Assembly (NCBI GenBank): GCA_013391385.1 | Contig: JACBFI010000022.1 | Location: 1 to 55,118 of the forward strand | DNA: 55,118 nucleotides | DNA from: Sediminibacterium sp. Gen4 | GTDB taxonomy: Bacteria; Bacteroidota; Bacteroidia; Chitinophagales; Chitinophagaceae | Reading direction: 5' to 3' | Shown here: in pieces, positions 1-55,118 of the stretch | Numbering within the stretch: position 1 is the stretch's first letter | Layout: the number at the start of each line of letters is the position of its first letter | Notes under the pieces: generated by a model | Databases searched by the model: none | Told to the model about the DNA's origin: nothing | What the model saw: only the letters and a program-made list of their open reading frames with translations | Made by a program: the position numbers and the translations under genes

Positions 1-163
1 AAATGACTAAACTTTCTGCTATAAAACTTTTATTGAATAAATTTTAAACAGGCTCTAAGCTAATTTGTTTTTTTTTAGAAAGAAATTTCTCTTTGTTTAT
101 TAATACACCAACGGTTTTGCCCCTCCCCAATAATTCCCCATATTTAACTATTAAAACTTTACC

Positions 164-2185
164 ATGAAACAACTTGCCACTTTACTAATAGGAGCGAGCT
201 TGGCTTTTGCTTCCTGTAAAAACAACACTGATTCATCTTCTTATTTTGATACAGCGGGTATGGATACCAGCGTTCATCCCGGTGATAACTTCTTTATGTA
301 TGCTAATGGCACCTGGATCAAAAACAGTGTCATCCCCGATGATCAAAGCGGATGGGGAAGTTTTTATACCCTCTATGATGAGAACCTCAAAAAAATGAGA
401 ACCATTCTAGATGAATTGTCTGCTAAGTCTGATCATAAACCCGGAAGCAACGAACAAAAAGTGGGTGATTTCTATGCGAGTGGTATGGATACTGCTGCCA
501 TTGAAAAAGCAGGATATGACCCATTGAAACCCATGTTGGCAAAAATTGATGCAGTAAAAGATCACAAAGAACTCATCAGTTTGTTGGCAACTAGTTACAC
601 AGAAGGAGATGGCGCGTTGATTGGTATTTATGTGGGCGCGGATGAAAGAAACAGTGCGAAGAATATTTTGAGTTTATATCAAACCGGATTAACCCTTCCT
701 GAAAAAGATTATTACACCAAAACCGACGCAGCCACTGCAGAAAAACGTGAGAAGCTGATTGAGCATATTACCAATCTTTTTGTGCTTACAGGTGTCGATA
801 AAACAATGGCCACTCAACAAGCAACTGCTGTACTGAAATTGGAAACTGCTATCGCGGCATCACACCTGGCGCCGGTAGAATTACGTGATCCGATTAAGAA
901 CTACAATAAAATGTCGGTTACGGATCTGCAAAAAATGTCTCCCAATATCAATTGGTCCAACTCATTGCAGCAAATGGGTATTCAGACCGATAGTGTGAAT
1001 GTTGCTCAGCCTGCTTATTATAAAACCTTAAGTGCACTATTGGCATCTCAGTCCATTGATGTCTGGAAGAGTAAAGTGAAGTTTGATTATATCTCCTCCA
1101 ATGCCTCTCTTTTAAGCAAGGCATTTGTAGATGAGCGTTTTTCATTCAATAAATTATTCTCCGGCGCCAAAACACAAGAAGACAGGTGGAAGAAAATGGT
1201 AAATAGGACAGATAATGGATTGAAAGACTTACTTGGACAAATCTTTGTTCAAAAATATTTTCCTGGAGAAGCAAAAAAGAGAATGGATGAATTGGTGAAT
1301 AATTTACAGATCGCATTTGATAAACGTATCGCGCAACTGGATTGGATGAGTGATACTACCAAACAAAAAGCAAAAGAAAAATTGTCAGCCATCATGAAAA
1401 AGATCGGCTATCCGGATCAATGGAAGTCGTATGATGATGTTACCATCACCCGAACAGATTTCTATGGCAACATGCGCAGCATCGCTAAACACGATTACAA
1501 AGAAAGCATTGCTAAAATCGGAAAGCCGGTAGACAAAACCGAATGGCAAATGACAGCACCAACAGTGAATGCATATTACAATCCAACTTTTAATGAGATC
1601 GTTTTCCCGGCAGGCATTCTGCAGTTCCCCTTCTTTGAACTGAAAGCAGATGATGCCATTAACTATGGAGCCATTGGAATGGTGATCGGTCATGAAATGA
1701 CCCATGGTTTTGATGATCAGGGTAGACAATACGATGCACAAGGCAACCTCACTGACTGGTGGACCAAAACCGATGCTGAAAAATTCACAGCCAAAGCCAA
1801 AGGAGTTATTGATCAGTACAATGCTTATACGGTATTGGATAGTTTACATGTGAACGGAGCACTAACACTAGGAGAGAACCTCGCAGATATTGGCGGATTG
1901 GCCATTGCTTACGATGCCTTCAAACTAACGCAACAAGGAAAGGGTGCTGAAAAGATCGATGGTTTTACGCCTGATCAGCGTTTCTTCCTGGGTTATGCTC
2001 AAGTATGGCGTTTGGTTGACAGACCTGAGAGCATGCGCACCCGTATTACTACCGACCCGCATAGCCCCGAAGAATTCAGGGTAAACGGTCCGTTGGCCAA
2101 TTTTGAGCCGTTCTATCAGGCTTTTGGGGTTACCGAAAAGCATAGACTCTACCGCCCGGCTGATCAACGTGCTCGAATCTGGTAG
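164..2185 (+). CDS. M13 family zinc metallopeptidase (PepO/neprilysin-like), lipoprotein
   Basis: Zinc endopeptidase of the neprilysin/PepO family, which cleaves oligopeptides outside the cytoplasm. Its 673 residues are the normal M13 length. The start is followed by a lipoprotein signal ending in AFAS-Cys18, so the protein is probably anchored in a membrane facing the periplasm or surface. The zinc site is visible as HEMTH (His510, Glu511, His514) with the third ligand in GENLAD (Glu571). The substrate-binding NAYY motif lies near residue 470 and the C-terminus ends in the family's R-x-x-IW form. It stands alone, followed by a palindromic repeat. The family call is secure; the substrate is unknown. 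Confidence 0.93.
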   Translation: MKQLATLLIGASLAFASCKNNTDSSSYFDTAGMDTSVHPGDNFFMYANGTWIKNSVIPDDQSGWGSFYTLYDENLKKMRTILDELSAKSDHKPGSNEQKVGDFYASGMDTAAIEKAGYDPLKPMLAKIDAVKDHKELISLLATSYTEGDGALIGIYVGADERNSAKNILSLYQTGLTLPEKDYYTKTDAATAEKREKLIEHITNLFVLTGVDKTMATQQATAVLKLETAIAASHLAPVELRDPIKNYNKMSVTDLQKMSPNINWSNSLQQMGIQTDSVNVAQPAYYKTLSALLASQSIDVWKSKVKFDYISSNASLLSKAFVDERFSFNKLFSGAKTQEDRWKKMVNRTDNGLKDLLGQIFVQKYFPGEAKKRMDELVNNLQIAFDKRIAQLDWMSDTTKQKAKEKLSAIMKKIGYPDQWKSYDDVTITRTDFYGNMRSIAKHDYKESIAKIGKPVDKTEWQMTAPTVNAYYNPTFNEIVFPAGILQFPFFELKADDAINYGAIGMVIGHEMTHGFDDQGRQYDAQGNLTDWWTKTDAEKFTAKAKGVIDQYNAYTVLDSLHVNGALTLGENLADIGGLAIAYDAFKLTQQGKGAEKIDGFTPDQRFFLGYAQVWRLVDRPESMRTRITTDPHSPEEFRVNGPLANFEPFYQAFGVTEKHRLYRPADQRARIW

Positions 2186-2191
2186 AGTAGG

Positions 2192-2280
2192 ACCACAGAG
2201 GTGCACGGAGTTGAACCCAGAGTTTCACAGAGGGCTTATCAGTGAAACGCTGCGCCGTACTCTGTGCAACTCTGTGGTTT
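2192..2280. repeat. palindromic REP-like intergenic element
   Basis: Imperfect inverted repeat starting six bases after the M13 peptidase stop. The left arm begins ACCACAGAGGTGCAC and the right arm ends GTGCAACTCTGTGGT, with CAGAG/CTCTG units between them. It could fold into a long hairpin and may end peptidase transcription, but there is no T-run. The 2186-2602 gap also holds a heptamer array and the rpoB promoter; I see no gene in it. Confidence 0.6.
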
Positions 2281-2337
2281 AAAAACGAATTATAATACAA
2301 GTATTATATTGATTATCAGTCCCTTAATTTAAAACTC

Positions 2338-2372
2338 CTTTCACTTTTCACCTTTCACCTCTCACTTTCTGT
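2338..2372. repeat. 7-nt-period array (CTTTCAC units)
   Basis: Four in-register heptamers (CTTTCAC, TTTTCAC, CTTTCAC, CTCTCAC) plus a degenerate fifth. This is the reverse complement of the AAAAGTG/GAAAGTG family seen at 14219, 20449 and 33768. It lies upstream of the rpoB promoter. Confidence 0.6.
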
Positions 2373-2432
2373 CTCTTTGACAGAGAACCGAAAATCTTTT
2401 TCCCCAAACAGGGTTTTGGTCTAAAATTTGTT

Positions 2433-2463
2433 TTTGCGATTGCCTTCCCATTTCCTACCTTTG
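2433..2463 (+). promoter_or_regulatory. probable rpoB promoter (Bacteroidota type)
   Basis: TTTG at 2433-2436, a 19-bp spacer, then TACCTTTG at 2456-2463. This is an exact match to the Bacteroidota -33/-7 consensus TTTG...TAnnTTTG. Transcription would start near 2470 and give rpoB a 5' leader of about 130 nt. Confidence 0.6.
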
Positions 2464-2602
2464 CCATCCTTATTTTTGGGCCAATTAGCGGGTGGACATT
2501 TTTATCATTGACGTTTGAATGATGAATGAGCCGATTGTACGTTAAGAGAATCTCACCATTCTCCCCAAATTTTTATCGTATCAAAACCGGTTTTACACAA
2601 AT

Positions 2603-6406
<3,804 letters not shown>

Positions 6407-6407
6407 T

Positions 6408-6442
6408 AAGCTGCAAGCTGCAGGCTTCAAGCTACAAGCATG
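6408..6442. repeat. 7-nt-period array (AAGCTGC units) after rpoB stop
   Basis: Heptamers AAGCTGC, AAGCTGC, AGGCTTC, AAGCTAC and AAGCATG in one register, beginning one base after the rpoB stop. Same family as 11602-11636 and, inverted, 11709-11757. Confidence 0.65.
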
Positions 6443-6498
6443 AAGTCTGCAGATTGCTTCTAATTTTTTAGCATAATAATTTAAAAACAAAGCTTGCA

Positions 6499-6512
6499 TC
6501 CGCCGCGGCGGA
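6499..6512. repeat. GC-rich perfect palindrome between rpoB and rpoC
   Basis: TCCGCCGCGGCGGA is a perfect 14-bp palindrome inside an otherwise AT-rich 128-bp spacer, 23 bases upstream of the rpoC start. It has no T-run, so it is unlikely to be an intrinsic terminator. It may affect rpoC translation or RNA processing. Confidence 0.5.
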
Positions 6513-6534
6513 CTGCAGCTCGAAGCTTAAAAAT

Positions 6535-9500
6535 ATGGCCATAAAAAGAGACAATCGCCCAAGATCAACATTCTCCGAGATCACCATCAGTCTGGCATCT
6601 CCGGACAGTATCCTCGAAAGAAGTTTTGGCGAAGTACTGAAGCCTGAAACCATTAACTATCGTACCTACAAACCAGAACGTGATGGCTTGTTCTGTGAAA
6701 GAATTTTTGGTCCGGTTAAAGATTATGAATGTGCCTGCGGTAAGTATAAGCGTATCCGTTATAAGGGTATCGTATGTGACCGTTGTGGTGTTGAAGTAAC
6801 TGAAAAGAAAGTTCGTCGCGAACGTATGGGACACATCAAATTGGTGGTTCCTGTTGTACATATCTGGTATTTCAAAAGCTTACCGAATAAGATTGGTTAC
6901 TTATTGGGTATGAGCTCTAAGAAATTAGAGACCATCATTTACTACGAGCGTTTTGTAGTGATTCAAGGTGGTGTGAAAGAGAACCTGAACATGGGTGATC
7001 TGTTGACTGAAGAAGAATACTTAGATATTCTTGACAACTTACCAAAAGATAATCAGTACCTGCCTGATGATGATCCACAAAAGTTCATCGCTAAAATGGG
7101 TGCTGAAGCTGTTCATGCATTATTGGAAAGAATCGATCTGGATGGATTGAGTTTCTCTCTGCGTAATGCAGCAGCTACTGAAACCTCTCAGCAGCGTAAA
7201 GCAGATGCCTTAAAGCGTCTGAGCGTTGTGGAATCATTCCGTGATGCAAGCACAAGAATCACTAACCGTCCTGAGTGGATGGTAATGCAATATATTCCTG
7301 TTATTCCACCGGAACTGCGTCCGTTAGTGCCTTTGGATGGTGGTCGTTTTGCGAGTTCAGATTTGAATGATCTGTATCGTCGAGTGATCATCCGTAACAA
7401 CCGTTTGAAGCGTTTGTTAGAGATCAAAGCACCGGAAGTGATCCTGCGTAACGAAAAACGTATGTTGCAGGAAGCGATCGATTCACTGTTTGATAATAGC
7501 CGTAAATCCAATGCGGTGAAAGCAGAAGGTGGTCGCGCACTGAAATCATTATCTGATGTACTGAAAGGTAAACAAGGTCGTTTCCGTCAGAACTTATTGG
7601 GTAAGCGTGTGGACTACTCTGGTCGTTCGGTGATCGTGGTTGGACCTGAACTCAAAATGCATGAGTGTGGTTTACCAAAAGATATGGCTGCTGAATTGTT
7701 CAAGCCATTTGTGATTCGTAAGTTGATTGAAAGAGGTATCGTGAAAACAGTGAAGTCTGCTAAGAAATTAGTAGATCGTAAAGAAGCTGTGATCTGGGAT
7801 ATCCTTGAAAATATTCTGAAAGGACACCCTGTATTGTTAAACCGTGCCCCAACATTGCACCGTTTGTCTATCCAGGCCTTCCAGCCAAAATTAGTTGAAG
7901 GTAAAGCGATCCAACTGCACCCACTCGTAACATCAGCGTTCAACGCGGATTTCGATGGTGACCAGATGGCGGTACACGTTCCATTGAGCAATGCTGCTGT
8001 TTTGGAAGCGCAGTTACTGATGCTTTCTTCACACAATATCCTGAACCCTCAAAATGGTACGCCTATTACCCTTCCTTCTCAGGACATGGTACTCGGTCTG
8101 TACTACATCACAAAGGGTAAGAGAACCACTGAAACTGAAGTGGTGAAAGGTGAGGGTAAAGCCTTCTATAGCATGGATGAAGTGATCATCGCTTATAATG
8201 AGCAGCGTGTTGATCTTCATGCAAACATCAAGGTGAAAGTAAACGTACGTGAAGGTGGTAAACTGGTGAAGAAACTCATCGATACGACTGTAGGACGCGT
8301 TTTATTCAACCAACATGTACCTGCTGAAGTAGGTTATATCAATGCATTGTTGACCAAGAAAAGTCTGAGAGAGATCATTGGTGATATCATCAAGATCACT
8401 GACGTTCCTAAAACAGCTAAGTTCCTCGATGATATCAAGACCCTCGGTTTCCGTATGGCCTTCCGTGGTGGTCTGTCATTCAACGTGAATGATCTGATCG
8501 TTCCTGATATGAGAAATGAACTGCTGGAGAATGCAAAAGTAGAAGTTGAAGAAGTGTGGGAGAACTATAACATGGGTCTCATCACCAATAATGAAAGATA
8601 TAACCAGGTTATTGATATCTGGAGCCGTGTGGATACACGTATCACCGAAACATTGATCCGTGAAATGCAAAATGATAAGCAGGGCTTTAACTCTGTTTAC
8701 ATGATGCTGGATTCCGGAGCCCGTGGTAGTAAAACACAGGTTAAGCAGCTGGTAGGTATTCGTGGTCTGATGGCAAAACCACGTAAAAGTGGTAGTACCG
8801 GTAGTGAGGTAATTGAAAATCCGATCCTGTCTAACTTTAAGAGTGGTCTGAACGTATTGGATTATTTCATTTCTACGCACGGTGCGCGTAAAGGTCTTGC
8901 GGATACGGCCCTGAAAACAGCGGATGCCGGTTACTTGACTCGTCGTCTGGTTGACGTATCACAAGATGTGGTGATCAGTGAAGAAGATTGTGGTACACTT
9001 CGTGGTATTGCAACAACTGCACTGAAAGACAATGAAGATGTGATTGAGCCACTGGCAGATAGAATTGAGGGACGTACTTCATTACACAATGTATACCATC
9101 CTGTAACAGATGAGTTGATCATTACTGCAGGTGAAGAGATCTCTTCTGATGACGCGAAAGCGATCGAAGAAGCAGGTATCGAAACCGTTGAGATCCGTTC
9201 TGTATTGACTTGTGAAAGCAAGCGTGGTGTGTGTGTGAAGTGTTATGGTAAGAACCTTGCAACAGGTTATCTCGCACAAAGAGGAGATGCTGTAGGTATC
9301 ATCGCTGCACAGTCAATCGGTGAGCCGGGTACTCAGTTAACACTCCGTACTTTCCACGTGGGTGGTGTTGCGGGCTCTGCTTCTGTAGAATCAACCTTGC
9401 AAGCGAAATTTGATGGAACCATTCAGTTCGATGGTCTGCGTACCGTAGAAACATTGAACAATGAAGGCAATAAAGTGAAGATCGTTATCGGTCGTACAGG

Positions 9501-10818
9501 TGAAGTGAGAATCATGGATGTTAAGAATGATCGTTTAATGATTACGAATAACGTTCCTTATGGTTCTACATTGAATGTGAAAGACGGACAGCAAGTGAAG
9601 AAAGGCGATGTAATCTGTACATGGGATCCATTCAATAACGTAATCGTTGCAGAACAGAATGGTAAGATCCGTTTTGAAAATGTAATTGATGGTATCACTT
9701 ATCGTGATGAAGCTGATGAACAAACAGGTCACCGCGAGAAAGTGGTTATTGAAACCAAGGATAAGACCAAGATCCCTACCATTATTGTTGATGGAAAAGA
9801 AATCAAGCAATACAACTTGCCTGTAGGTTCACACATTTCTGTAGAAGAAGGTGATGAAGTGAAAGCAGGACAGGTAATGGTGAAAATCCCTCGTGTACTT
9901 GGTAAGTTAAGAGATATCACCGGAGGTCTTCCTCGTGTAACTGAATTGTTTGAAGCTCGTAATCCGGGTAACCCTGCGATCGTTTGTGAGATTGATGGTG
10001 TGGTAGCATTTGGTAACGTGAAGCGTGGTAACCGTGAGATCATCGTTGAGTCTAAAGACGGTATGGTGAAGAAATACCTGGTGCCATTGACACGTCAGAT
10101 CCTGGTTCAGGATGGTGACTTCGTGAAAGCAGGTACACCAATGTCTGACGGACAAATTGCTCCAGCGGATATCCTGGCGATTAAAGGTCCATTTGCAGTA
10201 CAAGAGTACGTAGTGAATGAGATTCAGGAAGTATATCGTTTACAAGGTGTAAAAATCAACGATAAGCACATTGAAGTAATCGTTCGTCAGATGATGAAGA
10301 AAGTGGAGATTGTTGATGCGGGTGATACTAAATTCTTGGAGGAGGATCTGGAAGATCGCTTTGACTTTATCGAAGAGAACGACAGAATCTATGATAAGAA
10401 AGTAGTAACCGATGCAGGTGAAAGCACTAAGCTGAAAGCCGGACAAATCATCACTTTGCGTGAGTTGAGAGAAGAAAACTCTATCCTCCGTAGAGCGGAT
10501 AAGAAACTGGTAGAAGTGCGTGATGCAAAACCTGCTACTGCAACACCGGTACTGTTGGGTATCACGAAAGCGTCTCTGGGTGTACAAAGCTGGATCTCAG
10601 CTGCATCATTCCAGGAAACGACTAAAGTACTGAGTCAGGCGGCCATTCAAGGTAAGACCGACGCTATGTTGGGTCTGAAAGAGAATGTAATCACCGGACA
10701 CCTGATTCCTGCTGGTTCTGGACAGAAAGAGTTTGAGAACCTGATCGTAGGAAGTAAGGAAGAGTATGAAGTGCTGGCTACTACCCGCGAAGCGATGAGC
10801 TTTGATGATGAGGAATAA
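6535..10818 (+). CDS. rpoC: DNA-directed RNA polymerase subunit beta-prime
   Basis: Beta-prime subunit of RNA polymerase, carrying the catalytic magnesium site. It is 1427 residues long, typical for the phylum. The first zinc finger is complete (Cys66, Cys68, Cys81, Cys84). The catalytic NADFDGDQM motif sits at residues 470-478, and the second cysteine cluster ([15 protein letters not shown]) lies about 890 residues in. The trigger-loop region ([19 protein letters not shown]) follows. It forms an operon with rpoB and ends at a strong hairpin terminator. Confidence 0.99.
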
Positions 10819-10845
10819 GATCATATGATCTTTTGAATACATGTT

Positions 10846-10877
10846 AAAGTAGGAAGTGAAAACTTCCTACTTTTTTT
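10846..10877 (+). terminator. intrinsic terminator of rpoBC
   Basis: Perfect 12-bp stem AAAGTAGGAAGT / ACTTCCTACTTT with a GAAA tetraloop, running into seven Ts. It lies 27 bases past the rpoC stop. Confidence 0.9.
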
Positions 10878-10997
10878 CAGGTATACATCGAGTTCTTTAT
10901 ACACTGTTTTTGTAATCTGATATTTATTGTTAATCTTGTTGCCCCGAAAACATAATGGGAACAAAAGCCTTTAATTTTATTATCTAAACATTAGTAC

Positions 10998-11594
10998 ATG
11001 AAAAATTTTACCATCGGGTTGAATGTAGTGTTGGCGATAGCGGTAGCTGTTTTATTTTACCTACAATTTTCTTCAGGATCAAAAGATGGGAAAGTAAGTG
11101 CTGCTGGAACGAAAGAAGTTCCTCAGGGAGATTTTAAGATCGCTTACTTTGAGATCGATTCCATTGAAGCACATTTTGATTACTATAAAGAAGTAAGTAA
11201 TTCCATTCAGTCAAAAGCGCAGGAAAATAGCAAACAGTTGAATCAACTGAAACAAACTTTTGCTGATAAATACCAGGAACTTCAGCGCACCGCTCAAACC
11301 ATGACACAGGCTGAGCTGAATAGCAAGCAGCAGGAGCTGATGCAAATGGAAAAGACATACAACAGCAAAGAGCAAATGATGAATAATGAAATGCAGGATG
11401 AGAGCATGAAAAAAATGCTGGATGTAAGACAAAAAATCAGTGACTACTTGAAAGAATACAATGTATCCAAAGGATATGCATTCATCGTAGGAAATAATGA
11501 TGCCTCTATTGCTTTCTATTACAAAGATGCAGCTTATGATATTACTGCTGATGTGATTAAGGGGTTGAATGAGAGGTATAAGAAAAAGAACTAG
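10998..11594 (+). CDS. OmpH/Skp family periplasmic chaperone
   Basis: Skp/OmpH-type protein that holds unfolded outer-membrane proteins in the periplasm. It has 198 residues. The N-terminus has a hydrophobic segment (about residues 5-24) serving as signal or anchor. A long charged, Gln/Lys-rich helical stretch (about 60-150) forms the coiled-coil arms typical of the family, and the C-terminus returns to the body (YAFIVGNND...). It is monocistronic, with its own terminator downstream. The low-complexity coiled coil makes the family call less certain than an enzyme call would be. Confidence 0.8.
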   Translation: MKNFTIGLNVVLAIAVAVLFYLQFSSGSKDGKVSAAGTKEVPQGDFKIAYFEIDSIEAHFDYYKEVSNSIQSKAQENSKQLNQLKQTFADKYQELQRTAQTMTQAELNSKQQELMQMEKTYNSKEQMMNNEMQDESMKKMLDVRQKISDYLKEYNVSKGYAFIVGNNDASIAFYYKDAAYDITADVIKGLNERYKKKN

Positions 11595-11601
11595 TCTTTT
11601 A

Positions 11602-11636
11602 AAGCTACAAGCTGCAAGCGGCAAGCTTCAAGTGAG
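11602..11636. repeat. 7-nt-period array (AAGCTAC units)
   Basis: AAGCTAC, AAGCTGC, AAGCGGC, AAGCTTC and AAGTGAG in register, eight bases after the ompH-like stop. An inverted counterpart lies at 11709-11757, on the other side of the terminator. Confidence 0.65.
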
Positions 11637-11652
11637 TAATATTTTCAATAAG

Positions 11653-11684
11653 GCAGGTGAATTTTATGTTCACCTGCTTTTTTT
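11653..11684 (+). terminator. intrinsic terminator of the OmpH-like gene
   Basis: Perfect 9-bp stem GCAGGTGAA / TTCACCTGC with a 7-nt loop, followed by seven Ts. Confidence 0.9.
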
Positions 11685-11708
11685 GTTAACAGGGATACCT
11701 GTAACGAT

Positions 11709-11757
11709 CTTGTAGCTTGTAACTTGAAGCTTGCGGCTTGCCCCTTGCCGCTTTTTT
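11709..11757. repeat. 7-nt-period array (CTTGTAG units), inverted copy
   Basis: Seven in-register units: CTTGTAG, CTTGTAA, CTTGAAG, CTTGCGG, CTTGCCC, CTTGCCG, CTTTTTT. They are the reverse complement of the AAGCTAC family at 11602, so the two arrays bracket the terminator. Confidence 0.65.
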
Positions 11758-11787
11758 CCCTATCTTCCCTCACGAACAAAACGCTAT

Positions 11788-13209
11788 ATGAATAATAACA
11801 ACCCTTCTTTCAAACCCACCCTTGGATTGTTGGATGCTACGATGATTGTAGCCGGTAGTATGATCGGTTCCGGAATTTTTATTGTGAGTGCTGATATTAC
11901 ACGTAATGTAGGCAGTGCCGGTTGGCTCATTGCTGTTTGGTTGATTACGGGATTTATGACTTTGACTGCAGCACTGAGTTATGGAGAACTGAGTGCAATG
12001 TTTCCTAAAGCCGGTGGTCAATATGTATACCTCAAAGAATCTTATAATAAACTCACCGGATTTCTTTACGGATGGAGTTTCTTCTCGGTTATTCAAACCG
12101 GAACAATCGCCGCGGTAGGAGTGGCATTCAGTAAGTTTGCAGGTTATTTCTTTCCCTCATTGGAAATGACGGATGAGAATATGCTTGCACAAATCGGTTT
12201 TGTAAAATTATATCCCGCTCAGTTTGTATCTATCGCGATCATTATTTTTCTGACCTATATCAATACCAAAGGTGTGCAAGGTGGTAAATTGATTCAGACT
12301 ACATTCACTGTAACAAAGTTGTTATCGCTTTTTGGATTGATTGTGTTTGGTTTTTTACTGGCAGCCAAATCAGAAGTTTGGAATGCGAATTGGACAGATG
12401 CTTGGTCAATGAAAAATATTTCAGGGGATAATAGTGTCACTGCAATATTAGGTGTGGCTGCATTTGGAGCTATTGCTGCGTCGATGGTAGGTTCTATTTT
12501 TAGTAGTGATGCATGGAACAATGTTACATTCATCGCAGGTGAAATTAAAAATCCACAGCGTAATATTGGCCTGAGTCTTTTTCTGGGAACACTCATCGTT
12601 ACGGTGATCTACGTGGCTGCCAATCTGATGTACTTGAGTGTACTTCCGTTGAATGATATTGCACATGCACCACAAGATCGAGTGGCAGTATCCGCGTCCA
12701 ACCTCATTTTTGGAAATATCGGTACTTATGTGATCGCCGTTATGATCATGATCTCCACTTTTGGATGTAACAATGGATTGATACTTGCGGGTGCAAGGGT
12801 ATATTATACGATGGCTCAGGATGGATTGTTTTTCAAAAAAGCAGGTGAACTGAATAAGAATGCAGTACCTGAGTGGGCACTATGGGCACAGTGTGTGGTA
12901 GCTTCTTTATTATGTTTGAGCGGTAAATATGGAGATCTGTTAGATATGGTTTCTTTTATCGTGGTGATCTTCTATGTACTGACTATTGCAGGTATCTTCA
13001 TTCTTCGTAAAAAGAGACCTGAGATTGATCGTCCATATAAAGCATTTGGCTATCCCATTTTACCTGCTATTTATATGTTGATGGGCATTACTTTCTGCGT
13101 TTTGCTGATCGTCTATAAGCCTAATTTTACATGGCCGGGACTCATCATCACACTAATTGGAATTCCTTTGTATTATCTTGCAGTACGAAATAAGAAACAA
13201 GAAGCCTGA
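11788..13209 (+). CDS. APC family amino acid permease
   Basis: Inner-membrane amino acid transporter of the APC superfamily, 473 residues, about twelve hydrophobic helices. TM1 carries the family's glycine-rich substrate loop (AGSMIGSGIF). The open frame extends back to a TTG at 11731, but that extension lies in the repeat array. The ATG at 11788, giving MNNNNPSFKPTLGLLDA, is the credible start. Its stop overlaps the start of the next gene by one base (TGATG), so the two are co-transcribed. Substrate cannot be read from sequence. Confidence 0.88.
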   Translation: MNNNNPSFKPTLGLLDATMIVAGSMIGSGIFIVSADITRNVGSAGWLIAVWLITGFMTLTAALSYGELSAMFPKAGGQYVYLKESYNKLTGFLYGWSFFSVIQTGTIAAVGVAFSKFAGYFFPSLEMTDENMLAQIGFVKLYPAQFVSIAIIIFLTYINTKGVQGGKLIQTTFTVTKLLSLFGLIVFGFLLAAKSEVWNANWTDAWSMKNISGDNSVTAILGVAAFGAIAASMVGSIFSSDAWNNVTFIAGEIKNPQRNIGLSLFLGTLIVTVIYVAANLMYLSVLPLNDIAHAPQDRVAVSASNLIFGNIGTYVIAVMIMISTFGCNNGLILAGARVYYTMAQDGLFFKKAGELNKNAVPEWALWAQCVVASLLCLSGKYGDLLDMVSFIVVIFYVLTIAGIFILRKKRPEIDRPYKAFGYPILPAIYMLMGITFCVLLIVYKPNFTWPGLIITLIGIPLYYLAVRNKKQEA

Positions 13210-14198
13210 TGAATTTTGAACAACTATTTACGGGATTCCAATCGATCCGTGTAGCCATTCTTGGGGATGTAATGTTGGATACTTACTGGTGGGGTTCTGT
13301 AGATCGTATCTCTCCCGAAGCTCCCGTTCCTGTGGTGGCTTTAAAGAATAAAGAGCTCAGGGTTGGCGGCGCTGCGAATGTCGCATTGAATACAGCTTCA
13401 CTGGGTGCCAAAACAACCATGATCTCTATTGTGGGTGCTGATACTGACGGGGAACAGTTGTTACAGTTATTGAATGATAAGCATATTGACACTTCGTATA
13501 TACGTTCGGTGAGTAGTAGGGTAACCACCAATAAAACCCGTATCATGAGCCGTAACCAGCAAATGATGCGATTAGATGCAGAGATCACTACCGATATTGA
13601 TGAGGCCACCGAAAACATGTTGATCGAACAAGTCAAACATTGTCTGGATGAGCAACATCCACAGGTGCTCATATTTGAAGATTATAATAAAGGTGTTATT
13701 ACGGAACGAATCATTCAAAACGTAACTGCATTGTGTAAAGAAAGAAATGTGATTATTGCAGTAGACCCCAAGAAAAAGAATTTCCTCTCTTACAAAGACG
13801 TCACCATTTTTAAACCGAACCTGAAGGAAGTAAAGGAAGGATTGAATTTATCGGTGGATCATATTGATTTATCTTCTTTACAACAAATACATCAACGTTT
13901 ACAAGAGCATCTTCATCATCAAATTTCATTGATTACACTCTCAGAGAAAGGGGTATTTTATCAGGATGAGACCTCTCATAAAATCATTCCCACTCATATC
14001 CGTAATATCGCAGATGTAAGTGGAGCGGGCGATACTGTGATCGCTGTAACCGCTCTTTGTTATGCAGCAACCCGAGATATGCATCTCGCCGCAGAAATGG
14101 CCAATATAGCCGGTGGACTGGTCTGCGAGCAAGTAGGCACTGCTGCTATTGATCGTGACAAGTTGTTGCAGGAATGTGAGATATTGTTGGGGGAATGA
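13209..14198 (+). CDS. PfkB family D-glycero-beta-D-manno-heptose-7-phosphate kinase
   Basis: Sugar kinase matching the kinase half of HldE/RfaE, which phosphorylates heptose 7-phosphate at C1 for LPS inner-core heptose. It has 329 residues, the size of a stand-alone kinase with no cytidylyltransferase domain. Signature 1 is GGAANVALNTASLG, and signature 2 is DVSGAGDTVIAV with the catalytic Asp. The N-terminal DVMLDTYWWG fits RfaE1. It is translationally coupled to the upstream permease through a one-base overlap. Heptose specificity is inferred from similarity; another PfkB sugar kinase remains possible. Confidence 0.85.
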   Translation: MNFEQLFTGFQSIRVAILGDVMLDTYWWGSVDRISPEAPVPVVALKNKELRVGGAANVALNTASLGAKTTMISIVGADTDGEQLLQLLNDKHIDTSYIRSVSSRVTTNKTRIMSRNQQMMRLDAEITTDIDEATENMLIEQVKHCLDEQHPQVLIFEDYNKGVITERIIQNVTALCKERNVIIAVDPKKKNFLSYKDVTIFKPNLKEVKEGLNLSVDHIDLSSLQQIHQRLQEHLHHQISLITLSEKGVFYQDETSHKIIPTHIRNIADVSGAGDTVIAVTALCYAATRDMHLAAEMANIAGGLVCEQVGTAAIDRDKLLQECEILLGE

Positions 14199-14218
14199 TT
14201 GAATACAAGTGAAAATTC

Positions 14219-14246
14219 AAAAGTAAAAAGTAAAAAGTAAAAAGTG
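14219..14246. repeat. 7-nt-period array (AAAAGTA units)
   Basis: AAAAGTA three times, then AAAAGTG, 21 bases after the kinase stop. A second, unrelated heptamer family follows at 14266. Confidence 0.65.
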
Positions 14247-14265
14247 AGTTGCTGATACTGAACAA

Positions 14266-14314
14266 CTAGCAACTAGCACCTAGTACCTAGCACCCAGTAC
14301 CCCACACCCCACAC
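14266..14314. repeat. 7-nt-period array (CTAGCAC units)
   Basis: Seven in-register heptamers: CTAGCAA, CTAGCAC, CTAGTAC, CTAGCAC, CCAGTAC, CCCACAC, CCCACAC. The consensus drifts along the array while the period stays at seven. Confidence 0.7.
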
Positions 14315-14426
14315 CCATTCAACAATCCCCGCATTTCATTAAATCCTATCTAATATTCCTCTCAAACAATTCGATTTTGTCAGTTGGGTAAATAACTAAT
14401 TTCGGGGGCTTGTAAATGAAATAGTT

Positions 14427-15377
14427 ATGGCGGATAATTTTACCATTGTTGTGCATGGAGGTGCGGGAACCATTCTGAAAGAAGATATGACTCCTGAGTT
14501 GGAGAAAGCCTATCAGGAAGGACTTCAGCAGGCTTTAGATGCCAGTTATGCAGTACTAGAAAAAGGTGGTACGGCAGTAAATGCTGTGAAAGCAGCCATT
14601 GTGGTGCTGGAAGATAATGTGTTGTTCAATGCCGGACGAGGATCTGTATTTACTAAAAAAGGATTACAGGAAATGGATGCTGCCATCATGGATGGAATTG
14701 ATTTGTCGGCCGGTGCAGTTGCTGCCGTTCGTAATGTCAGGAATCCGATTGAATTGGCCACAGAGGTCATGCGTAATAGTAATCATGTTTTTTTGAGTGG
14801 AAAAGGGGCGAATGATTTTGCCATCAAACAAGGAATCAAATTGGAGCCTGATGAATACTTTTTCTCTCAGTTCCGCTATGATCAATGGAAAGCCATTCGT
14901 GATTCTGATAACTATTCATTAGACCATACCAATCATCAGCTGGAAGAATTGATGCGTGATAAAAAATTTGGCACTGTAGGCGCTGTTGCCTGTGATGTGC
15001 ATGGTAATATAGCCGGTGCTACCTCCACAGGGGGTATGACCAATAAAAAATATGGCCGAATTGGTGATAGTCCATTGATTGGTAGTGGTACTTATGCCAA
15101 TAACAAAACCTGTGCTATCAGTTGTACAGGACATGGTGAAATGTTCATCAGAACCGTAGCTTCTTATGATGTCAGCTGCCTGATGGAGTACAAGGGCTAT
15201 AGCTTACAGGAAGCTATGGAAATTGTGGTACATGATAAACTCATGAAACTACAAGGTGAAGGGGGAATGATTGGTGTAGATGCCAAAGGTAATGCTGCCA
15301 TGGTTTTCAATAGTGCGGGCATGTATCGTGGACTAAAAAATAGTGCTGGAAGAAATGAAGTTTTGATCTACAAATAA
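14427..15377 (+). CDS. isoaspartyl peptidase / L-asparaginase (Ntn hydrolase, type III)
   Basis: Plant-type asparaginase that hydrolyses isoaspartyl dipeptides and asparagine. It is made as a precursor that cuts itself into alpha and beta chains. The nucleophile is Thr183 in FGTVGAVA, where the beta chain would begin. The N-terminal HGGAGT and the GATSTGGM substrate loop are present. At 316 residues it is full length with no signal peptide, so it is probably cytoplasmic. A TAATTTCG box near 14398 could be its -7 element. Dipeptides from damaged proteins link it in theme, not position, to the Pcm gene at 40.5 kb. Confidence 0.93.
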   Translation: MADNFTIVVHGGAGTILKEDMTPELEKAYQEGLQQALDASYAVLEKGGTAVNAVKAAIVVLEDNVLFNAGRGSVFTKKGLQEMDAAIMDGIDLSAGAVAAVRNVRNPIELATEVMRNSNHVFLSGKGANDFAIKQGIKLEPDEYFFSQFRYDQWKAIRDSDNYSLDHTNHQLEELMRDKKFGTVGAVACDVHGNIAGATSTGGMTNKKYGRIGDSPLIGSGTYANNKTCAISCTGHGEMFIRTVASYDVSCLMEYKGYSLQEAMEIVVHDKLMKLQGEGGMIGVDAKGNAAMVFNSAGMYRGLKNSAGRNEVLIYK

Positions 15378-15454
15378 TTATATTTGGTAAGACTGATACA
15401 CATGAGAAAATGAGGGGCTACATTTGTGGCTCCTTTTTTTTAACTGAAAATGCC

Positions 15455-16123
15455 ATGCAAAAAATTGCTGTGATTGTAGCCGGTGGTATGGGACAAAGAA
15501 TGGGTGCTTCTGTTCCCAAGCAATTTCTATTATTGAATGGACAACCGATCCTATGGCATACACTCAATCGTTTTTTATCTACTTGGGATGATCTTCAAAT
15601 CATTTTAGTATTACCTGCAGAACACAAAGAGGAGGGACATGCAATCGCTCAATCTTTACATGCTACTGATAGAGTCAAGATAACAGAAGGGGGCGATACT
15701 AGATTTCAATCCGTTAAAAATGGCTTATCACTTATTAAAGAACCATCGGTAATATTTGTTCATGATGGTGTTCGTTGTTTGTTAAGTAGTGAGCTGATAA
15801 AAAAATGTTATAAGCAGGCATTAGAGAAAGGCAGTGCCATTCCAGCCGTGGCAGCTACGGATAGTATACGGATTGTGGAAGGAGAGGGTCATTATGTGGC
15901 TGATCGGAACCTAGTACGTATCATTCAAACACCACAAACTTTTCTAAGCGATCTATTATTGCCGGCCTTTCAGCAATCTTATCTGGCGTCATTTACAGAT
16001 GAAGCAACAGTAGTAGAAGCGGCAGGTAAAAAAGTTTTTTTGATCGAAGGAGAATACACCAACATCAAAATTACCCGACCTGAAGACTTGCAATTAGCAG
16101 AACAGATACTGCAGCGTTCTTAG
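15455..16123 (+). CDS. ispD: 2-C-methyl-D-erythritol 4-phosphate cytidylyltransferase
   Basis: IspD joins CTP and methylerythritol 4-phosphate in the MEP isoprenoid pathway. The nucleotide-binding loop VAGGMGQRMGASVPKQF is at the N-terminus, the HDGVRCL motif is central, and the C-terminal TNIKITRPEDL segment is diagnostic. The frame is open from 15410, but the ATG at 15455 (MQKIAVIVAGG) gives the normal N-terminus and 222 residues. It converges on the next gene with only a 3-bp gap. Confidence 0.95.
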   Translation: MQKIAVIVAGGMGQRMGASVPKQFLLLNGQPILWHTLNRFLSTWDDLQIILVLPAEHKEEGHAIAQSLHATDRVKITEGGDTRFQSVKNGLSLIKEPSVIFVHDGVRCLLSSELIKKCYKQALEKGSAIPAVAATDSIRIVEGEGHYVADRNLVRIIQTPQTFLSDLLLPAFQQSYLASFTDEATVVEAAGKKVFLIEGEYTNIKITRPEDLQLAEQILQRS

Positions 16124-16126
16124 TGA

Positions 16127-17026
16127 TCAGTGCCAGATATTTCTTCTGTAATGGAAATAAGGCTGAACATGCCCTCCAAATTTTTTATAAAAATTTTTAA
16201 CTCCCGGCAGATCTGATCCTTCAAAATCAAACAGTAGGTCTCGGTTGTGATATTCTCTGAATATCTGATCTAATAACCATGGATTGCTATGCGTTTCTCG
16301 TCCTTCTGGAAAAGTGGTATTCAATAAATGATAGATTCTTCGCTGATCTTTTAGCAATAATGTATCCGATAAAATAGTGCCATCAGGTTTTAATGCTGAG
16401 CGAATGATACAATCGCCTCTCGTTGCATAAAATCGACATAGCTCATTTAATCTCTCATAATCCTCCAATGATAAGTGAGGCATTCTAGATGCGTATTGCT
16501 GTTGATAGTTACGAATGGTATCAGGAATTGACTGTTGTTTTGAGTACTGAAAACTTCCTTCGGGAATCTTTAGTAAGAGTTGTTTTAAATCTGAGTGGTA
16601 GTCTTTATAGATGTCTAGATAATCCTTATTTAAATCAATAATAAAATTCGTCCTGTTTTTGCAATGAAGTTCTGAAGCGAGTAAATGATTGGAGAAATTA
16701 AAATGAAGATCTCCATACCAAGCATAACTTCTTATCTTTTGTATCAACTCTTCATGTAACAATTTTAATAAAGAAGTATCGCCAATAAATCCCAATTGTT
16801 GAATAAAAGGGGGGATGTAATAATACCGAAATCCATATTTTCTTCTCCAGGGTAAAGGTATAATGGCTTCATATTCGCCAATCACCAATCCACTCCAATG
16901 ATCACATATTCGATCCAGGTAATCATATTGAGCATAGATCAATCCATTGGAGTGCTTGGAAACGCAGGCATCCCATGCTTGTTGATTGATTACATGTGCT
17001 GAAAATATATGAATGGAATATTTCAC
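16127..17026 (-). CDS. FemAB/GNAT-like acyltransferase fold protein, function unknown
   Basis: A 299-residue cytoplasmic protein with no signal peptide. The N-terminal part (a WDACVSKHSNGLIYAQ motif, then an IIPLPWRRKYGF stretch) resembles FemAB/BioF2-type acetyltransferase proteins of Bacteroidota. The C-terminal half has a DTLLLKDQRRIYHLLNTTFPEGR region like the second GNAT domain of that group. I do not recognise a named member. It begins one base after the DUF2147 gene's stop, so it is the last gene of a three-gene minus-strand operon. The fold call is moderately secure and the substrate is unknown. Confidence 0.6.
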   Translation of the reverse strand: MKYSIHIFSAHVINQQAWDACVSKHSNGLIYAQYDYLDRICDHWSGLVIGEYEAIIPLPWRRKYGFRYYYIPPFIQQLGFIGDTSLLKLLHEELIQKIRSYAWYGDLHFNFSNHLLASELHCKNRTNFIIDLNKDYLDIYKDYHSDLKQLLLKIPEGSFQYSKQQSIPDTIRNYQQQYASRMPHLSLEDYERLNELCRFYATRGDCIIRSALKPDGTILSDTLLLKDQRRIYHLLNTTFPEGRETHSNPWLLDQIFREYHNRDLLFDFEGSDLPGVKNFYKKFGGHVQPYFHYRRNIWH

Positions 17027-17027
17027 T

Positions 17028-17480
17028 TTACGGATTCACACGTGTCCATACCTCTGTCCTGCCCAGCATCGAAATGCCGATATAACCACGCACGTTCAAT
17101 GTTTTTGGATCTTTTAGTTTCATGAAACATTTGTAGTCTTTACCATTTTGTGGATCATAAATTCTACCTCCGGTCCATTCACCATCATTATGTACAAAGT
17201 CGCGTAAAATGATCAGTCCAAGCAGCGGTTTGGTTTTTGCATTTTTATCCGGATTGTTGACATCTAATTTGGGTTTGCCTTGTTCATCATTCGGCTCCTT
17301 CAGCCAAACCAATTTGCCATAATACTTGTTGCCCTGCTTAAACACTTGTATTTGACCTTTGCCTGAGGAGTTTAACCATAAGCCTATAACAGCATCAGGA
17401 TTATCGTTATTGTTTGTAAATCCTGTGATAGTAAATGCCATGATGACCAATGTCAGACTCAACTGTTTCATGTATTTCAT
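17028..17480 (-). CDS. DUF2147 domain protein, secreted
   Basis: A 150-residue protein with a cleavable signal peptide (about residues 1-21). The single domain has the DUF2147 layout: an early IGLWLNSSGKGQIQVF, a YYGKLVWLKEP segment, and a C-terminal RGYIGISMLGRTEVW. The family is small, exported and of unknown role. It sits 11 bp after the amidohydrolase gene and one base before the FemAB-like gene, so all three are probably one transcript. Confidence 0.85.
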   Translation of the reverse strand: MKYMKQLSLTLVIMAFTITGFTNNNDNPDAVIGLWLNSSGKGQIQVFKQGNKYYGKLVWLKEPNDEQGKPKLDVNNPDKNAKTKPLLGLIILRDFVHNDGEWTGGRIYDPQNGKDYKCFMKLKDPKTLNVRGYIGISMLGRTEVWTRVNP

Positions 17481-17491
17481 AGTAATATGAT

Positions 17492-18772
17492 TTATTTATT
17501 CAGATGAATAGTTCCACCTTTCATAATGAATGAGATATTTCTTACAGCTGATATATTGTCTATTGGATTTCCATCCACTGCAATAATATCAGCCAATAAT
17601 CCTGCTTTTAATCGTCCAATCTGTTCTTTATAACCAAACACATCTGCATTCACAGAAGTGGCGCTTTTTAATACCTCTACAGGTTTCATGCCATATTCTA
17701 CCATTAGTTCCATTTCACGGGCATTATCTCCATGCGGGAATACGCCTACATCACCACCAAAACAGATAGTAACACCTTTTTCTAAAGCTAGTTTAAAACT
17801 TTTCTTTTTTTGAATAACCCTTGGGGTGGGAGGCATCGTCTTTTTATTCCATCCATTGTAACTGGCATTGGCTTCAGGAGCGCTTAAAGTTGCACAGAGG
17901 GCTACCTTGTTGTGGATCATGATATCATAGACTTCTGAAGAACCATAATCGCCATGTTCAATCGTAGACACACCTGCCATGGCTGCTCTTTTCATGCCTT
18001 CTTCTGTACTGGCATGAGCAACTACCTTTCTACCGCTGCTGTTGACAACCGATACCAGGGTTTTTAACTCCTCTAGTGTGAAGGTAGGTTGCGGGCTATC
18101 ATCCAATCCCCATCTGTAGTCTGCATACACTTTAATCAGGTCTGCACCATTGCCAATCTGAGTTCTTGCTTCCCTTGTCAATCCCTCTACACCATCTGCT
18201 TCAGCAGCGCCTTTAATCGTATGATGGGAGTTGTTTTCAAGTTTGGGCCCATAGCTGCCTGTAGCAACAATGGCTTTGGTAGCAATAATCATTCTAGGAC
18301 CTGGGATGATGTTTTTTTCAATGGCATTTTTTAGTCCAACATCTGCATAACCTACGCCTTCTGTTCCTAAATCTCTAACAGTGGTAAATCCGGCCATTAA
18401 GGTTGATTTGGCATGTGTAACTGCTCTCACAATTCTTTCTGCTTCTGACTCATATAAGACCTGGTCATTCCAATTGGTTTCGTTATATGCATGGAGTAAC
18501 AGGTGCGAATGGCCTTCAATGAGCCCCGGTAGTAAGGTTTTTCCTTTTAGATCAATCCTTTTTAAAGGGGTTTTGGAGGACAATGTGGAAGCCTCACCCA
18601 CGGCTATGATCTTGTTTTGGTACACCAGAATGCCCCATCCTGTATGCATTTCCTCGCCGTCAAAAAGGCGGTCGGCTTGAATCAGTAGGAAGCTGTCTTT
18701 AGGATTCGCTAAAATGCCGGCTGGAAAGACGAATAGCAGGATTAATATTTTAAATATGGCTTGTTTGTTCAT
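17492..18772 (-). CDS. secreted metal-dependent amidohydrolase (imidazolonepropionase/prolidase-like)
   Basis: Amidohydrolase-superfamily enzyme with a TIM barrel and a divalent-metal site. The ligands are visible in order: HSH in GLIEGHSHLL, a lysine in LIKVYADYR that is normally carboxylated, His in VVAHAS, His in STIEHGD, and Asp in FGGDVGVF. The annotated frame runs back to 18877, but ATG at 18772 begins a clear signal peptide (MNKQAIFKILILLFVFPAG), giving 426 residues. It is the first gene of a minus-strand operon diverging from the trp leader. Likely a periplasmic dipeptidase or amidase; substrate unknown. Confidence 0.88.
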   Translation of the reverse strand: MNKQAIFKILILLFVFPAGILANPKDSFLLIQADRLFDGEEMHTGWGILVYQNKIIAVGEASTLSSKTPLKRIDLKGKTLLPGLIEGHSHLLLHAYNETNWNDQVLYESEAERIVRAVTHAKSTLMAGFTTVRDLGTEGVGYADVGLKNAIEKNIIPGPRMIIATKAIVATGSYGPKLENNSHHTIKGAAEADGVEGLTREARTQIGNGADLIKVYADYRWGLDDSPQPTFTLEELKTLVSVVNSSGRKVVAHASTEEGMKRAAMAGVSTIEHGDYGSSEVYDIMIHNKVALCATLSAPEANASYNGWNKKTMPPTPRVIQKKKSFKLALEKGVTICFGGDVGVFPHGDNAREMELMVEYGMKPVEVLKSATSVNADVFGYKEQIGRLKAGLLADIIAVDGNPIDNISAVRNISFIMKGGTIHLNK

Positions 18773-18821
18773 CCGATTGGGCTTTACATGGAAAATAACC
18801 CAGACAAAGGGTAAAAAAAAA

Positions 18822-18853
18822 TTTGTTTGTCTAAGTTGTCCGCCCCATTTTTG
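18822..18853 (+). promoter_or_regulatory. possible trp operon promoter
   Basis: TTTG at 18822-18825, a 20-bp spacer, then CATTTTTG at 18846-18853, one mismatch from TAnnTTTG. The predicted start would fall only a base or two before the leader-peptide ATG at 18861, which would make the leader mRNA leaderless or nearly so. Confidence 0.4.
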
Positions 18854-18860
18854 CATCAGA

Positions 18861-18920
18861 ATGATAAGAACACTCAATATTCAGTGGTGGTGGCATACAA
18901 ACTCCAATCGGGGAATGTAG
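18861..18920 (+). CDS. trpL: trp operon leader peptide with three tandem Trp codons
   Basis: A 19-codon open frame starting at ATG 18861 and ending TAG 18918-18920, reading MIRTLNIQWWWHTNSNRGM. The three consecutive TGG codons are at 18885-18893. It lies between a divergent gene and trpE and directly upstream of a terminator hairpin, the classical attenuation layout. A ribosome waiting at the Trp codons leaves the TCGGGG at 18908-18913 free. A ribosome reaching the stop covers it. No Shine-Dalgarno sequence is evident, which is normal for the phylum. Confidence 0.85.
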   Translation: MIRTLNIQWWWHTNSNRGM

Positions 18921-18983
18921 TGGCGTTGCCAATACTGTATGAATCATATTCAGAAACCCCGACAGTTATTGTCGGGGTTTTTT
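18908..18983 (+). promoter_or_regulatory. trp attenuator: antiterminator segment plus terminator hairpin
   Basis: Terminator: perfect 11-bp stem AAACCCCGACA (18954-18964) and TGTCGGGGTTT (18970-18980), loop GTTAT, with a T-run through 18983. Competing partner: TCGGGG at 18908-18913 is exactly complementary to CCCCGA at 18957-18962, the core of the terminator's left arm. Pairing the two destroys the terminator. The switch depends on whether the leader ribosome sits on the Trp codons or on the stop codon. trpE starts 40 bases further on. Confidence 0.85.
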
Positions 18984-19022
18984 GTTGGATGGCTCCGGAG
19001 TAACCGGAATAAATAGGAAAAG

Positions 19023-20444
19023 ATGAAAAAGATAATCGTTCAAACGCAGGCTAAGAGAATGCTGGCAGATGTATTTACACCGGTAGGTATTTACCTGCGC
19101 ATCAGGGATCGTTTCAGGGATACTATTTTATTGGAGAGCACAGATCACCATGCAGCCGAGAACAGCTATTCATTTATATGTATCAATGCGATTGCCGGTG
19201 CTGAAATCAGAACCGGTGAAACCATGGAATGTAAACTTCCGGCCCAGCAACCGGAAAAAATGAGTATTCAAGATAAGGCATCGGTTCCCGCTAAACTTTG
19301 GGATTTCATGCAGCGATTTGATATTCAAAAACCGGTTGAAAAGGAAGCGCAATTTGCACAAGGGTTATTCGGCTATACTTGCTTTGATGCTGTACAGTTT
19401 TTTGACACGATCTCTTTACCAAAAACCCTGAAAGCAGAACAAATGATCCCATTGATGCGGTATCGTTTGTATCAATATGTCATTGTATTCAATCATTATA
19501 AAGATGAATTATTGATCTGCGAAAATAAAATCGCGGGTATTGAATCTGAGATACAAGTGGTAGAATCATTGATCAGAAGTAAAGATGTGCCTGTATATCC
19601 ATTCCGTTCAAAAGGAGCAGAAGTATCCAATCTTACCGATAAGGCATACAAGGAAATGGTGCAGCAAGGAATACAAAGTTGTCTGCGTGGGGATGTATTT
19701 CAGATCGTACTCAGCAGAAGATTCCAGCAATCTTTTATGGGAGATGAGTTTAATGTTTACAGAGCACTTCGCAGTGTGAATCCATCTCCATATCTCTTTT
19801 TCTTCGACTATGGTGAGTATAAATTGATGGGATCTTCTCCTGAAGCACAACTGGTTATTCAAAACGGAAAAGCCATTGTACATCCTATCGCGGGTACATT
19901 CAAAAGAACAGGTGATGATGAAACAGATCAACGCATGGCAGAGCAACTATTAAAAGATGCCAAAGAAAATGCAGAGCATGTGATGTTGGTAGATCTGGCA
20001 AGAAATGATCTTAGCAGAGCTTGCACCGATGTGGAAGTGAGTCATTACAGACAAGTACAATACTATAGTCATGTGATCCATCTGGTGAGTGAAGTGGTTG
20101 GTAAAGTACCTTCAGGATATAATCCCTTTCAATTAATGGCACAAACATTTCCAGCAGGGACTTTAAGCGGCGCTCCAAAGTTTAAGGCCATGGAATTGAT
20201 CGATGACTATGAACCCACAGCAAGATCCTACTATGGAGGTGCAATTGGATTTATGGGATTTGATGGAAGTTGTAATCATGCCATCATGATCCGTACTTTT
20301 TTGAGTAAGAACAATACTTTGTATTATCAAGCAGGGGCAGGTGTTGTAGCAGCATCTAATCCTGAAAGTGAGTTGCAGGAAGTGAACAACAAATTAGGTG
20401 CTCTAAAAAAGGCAATTGGGATAGCGGAAGAGTTGGGGAGATGA
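19023..20444 (+). CDS. trpE: anthranilate synthase component I
   Basis: Large subunit of anthranilate synthase, converting chorismate and ammonia to anthranilate, the first step of tryptophan synthesis. It has 473 residues. The chorismate-binding core is complete, including the SSPEAQLV, HPIAGTFKRTGDDETD, VDLARNDLSR, PAGTLSGAPK and YYGGAIGFMG motifs. It is the first structural gene after the attenuator. The glutaminase partner TrpG is encoded next, after an unusual 101-bp spacer filled with heptamer repeats. Confidence 0.97.
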   Translation: MKKIIVQTQAKRMLADVFTPVGIYLRIRDRFRDTILLESTDHHAAENSYSFICINAIAGAEIRTGETMECKLPAQQPEKMSIQDKASVPAKLWDFMQRFDIQKPVEKEAQFAQGLFGYTCFDAVQFFDTISLPKTLKAEQMIPLMRYRLYQYVIVFNHYKDELLICENKIAGIESEIQVVESLIRSKDVPVYPFRSKGAEVSNLTDKAYKEMVQQGIQSCLRGDVFQIVLSRRFQQSFMGDEFNVYRALRSVNPSPYLFFFDYGEYKLMGSSPEAQLVIQNGKAIVHPIAGTFKRTGDDETDQRMAEQLLKDAKENAEHVMLVDLARNDLSRACTDVEVSHYRQVQYYSHVIHLVSEVVGKVPSGYNPFQLMAQTFPAGTLSGAPKFKAMELIDDYEPTARSYYGGAIGFMGFDGSCNHAIMIRTFLSKNNTLYYQAGAGVVAASNPESELQEVNNKLGALKKAIGIAEELGR

Positions 20445-20448
20445 GATG

Positions 20449-20545
20449 AAAAGTCAAAAGTCAAAAGTCAAAAGTGAAAGGTGAAAAGTGAAAGGAGTGA
20501 GAAAATAAATCAAGAAATCAAAGATCAAAAAATCAAAGATCAAGC
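20449..20545. repeat. 7-nt-period arrays inside the trp operon
   Basis: AAAAGTC three times, AAAAGTG, AAAGGTG, AAAAGTG, AAAGGAG in strict register (20449-20497), five bases after the trpE stop. A second AT-rich part based on ATCAAAG with 7-8 nt spacing (about 20510-20545) runs directly into the GTG start of trpG. All other trp/his junctions here are tight or overlapping. Confidence 0.7.
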
Positions 20546-21130
20546 GTGAAACTACTGGTATTCGATAATTACGATTCATTTACTTATAACCTGGTACATC
20601 TTGTTGAGAAGATATTGGGGTATAAAGTTACTGTGTGTAGAAACGATCAGATTGATTTGGATGCGGTTGATGCATTTGATAAGATCATTTTATCTCCGGG
20701 TCCCGGTATTCCATCGGAAGCAGGCTTATTGTTGCCTTTGATCAAAGCATATGCACCTAAGAAATCTATATTGGGTGTTTGTTTAGGCCATCAGGCTATT
20801 GGGGAAGCTTTTGGTGGTAAGTTGATCAATTTAACTACGGTTTATCATGGATTAGCAACACCTATCCAATTACAAGCAACCGGTAGTCAGCAACGTGATA
20901 ATGATGTCTTTCAAGGATTTGATAATGAATTGATCGTTGGACGTTACCATAGTTGGGTGGTTAGTGATGAAGCCTTTCCGGATGAGCTTGAAGTGACGGC
21001 TAAAGATGATAATGATTATATCATGGCATTAAGACATAAAACATATGATGTACAGGGAGTACAGTTTCATCCTGAAAGTGTACTTACTCCTGATGGAGAA
21101 AAGATATTGCGTAACTGGTTAAAAAAATGA
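20546..21130 (+). CDS. trpG: anthranilate synthase component II (glutamine amidotransferase)
   Basis: Class I glutaminase that supplies ammonia to TrpE. It has 194 residues and starts at GTG, giving MKLLVFDNYDSFTYNLVH, the standard TrpG N-terminus. The nucleophile Cys is in GVCLGHQAIGE, the oxyanion loop in LSPGPGIPSEAG, and the His-Glu pair in GVQFHPESVLTP. It could also serve p-aminobenzoate synthase (PabA), as single copies often do. Confidence 0.96.
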   Translation: MKLLVFDNYDSFTYNLVHLVEKILGYKVTVCRNDQIDLDAVDAFDKIILSPGPGIPSEAGLLLPLIKAYAPKKSILGVCLGHQAIGEAFGGKLINLTTVYHGLATPIQLQATGSQQRDNDVFQGFDNELIVGRYHSWVVSDEAFPDELEVTAKDDNDYIMALRHKTYDVQGVQFHPESVLTPDGEKILRNWLKK

Positions 21131-21157
21131 TGGGTAAAGCATACCAATGAAAACAAT

Positions 21158-22150
21158 ATGAAAAAGATATTACAATACTTATTTGAACATAAAACCTTTA
21201 GTCGGGAAAAGGCTAAAGAGATCTTACTACAAATGTCTTCCGGACAATTCAATGATGCGGAGATTGCTTCTTTCATTACTGTATTTCTCATGAGAAGTAT
21301 TACGATTGAAGAATTGCAGGGATTTAGAGATGGATTACTGGAATTATGCGTTCCGGTAGATATGAAGGGTCGAGCTGTTATGGATATTGTTGGAACTGGT
21401 GGGGATGGAAAAAATACTTTTAATATTTCTACTTTGTCTTGTTTCATTGTAGCGGGTGCCGGACAACAGGTTGCCAAACATGGTAATTATGGAGCATCTT
21501 CTGTAAGTGGGTCATCAAATGTAATGGAGCAATTGGGATATCGTTTTAAAAATAATGTTGATGAACTCAATAAAGAATTGGATCAAACCAATATTTGTTT
21601 TCTCCACGCTCCATTTTTTCATCCGGCATTGAAAGTAGTGGCACCTATTCGTAAGCAACTGGGTGTGCGTACGTTTTTCAATATGCTGGGACCCATGGTA
21701 AATCCGGCTGTACCTGCTTATCAATTGGTAGGGGTGTATAATTTGGAGATGGCTCGTATTTATAATTATCTCTTACAGGAAACAGGGAAAGCTTTTACGG
21801 TGATTCATAGTCTGGATGGCTATGATGAGATATCCTTGACCAATGACACCAAAGTGATTACCAATGAAGGAGAAAAAATTCTGACACCGGAGCAATTGGG
21901 TAAAAGAATGGTAATGCCTGAAGATATTTATGGGGGGAATACCGCAGAAGAAGCGGCTCGATTATTTGTAAAGATCATCAAGGGGGAAGGAAGTTGGGCA
22001 CAGAATGCAGTGGTGTTAGCCAATGCAGCGATGGCGTTATTTGGAACAGGTCGTTACGCAAATTATGATGAAGCCTATGCTGCTGCCGTAGAGAGTTTGG
22101 AAAGTAAAAAAGCCTATCAAACATTAGAACAACTGATCAACCTGCAATAA
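21158..22150 (+). CDS. trpD: anthranilate phosphoribosyltransferase
   Basis: Transfers phosphoribose from PRPP to anthranilate, step two of the pathway. It has 330 residues. The PRPP loop GTGGDGKNTFNIST, the KHGNYGASSVSGSSN motif and the GPMVNPA segment are all present. It lies 27 bp after trpG and one base before trpC. Confidence 0.97.
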   Translation: MKKILQYLFEHKTFSREKAKEILLQMSSGQFNDAEIASFITVFLMRSITIEELQGFRDGLLELCVPVDMKGRAVMDIVGTGGDGKNTFNISTLSCFIVAGAGQQVAKHGNYGASSVSGSSNVMEQLGYRFKNNVDELNKELDQTNICFLHAPFFHPALKVVAPIRKQLGVRTFFNMLGPMVNPAVPAYQLVGVYNLEMARIYNYLLQETGKAFTVIHSLDGYDEISLTNDTKVITNEGEKILTPEQLGKRMVMPEDIYGGNTAEEAARLFVKIIKGEGSWAQNAVVLANAAMALFGTGRYANYDEAYAAAVESLESKKAYQTLEQLINLQ

Positions 22151-22151
22151 C

Positions 22152-22946
22152 ATGAACATATTAGACACCATAGTTGCAAAGAAAAAGAGAGAAGTAGCGG
22201 CTGCAAAAGAGCGCATATCTGTTGAAGCATTGACAGCGCAAGCATTCTTTTCCAGAAGCACCTATTCGCTTTGTGATTTTTTGCAAGATGAAAAGCGTAC
22301 AGGCATTATTGCAGAGTTTAAAAGGAAATCGCCTTCAAAAGGTATCATTAATGCTACAGCCGAGGTAGAAGCAGTAACAACTGCTTATGCTGCTGCAGCA
22401 TCGGGTATTTCTATATTAACGGATACTGATTTTTTTGGAGGCAGTAAGGAAGATCTTACAAAAGCACGTATTCAACAAGTGCCCATACTGCGTAAAGATT
22501 TTATGGTTGATGAATATCAGGTGTATGAGGCCAAGGCAATGGGTGCAGATGTGATTCTTCTGATTGCAGCCTGTCTTACACCGGATGAAGTTAACCAGTT
22601 GGGTGCTTGTGCCAAAGGACTGGGTTTGGAAGTTTTATTGGAAATACATGATGAAACAGAGTTGGGGCATATCAGTGATATGGTGGATATGGTGGGAGTG
22701 AATAACAGGAATTTAAAGACTTTTGAGGTAGATATCAATACCTCTTTGCGATTGATTGAACAAATACCTGCCGGTAAGCCTGCTATTGCAGAAAGTGGCA
22801 TCAGTAATGTAGATACAATCGTAACTTTACGCAAAGCCGGGTTCAGCGGTTTTTTGATTGGGGAAAATTTCATGAAAGAACCCCAACCTTCGGTTGCTTT
22901 TGCTGATTTTATCGATCAACTAAAAGCAAAGCAAAATGCGTATTAA
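22152..22946 (+). CDS. trpC: indole-3-glycerol phosphate synthase
   Basis: TIM-barrel enzyme closing the indole ring. It has 264 residues. The IAEFKRKSPSKG motif carries the catalytic Lys, followed by LRKDFMVDEYQ, GVNNRNLKTFEVD and AESGI near the C-terminus. It begins one base after the trpD stop and overlaps trpF by 11 bases. It is a separate gene, not the TrpC-TrpF fusion of enterics. Confidence 0.97.
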   Translation: MNILDTIVAKKKREVAAAKERISVEALTAQAFFSRSTYSLCDFLQDEKRTGIIAEFKRKSPSKGIINATAEVEAVTTAYAAAASGISILTDTDFFGGSKEDLTKARIQQVPILRKDFMVDEYQVYEAKAMGADVILLIAACLTPDEVNQLGACAKGLGLEVLLEIHDETELGHISDMVDMVGVNNRNLKTFEVDINTSLRLIEQIPAGKPAIAESGISNVDTIVTLRKAGFSGFLIGENFMKEPQPSVAFADFIDQLKAKQNAY

Positions 22947-23580
22947 AGTCTGTGGCATGACACAAGTTGAGCAGATCAAACACCTGGATACAATAGGTGT
23001 GGAGTTTGCTGGATTCATTTTTTATCCCAAATCGCCCCGGTATGTATTTAAACACATGCCCAGACCGGAGATCAAAAAAATAAGAGGGCAGCATATCAAT
23101 AAAGTAGGGGTGTTTGTGAACGCTCCGGTGGAAGAATTGTTAGAGATCGTAGATGAGTGTGGGTTACAGATGGTACAGCTACATGGGGATGAAACACCCA
23201 AATATTGTGAGAAAGTAGCTGATTATATTGGTGTGATCAAAGCCTTTCGTTTGAGAGAAGATGATCAGGTGCTCTGGAAAATCAAGGACTATCAGGATAT
23301 CGCGGATATGTTTTTGTTTGATACCGAAGGCGCAGGATATGGAGGGACCGGTAAAAAATTTGATTGGTCGGTATTAAAAGGATTACGTATCAATAAACCC
23401 TTTTTTTTAAGTGGCGGAATTGGTCCGGAGGATGTAGAAAACATCAAAACCTTTATTCAAGACCCAGTAGCAAAAGATCTGTTTAGCTTGGATGTGAATA
23501 GCAAATTTGAAACCATACCCGGACTCAAAGACATGCAGGCAGTTGAAAAATTTGTAAATGAGATCAAAACAATTAAGTGA
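22936..23580 (+). CDS. trpF: phosphoribosylanthranilate isomerase
   Basis: Amadori isomerase acting between TrpD and TrpC. It has 214 residues. The catalytic Cys is in MRIKVCGMT, the general acid Asp in [15 protein letters not shown], and the C-terminal phosphate loop in [10 protein letters not shown]. It overlaps both trpC (11 bases) and trpB. A dedicated TrpF is present, so the HisA in the same operon need not do this job. Confidence 0.96.
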
Positions 23581-24764
23581 TGACAACTAGTTTTCAGAAC
23601 CCGAATGTGCAAGGTTATTATGGACAGTTTGGCGGAGCGTATATCCCTGAAATGTTACATCGTAATGTGGAAGAATTGCGTGAACAGTATTTGTCGATAA
23701 TGAATGATCCTGTTTTTAAAGCAGAGTTCGATGAGTTGTTGCAGGATTATGTTGGCAGACCTACGCCTTTATTCCTTGCTGAACGTTTGAGTCAGGAATT
23801 CAATACTACCATTTACCTGAAGCGGGAAGACCTCTGTCATACAGGTGCACATAAAATCAACAATACGATTGGACAGATTTTATTGGCACGTCGCCTAGGT
23901 AAAACCAGGATTATTGCAGAAACGGGTGCCGGTCAGCATGGTGTTGCAACGGCTACTGTTTGTGCATTGAAGGGAATGGAGTGTATTGTTTACATGGGTG
24001 AAAAAGATATTGAAAGGCAAGCTCCGAATGTTGCGCGCATGAAAATGCTGGGAGCTACGGTAGTACCTGCTACCAGTGGTAGTAAAACTTTGAAAGATGC
24101 CACCAATGAAGCCATACGAGATTGGATCAATCATCCCAATGACACGCATTATATTATTGGAAGTGTAGTAGGTCCACATCCTTATCCGGATATGGTAGCA
24201 AGGTTTCAAAGTGTTATCAGTGCTGAAACGAGAAAGCAGTTGAAAGAAAAAAGAGGGAATGAATTGCCGACACATGTTATTGCTTGTGTAGGTGGCGGTA
24301 GTAATGCTGCGGGAGCTTTTTATCATTTCTTAGATGAAACTTCTGTGCAATTGGTGGCTGTGGAAGCGGCCGGACATGGGATTCAATCCGGGATGAGTGC
24401 TGCTACAACACAATTAGGTAAGCCAGGCATTTTACATGGAAGTAAGAGTTTGTTGATGCAAACGGAAGATGGACAGGTTGTAGAGCCGCATAGTATTTCG
24501 GCTGGACTGGATTATCCGGGTATTGGACCATTACATGCCAATTTATTCACTACTGGGCGTGGTGTGTTTTTGTCTGCCACAGATGAAGAAGCACTTCAGG
24601 CTGCTTTTCATGTGAGTAAAACAGAAGGTATTATTCCGGCATTGGAAACGGCTCATGCTTTTGCGGTCTTGGGGAAACTGAATCTGAAGCCTACTGATGT
24701 AGTGGTCATTTGTTTGAGTGGAAGAGGTGATAAGGATCTTTCAACCTACATGCAACAACTATAA
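23580..24764 (+). CDS. trpB: tryptophan synthase beta chain
   Basis: PLP enzyme joining indole and serine. It has 394 residues from the ATG at 23580, whose A is the last base of the trpF stop; a GTG one codon earlier is the alternative start. The PLP lysine is in HTGAHKINN, the phosphate loop in GGGSNAAG, and the family tail in LSGRGDKD. It lies 20 bp before trpA, its partner in the alpha2-beta2 channelling complex. Confidence 0.97.
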
Positions 24765-24784
24765 TTATTGATGCGTATAACATT

Positions 24785-25552
24785 ATGAGCAGAATAGAGA
24801 CATTGTTTAGTCGAAAAAAAGAAAGGGTGTTGAATGTGTATTGTACAGCCGGCTATCCGGAACTGAATAGTACCCTTGAAGTGATACTCACACTAGAGGC
24901 TTCTGGTGCCGATTTGATTGAGTTAGGCATGCCATACAGTGATCCACTGGCAGACGGACCGGTAATACAAGCCAGCAGTACTAAGGCTTTGCAAAATGGT
25001 ATGAGTATAGCAGTATTATTTGAGCAGTTGAAAAGTCTGCGTGCTAAAACACAAATCCCACTCATCTTAATGGGTTATATGAATCCTGTGATTCAGTATG
25101 GGTTTCAGAAATTTTGTGAAGAGGCTGCCGAAGTGGGTGTGGATGGATTGATATTACCTGATTTGCCCGAATATGAATATGAGACGATATATGGTGATAT
25201 CATTAAAAAAGCGGGACTAGATTTTATTTTTTTGATTACTCCGGAAACATCAACAGAAAGAATCAAAAAATTAGACCATTTAAGTAGTGGTTTTTTATAT
25301 GCAGTGAGTTCATCTGCCACAACAGGTAATGAAAAAGACTTTGATCAGGTGGCGAAGTATTTACAGCGGTTAAAAGATATGCAACTACAGAATCCGGTAT
25401 TAGTTGGTTTTGGCATTAAAGACAAAACAACTTTTGATACTGCATGTCGATATGCCAATGGTGCCATCATTGGATCGGCCTATATCAAAGCATTGGAGCA
25501 GCCAGGAGATATTCAATCATTAACCCAGCAATTTTTGAATCAAGTATTATGA
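24785..25552 (+). CDS. trpA: tryptophan synthase alpha chain
   Basis: TIM-barrel lyase that splits indole-glycerol phosphate and passes indole to TrpB. It has 255 residues. The catalytic Glu is in DLIELGMPYSDPLADGP and the catalytic Asp in GLILPDLPEYE; the phosphate site GFGIKDK is present. Its stop codon overlaps the hisH start (ATGA), which fuses the trp and his gene sets into one transcription unit. Confidence 0.97.
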   Translation: MSRIETLFSRKKERVLNVYCTAGYPELNSTLEVILTLEASGADLIELGMPYSDPLADGPVIQASSTKALQNGMSIAVLFEQLKSLRAKTQIPLILMGYMNPVIQYGFQKFCEEAAEVGVDGLILPDLPEYEYETIYGDIIKKAGLDFIFLITPETSTERIKKLDHLSSGFLYAVSSSATTGNEKDFDQVAKYLQRLKDMQLQNPVLVGFGIKDKTTFDTACRYANGAIIGSAYIKALEQPGDIQSLTQQFLNQVL

Positions 25553-26142
25553 ATATAGTAATCGTTAAATACAATGCGGGAAATATTCAGTCTGTTCAAT
25601 ATGCACTGGAACGAATCGGAGCCTCTGCACTCGTTACCGATGATCATGAATTGATTCAGTCGGCAGATAAGGTGATTTTTCCCGGTGTTGGAGAGGCTAG
25701 TACTGCGATGAATTATCTCCAGTCAAGATCTCTTGATGTGCTGCTGAAAGGATTACAGCAGCCAGTGTTGGGAATTTGTTTAGGTATGCAACTCATGTGT
25801 CAACACTCAGAAGAAAACGATACAGACTGTATGGGCATTTTTGATGAGCAGGTCAAGTTATTTCAGCCCGAAAAATCAGCAGGATTGAAAGTGCCGCAGA
25901 TTGGTTGGAATATGATCAGAGATTTATCTACTCCACTTTTTAAAGATGTACCCGAAAACAGTTTCTGTTATTTTGTTCATGGCTATTATGCTTCGAAAGG
26001 CGAGCATACCATTGCAACAACAGATTATGTTCTACCCTATAGTGCCGCTTTACATCGGGATAATTTTTATGGAGTACAATTTCATCCGGAAAAAAGTGCT
26101 GTGGTGGGAGAACAAATCCTAAAGAATTTTTTAACCTTATAA
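25549..26142 (+). CDS. hisH: imidazole glycerol phosphate synthase, glutaminase subunit
   Basis: Supplies ammonia to HisF. It has 197 residues from the ATG at 25549; the longer open frame from 25444 lies inside trpA and lacks homology. The nucleophile Cys is in GICLGMQLMCQ, with His-Glu in GVQFHPEKS. The four-base ATGA overlap with trpA implies translational coupling across the trp/his boundary. Confidence 0.96.
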   Translation: MNIVIVKYNAGNIQSVQYALERIGASALVTDDHELIQSADKVIFPGVGEASTAMNYLQSRSLDVLLKGLQQPVLGICLGMQLMCQHSEENDTDCMGIFDEQVKLFQPEKSAGLKVPQIGWNMIRDLSTPLFKDVPENSFCYFVHGYYASKGEHTIATTDYVLPYSAALHRDNFYGVQFHPEKSAVVGEQILKNFLTL

Positions 26143-26150
26143 ATGGATGC

Positions 26151-26870
26151 ATGCAAATCATACCGGCTATTGATATTATTGAAGGAAAATGCGTAAGACT
26201 TACACAAGGCGATTATGCACAGAAGACCATCTACAATGAAAACCCATTAGAGGTAGCTTTACAATTTCAGGATGCGGGCTTAGAACGACTACATTTGGTA
26301 GATCTTGATGGTGCAAAAGCAGGGGCAGTGAAAAACTGGAAAGTATTGGAGCAGCTAACGTCTAAAACCAAAATGATCATTGATTTTGGTGGTGGCATTA
26401 AAAAGGAGGAAGATCTTCGTATAGTTTTTGATTCAGGAGCAGCCTACGCAACCATTGGCAGTTTGGCAGTGAAAGAGGAAGCAAAGTTTGTCGCATGGTT
26501 ACAAGCCTATGGAGCATCCAAATTTTTATTGGGTGCCGATGTCAAAGATGAAAAGATTGCAGTTGGCGGATGGCTGGAAACGACTGATATCAACATCTTA
26601 GATTTTATCAAGCAATACACAGCCCACGGAATTTCACAACTGTTCTGTACGGATGTGAGTAAAGATGGTAAACTGGAAGGTCCATCCATCACATTGTATG
26701 AAAAGATCATCACCCAATTCCCGAATCTTCATTTTATTGCCAGTGGTGGCGTTAGTAATCTTACAGATTTAGAGCAATTAAAAGAAATAGGATGTAAAGG
26801 AGCGATTGTAGGAAAAGCTATCTATGAAAATAGAATTAGTCTGGAAGAACTCAGTCTTATGAATCAATAA
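26151..26870 (+). CDS. hisA: ProFAR isomerase (histidine biosynthesis)
   Basis: Phosphoribosylformimino-AICAR-phosphate isomerase, a TIM barrel built from two similar halves. It has 239 residues. The N-terminal [18 protein letters not shown] holds the catalytic Asp, with FGGGIK and [14 protein letters not shown] following. It starts 8 bp after hisH. Confidence 0.96.
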
Positions 26871-26887
26871 TCATTACAAAAGTTTGT

Positions 26888-27646
26888 ATGCTGACAAAAA
26901 GAATCATACCCTGTTTAGATATCAAAGATGGCAGAACTGTTAAGGGTGTCAATTTTGAAAATATAAGAGATGCAGGTGATCCTGTTGAATTAGGAGCACT
27001 ATACGCTGCCTCAGGAGCTGATGAATTGGTATTTCTGGATATCACTGCAACGAATGAAAAAAGAAAAACACTAAGTGAGCTGGTCAATAAAATATCCCAC
27101 AAAATCAATATTCCCTTTACGGTGGGTGGTGGTATCAGTAGTGTAGAAGATGTAAGAGCGTTACTTCAAAATGGCGCAGATAAAATATCTGTAAACACGG
27201 CTGCTTTTAAAAGACCGGAATTGATTGCAGAGCTGTCTAAAGAATTCGGTTCACAGTGTGTGGTTTTGGCCATTGATACCCGTCAGGAAGAAGATGGTAA
27301 TTGGTATGTGTACTTGAATGGTGGACGAGTAAAAACAGAAACGCTTTGTTTGGATTGGGCAAAACAGGGAGTGGCATTGGGTGCAGGAGAAATTTTACTG
27401 ACCTCTATGAACCATGATGGAACCAAGCAAGGTTTTGCGCTGGATATTACGGCTCAATTAGCAGAAGTATTACCTGTACCGGTGATTGCTTCCGGTGGCG
27501 GTGGTACAATGGAGCATTTTACTACCGTTTTCAAAGAAGGAAAAGCAGATGCAGCACTTGCTGCCAGTATCTTTCACTTTAAAGAAATAGGGATACCGGA
27601 ATTGAAGCAGTATCTTGCAGAAAATGGAGTGGTGGTTAGAAAATGA
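26888..27646 (+). CDS. hisF: imidazole glycerol phosphate synthase, cyclase subunit
   Basis: Cyclase subunit that closes the imidazole ring using ammonia from HisH. It has 252 residues. [19 protein letters not shown] contains the catalytic Asp; [22 protein letters not shown] (second catalytic Asp) and IASGGGG follow. It lies 17 bp after hisA. Confidence 0.96.
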
Positions 27647-27692
27647 TGAATATCGAAGTATAGGATTATGGAGCAGCATAAATAATTGAATT

Positions 27693-28289
27693 ATGAAAGT
27701 TGATTTTTCAAAATATACGGATGGGTTGGTACCTGCCATCGTACAGGATATTGAAACCCATAAAGTACTGATGCTGGGTTTTATGAACCAAGAGGCACTT
27801 ACCAAGACTGAAGAAACCGGAAAAGTTACTTTTTTCAGTCGCAGTAAGAATAGATTATGGACCAAGGGTGAAGAAAGTGGTAATTTTTTGGAATTGAAAA
27901 GTATGGCTGTGGATTGTGATCAGGATACTCTGTTGATTCAGGTTCATCCTGTGGGACCTGTTTGTCACACCGGAGCAGATACTTGCTGGAGTGAAAGAAA
28001 TCATAGCGAAGACTTTCTCTTATACCTGGAAGATATTATTCGCTTACGTAAACAAGCTTCACCTGAAGACTCATATGTTGCCAAGCTCTTTTCTAGGGGT
28101 ATCAATAAAGTTGCCCAAAAAGTAGGCGAGGAGGCGGTAGAGCTGGTGATTGAAGCCAAAGATGACAATGAGGAACTGTTTCTGAATGAAGCTGCCGACC
28201 TCTTATTCCATTATTTACTTTTGCTTAACGCGAAAGGTTATAAATTACAGTCTGTCATTGACATTTTGAAAAAAAGACATTCCAGATAA
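27693..28289 (+). CDS. hisIE: bifunctional phosphoribosyl-AMP cyclohydrolase / phosphoribosyl-ATP pyrophosphatase
   Basis: Fusion of HisI (about residues 1-105) and HisE (about 110-198), steps two and three of histidine synthesis. The HisI part shows FMNQEALTKT, FSRSKNRLWTKGEESGN and the metal-site cysteines around VDCDQDT and CHTGADTC. The HisE part shows the KVGEEAVELVIEAK helix and NEAADLLFHYLLLL. hisG, hisD, hisC and hisB are not in the window, so the pathway is split. Confidence 0.96.
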   Translation: MKVDFSKYTDGLVPAIVQDIETHKVLMLGFMNQEALTKTEETGKVTFFSRSKNRLWTKGEESGNFLELKSMAVDCDQDTLLIQVHPVGPVCHTGADTCWSERNHSEDFLLYLEDIIRLRKQASPEDSYVAKLFSRGINKVAQKVGEEAVELVIEAKDDNEELFLNEAADLLFHYLLLLNAKGYKLQSVIDILKKRHSR

Positions 28290-28290
28290 T

Positions 28291-29376
28291 ATGAAAAAAC
28301 TACTCTTTTTATTATGTATGCCCCTGAGTATGCTGGCGCAGGTGGGTGTTGATAGTTATGAGATCAAGGGAATATTGAAAGGCTTATCAGATAATACCAC
28401 CGTTTTTCTCACCAATGGTGTTACCGGACAAACCATTGCTACGGCAACTGCAAAAGATGGTCAATTTACACTTAAAGGCAAGCTAACACAACCGGAATTG
28501 GTACAAATCGGATTCAATGGGAAGAGTGAAAAATTAGACATGTTCATTGGAAATGATGCGGTAAGTCTGGACGGAGAACTTTCTAATTTGGAAGCTGCTA
28601 TCATCAGTGGGTCAGCTGTTCAAAAAGATTATGAACGTTTCAGGGTAAAATTCAATCCGCTAAAAGATAAGTTGAATGCATTGGCGAACACTATCAATCA
28701 ACAGTCGTCCTCTAATGCAAAACGTGATTCTTTGATCAATGTTTTCAATCAAAACAAAGCGATATTACTGGCTACAGCAGCTGAATATATAAAGAATAAT
28801 GCATCATCTCCTGTTAGTCCGTTTGTATTGTTTGCAGTAGGTCCATTGTACGATGACCTTGATGAGTTAGAGGCACGTTACAATGATTTACAACCCATTG
28901 TACAAAAAGGATTTTATGCAGAAATCATCGCCCAAACTTTAAGCAAATCTAAAATTGGTCGTATAGGTTCAGAAGCACTGGATTTCACCCAAAAGGATGT
29001 GAATGGAAAGCCGGTTTCATTGTCTTCTTTCAGAGGTAAATATGTGTTGGTAGATTTTTGGGCGAGTTGGTGCAGACCTTGTCGTGAAGAAAATCCAAAT
29101 GTAGTACTCGCTTATAATACGTTCAAAGACAAAAACTTTACTGTCTTGGGTGTTTCCTTGGACCAGGATAAAAACAACTGGTTACAAGCTATCAAAGTAG
29201 ATAAACTGGATTGGACACATGTGAGTGACCTAAAATATTGGGATAATGAAGTGGCTAAGATGTACAATATTCAAGGTATCCCCGCAAACATGCTAATCGA
29301 CCCCACCGGAAAAATCATCGCCCGAGATCTCAGGGCACAGGCTTTGCAAGATAAGCTGAAGGAGTTGTTGAAGTGA
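28291..29376 (+). CDS. TlpA-like thioredoxin with N-terminal DUF4369 domain
   Basis: Exported thiol-disulfide oxidoreductase, 361 residues. A signal peptide (about residues 1-16) is followed by a DUF4369-type beta domain (about 22-120), a helical linker, and a thioredoxin fold from about 230. The active site is WASWCRPC with Cys261 and Cys264, and the cis-proline segment is NIQGIPANML. It starts one base after hisIE, so it probably belongs to the trp-his transcript although its role is unrelated. A 23-bp hairpin follows its stop. Confidence 0.88.
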   Translation: MKKLLFLLCMPLSMLAQVGVDSYEIKGILKGLSDNTTVFLTNGVTGQTIATATAKDGQFTLKGKLTQPELVQIGFNGKSEKLDMFIGNDAVSLDGELSNLEAAIISGSAVQKDYERFRVKFNPLKDKLNALANTINQQSSSNAKRDSLINVFNQNKAILLATAAEYIKNNASSPVSPFVLFAVGPLYDDLDELEARYNDLQPIVQKGFYAEIIAQTLSKSKIGRIGSEALDFTQKDVNGKPVSLSSFRGKYVLVDFWASWCRPCREENPNVVLAYNTFKDKNFTVLGVSLDQDKNNWLQAIKVDKLDWTHVSDLKYWDNEVAKMYNIQGIPANMLIDPTGKIIARDLRAQALQDKLKELLK

Positions 29377-29379
29377 GCG

Positions 29380-29461
29380 GTTGATAGCTTATGGTTCATG
29401 GCGTATAGTAATTTATAGTTATGAAAATTTTGCTATTGGCTATGAACCATAAGCTATCAAC
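29380..29461. repeat. 23-bp inverted repeat between convergent genes
   Basis: Left arm 29380-29402 (starting GTTGATAGCTTATGGTTCAT) pairs with 29439-29461 over 23 bp with a single G-T wobble and a 36-nt loop. It begins four bases after the TlpA-like stop and ends inside the stop of the convergent gene. It is a plausible bidirectional end to the long trp-his transcript, although a T-run is missing. The units GGTTCAT and GGCGTAT show the 7-nt period seen elsewhere. Confidence 0.75.
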
Positions 29462-29814
29462 TAAACCCCAAAAATCTCTTCATATTTCCCCGCATCAAAA
29501 CCAACAGCCACTACTTTTCCTTTCTTTACTATGATGGGTCTTTTGATGATGCTGGTATGTTGTTGCATCACAGGGATGGCTTTTGCAGCGTTGGTGATAG
29601 ACTGTTGTAAACTGCTTGGGAGTTCTTTATAAGTAGTTGATCTTTTGTTGAAGAGGATGTCCCAGTTTACCTGTTCGCACCATGATTGTAATGTAGCGGT
29701 ATCAATACCGGCAACTTTATAATCATGAAATTGGTAATCGATCTTGTTTTCTTTCAGCCAAGTGATGGCTTTTTTCACGGTGTCGCAATTGGGAATACCA
29801 AAAATTGTGTACAT
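29461..29814 (-). CDS. ArsC/Spx-family reductase-like protein (YffB type)
   Basis: A 117-residue thioredoxin-fold protein of the ArsC/Spx superfamily. The N-terminal IPNCDTVKKAITWL carries the single conserved Cys of the YffB/ArsC-like subgroup, with FHDYK before helix two and RPIIV in the C-terminal half. It lacks the zinc motif of true Spx. Members are annotated as arsenate-reductase-like but are probably glutathione- or thiol-dependent reductases. It is monocistronic and converges on the TlpA-like gene. Confidence 0.82.
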   Translation of the reverse strand: MYTIFGIPNCDTVKKAITWLKENKIDYQFHDYKVAGIDTATLQSWCEQVNWDILFNKRSTTYKELPSSLQQSITNAAKAIPVMQQHTSIIKRPIIVKKGKVVAVGFDAGKYEEIFGV

Positions 29815-29944
29815 AGTTTTACAGTCGTTAAAGTCCTTTCAAATAGCCTATCTGCCGATTTTTGGGGAGATAGGTCCAATTGTATAGAATTTCGCCAATA
29901 ATAACCCATTAATCTTTAATTTGTTCTCCAGCAATCGATAGACC

Positions 29945-32401
29945 TTGAGAATTTATCTACTTTGGATAGGGATACTGCTATCCTCAACACTTATTGCTCA
30001 GAATACGTCTGAGAAATCTCGCACACAGTTGGGGCTTATTATCGGTAATATACTGGAAGCAAAAACCGGAAAACCTTTGGCGTTTGCTTCCATTCAATTA
30101 AAAGATTTGAGTGATACTTCGCGCAGATTATCAACAGTTGCAGATAAAAATGGAGCATTTGAATTCAATAGGCTTTCACTTGGATATTACAGATTAACTG
30201 TGAACATGGTAGGTTTTGCTCAGATGAATATCGATAGTATTTATCTGCGCCCGGAGCGGTATGATTTTAATTTAGGAGATATCAAATTGAATGATGCTGC
30301 AAGCACTCTGAATGAGGTCATTGTATATGCCGAAAAACCATTGATTGAAAACAAGGATGATAAGATCACTTATAATGTTGGCGAAAGTGCTTTAAGTGGG
30401 GGAGCCAGTACTGCGGAATTACTGAAAAACATGCCCTTGGTCAATAATGATCCTAACGGTAAGATATTACTCAAAGGGAAAGAACCTAGAATTCTAATCG
30501 ACGATAAGCCTACGGAGTTGAACGCACAACAGTTACAAGATCTTTTGGAAAGCTTACCCGGAAGCAGTATTGAAAAGATTGAGATCATGACCAACCCACC
30601 ACCACAATATGCAACAGAGACGGGTGGTGTTATTAATATCGTTACCAAAAAAGGAAAGATTGGTTGGGTGGGTAGAACAACGCTGAGTATGGGAACAAGA
30701 GGAGAAGGTAATTTGGCAGCCAATGCCAGTTATCGAACACAGCCTTTTTCTATCAATATTACAGCCGGATTAGGGGGAAGTATTTTAACAGGTAACAGCT
30801 ATTCTAAAAGAGAAAATATTTATCGAGACTCTACCAATTACTTTAATACAACAGGTTCATTCGAAAACAAAAACCTGCGTCCCAATCTCCGTGTGCAGAC
30901 TGATTTTGAGATGAATAAAAGAAATCAGTTGAATTTTACGTATCAAGGAAATCTGAATTATTTTGATAATGAAAGTGTGAATACTTTCGTCAATATCAAT
31001 CGAAATAAAGAAGTCTATAGAAATAGTACCAGAACCAATGGTAGCGAAGGTGAGGGGTATGGACATAACGCTTCTTTATCGTATACACATAAAGCAAAAA
31101 ATCCGGCAGAGTTTATTCGGGTTATCCTGAATGTGAATGCGAATAAGAATAATAATGATCGGGCATTTTTTCAGGAGTTTTTGAATCCTGACTTTTCTGC
31201 AACGGGAATTGATTCAACACAATCGCAGTTCTTTGATAATCTCAATCGTTCTGCTTCCATACGTGCAGATTATAATAAACCTTTGAGAAAAAAAGGAGCC
31301 AATTTTTCTAGCGGGATATTTTATAATCGATCATTTTTTCATAATACACTGAATACAAGTTTCCTGAGAAAATCAGATGGAGTCTTTATTCCGAATGATA
31401 TATTGAGTAATGATTTTGAGTTCTTACAAAATATCTTCACTGCCAGAGCCGGATTTGGATTGCCTTTTGAAAAAGGTTGGCGATTGAATTTTGGCTTGCA
31501 GGCAGAACATACTGAAATGGGGTTCGCATTTCTGAAGGGTAATGGTTCAAATGTGAATAATGGATACTGGAACGTATTGCCCAATATCTCTCTGCGGAAA
31601 GAATTTAATAAATCACTGAACTCTACTTTCATTTACCGTGCTACCATACGAAGACCCGGTATCGGCGAATTGAATCCCAATGTAGATTATAGTGATCCGT
31701 ATAATCTTCGTTTTGGTAATCCTTATTTAAGACCTACACTTTCTGACAATTTTGATTGGAACCTAAGCTGGATCAAAGGGAAATACTATATCAATACGTC
31801 CATAGGGTATAATCGGTTGAAAGATGTATTCAATTCTATCCGTAATCTGGTAGGAGATGGAAAAACGGAAGTGAGTTGGCTCAATATTGCCGACAGACGT
31901 GAATATGAAGCCAGCATATGGGGCGGATATACCTTTAGCAAACAATTGCGGGTGAATACCAGTATGGGTTATACGATGAACAAATACAGTGAAACGGAAA
32001 AGAAGCTCTACCGTTATCGCGATGGCAATAGTTTTTACAGTAGTTTGAATTATACGTTTACCCCTAGCAATGTATTAACCTTTGAGGGAAATATTCGATT
32101 CAGCAATTTCGCCAATCCACAGGGGAGAAGCAGAAGTAATGTAAACATGAATTTAGGTGTGCAACATCGCTTCTTTGATCGTAGACTGATCTTGAGTTTT
32201 AATGCGATAGATCCATTCACGCCTCAAAGATTTACCAACTATACCTATGGCGCGAATTTTAACCTGGAGAGTTTTAATTCGAGTAATACGCGGAACTTTA
32301 GAATCGCTGTCAGTTATCAGTTGAATAAAGTGGTACAGAAATCGAAGCTGAGTGAGAAAGATAAAAAAGCAGCTTTGCAAAAAATCAAAGCTGTTCGTTA
32401 A
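29945..32401 (+). CDS. outer membrane beta-barrel receptor with carboxypeptidase-regulatory-like domain
   Basis: TonB-receptor-like outer-membrane protein, 818 residues. A signal peptide (about 1-18) is followed by a CarboxypepD_reg-like beta sandwich (about 30-115), a plug-like region (about 130-235, with PRILIDDKPTELN and GGVINIVTKKG), then a long aromatic-rich barrel. It starts at TTG, since no in-frame ATG would keep the signal peptide. It has no SusD partner beside it. Substrate unknown; it resembles the protein at 41.3-44.0 kb in layout. Confidence 0.83.
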   Translation: MRIYLLWIGILLSSTLIAQNTSEKSRTQLGLIIGNILEAKTGKPLAFASIQLKDLSDTSRRLSTVADKNGAFEFNRLSLGYYRLTVNMVGFAQMNIDSIYLRPERYDFNLGDIKLNDAASTLNEVIVYAEKPLIENKDDKITYNVGESALSGGASTAELLKNMPLVNNDPNGKILLKGKEPRILIDDKPTELNAQQLQDLLESLPGSSIEKIEIMTNPPPQYATETGGVINIVTKKGKIGWVGRTTLSMGTRGEGNLAANASYRTQPFSINITAGLGGSILTGNSYSKRENIYRDSTNYFNTTGSFENKNLRPNLRVQTDFEMNKRNQLNFTYQGNLNYFDNESVNTFVNINRNKEVYRNSTRTNGSEGEGYGHNASLSYTHKAKNPAEFIRVILNVNANKNNNDRAFFQEFLNPDFSATGIDSTQSQFFDNLNRSASIRADYNKPLRKKGANFSSGIFYNRSFFHNTLNTSFLRKSDGVFIPNDILSNDFEFLQNIFTARAGFGLPFEKGWRLNFGLQAEHTEMGFAFLKGNGSNVNNGYWNVLPNISLRKEFNKSLNSTFIYRATIRRPGIGELNPNVDYSDPYNLRFGNPYLRPTLSDNFDWNLSWIKGKYYINTSIGYNRLKDVFNSIRNLVGDGKTEVSWLNIADRREYEASIWGGYTFSKQLRVNTSMGYTMNKYSETEKKLYRYRDGNSFYSSLNYTFTPSNVLTFEGNIRFSNFANPQGRSRSNVNMNLGVQHRFFDRRLILSFNAIDPFTPQRFTNYTYGANFNLESFNSSNTRNFRIAVSYQLNKVVQKSKLSEKDKKAALQKIKAVR

Positions 32402-32408
32402 TCTTATC

Positions 32409-32861
32409 TTACAAACTGATGCCTAATCTAAATGCCAGTTGAGAAGTATAACTACTAAATCTCTCATACCGTAAGCTAAAGTTTAGGTTTTTGCTATTGG
32501 TACCTATCCCCGGTGAAAGAATAAAACTTTCTCCACCCTCTGTAAAAATGCCAATACCTGTTTCTCCTGATACATAAAAACGATCGGTAACCGGAAACAT
32601 AACTCCAGACTTCAAAACAACAAAACCGCCATTTCTTTTATTGAAATAAGTAAATCCGGGTGTTACTGTCCAGCTTATCTTTTGTGTACTTACCGGAATA
32701 AAGCGAATATCAACACCTGAACTAAATCCACCCAGATTATCCAGAGAGTTGCCAAGACTGATTCCAAGATCTGAAATATACTTTTTAGGTTGTTTTGCTG
32801 TTGTTTGAGCGAAAGCGGTAATAGATGATAAAAGGAGTACGAGTAGTAAGTTTTTCTTCAT
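32409..32861 (-). CDS. small predicted outer-membrane beta-barrel protein
   Basis: A 150-residue protein with a clear signal peptide (cleavage after FAQ near residue 19). The mature part alternates polar and aromatic residues in short strands and ends LAFRLGISL, a typical C-terminal outer-membrane insertion signal. It converges on the preceding receptor gene with a 7-bp gap. No named family is recognised. Confidence 0.65.
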   Translation of the reverse strand: MKKNLLLVLLLSSITAFAQTTAKQPKKYISDLGISLGNSLDNLGGFSSGVDIRFIPVSTQKISWTVTPGFTYFNKRNGGFVVLKSGVMFPVTDRFYVSGETGIGIFTEGGESFILSPGIGTNSKNLNFSLRYERFSSYTSQLAFRLGISL

Positions 32862-32942
32862 AATGGTTGATTTCTAAAAAACCTCCGCAATTACTGTACC
32901 AAATTATAAATAGTTATTATATTAGAGGTATAAAGTCATACT

Positions 32943-33140
32943 ATGAAATATGTAGTAAGTATGCTGTTGGCCGCTTTTATTATTGCGCTATTGGTTTTTG
33001 CCATTTTGTATTGGCTACTTCAATGGAGTTTTAAAGATTCAATAACACTTGGAGTAATCACGATCTTCATTGGCTTATTAAGTGAAGTTGCACGTTTCTT
33101 TCTATTGAAAAAGGGAAGTGATAAAGCTGAGCAGAGATAA
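32943..33140 (+). CDS. small two-helix membrane protein
   Basis: A 65-residue protein with two hydrophobic segments (about 4-27 and 35-55) and a charged tail (KKGSDKAEQR). It starts at an ATG in a gap between a divergent and a convergent gene. Composition and the positive-inside tail support a real small membrane protein; function unknown. Confidence 0.55.
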   Translation: MKYVVSMLLAAFIIALLVFAILYWLLQWSFKDSITLGVITIFIGLLSEVARFFLLKKGSDKAEQR

Positions 33141-33166
33141 TCTCAGTTATGTTTGGCGGAAGTCGC

Positions 33167-33673
33167 TCAACTTACCTTGATTCTGTTTGCCAGCCAGCTT
33201 TTATGAACAGGAATCAACCAGTTTTCCAGTAATTCTTTCTTGTTGGCTACAAGATTATTAAAGTATAATGTATCCGGTACAATAAATTGATTTTCCAAAG
33301 CATAATTCAATTGCGAAAGTGGCAATAACTGCACCTTATCTTTTACAACAAAAGCCAGTTGTTGTCTGTCGAACATATTCACTTTGAAACGAGCTTCAAT
33401 TTCTTTGATCATTTTTACAGAACTATCTGTACTGCATCCACTCACACCCGTAGCAGTTTCATCGGCCATAATTACAATGAATTGTCCAAAGAACAGATTC
33501 GCATACCCTTTTACAGGAGTACCATGACTCAACCAATTAGTAGTAAATTCATTGAAAATGGTTTCCAGCTCAAAAGCTTCACCCATAGAGAATAGTCGTG
33601 AAGATTGATATATCCACACCCGAGAACCGTCGTGGAAATCTGCCGGTACAAATGACTGATAGTTGAGATCCAT
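33167..33673 (-). CDS. conserved Bacteroidota protein of unknown function (often mislabelled ABC transporter ATPase)
   Basis: A 168-residue cytoplasmic protein with SRVWIYQSSRLFS near the N-terminus and a GCSTDSSVKMI segment in the middle. It resembles a Bacteroidota family that databases call ABC transporter ATPase, but it has no Walker A, signature or Walker B motif and is too short. I therefore leave the function open. It is monocistronic, with heptamer arrays upstream. Confidence 0.7.
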   Translation of the reverse strand: MDLNYQSFVPADFHDGSRVWIYQSSRLFSMGEAFELETIFNEFTTNWLSHGTPVKGYANLFFGQFIVIMADETATGVSGCSTDSSVKMIKEIEARFKVNMFDRQQLAFVVKDKVQLLPLSQLNYALENQFIVPDTLYFNNLVANKKELLENWLIPVHKSWLANRIKVS

Positions 33674-33693
33674 ACTGCAAAGATAGAGAGAAT

Positions 33694-33742
33694 GTATGAT
33701 GTCTGATTTCTGATGTCGGATGTCTGATGGCGAATTTTCGAT
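33694..33742. repeat. 7-nt-period array (GTCTGAT units)
   Basis: GTATGAT, GTCTGAT, TTCTGAT, GTCGGAT, GTCTGAT, GGCGAAT and TTTCGAT in register. An inverse-complement copy forms the second half of the array at 33768-33844. Confidence 0.65.
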
Positions 33743-33767
33743 TATGTATGAAAAAGATTGAAAATTT

Positions 33768-33844
33768 AAAAGTCAAAAGTCAAAAGTCAAAAGTCAAAAG
33801 TGAAAAATCAGAAATCCGACATCCTACATCTGAGATCTGCCATC
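33768..33844. repeat. hybrid 7-nt-period array joining two families in one register
   Basis: Eleven consecutive heptamers: AAAAGTC four times, AAAAGTG, then AAAAATC, AGAAATC, CGACATC, CTACATC, TGAGATC and TGCCATC. The first family passes into the second without breaking phase. The last unit touches the stop codon of the minus-strand Fe-S gene. Confidence 0.7.
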
Positions 33845-34628
33845 ACTCCATGCTTTGTGCCACCAACTCAGCTACATCCAATACCGCTACCTCATTTTCT
33901 TTTTCACGATTTTTTACACCGTCTGTCATCATGGTGTTGCAGAATGGGCAAGCTGCGGCGATAAATCCGGCACCTGTGGCAAGGGCTTCATCGGCTCTTT
34001 CAATATTGATGCGTTGATTGCCGGGTTCGTCTTCTTTGAACATTTGAGCACCACCAGCTCCACAGCAGAGACCTTTGCTTCTGCATCTTTTCATTTCAAC
34101 GAGTTCGGCATCTAATGCTTCCAGCACTTTTCTGGGGGCTTCATAAATATTGTTGGCGCGTCCGAGGTAACAGCTATCATGGAAAGAGATTTTTTTTCCT
34201 TTAAAAGCACCTCCTTCTTTTAGTTGAATACGTCCTTCATCGATGAGTTGTTGTAAGAGCGTAGTATGATGAATGACTTCATAATTCCCACCCAACTCAG
34301 GGTATTCATTTTTGAGTGTATTGAAGCAGTGTGGACATGTCGTTACAATTTTTTTGATGCCATATCCATTCAGGATTTGAATATTCTGATAAGCCATCAT
34401 CTGAAAGAGAAATTCATTTCCTGCTCTGCGGGCAGGATCGCCGGTACAGGCTTCTTCTTTACCTAGAATAGCATAACGCATCCCTACTTTATCCAGAATA
34501 GAGGCAAAGGCTTTGGTGATCTTCTGCGCTCTTTGATCAAAGCTACCGGCACAACCTACCCAAAATAAAATTTCAGGACTTTCACCATTCATTGCCATTT
34601 CTGCCATGGTCATCACTTTCATATGCAT
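33843..34628 (-). CDS. CCG-domain (Fe-S)-binding protein, HdrB/GlpC/LutA-like
   Basis: A 261-residue cytoplasmic electron-transfer protein with two cysteine-rich CCG domains, the kind that bind an unusual 4Fe-4S cluster in heterodisulfide reductase B and LutA. Domain one ends TTCPHCFNTLKNEYPE. Domain two holds FHDSCYLGRAN, KGLCCGAGG and AACPFCNTMM. It probably works with the membrane 4Fe-4S protein at 35.9 kb; in many relatives the two genes are adjacent, but here a cupin and a divergent LysE gene separate them. Confidence 0.85.
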   Translation of the reverse strand: MHMKVMTMAEMAMNGESPEILFWVGCAGSFDQRAQKITKAFASILDKVGMRYAILGKEEACTGDPARRAGNEFLFQMMAYQNIQILNGYGIKKIVTTCPHCFNTLKNEYPELGGNYEVIHHTTLLQQLIDEGRIQLKEGGAFKGKKISFHDSCYLGRANNIYEAPRKVLEALDAELVEMKRCRSKGLCCGAGGAQMFKEDEPGNQRINIERADEALATGAGFIAAACPFCNTMMTDGVKNREKENEVAVLDVAELVAQSME

Positions 34629-34763
34629 TCAGTTATTGCTGTTTACCAGCGGTTAGATATATGAATCCTTACGGCGTAAATTTATGGCTAACATTTTATA
34701 CCACAATAGGATGTTTGAAGGGATATTTTTTCCATTGATACAAATCTTATTGAGTTTGCCTGA

Positions 34764-34794
34764 TTGCTGATGTATATTGTAACCATTACATTTG
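34764..34794 (+). promoter_or_regulatory. probable promoter of the LysE-family gene
   Basis: TTG at 34764-34766, a 20-bp spacer, and TACATTTG at 34787-34794, an exact Bacteroidota -7 box. The predicted start is about ten bases before the ATG at 34813. Confidence 0.6.
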
Positions 34795-34812
34795 AATTTT
34801 TAGCGTCGGACT

Positions 34813-35442
34813 ATGGTGTATATCTTCTTCATGGCTTGTTTGATCAGCTTTCTGGGGCAATTACCCCTGGGTAATATGAGTTTTACCGCTACCCAAATCT
34901 GTATCCAGGAAGGGGCCAAAAAAGCATGGATGTATGCTATTGGAGTAGCCATTGTTGAGATGTTATACCTGAGATTTGCACTGACGGGCATGGATTGGGT
35001 CGTTCAACATCGTAGTTGGTTTGTGGCACTGGGTTGGATCACTGTATTGCTTTTTTTAGTATTGGGAATGCTGGCATTTATCTCTGCACGTAAACAAAAA
35101 AAAGAGGAACGTTCAGTGATCCTAGACAATCAACTGCATCGTTTCCTGCTCGGACTCACCATGAGCGCTTTAAATCCTGTTCAAATACCTTTTTGGTTCT
35201 TATGGACTTCCACCATGATTCAAACCCGTGTATTGCCTGTTACGGCCCCTGCTTTTCATGTGTTTACAATGGGTGCAGGCTTGGGAACCATTGCCGGATT
35301 GGCATTGTATATTCATGGAGGAAATTGGCTGGTGAAAAGAAACAATACCAGCAATAAAACCCTCAATCAGATCATGGGTGTGATATTCATCATCACGGCA
35401 TTGATTCAGTTATACCGGATGTTGTACAAACCCTGGATCTAA
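34813..35442 (+). CDS. LysE family translocator
   Basis: Inner-membrane exporter of the LysE/RhtB superfamily, 209 residues, about six transmembrane helices. The N-terminal LISFLGQLPLGNMSFTATQ is the family's first helix with its PxGN-like motif, and ALNPVQIPFWFLW marks the second half. Its stop overlaps that of the convergent cupin gene. Substrate (amino acid or other metabolite) unknown. Confidence 0.82.
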   Translation: MVYIFFMACLISFLGQLPLGNMSFTATQICIQEGAKKAWMYAIGVAIVEMLYLRFALTGMDWVVQHRSWFVALGWITVLLFLVLGMLAFISARKQKKEERSVILDNQLHRFLLGLTMSALNPVQIPFWFLWTSTMIQTRVLPVTAPAFHVFTMGAGLGTIAGLALYIHGGNWLVKRNNTSNKTLNQIMGVIFIITALIQLYRMLYKPWI

Positions 35443-35768
35443 TCTACAATAAATAGGGTGCAACCGTTTTTGGAATAAGAGCGATGAGCATCCGCATGAT
35501 CTCCAACCGTATATACTTGGCCCTTTTGCAATAAATGCTTTTCTCCATTGTGAAGCTCTGTTTCCATCTCGCCTTCAGCACAGAAAATAATATGTCCTTT
35601 ATTACACCAATGATCAGCGAGATAATCGGGAGAATAAGTGACAAGTCTGATACGGATATCTTCACGATGAATGATCCGCCATTCTGCAAAACCGGTGATA
35701 CCCGTATGGATCTCAGGTTCAATGGTATTGAAGTCTGTAATAGAGAAAGGAAATGGGGATAGTTTCAT
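35439..35768 (-). CDS. cupin-fold protein (DHCW-motif type)
   Basis: A 109-residue single-domain cupin. The core reads YLADHWCNKGHIIFCAEGEMETEL, with the DHWCxKGH signature of a small bacterial cupin family, followed by a second half with GQVYTVGDHADAHRS supplying further metal-ligand histidines. It lies downstream of the membrane Fe-S gene on the same strand, but a long palindrome separates them. Catalytic role unknown. Confidence 0.8.
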   Translation of the reverse strand: MKLSPFPFSITDFNTIEPEIHTGITGFAEWRIIHREDIRIRLVTYSPDYLADHWCNKGHIIFCAEGEMETELHNGEKHLLQKGQVYTVGDHADAHRSYSKNGCTLFIVD

Positions 35769-35786
35769 AGGTATTGGATGAAATTA

Positions 35787-35885
35787 GAAATCAGAAACAG
35801 GGAACAAAAAACAAGAAACAGGAAATGAAAATGTATCGTTCATGAAATATTTCCTTGTTTCTTGTTTCCTGCTCCTTATGCCTTA
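35787..35885. repeat. inverted pair of 7-nt-period arrays
   Basis: Left array 35787-35828: GAAATCA, GAAACAG, GGAACAA, AAAACAA, GAAACAG, GAAATGA. Right array 35851-35885: TTCCTTG, TTTCTTG, TTTCCTG, CTCCTTA, TGCCTTA, which is the opposite strand of the same family. A centre of about 22 nt lies between. Same family as 41216-41331. Confidence 0.65.
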
Positions 35886-35940
35886 TTCAATAAATTAAAT
35901 AGCTCCGGACTTAAGTCCGGAGCTATTTAATTTATTGAAT
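35885..35940 (-). terminator. 56-bp perfect palindrome, likely terminator of the membrane Fe-S gene
   Basis: Two 28-base arms with no loop and no mismatch, centred between 35912 and 35913. The core AGCTCCGGACTTAAGTCCGG is GC-rich and the flanks are AT-rich (AATAAATTAAAT). The right arm covers the last codons and stop of the gene at 35932. In RNA it would fold into a very stable hairpin followed by an A/T-rich stretch. Confidence 0.75.
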
Positions 35941-37239
35941 CGCCCACTGGTCTCTTTCTTCCGGAGAAAATTTCCAAGGAGCAAAATTATTTTCGGTATT
36001 GCTAAACATGCCATTCCATTCTTGTGGTGCATTGCTTTCTTCCATGATCAGTGATCTGCGTAATTCAGTAATGATATCTAATGGGGAGATACTCACCGGA
36101 CATTCTTCCACACAAGCACTACAGGTGGTACAGGCTCTTAATTCTTCTACTGAGATATAATCATGTAATAATGATTTGCCATCATCCTGAAATGATTTAT
36201 TGGTATCAATATTACGGCCTACTTCTTCCAGACGATCGCGGGTGGCCATCATGATCTTTCTTGGACTCAATAGTTTGCCGGTACTATTGGCTGGACAAGC
36301 AGCGGAGCATCTGCCACATTCAGTACAGCTATATGCATCCAATAAGTTTTTCCAGCTCAAATCAAATACATCTTTCGCGCCAAAACGCGCCGGTGGTGCT
36401 GCATCTGTGGGTGCAAGCTCGGGTTGCATGGCGTACAAGACTTCGTTTTGAACACTAGGCATATTTTTCATTTTCCCCGGAGATTCCAGTCTGGTATAGT
36501 ATGCATTTGGGAATGCCAGCATAATATGTAAGTGCTTTGAATACGGCAAATAATTCAGGAAGGCAAAAATGCCCGCAATATGTAACCACCAGCATGTACG
36601 TTCGATGGCAACCAAAGTACTATCGGCAAAACCGGAGAACATGGGACTCAATAATCCTGAGAAATAAAATGAACCGGTAGCAGGATAGTGGCTGTCTCCT
36701 CTTTCTTGTAATACCAGATCAGTGGCATTCATGGTCAGAAAAAGACTCATGAGGACGATTTCTGTAATCAGAATATAATTGGCATCAGATCTTGGCCATC
36801 CGTTTAAGTCTTTGCTGATAAAACGTTTGAGTTTGATGATGTTTCTACGTGATAAAAAAACAATACAAACCAATATCACACCCACTGCTAAAAACTCAAA
36901 TGCATTGATCAACCAATTGTACAACAAACCTAAGGGCTCAGCAAACAATCGATGTTTCCCTAAAATGCCATCCAATACAATTTCCAACACCTCCATATTG
37001 ATGATGATAAATCCGGCATAGATCACGAAGTGCATAATCGCTACCAATGGATTGGAAAACATTTTCTTTTGTCCCAATGCAAGCAATAACAAGTTCCTCC
37101 AGCGTAAGGCAGGCTGATCGTTGAGTGCTTCCTCTTTTCCCAAAAGAATATTCCTGCGGATTTGTCCTGCTTTACGTGCGAATAACCAAACAGATACGGC
37201 TGCTAAAGCCACAAAAAGAATTTGTTGGAGATATTGCAT
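35932..37239 (-). CDS. membrane-anchored 4Fe-4S dicluster protein (HdrC/GlpC-like, NarI-like anchor)
   Basis: A 435-residue protein with about five to six transmembrane helices in residues 1-255, like a nitrate-reductase gamma-type haem/quinone anchor. A soluble domain follows with two 4Fe-4S motifs: CTECGRCSAACP (Cys305 onward) and CTTCSACVEECP (Cys370 onward). It probably passes electrons between the quinone pool and the CCG protein at 33.8 kb. It diverges from the phosphoribosyltransferase gene. The partner oxidoreductase and substrate cannot be read from the window. Confidence 0.87.
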   Translation of the reverse strand: MQYLQQILFVALAAVSVWLFARKAGQIRRNILLGKEEALNDQPALRWRNLLLLALGQKKMFSNPLVAIMHFVIYAGFIIINMEVLEIVLDGILGKHRLFAEPLGLLYNWLINAFEFLAVGVILVCIVFLSRRNIIKLKRFISKDLNGWPRSDANYILITEIVLMSLFLTMNATDLVLQERGDSHYPATGSFYFSGLLSPMFSGFADSTLVAIERTCWWLHIAGIFAFLNYLPYSKHLHIMLAFPNAYYTRLESPGKMKNMPSVQNEVLYAMQPELAPTDAAPPARFGAKDVFDLSWKNLLDAYSCTECGRCSAACPANSTGKLLSPRKIMMATRDRLEEVGRNIDTNKSFQDDGKSLLHDYISVEELRACTTCSACVEECPVSISPLDIITELRRSLIMEESNAPQEWNGMFSNTENNFAPWKFSPEERDQWAIQ

Positions 37240-37291
37240 ACGATTGGTCTTAAGATGCTAAGATAGCAGTTTTGATTGGTTGGAAATGGGA

Positions 37292-37322
37292 TTGTTGATT
37301 GGTTTTAATGTTCCTACATTTG
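37292..37322 (+). promoter_or_regulatory. probable promoter of the PyrR-like gene
   Basis: TTG at 37292-37294, a 20-bp spacer, and TACATTTG at 37315-37322, an exact Bacteroidota -7 box, 16 bases before the ATG at 37339. Confidence 0.6.
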
Positions 37323-37338
37323 AACATAAATCGCAGAT

Positions 37339-37839
37339 ATGGGTAACCGCAATTATATTTTAACCAAGGATGCAGCAGCTCGAAAACTGCATCGAATGGC
37401 ATTGGAACTGGCTGAGCAATTGAATGGGGATGAAGCACCCGTGATCATCTTAGGCATCCGCAATAGTGGGATGGTGATCGCAGATAGAATCGCCGAACAT
37501 CTAAAAAAATACATTTCCAACAATATACAAACCGCCTCGATCTCATTGGATAAAGGGGCTCCTAAAGAGGTGACTGTCAGCGATGCGATTGATTTTACCG
37601 GATTGCATGTAGTGATCGCAGATGATGTAACCAATAGCGGTAGAACATTATTATTCGCGTTAAAGCCCTTACTCAATTTTCACCCGAAAACCATTCAAAC
37701 CCTTGTATTGGTAGAACGAATGCATAAAATGTTTCCGGTTAAACCAGATTATGTAGGATTGTCTGTTTCCACTACGCTTCAAGATCATATTCAGGTTGAA
37801 GTGAAAGAAGGGGAAGTGGAAGGGGCTTATATTTCCTAA
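37339..37839 (+). CDS. PyrR-like phosphoribosyltransferase
   Basis: Type I phosphoribosyltransferase fold, 166 residues. The PRPP loop is HVVIADDVTNSGRTLLFA and the pyrophosphate loop is around LGIRNSGMVIAD. Length and layout resemble PyrR, the uracil phosphoribosyltransferase/pyrimidine regulator, but the RNA-binding residues cannot be judged and no pyr genes are near. It is followed 80 bp later by the phosphohexomutase gene. Confidence 0.8.
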   Translation: MGNRNYILTKDAAARKLHRMALELAEQLNGDEAPVIILGIRNSGMVIADRIAEHLKKYISNNIQTASISLDKGAPKEVTVSDAIDFTGLHVVIADDVTNSGRTLLFALKPLLNFHPKTIQTLVLVERMHKMFPVKPDYVGLSVSTTLQDHIQVEVKEGEVEGAYIS

Positions 37840-37919
37840 TCATGAAGACTGATGTTTACTCATGAAAATTGGGAAAATATTGATAAACTTGTTCAACAAT
37901 CATTATAAAATCCACTTTT

Positions 37920-39638
37920 ATGGATGCTAGAATACAAGAGAAAGTGAATACTTGGCTATCAGGTAACTATGACGAAACCACCAAAGATGCCATTAGAAAT
38001 ATGCCGGAGGATGAACAGGCAGATGCATTTTATCGTAACCTGGAGTTTGGTACCGGTGGATTAAGAGGTATTATGGGTGTAGGTACCAATCGCGTTAATA
38101 AATATACCATTGGTATGGCTACTCAAGGCTTCGCCAATTATTTAAAAAAGACGTATCCCAATCAAGAGATTAAAGTTTCTATCGGACACGATAGTCGCAA
38201 TAACAGTCGGTTTTTCGCGGAAACAACTGCCAACGTATTTGCAGCCAATGGTATCAAGGTGTTTCTGTTTGAAGCATTAAGACCTACTCCTGAACTCAGT
38301 TTCTCGATCAGACATTTGGGATGTCATGCAGGGGTGGTATGTACAGCCTCACATAATCCTAAAGAATACAATGGTTACAAAGCATATTGGAATGATGGCG
38401 GACAATTGGTGCCACCGCATGATAAAAATGTGATCAAAGAAGTAGAAGCGATTACGAGTGTAGATGAAGTGTTATGGGAAGGCGGGGCGAATAATATTAC
38501 ACTAATGGGAGCTGAGATGGATCAGGCATACCTGCAAATGGTGAAAGGGTTAAGTGTATATCCGGATGTTATTGCAGCACAACATGATTTAAAAATTGTG
38601 TATACTCCTATACATGGAACAGGGATTACATTGGTCCCCGAAGTTTTAAAAGCGTTTGGATTTACCAATGTCACCGTAGTGCAAGAACAAGCTGTACCCG
38701 ATGGTAATTTCCCTACTGTGATCTATCCGAATCCGGAAGAAAGTGAGACCATGAGTATTGGTCTGCAAAAAGCAAAAGCAATGGATGCGGATATTTTATT
38801 AGGCACAGATCCGGATGCAGACAGGGTAGGTATTGGTGTAAAAAATCACAAAGGTGAGTGGGTATTGATGAATGGGAACCAAACGGCTGTTCTGGCTTTT
38901 GCTTATATGATCGAAGCACGTAAAACAAAAGGCATTGCCCAGTCCAATGATATGGTGATTTCCACGATCGTAACTACCAACATGATCAATGAAGTAGCCA
39001 AACAAAACCAGGTAGCCTGCTACAATGTATTGACCGGCTTTAAATGGATCGCTGAACTGATCAAAGAAAAAGAAGGAAAAGAGAATTATGTGATTGGGGG
39101 AGAGGAAAGTTTTGGATTGATGATCGGAGATAAGATCAGAGATAAAGATGCCGTGAGTGCAGTGGCTTTGATGTGTGAAATGGCAGCTTATGAAAAAGCA
39201 AAAGGCAGAACTTTATTTGATAAGATGATAGAGTTATACATGCAGTATGGCTTCTATTATGAAAACCTGATCAGTATCACCAAGAAGGGAATGAATGGGC
39301 AAAAAGAAATTGCTGACATGATGGAAAATTATCGGAATCAGCCTCCTTCTTCTATTGATGGCTCTCCTGTGGTTACCTTATTGGATTATGAACTTCAAAA
39401 AGGTAAAAATCTGATTACCGGTGAAGAGTGGAAGATTGATCTTCCTAAAAGTAATGTGCTCCAGTTTATTACAGAAGATGGTAGTAAAATATCTGCTCGT
39501 CCTTCAGGAACGGAACCTAAGATCAAATTTTACTTTAGTGTGAATACTGTATTGAAAAGTAAAGAAGATTTTGATAGTACATATGCCTCACTTCAACAGA
39601 AGATTGAGCGGATCATTACTGATATGAAATTGAAGTGA
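37920..39638 (+). CDS. phosphoglucomutase/phosphomannomutase family phosphohexomutase
   Basis: Alpha-D-phosphohexomutase that interconverts hexose 1- and 6-phosphates, 572 residues in four domains. The phosphoserine is Ser144 in TASHNPKEYNGYK, the magnesium loop is GTDPDADRVG (Asp297, Asp299, Asp301), the sugar loop is GGEESFG, and the phosphate loop is RPSGTEPKIKFY. Its length matches the PGM2/PgcA subgroup used in glycogen and sugar-nucleotide metabolism. Confidence 0.93.
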   Translation: MDARIQEKVNTWLSGNYDETTKDAIRNMPEDEQADAFYRNLEFGTGGLRGIMGVGTNRVNKYTIGMATQGFANYLKKTYPNQEIKVSIGHDSRNNSRFFAETTANVFAANGIKVFLFEALRPTPELSFSIRHLGCHAGVVCTASHNPKEYNGYKAYWNDGGQLVPPHDKNVIKEVEAITSVDEVLWEGGANNITLMGAEMDQAYLQMVKGLSVYPDVIAAQHDLKIVYTPIHGTGITLVPEVLKAFGFTNVTVVQEQAVPDGNFPTVIYPNPEESETMSIGLQKAKAMDADILLGTDPDADRVGIGVKNHKGEWVLMNGNQTAVLAFAYMIEARKTKGIAQSNDMVISTIVTTNMINEVAKQNQVACYNVLTGFKWIAELIKEKEGKENYVIGGEESFGLMIGDKIRDKDAVSAVALMCEMAAYEKAKGRTLFDKMIELYMQYGFYYENLISITKKGMNGQKEIADMMENYRNQPPSSIDGSPVVTLLDYELQKGKNLITGEEWKIDLPKSNVLQFITEDGSKISARPSGTEPKIKFYFSVNTVLKSKEDFDSTYASLQQKIERIITDMKLK

Positions 39639-39662
39639 GTCAAAAGAGGAATGTTGGGATTT

Positions 39663-39704
39663 GATTGATGGCTTATGGTTCATGGCTTATAGTCCATGGT
39701 CTAT
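39663..39704. repeat. 7-nt-period array (GGCTTAT units)
   Basis: GATTGAT, GGCTTAT, GGTTCAT, GGCTTAT, AGTCCAT and GGTCTAT in register, 25 bases after the mutase stop and just before its terminator. Same family as the inverted repeat at 29380-29461. Confidence 0.65.
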
Positions 39705-39715
39705 AGGAAAATAAT

Positions 39716-39752
39716 GAGGTTATATCATAGTTTTGATATGGCCTCTTTTTTT
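39716..39752 (+). terminator. intrinsic terminator of the phosphohexomutase gene
   Basis: A 12-bp stem GAGGTTATATCA / TGATATGGCCTC with two G-U pairs, a loop of six or so, and seven Ts. Confidence 0.85.
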
Positions 39753-39760
39753 AATTATTA

Positions 39761-39824
39761 TGGGACGCGGATTATTATGATTATTTATGATTGATCATAA
39801 TACATCATAAAAATCTGCGGCCCA
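39761..39824. repeat. 64-bp palindromic REP-like element
   Basis: Outer arms TGGGACGCGGATT and AATCTGCGGCCCA pair imperfectly, and the centre contains a second palindrome around TATGATTGATCATA. It lies between convergent genes, just past the stop of the lipoprotein gene on the minus strand. Confidence 0.6.
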
Positions 39825-39833
39825 TCATACTAC

Positions 39834-40364
39834 TTATTTCCTCTTAATTCTTAAATTCTTGAACTCACCATTTTGAATCGGGTACTCAGCTATCTTGTTA
39901 CCATATTGATCGAATGTGAAATAGGTAAACTGGAATGTCCCGTTGATATAATCTGCACCGATCTTATTCAATGCCAAAGTACCATTCTGAGAGAAATGAT
40001 GTACGATACGTGTTAAATTTACTTTATCATTTATTTCCAAAAAGTAAGCAGGTCTATTGGTACTAAGACTGATGGTTTTGCTTTCTGTAGCATTATCTCT
40101 GGTGAAATCTTCAATGATAAATTGAATTCGTGTACTGCTATCTGCGTTGATCTTTTTCTGAGCAGCGATGATCAACATATAGGGGCCGCCCTGTACCAAC
40201 TGCTCTGAAGTAACAATAACAGTGTCAGGTACAAACGCTTGATTACCGGCAAGTGTAGCTTTAAAACTGGTAGTAGGAGGTGTGTAAGGAGTCGGCTTAG
40301 TGGTCTCCTTTTCGCAAGCTACCAGAAAACCTGCGATGCTTAAGATGGCTATGATCTTTTTCAT
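39834..40364 (-). CDS. lipoprotein of unknown function
   Basis: A 176-residue protein with a lipoprotein signal (FLVA-Cys17) and a Thr/Pro-rich linker (residues 19-32). The single beta-rich domain beyond (FKATLAGNQAFVPDTVIV, ending near GEFKNLRIKRK) has the look of small Bacteroidota surface lipoproteins with a DUF6252-like layout, but I cannot name the family with confidence. Monocistronic. Confidence 0.65.
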   Translation of the reverse strand: MKKIIAILSIAGFLVACEKETTKPTPYTPPTTSFKATLAGNQAFVPDTVIVTSEQLVQGGPYMLIIAAQKKINADSSTRIQFIIEDFTRDNATESKTISLSTNRPAYFLEINDKVNLTRIVHHFSQNGTLALNKIGADYINGTFQFTYFTFDQYGNKIAEYPIQNGEFKNLRIKRK

Positions 40365-40555
40365 GTTGTTTTTTTTGCAATACTACATATAGCTTATTGC
40401 TGCAAAAGGTGTCTTTGTATTTGCGGTTCTATTGATCTATTAAAGGTTTTTGGCATCACATGAATATGTGGGAAAATTGTCATTTCGATTTTTCTTTTCA
40501 CAGTCGAAGAAAACAGAACGGACACCCATAGGGAAACAGTATATTCGTAAAGCTT

Positions 40556-41215
40556 ATGAAACCGAAATTTGAAGATACCTACCAGCACAAAGGAATGAGG
40601 CGTCAGTTGATACAATTACTTCGAGAGAAAGGAATCACCGATGAAGCGGTACTCGAGGCGATGAATAATATCCCCCGTCATTTCTTTTTGGATTCTGCTT
40701 TTGATAAAATTGCGTATGAAGACAGGGCATTCCCGATAGGAGAAGGACAAACCATTTCTCAGCCCTATACTGTGGCTTATCAGACTCAGTTACTAAAGGT
40801 GAAAAAATTGGAAAAGGTATTAGAAATTGGAACGGGAAGTATGTACCAGTCTACAGTACTGGCAGAAATGGGCGCCAAAGTGTACACCATCGAACGTCAA
40901 AAAAAATTATACGATCAACACAGTTCCTATGTGTTTAAAATGAAGTATCCGAATTTAAAATTCTTCTTTGGAGATGGATTCGAAGGATTGCCTGCATTTC
41001 AACCTTATGATAAAATACTGATCACTGCAGCAGCGCCATTCATTCCACCAAAATTGGTACAGCAGTTGAAAGTAGGAGGCATCATGGTGTTACCGGTGGA
41101 TGAAGGTGAAAACCAACGCATGCTCAGACTTACCAAACAAGAAGATGGTTCTTTGCAAGAAGAGGCTTTTGAAGAATTTTCTTTTGTGCCGATGCTGACA
41201 GGGAAGAATAGGTAG
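40556..41215 (+). CDS. pcm: protein-L-isoaspartate O-methyltransferase
   Basis: SAM-dependent repair enzyme that methylates isoaspartyl residues in aged proteins. It has 219 residues. The N-terminal IPRHFFL and the FPIGEGQTISQPYTVA substrate loop are diagnostic. Motif I reads EIGTGSMYQ, with Met96 where most family members have Gly (GTGSGYQ). The later GDGFEGLP and LPVDEG segments are intact. A 7-nt-period array begins one base after the stop. Confidence 0.92.
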   Translation: MKPKFEDTYQHKGMRRQLIQLLREKGITDEAVLEAMNNIPRHFFLDSAFDKIAYEDRAFPIGEGQTISQPYTVAYQTQLLKVKKLEKVLEIGTGSMYQSTVLAEMGAKVYTIERQKKLYDQHSSYVFKMKYPNLKFFFGDGFEGLPAFQPYDKILITAAAPFIPPKLVQQLKVGGIMVLPVDEGENQRMLRLTKQEDGSLQEEAFEEFSFVPMLTGKNR

Positions 41216-41331
41216 AGAATAAGAAATAGGAAATAAGAAACAGAAAGCAGGAAATAATAAATAGGAAACAAGAAATGAGAAAGTAGCCAAAACACATTTC
41301 TTGTTTCCTATTTATTATTTCCTATTTCTAC
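41216..41331. repeat. inverted pair of 7-nt-period arrays with a 29-bp perfect stem
   Basis: Left array 41216-41285, ten units such as GAAATAG, GAAATAA, GAAACAG, GAAACAA. Right array 41297-41331: TTTCTTG, TTTCCTA, TTTATTA, TTTCCTA, TTTCTAC. Bases 41249-41277 and 41295-41323 are exactly complementary over 29 bp with a 17-nt loop. It fills the gap between the convergent pcm and receptor genes and likely acts on transcript 3' ends in both directions. Confidence 0.75.
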
Positions 41332-43988
41332 TGCTGCATCATATCCATTCCACCGCCTTGATCGGCTTTGGTGTTTTTGCGTTTGAATAGAGCGGCATCA
41401 AACTTACCAAAACGATAGTTGAAGTTCAGACGTAAAACCTGCGGGTCTCTTCTTCGCTGGCTTGTCTGGCGGAAGAAATCACTTTCACTATAGGTTTCAA
41501 ATAATTGGGTACGGAAAATATCATTCATACTTAAAGTGAGAGAACCACTTTGTCCATTTTTCCAGGTCCACTCTTTACGGATTGCTAAATCAAAGCCATA
41601 ACGTGGGAGATTGAATCCCTGAGCAGTACCTTGCATACCACCACCCCACATCATACCACCGCCACCGCCGCCGCGACCACCACCACCTGTTCCTGGAGGT
41701 AATACGGTTTTAGCTTGGTAATCGCCACTGAACTGTATTGATAATCCTTTTGATACTTTGAATGCACTATTCATTTTTGCAAACCAGCTTACCCTAGCAT
41801 CATTGCTGATGTTTTGTCCGGGAATGGTTGCATTGATTTTAGCACTGAACAAATTCGCACTTAAAGTCAGATCCCACCACTTGGTTACCGGCATTTTATT
41901 ACTCAATTCCAAACCATAGATGATGCTGTTATCGGCATTGATGAATGAGTTGTAGAATACCAAGTTGGTATCTGCAGGATTCAGTTCATTTTTACCGGTA
42001 TAAGAGTATCTGGTGATGAGGTTGGTGCTGTACTTGAAGAAACCTGTTACCAAGAAATTCGCCCCACGCTTGTACGCATTGTTATAAGATACTTCAAACG
42101 AGTTGGTAAATTCAGGTTTTAATCCGGCATTACCTACGCTGATGTTCTGAGGATCAGAAAAATCAGGGAAAGGCATCAACTGGAAGAAATTAGGTCTGTT
42201 TACACGACGTGAATAGTTCAATTGAAGATCTTGCTTATCATTAACCTTGTAAGTGATAAATGCACTTGGGAACAAGCTCAAAGGAAAATCAACTTTGAAC
42301 TGTGCAGAGTCTGCACCTGTTGTTTTCAAAAGTGTACCGGTATAACTTGAACTCTCAGCACGTAAGCCCAATTGGTAACTGAATTTTTTCACTTTGAAGC
42401 TATAAGTAGCATAGGCTGCATATACCTGATCATTGAATCTGTATCGATTACTGATGGAAGGGATCAATGTATACTTGTTGGTGCTATAATCAAATCTATA
42501 CTGGTTACTGGTATTGCCGAAATCACGTATTGCGGCACGTCCACCCAATTCCAGTTTGGTACTTTCTGTTAATGGATTTTCATAATCAGTCTGGAAAGTG
42601 TAAAACTTATTGGTACCATCACCGATGGTTTGTTGCAACAAAGCAGGGAACTTGATACTGTTATCAGTTCTGAATGTACTGGTATTTACAAATGAATTAT
42701 TATCGTTCTTGCTTGAGTTGAAGTTGATATCCGCAGAGATATTTTCGCCACTGCGTGCAAAGTTGTGTTTGTAGCTTAGTTGTGTTCCAAAGTTTTGGAA
42801 ATTACTGCGACTATTGTTCAGGATATCGTTGTAAGAAGTATATACACCACTCACTGTAGAATCTGCTCTTTGTGTATTGGTGTTGTCAAACTGACCTCTG
42901 TTATAATTGGCAGCGATTGAAATCGTATTTCTGTTGTCTACCAGGAAATCAAGACCACCTCTGAAGAATCCAAAGAAACCGGTACTCACACCTTTACCTA
43001 CTATATACAAGCTGCTAGGTGTAGAGAAAAGGTTGTCGCGATCATTCATGGTATTGGTGATCGATTTACGCTGGTTGTAAGATCCACTTAAAAAAGCATT
43101 GATTTTATTCTGACGAATATTGATATCACCACCCAAATTGATTCTTCCACGAGAATCAACACCTGATCTCAGACCTCCGTTATAACCTACTTTCTTATTT
43201 TTCTTCAAAACAATATTCAAGATGCCTGCATTACCACCAGATGCATCAAATTTTGCTGATGGGTTGGTGATGAGTTCCACTTTGTCGATGATATCGGCAG
43301 GTAATTGATCCAGTGTGATCGTAGTTGGACGACCATCAATAAAAATAGTAGGTGCTGCATTACGCAGGGTAACATTTCCGTCTACATCTACATTCAAAGC
43401 AGGAATGTTTTTCATGATTTCAGTAGCGGTTTGTCCGGCACTCACTAAATTCTTGTCCACATTAAAGATCTTACGATCGATCCCCATTTCAAATTGAGGC
43501 TTGGCAGAAGAAGTTACGGTAACATTACCCAAATCGGTCGCATCCTGTTCCATTTTGATATTGCCCAGGTCTTTATCAGTCATACCTGCCATTTGCTGAA
43601 AGTTGGGACTTTCACCGCGAGCAGGCATTTTGATACCAAAAGAAACCGTTTTTTCCAGGTTCGCATAACCTAATGCACTGAATTTCAGCTTAAAATTGCC
43701 AAAAACAGGAAGGTTTTCAAAGCTGAAATCTCCATTGGCACGTGTAATTTGAGTATTCAGAACCGCTTCCACCATTTTCTTGGCTACGGTATCAAATCGG
43801 TTACCTGTAATTTGTACAGTTACGCCCTCGATGCCTTTATTGGTCTTACTATCAACGATTTTGCCATAAAAATGCCCCATATTCATATTTGGAGGCGCGC
43901 CGGCACCGCCCATTCTGGCACCTGGAAACTGGGCAGCAGCGGAAAAAGTCAAGAGGATGAAGGCGAAAAATGTAAATAATTTGTTCAT
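41328..43988 (-). CDS. outer membrane beta-barrel receptor (TonB-dependent-receptor-like)
   Basis: An 886-residue outer-membrane protein. A signal peptide (about 1-19) precedes a carboxypeptidase-regulatory-like domain (about 38-150), a plug-like region (about 160-265, with PTIFIDGRPTTITLDQLP and GNAGILNIVLKK), and a barrel ending near residue 870. A Gly-rich insert (about 764-783, runs of GGGG with Arg and Met) sits late in the barrel, and a Met/Gly/Pro-rich stretch follows the signal peptide. No SusD neighbour. It resembles the 818-residue receptor at 30 kb. Substrate unknown. Confidence 0.85.
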   Translation of the reverse strand: MNKLFTFFAFILLTFSAAAQFPGARMGGAGAPPNMNMGHFYGKIVDSKTNKGIEGVTVQITGNRFDTVAKKMVEAVLNTQITRANGDFSFENLPVFGNFKLKFSALGYANLEKTVSFGIKMPARGESPNFQQMAGMTDKDLGNIKMEQDATDLGNVTVTSSAKPQFEMGIDRKIFNVDKNLVSAGQTATEIMKNIPALNVDVDGNVTLRNAAPTIFIDGRPTTITLDQLPADIIDKVELITNPSAKFDASGGNAGILNIVLKKNKKVGYNGGLRSGVDSRGRINLGGDINIRQNKINAFLSGSYNQRKSITNTMNDRDNLFSTPSSLYIVGKGVSTGFFGFFRGGLDFLVDNRNTISIAANYNRGQFDNTNTQRADSTVSGVYTSYNDILNNSRSNFQNFGTQLSYKHNFARSGENISADINFNSSKNDNNSFVNTSTFRTDNSIKFPALLQQTIGDGTNKFYTFQTDYENPLTESTKLELGGRAAIRDFGNTSNQYRFDYSTNKYTLIPSISNRYRFNDQVYAAYATYSFKVKKFSYQLGLRAESSSYTGTLLKTTGADSAQFKVDFPLSLFPSAFITYKVNDKQDLQLNYSRRVNRPNFFQLMPFPDFSDPQNISVGNAGLKPEFTNSFEVSYNNAYKRGANFLVTGFFKYSTNLITRYSYTGKNELNPADTNLVFYNSFINADNSIIYGLELSNKMPVTKWWDLTLSANLFSAKINATIPGQNISNDARVSWFAKMNSAFKVSKGLSIQFSGDYQAKTVLPPGTGGGGRGGGGGGMMWGGGMQGTAQGFNLPRYGFDLAIRKEWTWKNGQSGSLTLSMNDIFRTQLFETYSESDFFRQTSQRRRDPQVLRLNFNYRFGKFDAALFKRKNTKADQGGGMDMMQQ

Positions 43989-44009
43989 GATGATCTATTG
44001 AAATATGCT

Positions 44010-44025
44010 GATGCAAAGTTGCATC
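44010..44025 (-). promoter_or_regulatory. possible operator overlapping the receptor promoter
   Basis: GATGCAAAGTTGCATC has perfect 7-bp arms around a 2-nt centre. On the minus strand it contains CAACTTTG, one mismatch from the TAnnTTTG box, about 25 bases before the receptor ATG. A repressor bound here would block the promoter; inferred only. Confidence 0.35.
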
Positions 44026-44149
44026 GATGATTCGGGAACTTCTGTTTGTTTATACAGACGGTAGTAAGACAATTTTAAAGGGGTAAAGTTTGAAGCCAGC
44101 GTACCGGCAATAGGGGTATTCTCGGTGATACCATAGTTTTATTCGGTGA

Positions 44150-44752
44150 CTATGTCAAAAGCGTCAATAAAACCTGTAATAAACCGATGATAAAACCTAA
44201 AACGGCACCAATCAGCTCCACAAAACGGAATTCCTTGGATAAAATAGACTGAAGGATCTCTTCTAATTTATCGCTGGAGAAAGCAGCTACTTTTTGGGTG
44301 ACAATTTTTTCCAGATCTAATTCCTGTTGTAAATGACCCATATAGCGCTGCATGATCACAGGGAACAGGCTTTCCAGTTCTTTCATGAAAATACCTTTCA
44401 ACTGCTGAATGGTGTTTTCACCGATAAACATGCTGATAACGGGCATTTCTTCTGCCAGTTTCTTGCGTAAGAACTGATCAATATGTTCTTCTACCACCGG
44501 CATTAACTTCTGTATATTATCGGGATGCACCAGTTTTTGTTGGATATCAGCAAAAGACAATAACTCCTGACTTACCAGTTTACCCAGTTTTTCAGCGAAT
44601 TGTTGTTGTCTTTTCGGAAATATGCCCTGTATGGTAATCCCCAATATCTTTTTAGGCTCTTTGGGGTGGAACAGCATTTTAATGGCGATCCAGTTGGTAA
44701 ACCAACCAATGAATGCAGAGATAACCGGAATCAGAAAAAGGATATAACTCAT
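44150..44752 (-). CDS. DUF445 family membrane protein
   Basis: A 200-residue DUF445 protein. The N-terminal helix with IGWFTNWIAIKMLFHP is the family signature, followed by GIFPKRQQQFAEKLGKLVSQEL, an amphipathic helical body, and a C-terminal hydrophobic helix (about 180-198). Inner-membrane location is likely. Function unknown. It is downstream of tRNA-His on the same strand but separated from it by a terminator. Confidence 0.85.
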   Translation of the reverse strand: MSYILFLIPVISAFIGWFTNWIAIKMLFHPKEPKKILGITIQGIFPKRQQQFAEKLGKLVSQELLSFADIQQKLVHPDNIQKLMPVVEEHIDQFLRKKLAEEMPVISMFIGENTIQQLKGIFMKELESLFPVIMQRYMGHLQQELDLEKIVTQKVAAFSSDKLEEILQSILSKEFRFVELIGAVLGFIIGLLQVLLTLLT

Positions 44753-44761
44753 GTATAGAAA

Positions 44762-44796
44762 TTTAAAAACCTATACGCCTTAGGAGTATAGGTTTT
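44762..44796 (-). terminator. intrinsic terminator of tRNA-His
   Basis: Perfect 11-bp stem (AAAACCTATAC / GTATAGGTTTT) with a 9-nt loop. On the minus strand it ends in five Ts directly after the tRNA. Confidence 0.85.
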
Positions 44797-44800
44797 CGAG

Positions 44801-44875
44801 GGAGAACGATGGGTCTCGAACCCACGGCCTTCAGTGCCACAAACTGACGCTCTAACCAACTGAGCTACGCTCTCC
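44801..44875 (-). tRNA. tRNA-His (GTG anticodon)
   Basis: Full cloverleaf on the minus strand. The acceptor stem pairs GAGAGCG with CGTTCTC, the D arm contains AGCTCAGTTGGTTAGAGC, the anticodon loop is TTGTGGC (anticodon GTG), and the T arm is GTGGG-TTCGAGA-CCCAT. The histidine identity pair G-1:C73 is encoded in the DNA, with G-1 at 44875 and C73 at 44801. The 3' CCA is not encoded. Confidence 0.95.
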
Positions 44876-45025
44876 GTTTTATGGGAGTGCAAAAATAGGG
44901 TAAAACAACATTTTATGCATCATTCAAGGCTGTTTTTTTTAAGCCGACCGTTCATCAAAACCTTTGTTAATTGGTTCTACAGAGAGCGGAACAAGTGTTG
45001 TTTTCAGTTATTTTTGGAAAGAATC

Positions 45026-47188
45026 ATGCAAAAATTTAAGGAATTTATGAAGAGTAGAAAAGGTATAGTATTGCTCACCGTTGTATTATTCGGTGCGCTT
45101 TTTTTCGCATTCCGTTATACGTCCTCAGGTTATACGGATGTAGTGGCTTCACAAAGACAAAGACTATTGTCTGCAGTGGGCTCTTTATTAGAGTCGCAGC
45201 ACTATAGTCCTAAAAATATCAATAACGATTTTTCAAAAAAACTATTCCAGAAGTATTTAGATGATCTCGATGGCGATAAGTCGTTTTTTCTTCAGTCAGA
45301 TATCAACGCGTTAAAAAAGCATGAGTTGAATCTGGATGATGAGATCAAAGGTGCAGAAATCAAATTTGCACCTGAGGCTGGACAGATTTATGAAAAACGT
45401 TTGAACGCTGTTGGCGTTTTATACAAAGAAATTTTATCCAAGCCTTTTGATTTCACATTGGATGAAACAGCCATGCTCGATACCGATAAACTTGGATATG
45501 CAGCCAGTGAAGCCGAACAAAAAGAGCGTTGGAGAAAATTGCTGAAGTATTATACACTGGAACGTTTTGTAGAGTTACAAGAACAACGAGAGCAGAATAA
45601 AGAAAAAAAAGATTTTGAAGTAAAGACCGATGAGGAGTTAGAGAAGGAAGCGCGTGAAAAAGTACTCAAGGCAATGAACAAAAGATTTGATCGCATTAAA
45701 AATACGATCAAAGAAGAACAGCGTTTCAATACTTATATCAATTCTGTTACTAGTTTGATGGATCCGCATACCGACTATTTTGCTCCGGTTGAAAAAAGAT
45801 CTTTTGATGAGCAAATGAGCGGTCGTTTTTATGGAATCGGTGCACAATTAACAGAAGATGATTATGGGGTAAAGATTGCTTCGATACAACCGGGCGGTGC
45901 CGCATTTAAGTCAGGAGAATTATCTGTGAATGATGTGATCCTGAAAGTAGCACAAGGAACGGCTGAGCCCGTTGATGTGGCTGGCTATGCTACAGAAGAT
46001 GTTGTGAAATTGATTCGTGGTAACAAAGGAACAGAAGTGCGACTGACTGTGAAGAAATCAGATGGACTGATCAAGACCATCATTTTGCAAAGAGATGAAA
46101 TTGTATTGGATGAAACATTTGCCAGAAGCGCAGTTGTGAATGAAGGCAATGAAAAGATCGGTTATATCTGGCTACCTGAGTTTTATGCCGACTATGAAAG
46201 AGAAAATGGCAATCGTTGTTCAGAAGATGTTGCCAAAGAGATCATTAAACTGAAAAAGGAAAACATTACCGGACTGGTAATTGATCTGCGTAACAATGGC
46301 GGTGGTTCATTGTATGAAGTGATACAAATGGTAGGCTTGTTCATCAACCAAGGTCCTGTGGTGCAGGTACGTGACAGAGATGGTAAGGCGAATGTATATG
46401 GTGATCAGCGTCCGGGTACCTTGTATGATGGTCCGCTGGCAGTGCTGGTAAATGAATTGAGTGCTTCTGCGAGTGAGATCTTCGCAGGTGCTATTCAAGA
46501 TTATAGGAGAGGGGTGGTGATTGGTAGTACTTCTACCTATGGAAAAGGTACCGTACAGAAAACAGTACCCTTTGGTAATGTGGTAGATTTCAATAGCGGA
46601 AGAACAGATATGGGTGCGGTAAAACTCACTTTCCAAATGTTTTACCGTATCAATGGAGGATCTACTCAACTGAAAGGTATTGAACCGGATATTGTACTGC
46701 CGGATAGTTATGAATACCTAAAGATTCGCGAAAAAGATGTACCCCATGCCTTGCCTTGGGATCAGATAGAGAAAGCCACTTATCTTACCTGGCATAAAGA
46801 TTATGGACATGATCAGGTGATACAGGCAGAGAAAGAAAGAGTGAAAGAAAATTCTTCGCTCAATCTTTTGAAAGATAATTTAATCTGGCTTTCTAAGTTG
46901 AATGAAGAACCTGCGAGTCTGAATCTTGATAAATACAAGTCTCTGCAAAAGCAAATTCGTTCAACGGTTTCACAGAATAATACTTTGTTGAGACTGAAAG
47001 AAGAAATGAATATAGTTCCTGCTGTGAGTGATCAGGATAAATTTTTCAATAACCCCGATAAAAACAAAGGCGAGCGCTATCAGGCTTGGTTAAGATCTTT
47101 AAAGACTGATATGCATATTGGAGAAACCGTGAAAGTGCTGAGTGGACTCTCTTCAGAATTTACAAAAGCTACTGCTGCGGTGAAATAG
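45026..47188 (+). CDS. carboxy-terminal processing protease (S41, Prc/Tsp type)
   Basis: Periplasmic tail-specific protease with a Ser-Lys dyad. It has 720 residues from the ATG at 45026. The frame is open from 44915, but the upstream part is not family-like, and a TATTTTTG box at 45009 supports the later start. An N-terminal membrane segment (about 13-32) is followed by a helical domain, a PDZ domain (about 265-355, GIGAQLTEDD...) and the S41 core. The catalytic residues are Ser483 in SASASEI and Lys507 in TYGKGTVQ. A C-terminal DUF3340-like tail follows. Confidence 0.93.
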   Translation: MQKFKEFMKSRKGIVLLTVVLFGALFFAFRYTSSGYTDVVASQRQRLLSAVGSLLESQHYSPKNINNDFSKKLFQKYLDDLDGDKSFFLQSDINALKKHELNLDDEIKGAEIKFAPEAGQIYEKRLNAVGVLYKEILSKPFDFTLDETAMLDTDKLGYAASEAEQKERWRKLLKYYTLERFVELQEQREQNKEKKDFEVKTDEELEKEAREKVLKAMNKRFDRIKNTIKEEQRFNTYINSVTSLMDPHTDYFAPVEKRSFDEQMSGRFYGIGAQLTEDDYGVKIASIQPGGAAFKSGELSVNDVILKVAQGTAEPVDVAGYATEDVVKLIRGNKGTEVRLTVKKSDGLIKTIILQRDEIVLDETFARSAVVNEGNEKIGYIWLPEFYADYERENGNRCSEDVAKEIIKLKKENITGLVIDLRNNGGGSLYEVIQMVGLFINQGPVVQVRDRDGKANVYGDQRPGTLYDGPLAVLVNELSASASEIFAGAIQDYRRGVVIGSTSTYGKGTVQKTVPFGNVVDFNSGRTDMGAVKLTFQMFYRINGGSTQLKGIEPDIVLPDSYEYLKIREKDVPHALPWDQIEKATYLTWHKDYGHDQVIQAEKERVKENSSLNLLKDNLIWLSKLNEEPASLNLDKYKSLQKQIRSTVSQNNTLLRLKEEMNIVPAVSDQDKFFNNPDKNKGERYQAWLRSLKTDMHIGETVKVLSGLSSEFTKATAAVK

Positions 47189-47209
47189 ACATGATTTTTA
47201 CTATGTTTG

Positions 47210-47242
47210 CAGGCATTACAGTTGTAATGCCTGTTTCTTTTT
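47210..47242 (+). terminator. intrinsic terminator of the S41 protease gene
   Basis: CAGGCATTACA and TGTAATGCCTG form an 11-bp perfect stem around GT, followed by TTTCTTTTT, 21 bases past the stop. Confidence 0.8.
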
Positions 47243-47259
47243 AAGACCTAAGTGAGCAC

Positions 47260-47763
47260 ATGGAACCTGAGAAAAAATGGTACGCTTTATACACCAAGCC
47301 CAGATGGGAGAAAAAAATAGATAGTTTATTGGTGCGTAAGGGAATTGAGAGTTGGTGTCCTTTGCAGAAAGTAGAACGCCAATGGAGCGACCGCAAAAAA
47401 ATCATCGAAGATCCGCTGTTTAAATCCTACGTCTTTGTACATATTGACGACTCTGAACGCACCAAAGTGTTAATGACAGATGGGGTATTGAATTTCGTCT
47501 ATTATCTCGGCAAACCTGCAGTGATCAAAGATGAAGAAGTGATGACCATCAAAAAATACCTCGCCGAAAAAGATGCGAGTCTGGCTATTCTAAGTGAAGA
47601 GGGTTATCAAGCTGAAATGAAGATCATGGTCAATCATGGTGTATTCATGGGGAATGAAGGAACTGTGATCAGAGGGGGGAAGAAAAAAGTCTATGTGAAA
47701 CTCGAAAGTTTGGGGCAGGTGATGGTGGTGGAGTTTCCGACGGAGTATTTATCGCCGATGTGA
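47260..47763 (+). CDS. UpxY-type NusG-like transcription antiterminator
   Basis: A 167-residue NusG paralogue. The N-terminal NGN domain (about 6-105) opens KKWYALYTKPRWEKKIDSLL and contains FVHIDD; a short KOW-like domain (about 118-165, MGNEGTVIRGGKKKVYVKLESLG) ends it. In Bacteroidota such specialised paralogues control long polysaccharide operons, and they are usually first in them. Here no polysaccharide gene follows; instead the accessory island begins. Its target is therefore not visible. It could also be a secondary NusG. Confidence 0.85.
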   Translation: MEPEKKWYALYTKPRWEKKIDSLLVRKGIESWCPLQKVERQWSDRKKIIEDPLFKSYVFVHIDDSERTKVLMTDGVLNFVYYLGKPAVIKDEEVMTIKKYLAEKDASLAILSEEGYQAEMKIMVNHGVFMGNEGTVIRGGKKKVYVKLESLGQVMVVEFPTEYLSPM

Positions 47764-47896
47764 GAGGGGGCTTATAGAGCTCCTGTAAAATATTTATTAT
47801 TGGGGTGTGTATGTTGTGAGAATAAACAGGCTTTTCCTTGCTATTCTACCAAACCGAATGATCAGAAATACAAATGGCATGATTAACTCCATGCGA

Positions 47897-47930
47897 AACT
47901 TTTGGAAAGTTTCGGAACTTTCCAAAAGTT
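47897..47930. repeat. 15-bp perfect hairpin with TCGG loop
   Basis: AACTTTTGGAAAGTT (47897-47911) and AACTTTCCAAAAGTT (47916-47930) are exact complements around TCGG. It has no T-run. It lies at the left edge of the accessory island, next to the presumed outer core of the left attC-like site. The rest of the 47764-47896 stretch shows nothing recognisable. Confidence 0.7.
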
Positions 47931-48090
47931 AACTCTCAGTTTTATAGTTTCGTTGCCCAAAATCTGTTTATTAATTCTCGAATATGATTCAGATTAGAAC
48001 TATCAAGAGATATTATTCCAATTGTTGGAAGTTAGCACTTCACTGTTATAGAAGCACGAAACCCCAGCTTTTGCAAAACGGCTGTTAGGT
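47927..48090 (-). repeat. attC-like site of the 256-residue-protein cassette
   Basis: Read on the minus strand, it opens with the R''-type core ACCTAAC (48090-48084), right after the stop of the gene at 48098. Over 13 bases this core is complementary to that cassette's own start at 48878-48890 (12 of 13). Next, 29 bases inward, comes a 24-base block (48031-48054) that matches 20 of 24 bases of the block in the other site at 48956-48979, at the same 29-base distance. The far core (AGTTAAC near 47927) is degenerate and its position is approximate. Confidence 0.6.
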
Positions 48091-48097
48091 GTAGTAT

Positions 48098-48868
48098 TCA
48101 TATCATAATAGCTCTTTTGTTATCCTTATTACTTTCATTCCATTCTTTGTGACACATAAGTAAATTCTCATTGTCATTTAATTCAAGCCATCTTACCATT
48201 CCTTTTTTATCCTTTTTTGAAATGTCATCTTTGTTTTGAATTGTCATAAATTCGATTCTTTGCTTAAAATCTGATTTTAGCCATAAATCTAATGATGGCA
48301 TTGTTATTTTACCTAACGGTCTTCGAGTATTTTTTTCTTTAAGTTCAAAATGTGCTTCACCATGTTCCTTTCGTCCTCCATCTTCCGAACCTCCGCCATG
48401 CACCCAAATTTCAAAAGACAATAGATCTGACAATTTATTCATTCTCTTAAAATTCTCATGAACAGTGTATTTCTTGCCGTCTTCACCTTCAATGGTAAAC
48501 CTACCTTCGATACTAAATCCTCTGAGTCCTATATTTTCAAATTGAACTAGTAGTTCAGGATTGTCAAAGGTGTATTCAATCATCCAAGTTCCATTAGGTA
48601 AGTCTTGAAATTCAATTGGTAATGATTGCCTATCGTCATTGTTAATCAAAAAGGAATCCGTTAGTCTAACACCTTCTTCTATTTTTTCTGTATGCTGGAT
48701 GTTAATGTTGTTCTCTTTGTTATCCGAATGGAATTTATTCCTATAAAATTCTATCGCATGTGCAGAAATAACTAAATCATAAAAACCTATTTCATCATGA
48801 TACCTGAGCATTTTTTTGTCAGGGATCATTACAGGTCCTAAAATTCTATTTTTAATGTCGTTACTCAC
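48098..48868 (-). CDS. XkdF-like (Peptidase_S78_2) domain protein with His/Gly-rich C-terminal domain
   Basis: A 256-residue protein starting at GTG. Residues about 8-135 resemble XkdF, the putative phage prohead serine protease: GPVMIPDKKMLR, then GFYDLVISAHAIEFYRNKF, INIQHTE (candidate catalytic His59) and IGLRGFSIEGRF (candidate Ser119). The C-terminal part (about 150-256) is distinct, with EIWVHGGGSEDGG, HGEAHFELK and a KITMPSLDLW strand that recalls DUF4160-like proteins. No other phage gene is nearby. It is the only gene of cassette 2. Whether it is an active protease, and of what, is unknown. Confidence 0.65.
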   Translation of the reverse strand: MSNDIKNRILGPVMIPDKKMLRYHDEIGFYDLVISAHAIEFYRNKFHSDNKENNINIQHTEKIEEGVRLTDSFLINNDDRQSLPIEFQDLPNGTWMIEYTFDNPELLVQFENIGLRGFSIEGRFTIEGEDGKKYTVHENFKRMNKLSDLLSFEIWVHGGGSEDGGRKEHGEAHFELKEKNTRRPLGKITMPSLDLWLKSDFKQRIEFMTIQNKDDISKKDKKGMVRWLELNDNENLLMCHKEWNESNKDNKRAIMI

Positions 48869-48883
48869 GTCTGTTTATATTAC

Positions 48884-49015
48884 ACCTAACGTTTTGCAGC
48901 TTGGCGTAGTGGCGGATTTTTAGCACTAATGTTCAATCGAAGAACTGCACTTTGGGTTAGCACTAAACTGTCATAGTAGCTTGTCACCCGCTATTACGCC
49001 AAACTGCTGTTGTGC
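48884..49015 (-). repeat. attC-like site of the helicase cassette, 132 bp
   Basis: On the minus strand it runs from core GCACAAC (49015-49009) to core GTTAGGT (48890-48884), which fits GTTRRRY. Inside, 48896-48915 pairs with 48988-49007 over 20 bp (17 Watson-Crick, 2 wobble, 1 mismatch), leaving a loop of about 72 nt. The R'' core and its flank (49009-49021) are complementary to the start of the same cassette at 52723-52735 in 12 of 13 bases. Length is within the range of known attC sites. R'' overlaps the stop region of the helicase gene. Confidence 0.7.
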
Positions 49016-49019
49016 GTAG

Positions 49020-52000
49020 TTATTCTTTGTTTATCAGTCGTTTATGTTCTTTTTTTAACTCAGTCGGTTTAGTAATATATACTTTGTCGAACAGTTTTAT
49101 TTTCTCTTCAAATGTCATATTCACATAGTCTTGATTTGAGCACCACCACTTATAAAAATCAACAGGTTGTGTAGAATACGGAACCGATGCTTGAACAGGT
49201 CTGTCGTAACCTTTGAATTCTATTCTTGTTTTTAAACCTAATGCGTCTTTGAAGTAGTCAGGATAGTATGCTTTTAATTTTGAAATGAGAAGGTCAAATA
49301 CTTCTTTGTTTACTTTTAATGGCGTTTCCCTTCTAACAATGTCAAAAGAAATCGGGTCTTCTCTTAGCCACTCTGATACTCTTAATGTCCTAATGCCATT
49401 GTCGTTTGTGATTGTCAGTAAGTCTTTTAGAAAATAATATCTCTCAGCATTAGGATGGAAGATGTTCACGTTTGAATCTTCGTCCTTTTCTGTTGAAATT
49501 TCAGCTGCTTTCAGATCTTTTTTTTTAAGAGTTTCGATGATGTCAACGTTATTAGCTTCACCACCTTTGTATTTGTCAAGTAGAATATCAACGTCTGAAC
49601 CGAGGAAAAAATCTTCGATAAAATCCCACCTTTCATTATTAGTGAAGCTCCTTAAAAAGAAATGATCAAAAATTTGATTGCTCAAATAATGTCTTTCAAG
49701 TGTCTTTGATAAAAGGCTGTTCGTATAGTAGGAGTTATTAGAATCTCTTTCAATCCTATTAGGATCGTTAATACGGATAAATACCATTGGATTCTCACCA
49801 CCCTTAATTTCAAATGTTCCTAGTTCAAGCATCTCTAAGAAATAGCCAAGTCTAACATAGTTTATAGCATTGGTTTCTTTGTTAGTTACATATCTCTCTA
49901 CTATTGAATTGTCAGTGTTGCCAAATAAATTATTGAGCCTAGTCATTAACGCAGTAAAATTCGCTAGGTATTGTGTATTGTAAACACGGTATTCGTAGCC
50001 ATCAATACTCTTTCTTTGCTGCAAAAAGGCATTGCCTTCAATAACTCCTGGCTGTATAAGTCTTCCTGAATAAGATGACAGAATAAATCTTGAAAGCTTC
50101 TCTGCCTTCTCACTATCATTAAGAAAATTATTTAACTTTTGTTGAAATTCATCTTGTTTGAAAAAACCATCTGAATTAGCAAAGATGGTTTGAACTGCAT
50201 TCAACAAGTTTTGTAACTTGTTAAATATGTTGTTGAAACTATCAAGTCTTTCAAAAGACATTTTTAATTGAGGTATTAATTCAATGTGGTCGTCTTTAAA
50301 CAAGTTGCCAGTATAAAACTCTCGTTTTAGTATTGGAAAACTTTTATTTACGAAATGTTCATACCATAGCTTGTCAAGATCAATTTCTATAATGTTATTT
50401 CCATTACCTGATTTATCAATAACTCTAAATGTGTTTGAGTATTTGTGTGTTAGGGTATTTAAGTCTTGGCCTGAAATTCTTGCAAAAACTTTTACAAAGA
50501 GTTTTTTGGGTCTTGCTATGATTACATTGAATCTATGTTTAGCTAAATAATCCTTTTCGATCATCATTAACGCTGTCAGAACCTTTTGATCTAGATCCAT
50601 TGCATTTTCGAAAATATGCCCAAAGTCATCTACAGATAAAAGTAGGTTTCTATTCTTGTTGTTTTTCAGATATGTTTTATGTATTTTTTTTAGCACTTCT
50701 TTAATTTGATATTGTCTAAGTGCTGACATTCCGTGGAGTGCTTTGGTATATCGTTGATCTTGTGAAGAGTAATTTAATGTAGCAAAACCTTTTATTTCTG
50801 GTTTCCTTGCAACCCTTCCTATTTCCTGAACATAGTCTGGTAATAAACCTGATGGAGCGTGGTGATATACAACTTGAATGTCTGATATATCCACTCCCAT
50901 TCCAAAGGCTTTTGTTGAAATCATTATTTTTCTTTCACCACTCTTGAATTGTCTGTATGCAAACTCTTTGTTTAATGAATCTAATGATCCATAATAACCC
51001 GTTGCTATTTGCTGCTGGTCAGCATTAACTTGATCCAAGATTTGTCTGATATGACGAGTGTAAGGAGTATATACTAAAGTCTTTAATCCAAGTTCGTTTA
51101 TCTTTTTAATAAAGTCTACCGTCTGACTTGTTTTGCTTGCTTCATATTTAATTGTGAACCGCTCATAGTTGTTAACGATAAATTCAATGTCGTTACGCTT
51201 TACTTGACCAATAAATATATGAGGGTTGTGCATTACTAAACTGTCAATGCTATCAAAGACCATATCGTTTGCACCACCGTAAATTGCAGTCGCAGTTACT
51301 GCAACCATAGGGAATTTTAGATTGTGAAATTTTCGCATTTTTCTGATATGATTTCCAAGAAACCAATAATCTACTCTAAAGTCACGACCCCAAGTTGTGA
51401 TTAAGTGTGCTTCATCAATTACTAACAATCCAAGTCTTCTAAAGCCGATAAAATGAGTTATATCGTAAGAAAGCAACAATTCAGGAGACATATACAGAAT
51501 GTCAATTTCCCCACTTTTACAACTTTCAATGATCCTTTCACGATCTATTAAACTTAACTCACTATTGATGTATGCCACCTTGTCAAAATTTCGATCCTTG
51601 TCTATTGCATTAACTTGGTCTTTCATTAATGCAATCAATGGAGAAACCACAATTGTTACATCTCCTTTTTCTGAAACATAGAACGCAGGGAGCTGAAACA
51701 GTAGGGATTTACCTGCTCCTGTAGGAGCAGTTAAAAACAAATCCCTACACGGTTCATCTCCTTTTGAATTTTCATATTCATTTATAATTGTTTCAACAAT
51801 AAGTCCTTGAGATAATTCAGCAATTTCATTACCTATGTTAGGGTTCTTATAAACCGAAATATTTCTAAAAGAAGCATCTTCACCCCAAAATTTAGTCAGT
51901 AATTTTTGTGTCTGATCATTTACTTTATAATCTGAGGAAATAGATGATTCTTCTAAAATGAAAAGAGTTCCACCAAAACTGTCAAGTAATGAATTGAGTT

Positions 52001-52688
52001 TCTTTAATGTTTCAAGTATTGTTGGATTAAGCGGCTGTTTTGAATAAAACTTAACAACAGCTTTTTTTGAAAATATATTTTGTTCGATGCAGTTATTGAG
52101 AAAACTATCCAACGAATACGGATCAGAACTAACATCAATGCTTTCTAAAGTCTGATCACTTGAAAAGGTTAGTTCCTTTGAATTAGTGAAAATGTCAATA
52201 GATTCAAATGAATTAATTGGCGTTTTAATTGAGTAATAATATTTATCATTAATAGCTATTTGTTCTGCTTGATAAATTGGTAATCTTTCAGGTCGCAACT
52301 CAATATTTTCCTTTTCTTCCTTTTCCAAATATTGGCTCTTATCAATTGGAAAGAGTTGTCGTAGGTTGTCTTTTAGAATAACAACTCTATCTGTAAAGAA
52401 GGAAGGGTCAATATAGTTTATTAAGTAGCTAAATTGTGCAAATGATAATAAATGAAATTCCTTTGTCTGTTGAAGTGTTGTGAAAATTTTTGCAAACCAA
52501 TCTTTATTGAATGTCAACTCGTCATTTTCCAAGTAAAATGTTTCAGGGTCTGCAAGAAAGTTGTTTAAAGTGTCTGAATTAATCAAATTTACCTGTCCTT
52601 GAACAACAAAAATTTGATTTGTCTTTTTAGATTTCAGTCTGTCAGCATTTTTGAGAATTAGGTCTGTGTAGAGTTCTTTAAACGTCAT
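49020..52688 (-). CDS. RecQ-like superfamily II helicase with long extra N- and C-terminal regions
   Basis: A 1222-residue ATP-dependent helicase. The core (about 300-660) has Walker A TAPTGAGKS (Lys327), DEAH box VIDEAHLI (Asp425-His428), TAT motif VAVTATA, and motif VI QEIGRVAR (621-628), with RecQ-like FKSGERKIMISTKAFGMGVD before it. Residues 1-300 and 660-1222 match no family I recognise and lack an obvious RecQ zinc/HRDC arrangement. It is the only gene of cassette 1, is AT-rich, and ends overlapping the attC-like core. Context and architecture suggest a defence role, but this is inference; repair is an alternative. Confidence 0.8.
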   Translation of the reverse strand: MTFKELYTDLILKNADRLKSKKTNQIFVVQGQVNLINSDTLNNFLADPETFYLENDELTFNKDWFAKIFTTLQQTKEFHLLSFAQFSYLINYIDPSFFTDRVVILKDNLRQLFPIDKSQYLEKEEKENIELRPERLPIYQAEQIAINDKYYYSIKTPINSFESIDIFTNSKELTFSSDQTLESIDVSSDPYSLDSFLNNCIEQNIFSKKAVVKFYSKQPLNPTILETLKKLNSLLDSFGGTLFILEESSISSDYKVNDQTQKLLTKFWGEDASFRNISVYKNPNIGNEIAELSQGLIVETIINEYENSKGDEPCRDLFLTAPTGAGKSLLFQLPAFYVSEKGDVTIVVSPLIALMKDQVNAIDKDRNFDKVAYINSELSLIDRERIIESCKSGEIDILYMSPELLLSYDITHFIGFRRLGLLVIDEAHLITTWGRDFRVDYWFLGNHIRKMRKFHNLKFPMVAVTATAIYGGANDMVFDSIDSLVMHNPHIFIGQVKRNDIEFIVNNYERFTIKYEASKTSQTVDFIKKINELGLKTLVYTPYTRHIRQILDQVNADQQQIATGYYGSLDSLNKEFAYRQFKSGERKIMISTKAFGMGVDISDIQVVYHHAPSGLLPDYVQEIGRVARKPEIKGFATLNYSSQDQRYTKALHGMSALRQYQIKEVLKKIHKTYLKNNKNRNLLLSVDDFGHIFENAMDLDQKVLTALMMIEKDYLAKHRFNVIIARPKKLFVKVFARISGQDLNTLTHKYSNTFRVIDKSGNGNNIIEIDLDKLWYEHFVNKSFPILKREFYTGNLFKDDHIELIPQLKMSFERLDSFNNIFNKLQNLLNAVQTIFANSDGFFKQDEFQQKLNNFLNDSEKAEKLSRFILSSYSGRLIQPGVIEGNAFLQQRKSIDGYEYRVYNTQYLANFTALMTRLNNLFGNTDNSIVERYVTNKETNAINYVRLGYFLEMLELGTFEIKGGENPMVFIRINDPNRIERDSNNSYYTNSLLSKTLERHYLSNQIFDHFFLRSFTNNERWDFIEDFFLGSDVDILLDKYKGGEANNVDIIETLKKKDLKAAEISTEKDEDSNVNIFHPNAERYYFLKDLLTITNDNGIRTLRVSEWLREDPISFDIVRRETPLKVNKEVFDLLISKLKAYYPDYFKDALGLKTRIEFKGYDRPVQASVPYSTQPVDFYKWWCSNQDYVNMTFEEKIKLFDKVYITKPTELKKEHKRLINKE

Positions 52689-52727
52689 ATTTTATTTTTC
52701 TTAGGTAGTGTCTGTCTTTTGTAATTA

Positions 52728-52775
52728 CGCACAACTTATAAATTTACGAAACTCTCCAATTATAGCGTTAGTGCG
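52728..52775. repeat. short inverted repeat at the cassette-1 boundary (possible degenerate att site)
   Basis: CGCACAAC (52728-52735) faces GTTAGTGCG (52767-52775), complementary apart from one inserted base, with 31 nt between. The left copy is the leading core of the helicase cassette. It may be a trimmed attC of a lost neighbour or an attI-like end. The remaining 52776-53055 shows no recognisable gene. Confidence 0.45.
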
Positions 52776-53055
52776 TCAATCTCCCTAACTCCCTCAAAAC
52801 AAACCCTATACAAAAATTGCCGCAACACAAAACAAGTTTCGCAAATACACAATGGGCAGTGGTTTTTAAACTAATATGCAAGCCTTACTAGCTCCAGCCA
52901 TAAAAGCATGCTGTACATTTCAATAAGCACTAAAACAAAATTGGGAATAGTAAAAAATCTACCAGATGCCAAGGGGGTGGACATCATCGAATACAATATA
53001 AACAGGAAATTTGAAAAAACAAAGGGATTATAGAAATAGGCTGATTAGCTGCCTA

Positions 53056-54327
53056 TTAAACACACCAATCCACTATTTGATTCGCCCATTCTTTTCTATA
53101 TGGAGTGGAGATGCGAATATAATTATCAGTATACCCCTCCATCATCCCATTCTTCTCAAAAGCCTCAAATAAAACCTTACGGGTTTGTCCGTGATGTTGT
53201 TCGGTGAAGTATTGCATTTTCATATAAGAAAGATTGCGCAGTGTTTTATTGCGTTCATTTCTTACCGGAATGGGGATTACGGGTTTTATTTCCAATGCCT
53301 TGGTATGATCTCTTTCTGAGTAGGTGAATACATGCAAATAGGAAACATCCAGTGAATGTAAAAAATCAAAAGTTTCCTGAAAATGGGTATCGGTTTCACC
53401 CGGGAAACCAACGATCACATCCACGCCAATCGCACAATGTGGCATCAGCTTTTTGATCAGTGCCACACGTTCAGCATAGAGTTCGCGCTTATATCTTCTG
53501 CGCATTAATCCTAGAATTTCATTACTGCCACTTTGTAAAGGGATATGAAAATGGGGCATGAACTTATCACTGTTGGCTACAAAAGCGATGATATCATTGG
53601 TCAGTAAATTCGGTTCAATAGAGGATATGCGATAGCGTTCAATGCCTTGCACTTTGTCCAATGCCTGTATCAGCGAATAAAAGTCTTCTTCATGTCTGCC
53701 ACCATCTGCGCCTTTACCGAAATCACCAAGGTTTACACCGGTTAATACAATTTCTTTCACGCCATTACCTGCCAATAGTTCCGCTTGCTTAACAACGTTT
53801 TCAATACTATCACTTCTGCTCTTACCTCTGGCCATGGGAATGGTACAAAAAGAACAGTTATAATCACAACCGTCTTGTACTTTCAAAAAAGTACGTGTTC
53901 GGTCGTTTTGTGAAAATGAAGCATTGAATCCACTGACTTCTTCAATATCACAGCTGCAGATACGGGTAGGATCACCTTTGGCCAATTCACTGATGTGCGA
54001 AGCAATATTGAATTTCTCTGCAGCACCCAGTACTAGGTCTACTCCGGGTATCTCAGCAATTTCTTTGGGTTTTAACTGTGCATAACAACCGGTAATCACC
54101 ACAAAACTTTCCGGATTGCGACGCTGTATGCGTCTTACCAATTGGCGACATTCTTTATCCGCGTTATCGGTTACAGAGCAGGTATTGATCACGTACACGT
54201 CTGCCAGATCATCAAACTCTTTTTTCTCAAAACCTTCCTGTTCCAACATACGGGAAAGGGTAGAAGTTTCTGAAAAATTCAGTTTACAACCTAAGGTGTG
54301 AAATGCAACGCTACGCTTCTGACTCAT
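53056..54327 (-). CDS. mtaB: tRNA (N6-threonylcarbamoyladenosine(37)-C2)-methylthiotransferase
   Basis: Radical-SAM methylthiotransferase that converts t6A to ms2t6A at tRNA position 37. It has 423 residues from the ATG at 54327; the frame is open to 54393 but MSQKRSVAFHTLGCKLNFSE is the standard N-terminus. The UPF0004 domain holds CKLN, NTCSVT and TGCYAQ cysteines. The radical-SAM cluster is CDYNCSFC (Cys154, Cys158, Cys161), and a TRAM-like tail ends the protein. The GCKLN signature separates MtaB from MiaB and RimO. Confidence 0.94.
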   Translation of the reverse strand: MSQKRSVAFHTLGCKLNFSETSTLSRMLEQEGFEKKEFDDLADVYVINTCSVTDNADKECRQLVRRIQRRNPESFVVITGCYAQLKPKEIAEIPGVDLVLGAAEKFNIASHISELAKGDPTRICSCDIEEVSGFNASFSQNDRTRTFLKVQDGCDYNCSFCTIPMARGKSRSDSIENVVKQAELLAGNGVKEIVLTGVNLGDFGKGADGGRHEEDFYSLIQALDKVQGIERYRISSIEPNLLTNDIIAFVANSDKFMPHFHIPLQSGSNEILGLMRRRYKRELYAERVALIKKLMPHCAIGVDVIVGFPGETDTHFQETFDFLHSLDVSYLHVFTYSERDHTKALEIKPVIPIPVRNERNKTLRNLSYMKMQYFTEQHHGQTRKVLFEAFEKNGMMEGYTDNYIRISTPYRKEWANQIVDWCV

Positions 54328-54389
54328 GGGCCGCAAAGGTAGGAAGGAAAGATGATTCTGCATAGCCTGAAAGCACCCGTTTGCCCCAC

Positions 54390-54908
54390 TCAAAAAAGCC
54401 TGACTACAAGTCCGGAACTCCAGAAACCCCAGTCACCTTCCATCAATTCATGGTTCTGAAAAACATGATCGAAGCTGATTCTCAGGTGTATTTTTTCCTT
54501 TTTAGAAAAAGCCAATAAGGCAGACTGTCTAAACCCATGATGACTCTCGCCATCCAACGAATAATGCCCCCAATGCGATGCCATGCTCAATGGGAAAATA
54601 ATGGGATATTGCAATCCCAGATACCTATGGGTAATTCCATATTTAGGATTAAGCGGTTTCCCATTGATCACAACCATTTCTTTGGTACCGCCGAATAGGG
54701 CTTTACCTACTTCTGCATCCAAAAGTAGTTTTGGGGCAAGCCTGTAACTGAATTTACCCCCGATCCCCAGTCCAAAAGCATTTTGGCTCTTACTAATATC
54801 ATATTGGGTTTGATGGAGTGACCCCACTATTGAGAATACTGTTTTCTTTTGTGCCTGAAGGGGCATACTGCTGATAAAAAACAAACAAAATGATAATAGT
54901 CGGGTCAT
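54390..54908 (-). CDS. predicted exported/outer-membrane protein of unknown function
   Basis: A 172-residue protein with a signal peptide (cleavage after LQAQ near residue 20). The mature part has alternating strands (FGLGIGGKFSYRLAPKLLLDAEVG) and ends SSGLVVRLF, an outer-membrane-type C-terminus. It lies upstream of mtaB on the same strand with a 62-bp gap. No named family recognised. The 54909-55118 edge shows no gene. Confidence 0.6.
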   Translation of the reverse strand: MTRLLSFCLFFISSMPLQAQKKTVFSIVGSLHQTQYDISKSQNAFGLGIGGKFSYRLAPKLLLDAEVGKALFGGTKEMVVINGKPLNPKYGITHRYLGLQYPIIFPLSMASHWGHYSLDGESHHGFRQSALLAFSKKEKIHLRISFDHVFQNHELMEGDWGFWSSGLVVRLF

Positions 54909-55118
54909 GAATTATAGAGAAAGATGTTCGCTTTTTCGCTGCTTGTAATATGGGATTCTATCTGCCGTTTAACGTGTTGAGCTATTTATATAATTAGAAT
55001 AGGATTAGATAGTTTAATCTCTAAACATCGTAACTAAAGGCTTTCCCTCCGTTTACTTTTTTTCTCTTAAGTAACTAAATTATCAGGAACCAGTACTAAA
55101 CCTAATCTTGTTGCTTGT

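What the first reader, a model, noticed from the sequence alone, without database searches (positions are those of the whole stretch)
47927..52775. Integron-like cassette pair without an integrase in a Bacteroidota chromosome
Two single-gene units on the minus strand obey the integron cassette rule. Unit 1 begins at core GTTGTGC (52735) and its trailing site opens with the complement (49009-49015); the complement extends to 12 of 13 bases. Unit 2 begins at GTTAGGT (48890) and its trailing site opens with ACCTAAC (48084-48090), again 12 of 13. The two units have different cores, yet each matches its own start, which is what circular cassettes with their own attC predict. The site between them is a 132-bp imperfect stem-loop. 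Both trailing sites share a 24-base block (20 of 24 identical) at the same 29-base distance from the core. Integrons are rarely described in this phylum.
Basis: partly seen in the sequence, partly recalled or inferred. Interest (0 to 1): 0.85.

Follow-up and report, generated by a model that had tools for sequence, protein, structure and literature searches.

The report
Integron cassettes with an unusual integrase
Two genes here sit in mobile "cassettes" of an integron-like gene-capture system that looks common in one large bacterial group and seems to use a recombinase lacking the part thought essential in ordinary integrons; this is inferred from sequence alone.

Summary
In detail: each minus-strand unit starts with a core complementary to its own end (12 of 13, twice), with a hairpin site between them. 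The pair is a remote fragment of a larger system. Related sites stand in same-strand arrays (10 in Flavobacterium enshiense) and cassettes match their own ends (30 of 38 units; 9 of 9). The stem covaries. Sites match in 272 of 395 genomes drawn from the class, in 0 of 28 control genomes outside it. Upstream of arrays, on the same strand, lies a tyrosine recombinase whose nearest solved fold is integron integrase IntI4 but which lacks the IntI additional domain: 200 of 395 genomes, against 1 of 395 with canonical IntI. The window's genome has one, with an attI-like junction and a cassette, on another contig. The window pair interrupts two genes that lie close together in 28 of 29 relatives; its second site is truncated. 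No recombination was tested. Ten searches of one open library listed no description of it.

The parts
53056..54393 (-). flanking gene: MtaB-like tRNA methylthiotransferase (name by my reading, not searched); close to the NusG-like gene in relatives
   Evidence: ORF; (58 of 61 same-genus genomes)
52729..52735 (-). start core of cassette 1, GTTGTGC, in non-site sequence (insertion point outside an integron)
   Evidence: no site match upstream
49020..52688 (-). cassette 1 gene, 1222 aa DEAD/DEAH helicase of a defence-associated type (PADLOC C3a193 573.9 bits; DpdF-like)
48884..49015 (-). site 1, complete attC-like site: own left core 49009-49015, 20-bp stem, loop with the conserved block, right core GTTAGGT belonging to cassette 2
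   Evidence: CM R1 48879-49020, 128.7 bits; fold; covariation of the family
48884..48890 (-). start core of cassette 2, GTTAGGT
48098..48868 (-). cassette 2 gene, 256 aa, weak match to Peptidase_S78_2/XkdF (30.7 bits, cut-off 24); no PADLOC match
48025..48095 (-). site 2, left half only (truncated)
   Evidence: nhmmer 1-60 of 125; R1 35.3 bits over 47953-48095 with much of the stem unpaired
47897..47930 (.). perfect 15-nt inverted repeat, 4-nt loop, beyond the broken end (terminator-like)
47260..47763 (+). flanking gene: 167 aa NusG-like (name by my reading, not searched), convergent with the MtaB-like gene

Best explanation
The window holds two gene cassettes of a Bacteroidota integron-like system, inserted at a chromosomal position away from the integron (a CALIN-like, out-of-integron insertion) and now partly decayed. 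Inferred working: a cassette is a circle made of one or two genes plus one hairpin site. A dedicated tyrosine recombinase, encoded upstream of the array on the same strand, joins the circle at G|TT to an attI-like point after its own gene, or to another site, so cassettes stack head to tail. In the circle the cassette's own start and end cores pair (about 10 bases), followed by a 20-bp stem; in the array each site carries the next cassette's start. Shown by sequence: cassette rule, covarying stem, arrays, integrase position and strand, attI-like junction, locus without the cassettes in relatives. Inferred: that this recombinase is the enzyme, that it works on the folded single strand, and that insertion in the window was by the same enzyme.
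For: Cassette rule: 30 of 38 adjacent units match own ends at >=4 of 5 variable bases; 2000 shuffles mean 4.4, maximum 13; within-site control 12 of 66; 9 of 9 in F. enshiense, 2000 shuffles at most 7. Stem: covariation score 0.593 against 0.146 shuffled and 0.04-0.10 slid. Integrase-only retrieval of 80 named loci: 60 site hits in 24 loci, 56 of 60 downstream on the same strand, expected share 0.23. Co-occurrence in the class: both 182, integrase only 18, sites only 90, neither 105, Fisher 4e-23. First-cassette start found by the rule in 26 of 30 loci that I picked (>=7 bases; 23 with >=9), 21 of the 26 within 300 nt of the integrase stop. Top 3 Foldseek hits are chains of 2A3V, IntI4. Locus in relatives: both flanking genes in 28 of 29 fetched loci, without the cassette genes or a site.
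Against: No recombination, circle or expression data. Co-occurrence is not one to one: 90 of 272 site-bearing class genomes lack the integrase at this cut-off and 18 of 200 integrase-bearing ones lack a site match, and genomes in a class are related, so the Fisher value overstates independence. R1 was built from these sites and its E-values are rough. Site 2 is truncated and the insertion edges could not be mapped. 8 of 38 units break the rule. Placement of the integrase relative to IntI is unresolved, and by sequence two Xer-type chains score above IntI4. Eight of the 66 sites scored near integrases in unnamed relatives lie upstream or on the other strand, and many of those loci were picked because they had a site.
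Confidence: 0.86

Rival explanations
1. An ordinary integron fragment (CALIN): canonical attC cassettes delivered by a canonical IntI, with nothing unusual about the integrase.
For: The visible architecture is that of integrons: arrays, own-end complementarity, attI-like junction. One genome of the order has a canonical IntI (G107, 421.9 bits).
Against: Canonical IntI in 1 of 395 class genomes and 1 of 150 relatives, the same genome, and G107 has no R1 match at E<=1e-4. Only 2 of 66 sites have GTTRRRY and 2 of 66 RYYYAAC. No Rfam family matched site 1 at E<=1 (whether Rfam holds an attC family was not checked). The array-adjacent enzyme lacks the IntI insertion.
Confidence: 0.1
2. Modules moved by housekeeping Xer recombinases, as with dif-like modules on plasmids (recalled); the array-adjacent recombinase is incidental.
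For: The enzyme is Xer-like, and XerC-like and XerA chains are its best sequence matches in the PDB.
Against: Sites are about 125 bp with a long covarying stem, not a short dif-like core. Arrays track the dedicated gene's position and strand (56 of 60). The genome's own XerC and XerD type genes score far lower against A2 (154 and 158 bits against 523).
Confidence: 0.04
3. The integrase does move cassettes but as double-stranded DNA; the stem is used for something else, such as transcript ends. (This differs from the best explanation only in the strand step.)
For: The enzyme lacks the I2 helix that docks extrahelical bases, and 44 of 55 sites pair best without a one-sided bulge, so the stem could present a double-stranded look.
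Against: The own-end pairing extends the hairpin only in the circle or a folded strand; stem covariation is far above the slid controls. A folded stem that mimics double-stranded DNA would also fit (as described for CTXphi, PMC4792948, passages).
Confidence: 0.25
4. An ordinary two-gene operon with terminator-like repeats.
For: Both genes on one strand, a hairpin or half of one after each.
Against: Neither gene is present at the locus in 29 relatives. Same-type sites flank unrelated genes in arrays. The two different cores match their own starts.
Confidence: 0.01

Closest known systems
Chromosomal (sedentary) integrons such as the Vibrio cholerae superintegron with VCR attC sites (details recalled)
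   Same: Head-to-tail cassettes on one strand, ~125-bp related hairpin sites, core complementarity within each cassette, tyrosine recombinase plus attI-like point at the array head, toxin-like and defence cargo.
   Different: Integrase lacks the IntI additional domain; 12 of 14 aligned here have an extra N-terminal domain of about 75 aa; it is co-directional with the cassettes; core is GTTR plus variable bases; stem has a conserved A.C mismatch instead of clear one-sided extrahelical bases.
CALIN (clusters of attC sites lacking integrases)
   Same: The window locus: cassettes with sites and no integrase nearby.
   Different: One complete and one truncated site only, and non-canonical sites.
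Smyshlyaev et al. 2021 'integron-like subgroup' of tyrosine recombinases (PMC8138268, passages)
   Different: The passages seen do not link such members to cassette arrays in Bacteroidota.
NCBIfam NF040815 'site-specific tyrosine recombinase/integron integrase'
   Same: Nearest NCBI model for the five array integrases tested; the same product name stands on a plasmid copy.
   Different: 4 of the 5 fall under its cut-off of 220 (198-219 bits); one passes (227.8).
IS91-type elements carrying a tyrosine recombinase (association partly recalled)
   Same: A related recombinase next to an IS91 family transposase is annotated in L281.
   Different: Two shorter proteins that I took for this type by length and neighbour (L114, L110) form a branch apart from the array integrases.

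Membership tests
Integron | Tandem single-orientation cassettes each ending in a recombination site | tested here: met
   longest ORF on cassette strand in 34 of 38
Integron | Start core complementary to the cassette's own end core | tested here: met
   30 of 38, 9 of 9; window 2 of 2
Integron | Sites fold as conserved hairpins | tested here: met
   not met by the window's truncated site 2
Integron | Core GTTRRRY / RYYYAAC | tested here: not met
   2 of 66 each; GTTR 57 of 66, YAAC 63 of 66. Window cores GTTAGGT and ACCTAAC do fit; GTTGTGC does not.
Integron | One-sided extrahelical bases in the stem | tested here: inconclusive
   44 of 55 sites pair best with no one-sided bulge, 11 with one on the right arm; 11 of the 66 sites were not usable; predicted pairing only
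Integron | IntI with its additional domain (I2) | tested here: not met
   alignment to IntI4 2A3V skips residues 208-250; no insertion seen in 14 aligned integrases; TIGR02249 171-209 bits in five, cut-off 265
Integron | Integrase gene at the head of the array | tested here: met
   56 of 60 site hits; own genome C13
Integron | attI insertion point beside the integrase | tested here: met
   by position and cassette rule only: 26 of 30 picked loci, 21 of 26 within 300 nt
Integron | Integrase-dependent insertion and excision; promoter Pc; single-strand substrate | not testable with these tools
   needs experiments
CALIN | At least two attC sites without a nearby integrase | tested here: inconclusive
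   one full site and one half site in the window; IntegronFinder itself not run

The most novel reading that the evidence does not exclude
Bacteroidota carry their own widespread class of integron, run by an integrase that never acquired (or has lost) the I2 domain and that recombines hairpin sites without canonical extrahelical bases, with an added N-terminal domain perhaps taking over strand recognition. This would be either the missing intermediate in the origin of integrons or an independent invention, present in about half or more of the genomes of a whole class.
Probability: 0.5. Interest if true: 0.93.

Novelty: new variant of a known kind. Interest (0 to 1): 0.87.

Why it matters
IntegronFinder 2.0 names, within Bacteroidetes proper, one complete integron, in Salinibacter ruber (PMC9024848, passages), whereas here a dedicated integrase is in 200 of 395 and sites in 272 of 395 genomes of one class. 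Current theory explains single-strand recombination by the I2 domain and speaks of a lack of intermediates (PMC7790495, passages). A natural I2-less integrase with an attI-like point and hairpin arrays makes that question directly testable. It also points to a large, little-mapped reservoir of mobile cargo, including phage-defence genes.

Tried and rejected
Rfam scan of the locus: nothing relevant. blastn gave fewer site-bearing genomes (34 of 150) than the covariance model (79 of 150), but 2 of those 34 (G004, G123) are not in the model's list, so the model misses some too. Mapping the exact edges of the insertion against relatives' intergenic DNA failed: homology stops at the gene ends; in 5 of the 18 gaps measured 756-815 bp of other DNA lie between the two flanking genes. 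Tree: array integrases cluster away from Xer and from the two IS-type rows, but the only canonical IntI (one row) is unresolved; two rows (L206, L233) have extreme branches and were probably bad frame picks. Exact-pattern scan of viral contigs: 0. The N-terminal domain looks HARP-like to me by eye and from memory only: in the six proteins tried Pfam gave nothing over cut-off outside the recombinase domains, its profile has no significant match in the PDB by sequence (best E 0.098), and a fold comparison of its model (pLDDT 80.4, strands and helices in the order EEHEEH) could not be started because the machine was busy. VIA-align was not available. In one search, XerC/XerD also ring at the E-value used, so I counted genomes with a hit of at least 200 bits (52 of 150) by reading the table; the lowest counted is 214.8. 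In one search I left out the two weakest of the 70 matches (22.1 and 21.7 bits) and could not score two on L102. For alignment A1 I gave 52 of the 66 sites. Site counts per genome are capped (at most 21 and 8 candidates scored), so they are not used as array sizes.
Full report
WHAT IS IN THE WINDOW. On the minus strand, two units follow each other: a 1222-aa helicase gene (49020-52688) and a 256-aa gene (48098-48868). Unit 1 starts GTTGTGC at 52735 and ends in the complement at 49009-49020; unit 2 starts GTTAGGT at 48890 and ends at 48084-48095. Each matches 12 of 13, with the same pattern: ten matches, one mismatch, then matches. The 132-base site between them folds well as single-stranded DNA (z -2.80, 0 of 200 shuffles as good). 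The site after unit 2 keeps only its left half (35.3 against 128.7 bits; fold z -1.53, 14 of 200 shuffles as good). No site match precedes unit 1.

THE SITE FAMILY. blastn with the 132-base site found matches in 34 of 150 relatives. From 20 fetched stretches and the window, iterative nhmmer gave arrays of same-strand sites (for example 12 in L051, 30-104 bits), of which 66 passed a score and length filter as full-length. A covariance model (R1) from 52 of these matches 79 of 150 relatives (it misses 2 of the 34 blastn genomes), 272 of 395 genomes drawn evenly from the class (249 of 339 good ones; 146 of 196 genera), and 0 of 28 control genomes that hold a related recombinase but whose record titles are not Bacteroidota. 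RNAalifold gives a 16-pair stem with 14 pairs showing compensatory changes. Covariation score 0.593 against 0.146 in shuffles and 0.04-0.10 when the partner is slid.

THE CASSETTE RULE. If sites were mere repeats, the left and right cores of one site should match. If units are circular cassettes, the start of a unit should match its own end, across a gene. The second holds: 30 of 38 neighbouring units (under 4 kb) match at four or five of the five variable core bases, mostly 9-10 bases in a row; 2000 random re-pairings give on average 4.4 and at most 13; the same-site control gives 12 of 66. In Flavobacterium enshiense DK69 (L170), 9 of 9 fit, 2000 re-pairings at most 7. The longest ORF lies on the cassette strand in 34 of 38; the distance between sites has a median of 1030 bp.

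THE INTEGRASE. The family TIGR02249 (integron integrase) passes its cut-off in 1 of 150 relatives and 1 of 395 class genomes, the same genome G107. Another tyrosine recombinase lies by the arrays. One of them aligned to IntI4 (2A3V) covers 9-207 and 251-320 and skips 208-250, the place of the IntI additional domain (the place is recalled); 14 such proteins show no insertion, share the invariant R, K, HxxR, H and Y positions of the family, and end in SP[LF]D. A model of the F. enshiense enzyme (pLDDT 83.8) has as its three nearest PDB folds the chains of 2A3V (E 1e-16), ahead of XerA. By sequence, a XerC-like and a XerA chain score above IntI4, so ancestry is not settled; the tree groups the array integrases (25 rows, 2 changes) but leaves the one IntI unresolved. 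12 of the 14 have an N-terminal domain of about 75 residues, with no Pfam match over cut-off in the six tried and no significant PDB sequence match. With profile A3 at E<=1e-70 the integrase is in 200 of 395 class genomes.

LINK BETWEEN THE TWO. Retrieved by the integrase alone (80 named loci), 24 loci hold 60 site matches; 56 are downstream on the integrase's strand, in 21 loci, where 23% would be expected. The 24 bear Bacteroidota titles (my reading), cultured ones included: F. enshiense, F. aciduliphilum, Algoriphagus ornithinivorans, Algibacter onchidii, Winogradskyella ursingii, Seonamhaeicola aphaedonensis. In the unnamed relatives 58 of 66 scored sites are downstream on the same strand, but many of those loci were chosen with a site in view. 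Genome-level co-occurrence: 182 both, 18 integrase only, 90 sites only, 105 neither; in relatives 44/8/35/63. Searching back from the first site for its matching start finds it in 26 of 30 loci that I picked (23 with at least 9 bases), 21 of the 26 within 300 nt of the integrase stop: the attI-like point. In the window's genus the bases before it are alike (GCGTACTTTTAAGT then GTTAG in L055 and L129, nearly so in L100). In G017, G037 and G064, 6-7 kb upstream of the integrase is alike (87-94%).

THE WINDOW'S OWN GENOME. Nine matches at E<=1 on five contigs: the window's two, four on C24, one each on C35, C8 and C13. On C13 the integrase (385 aa, L100 9422-10579) is followed after 121 nt by GTTAGCCGCTA, a small ORF with a Fic/DOC gene (73.5 bits), and a site whose left core is the complement, 11 bases; that site scores weakly (33 bits, E 8.5e-4). 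So an integron with its integrase is present, and the window pair lies on another contig. The flanking MtaB-like and NusG-like genes are both in 28 of 29 same-genus loci (one cut by a contig end; 5-815 bp apart in the 18 measured), with neither cassette gene nor a site (best E 0.82). The simplest reading is insertion of cassettes outside the integron; such insertions are known for integrons (recalled).

HOW IT DIFFERS FROM TEXTBOOK INTEGRONS. GTTRRRY and RYYYAAC each hold in 2 of 66 sites; GTTR in 57, YAAC in 63. In 55 usable sites the 20-bp stem has a conserved A.C mismatch (position 14 unpaired in 52) and a T.G wobble (36); 44 pair best without a one-sided bulge. In canonical systems the I2 helix docks such one-sided extrahelical bases (PMC7790495, passages). 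Here enzyme and site both seem to lack the matching part. That is what I find most striking, and it is inferred from predicted folds.

CARGO. A Thoeris pair ThsB/ThsA in one cassette, MerT plus HMA, DinB, Fic/DOC, and the window's defence-type helicase (C3a193). Several other cassette proteins tried matched nothing.

NOVELTY. Passages read: integrons are listed for Bacteroidota (PMC8618304; PMC2426708, which selected genes by the additional domain); IntegronFinder 2.0 names one complete integron in Bacteroidetes proper (PMC9024848); the integron-like recombinase subgroup is said not to conserve the insertion fully (PMC8138268); archaeal integrases have the domain (PMC9668308); the taxon-specific attC paper does not mention Bacteroidetes (PMC8352920). 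The listings of searches of this open library showed no account of this system, but some listings were cut (25 of 109, 20 of 192) and I opened eight papers, passages only. Subscription papers and preprints are not held, so it may be in print.

VERDICT. A real cassette pair, of a probably functional but untested integron-like system: a new variant of a known kind.

Noticed in passing
L279 (pHH1107, FJ012881) 6037-8235: A 221-aa gene called tpnF (49% identical to the F. enshiense integrase over 231 aa) lies directly upstream of tet(X3), and a left-half R1 site (31.1 bits, E 4.7e-5) directly downstream, so tet(X3) sits where a first cassette would. The cassette rule is not met (7 of 10 core bases), so this is only a hint. 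Described only.
   Followed up: partly
L056 about 1707-3592 and 9957-11842; L060 two copies; similar DNA in L057, L109, L110: Group II introns (RF01999, RF00029; RVT_1+GIIM maturase) sit at the GTT core of these sites in the junctions looked at, in two same-genus genomes. Introns at attC sites are known for integrons (recalled; PMC7923331 seen in a listing only).
   Followed up: partly
L280, L281, L282: Plasmid copies in Chryseobacterium and Pontibacter carry the integrase with following genes; L280 has 5 same-strand sites at E<1e-6 plus a group II intron RT and an IS110 transposase in the array; no site match in L281 or L282.
   Followed up: partly
L170 and L104, also L100 11326-11501: A second, longer class of site matches (about 174-177 bp) mixed with the shorter class in the same arrays.
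   Followed up: no
L051 9004-11060: Thoeris pair ThsB/ThsA as one cassette of an array.
   Followed up: partly
L131, L137, L149, L157-L167 and others: In draft genomes contigs often end within a few hundred bases downstream of the integrase, as expected if the array breaks assembly.
   Followed up: no
L114 802-2770; L281 11924-13866: A shorter related recombinase is paired with an IS91 family transposase (annotated in L281; in L114 a 389-aa overlapping ORF, not searched); in L114 it follows a site match directly.
   Followed up: no
window 47897-47930: Perfect 15-nt inverted repeat beyond the truncated site.
   Followed up: no
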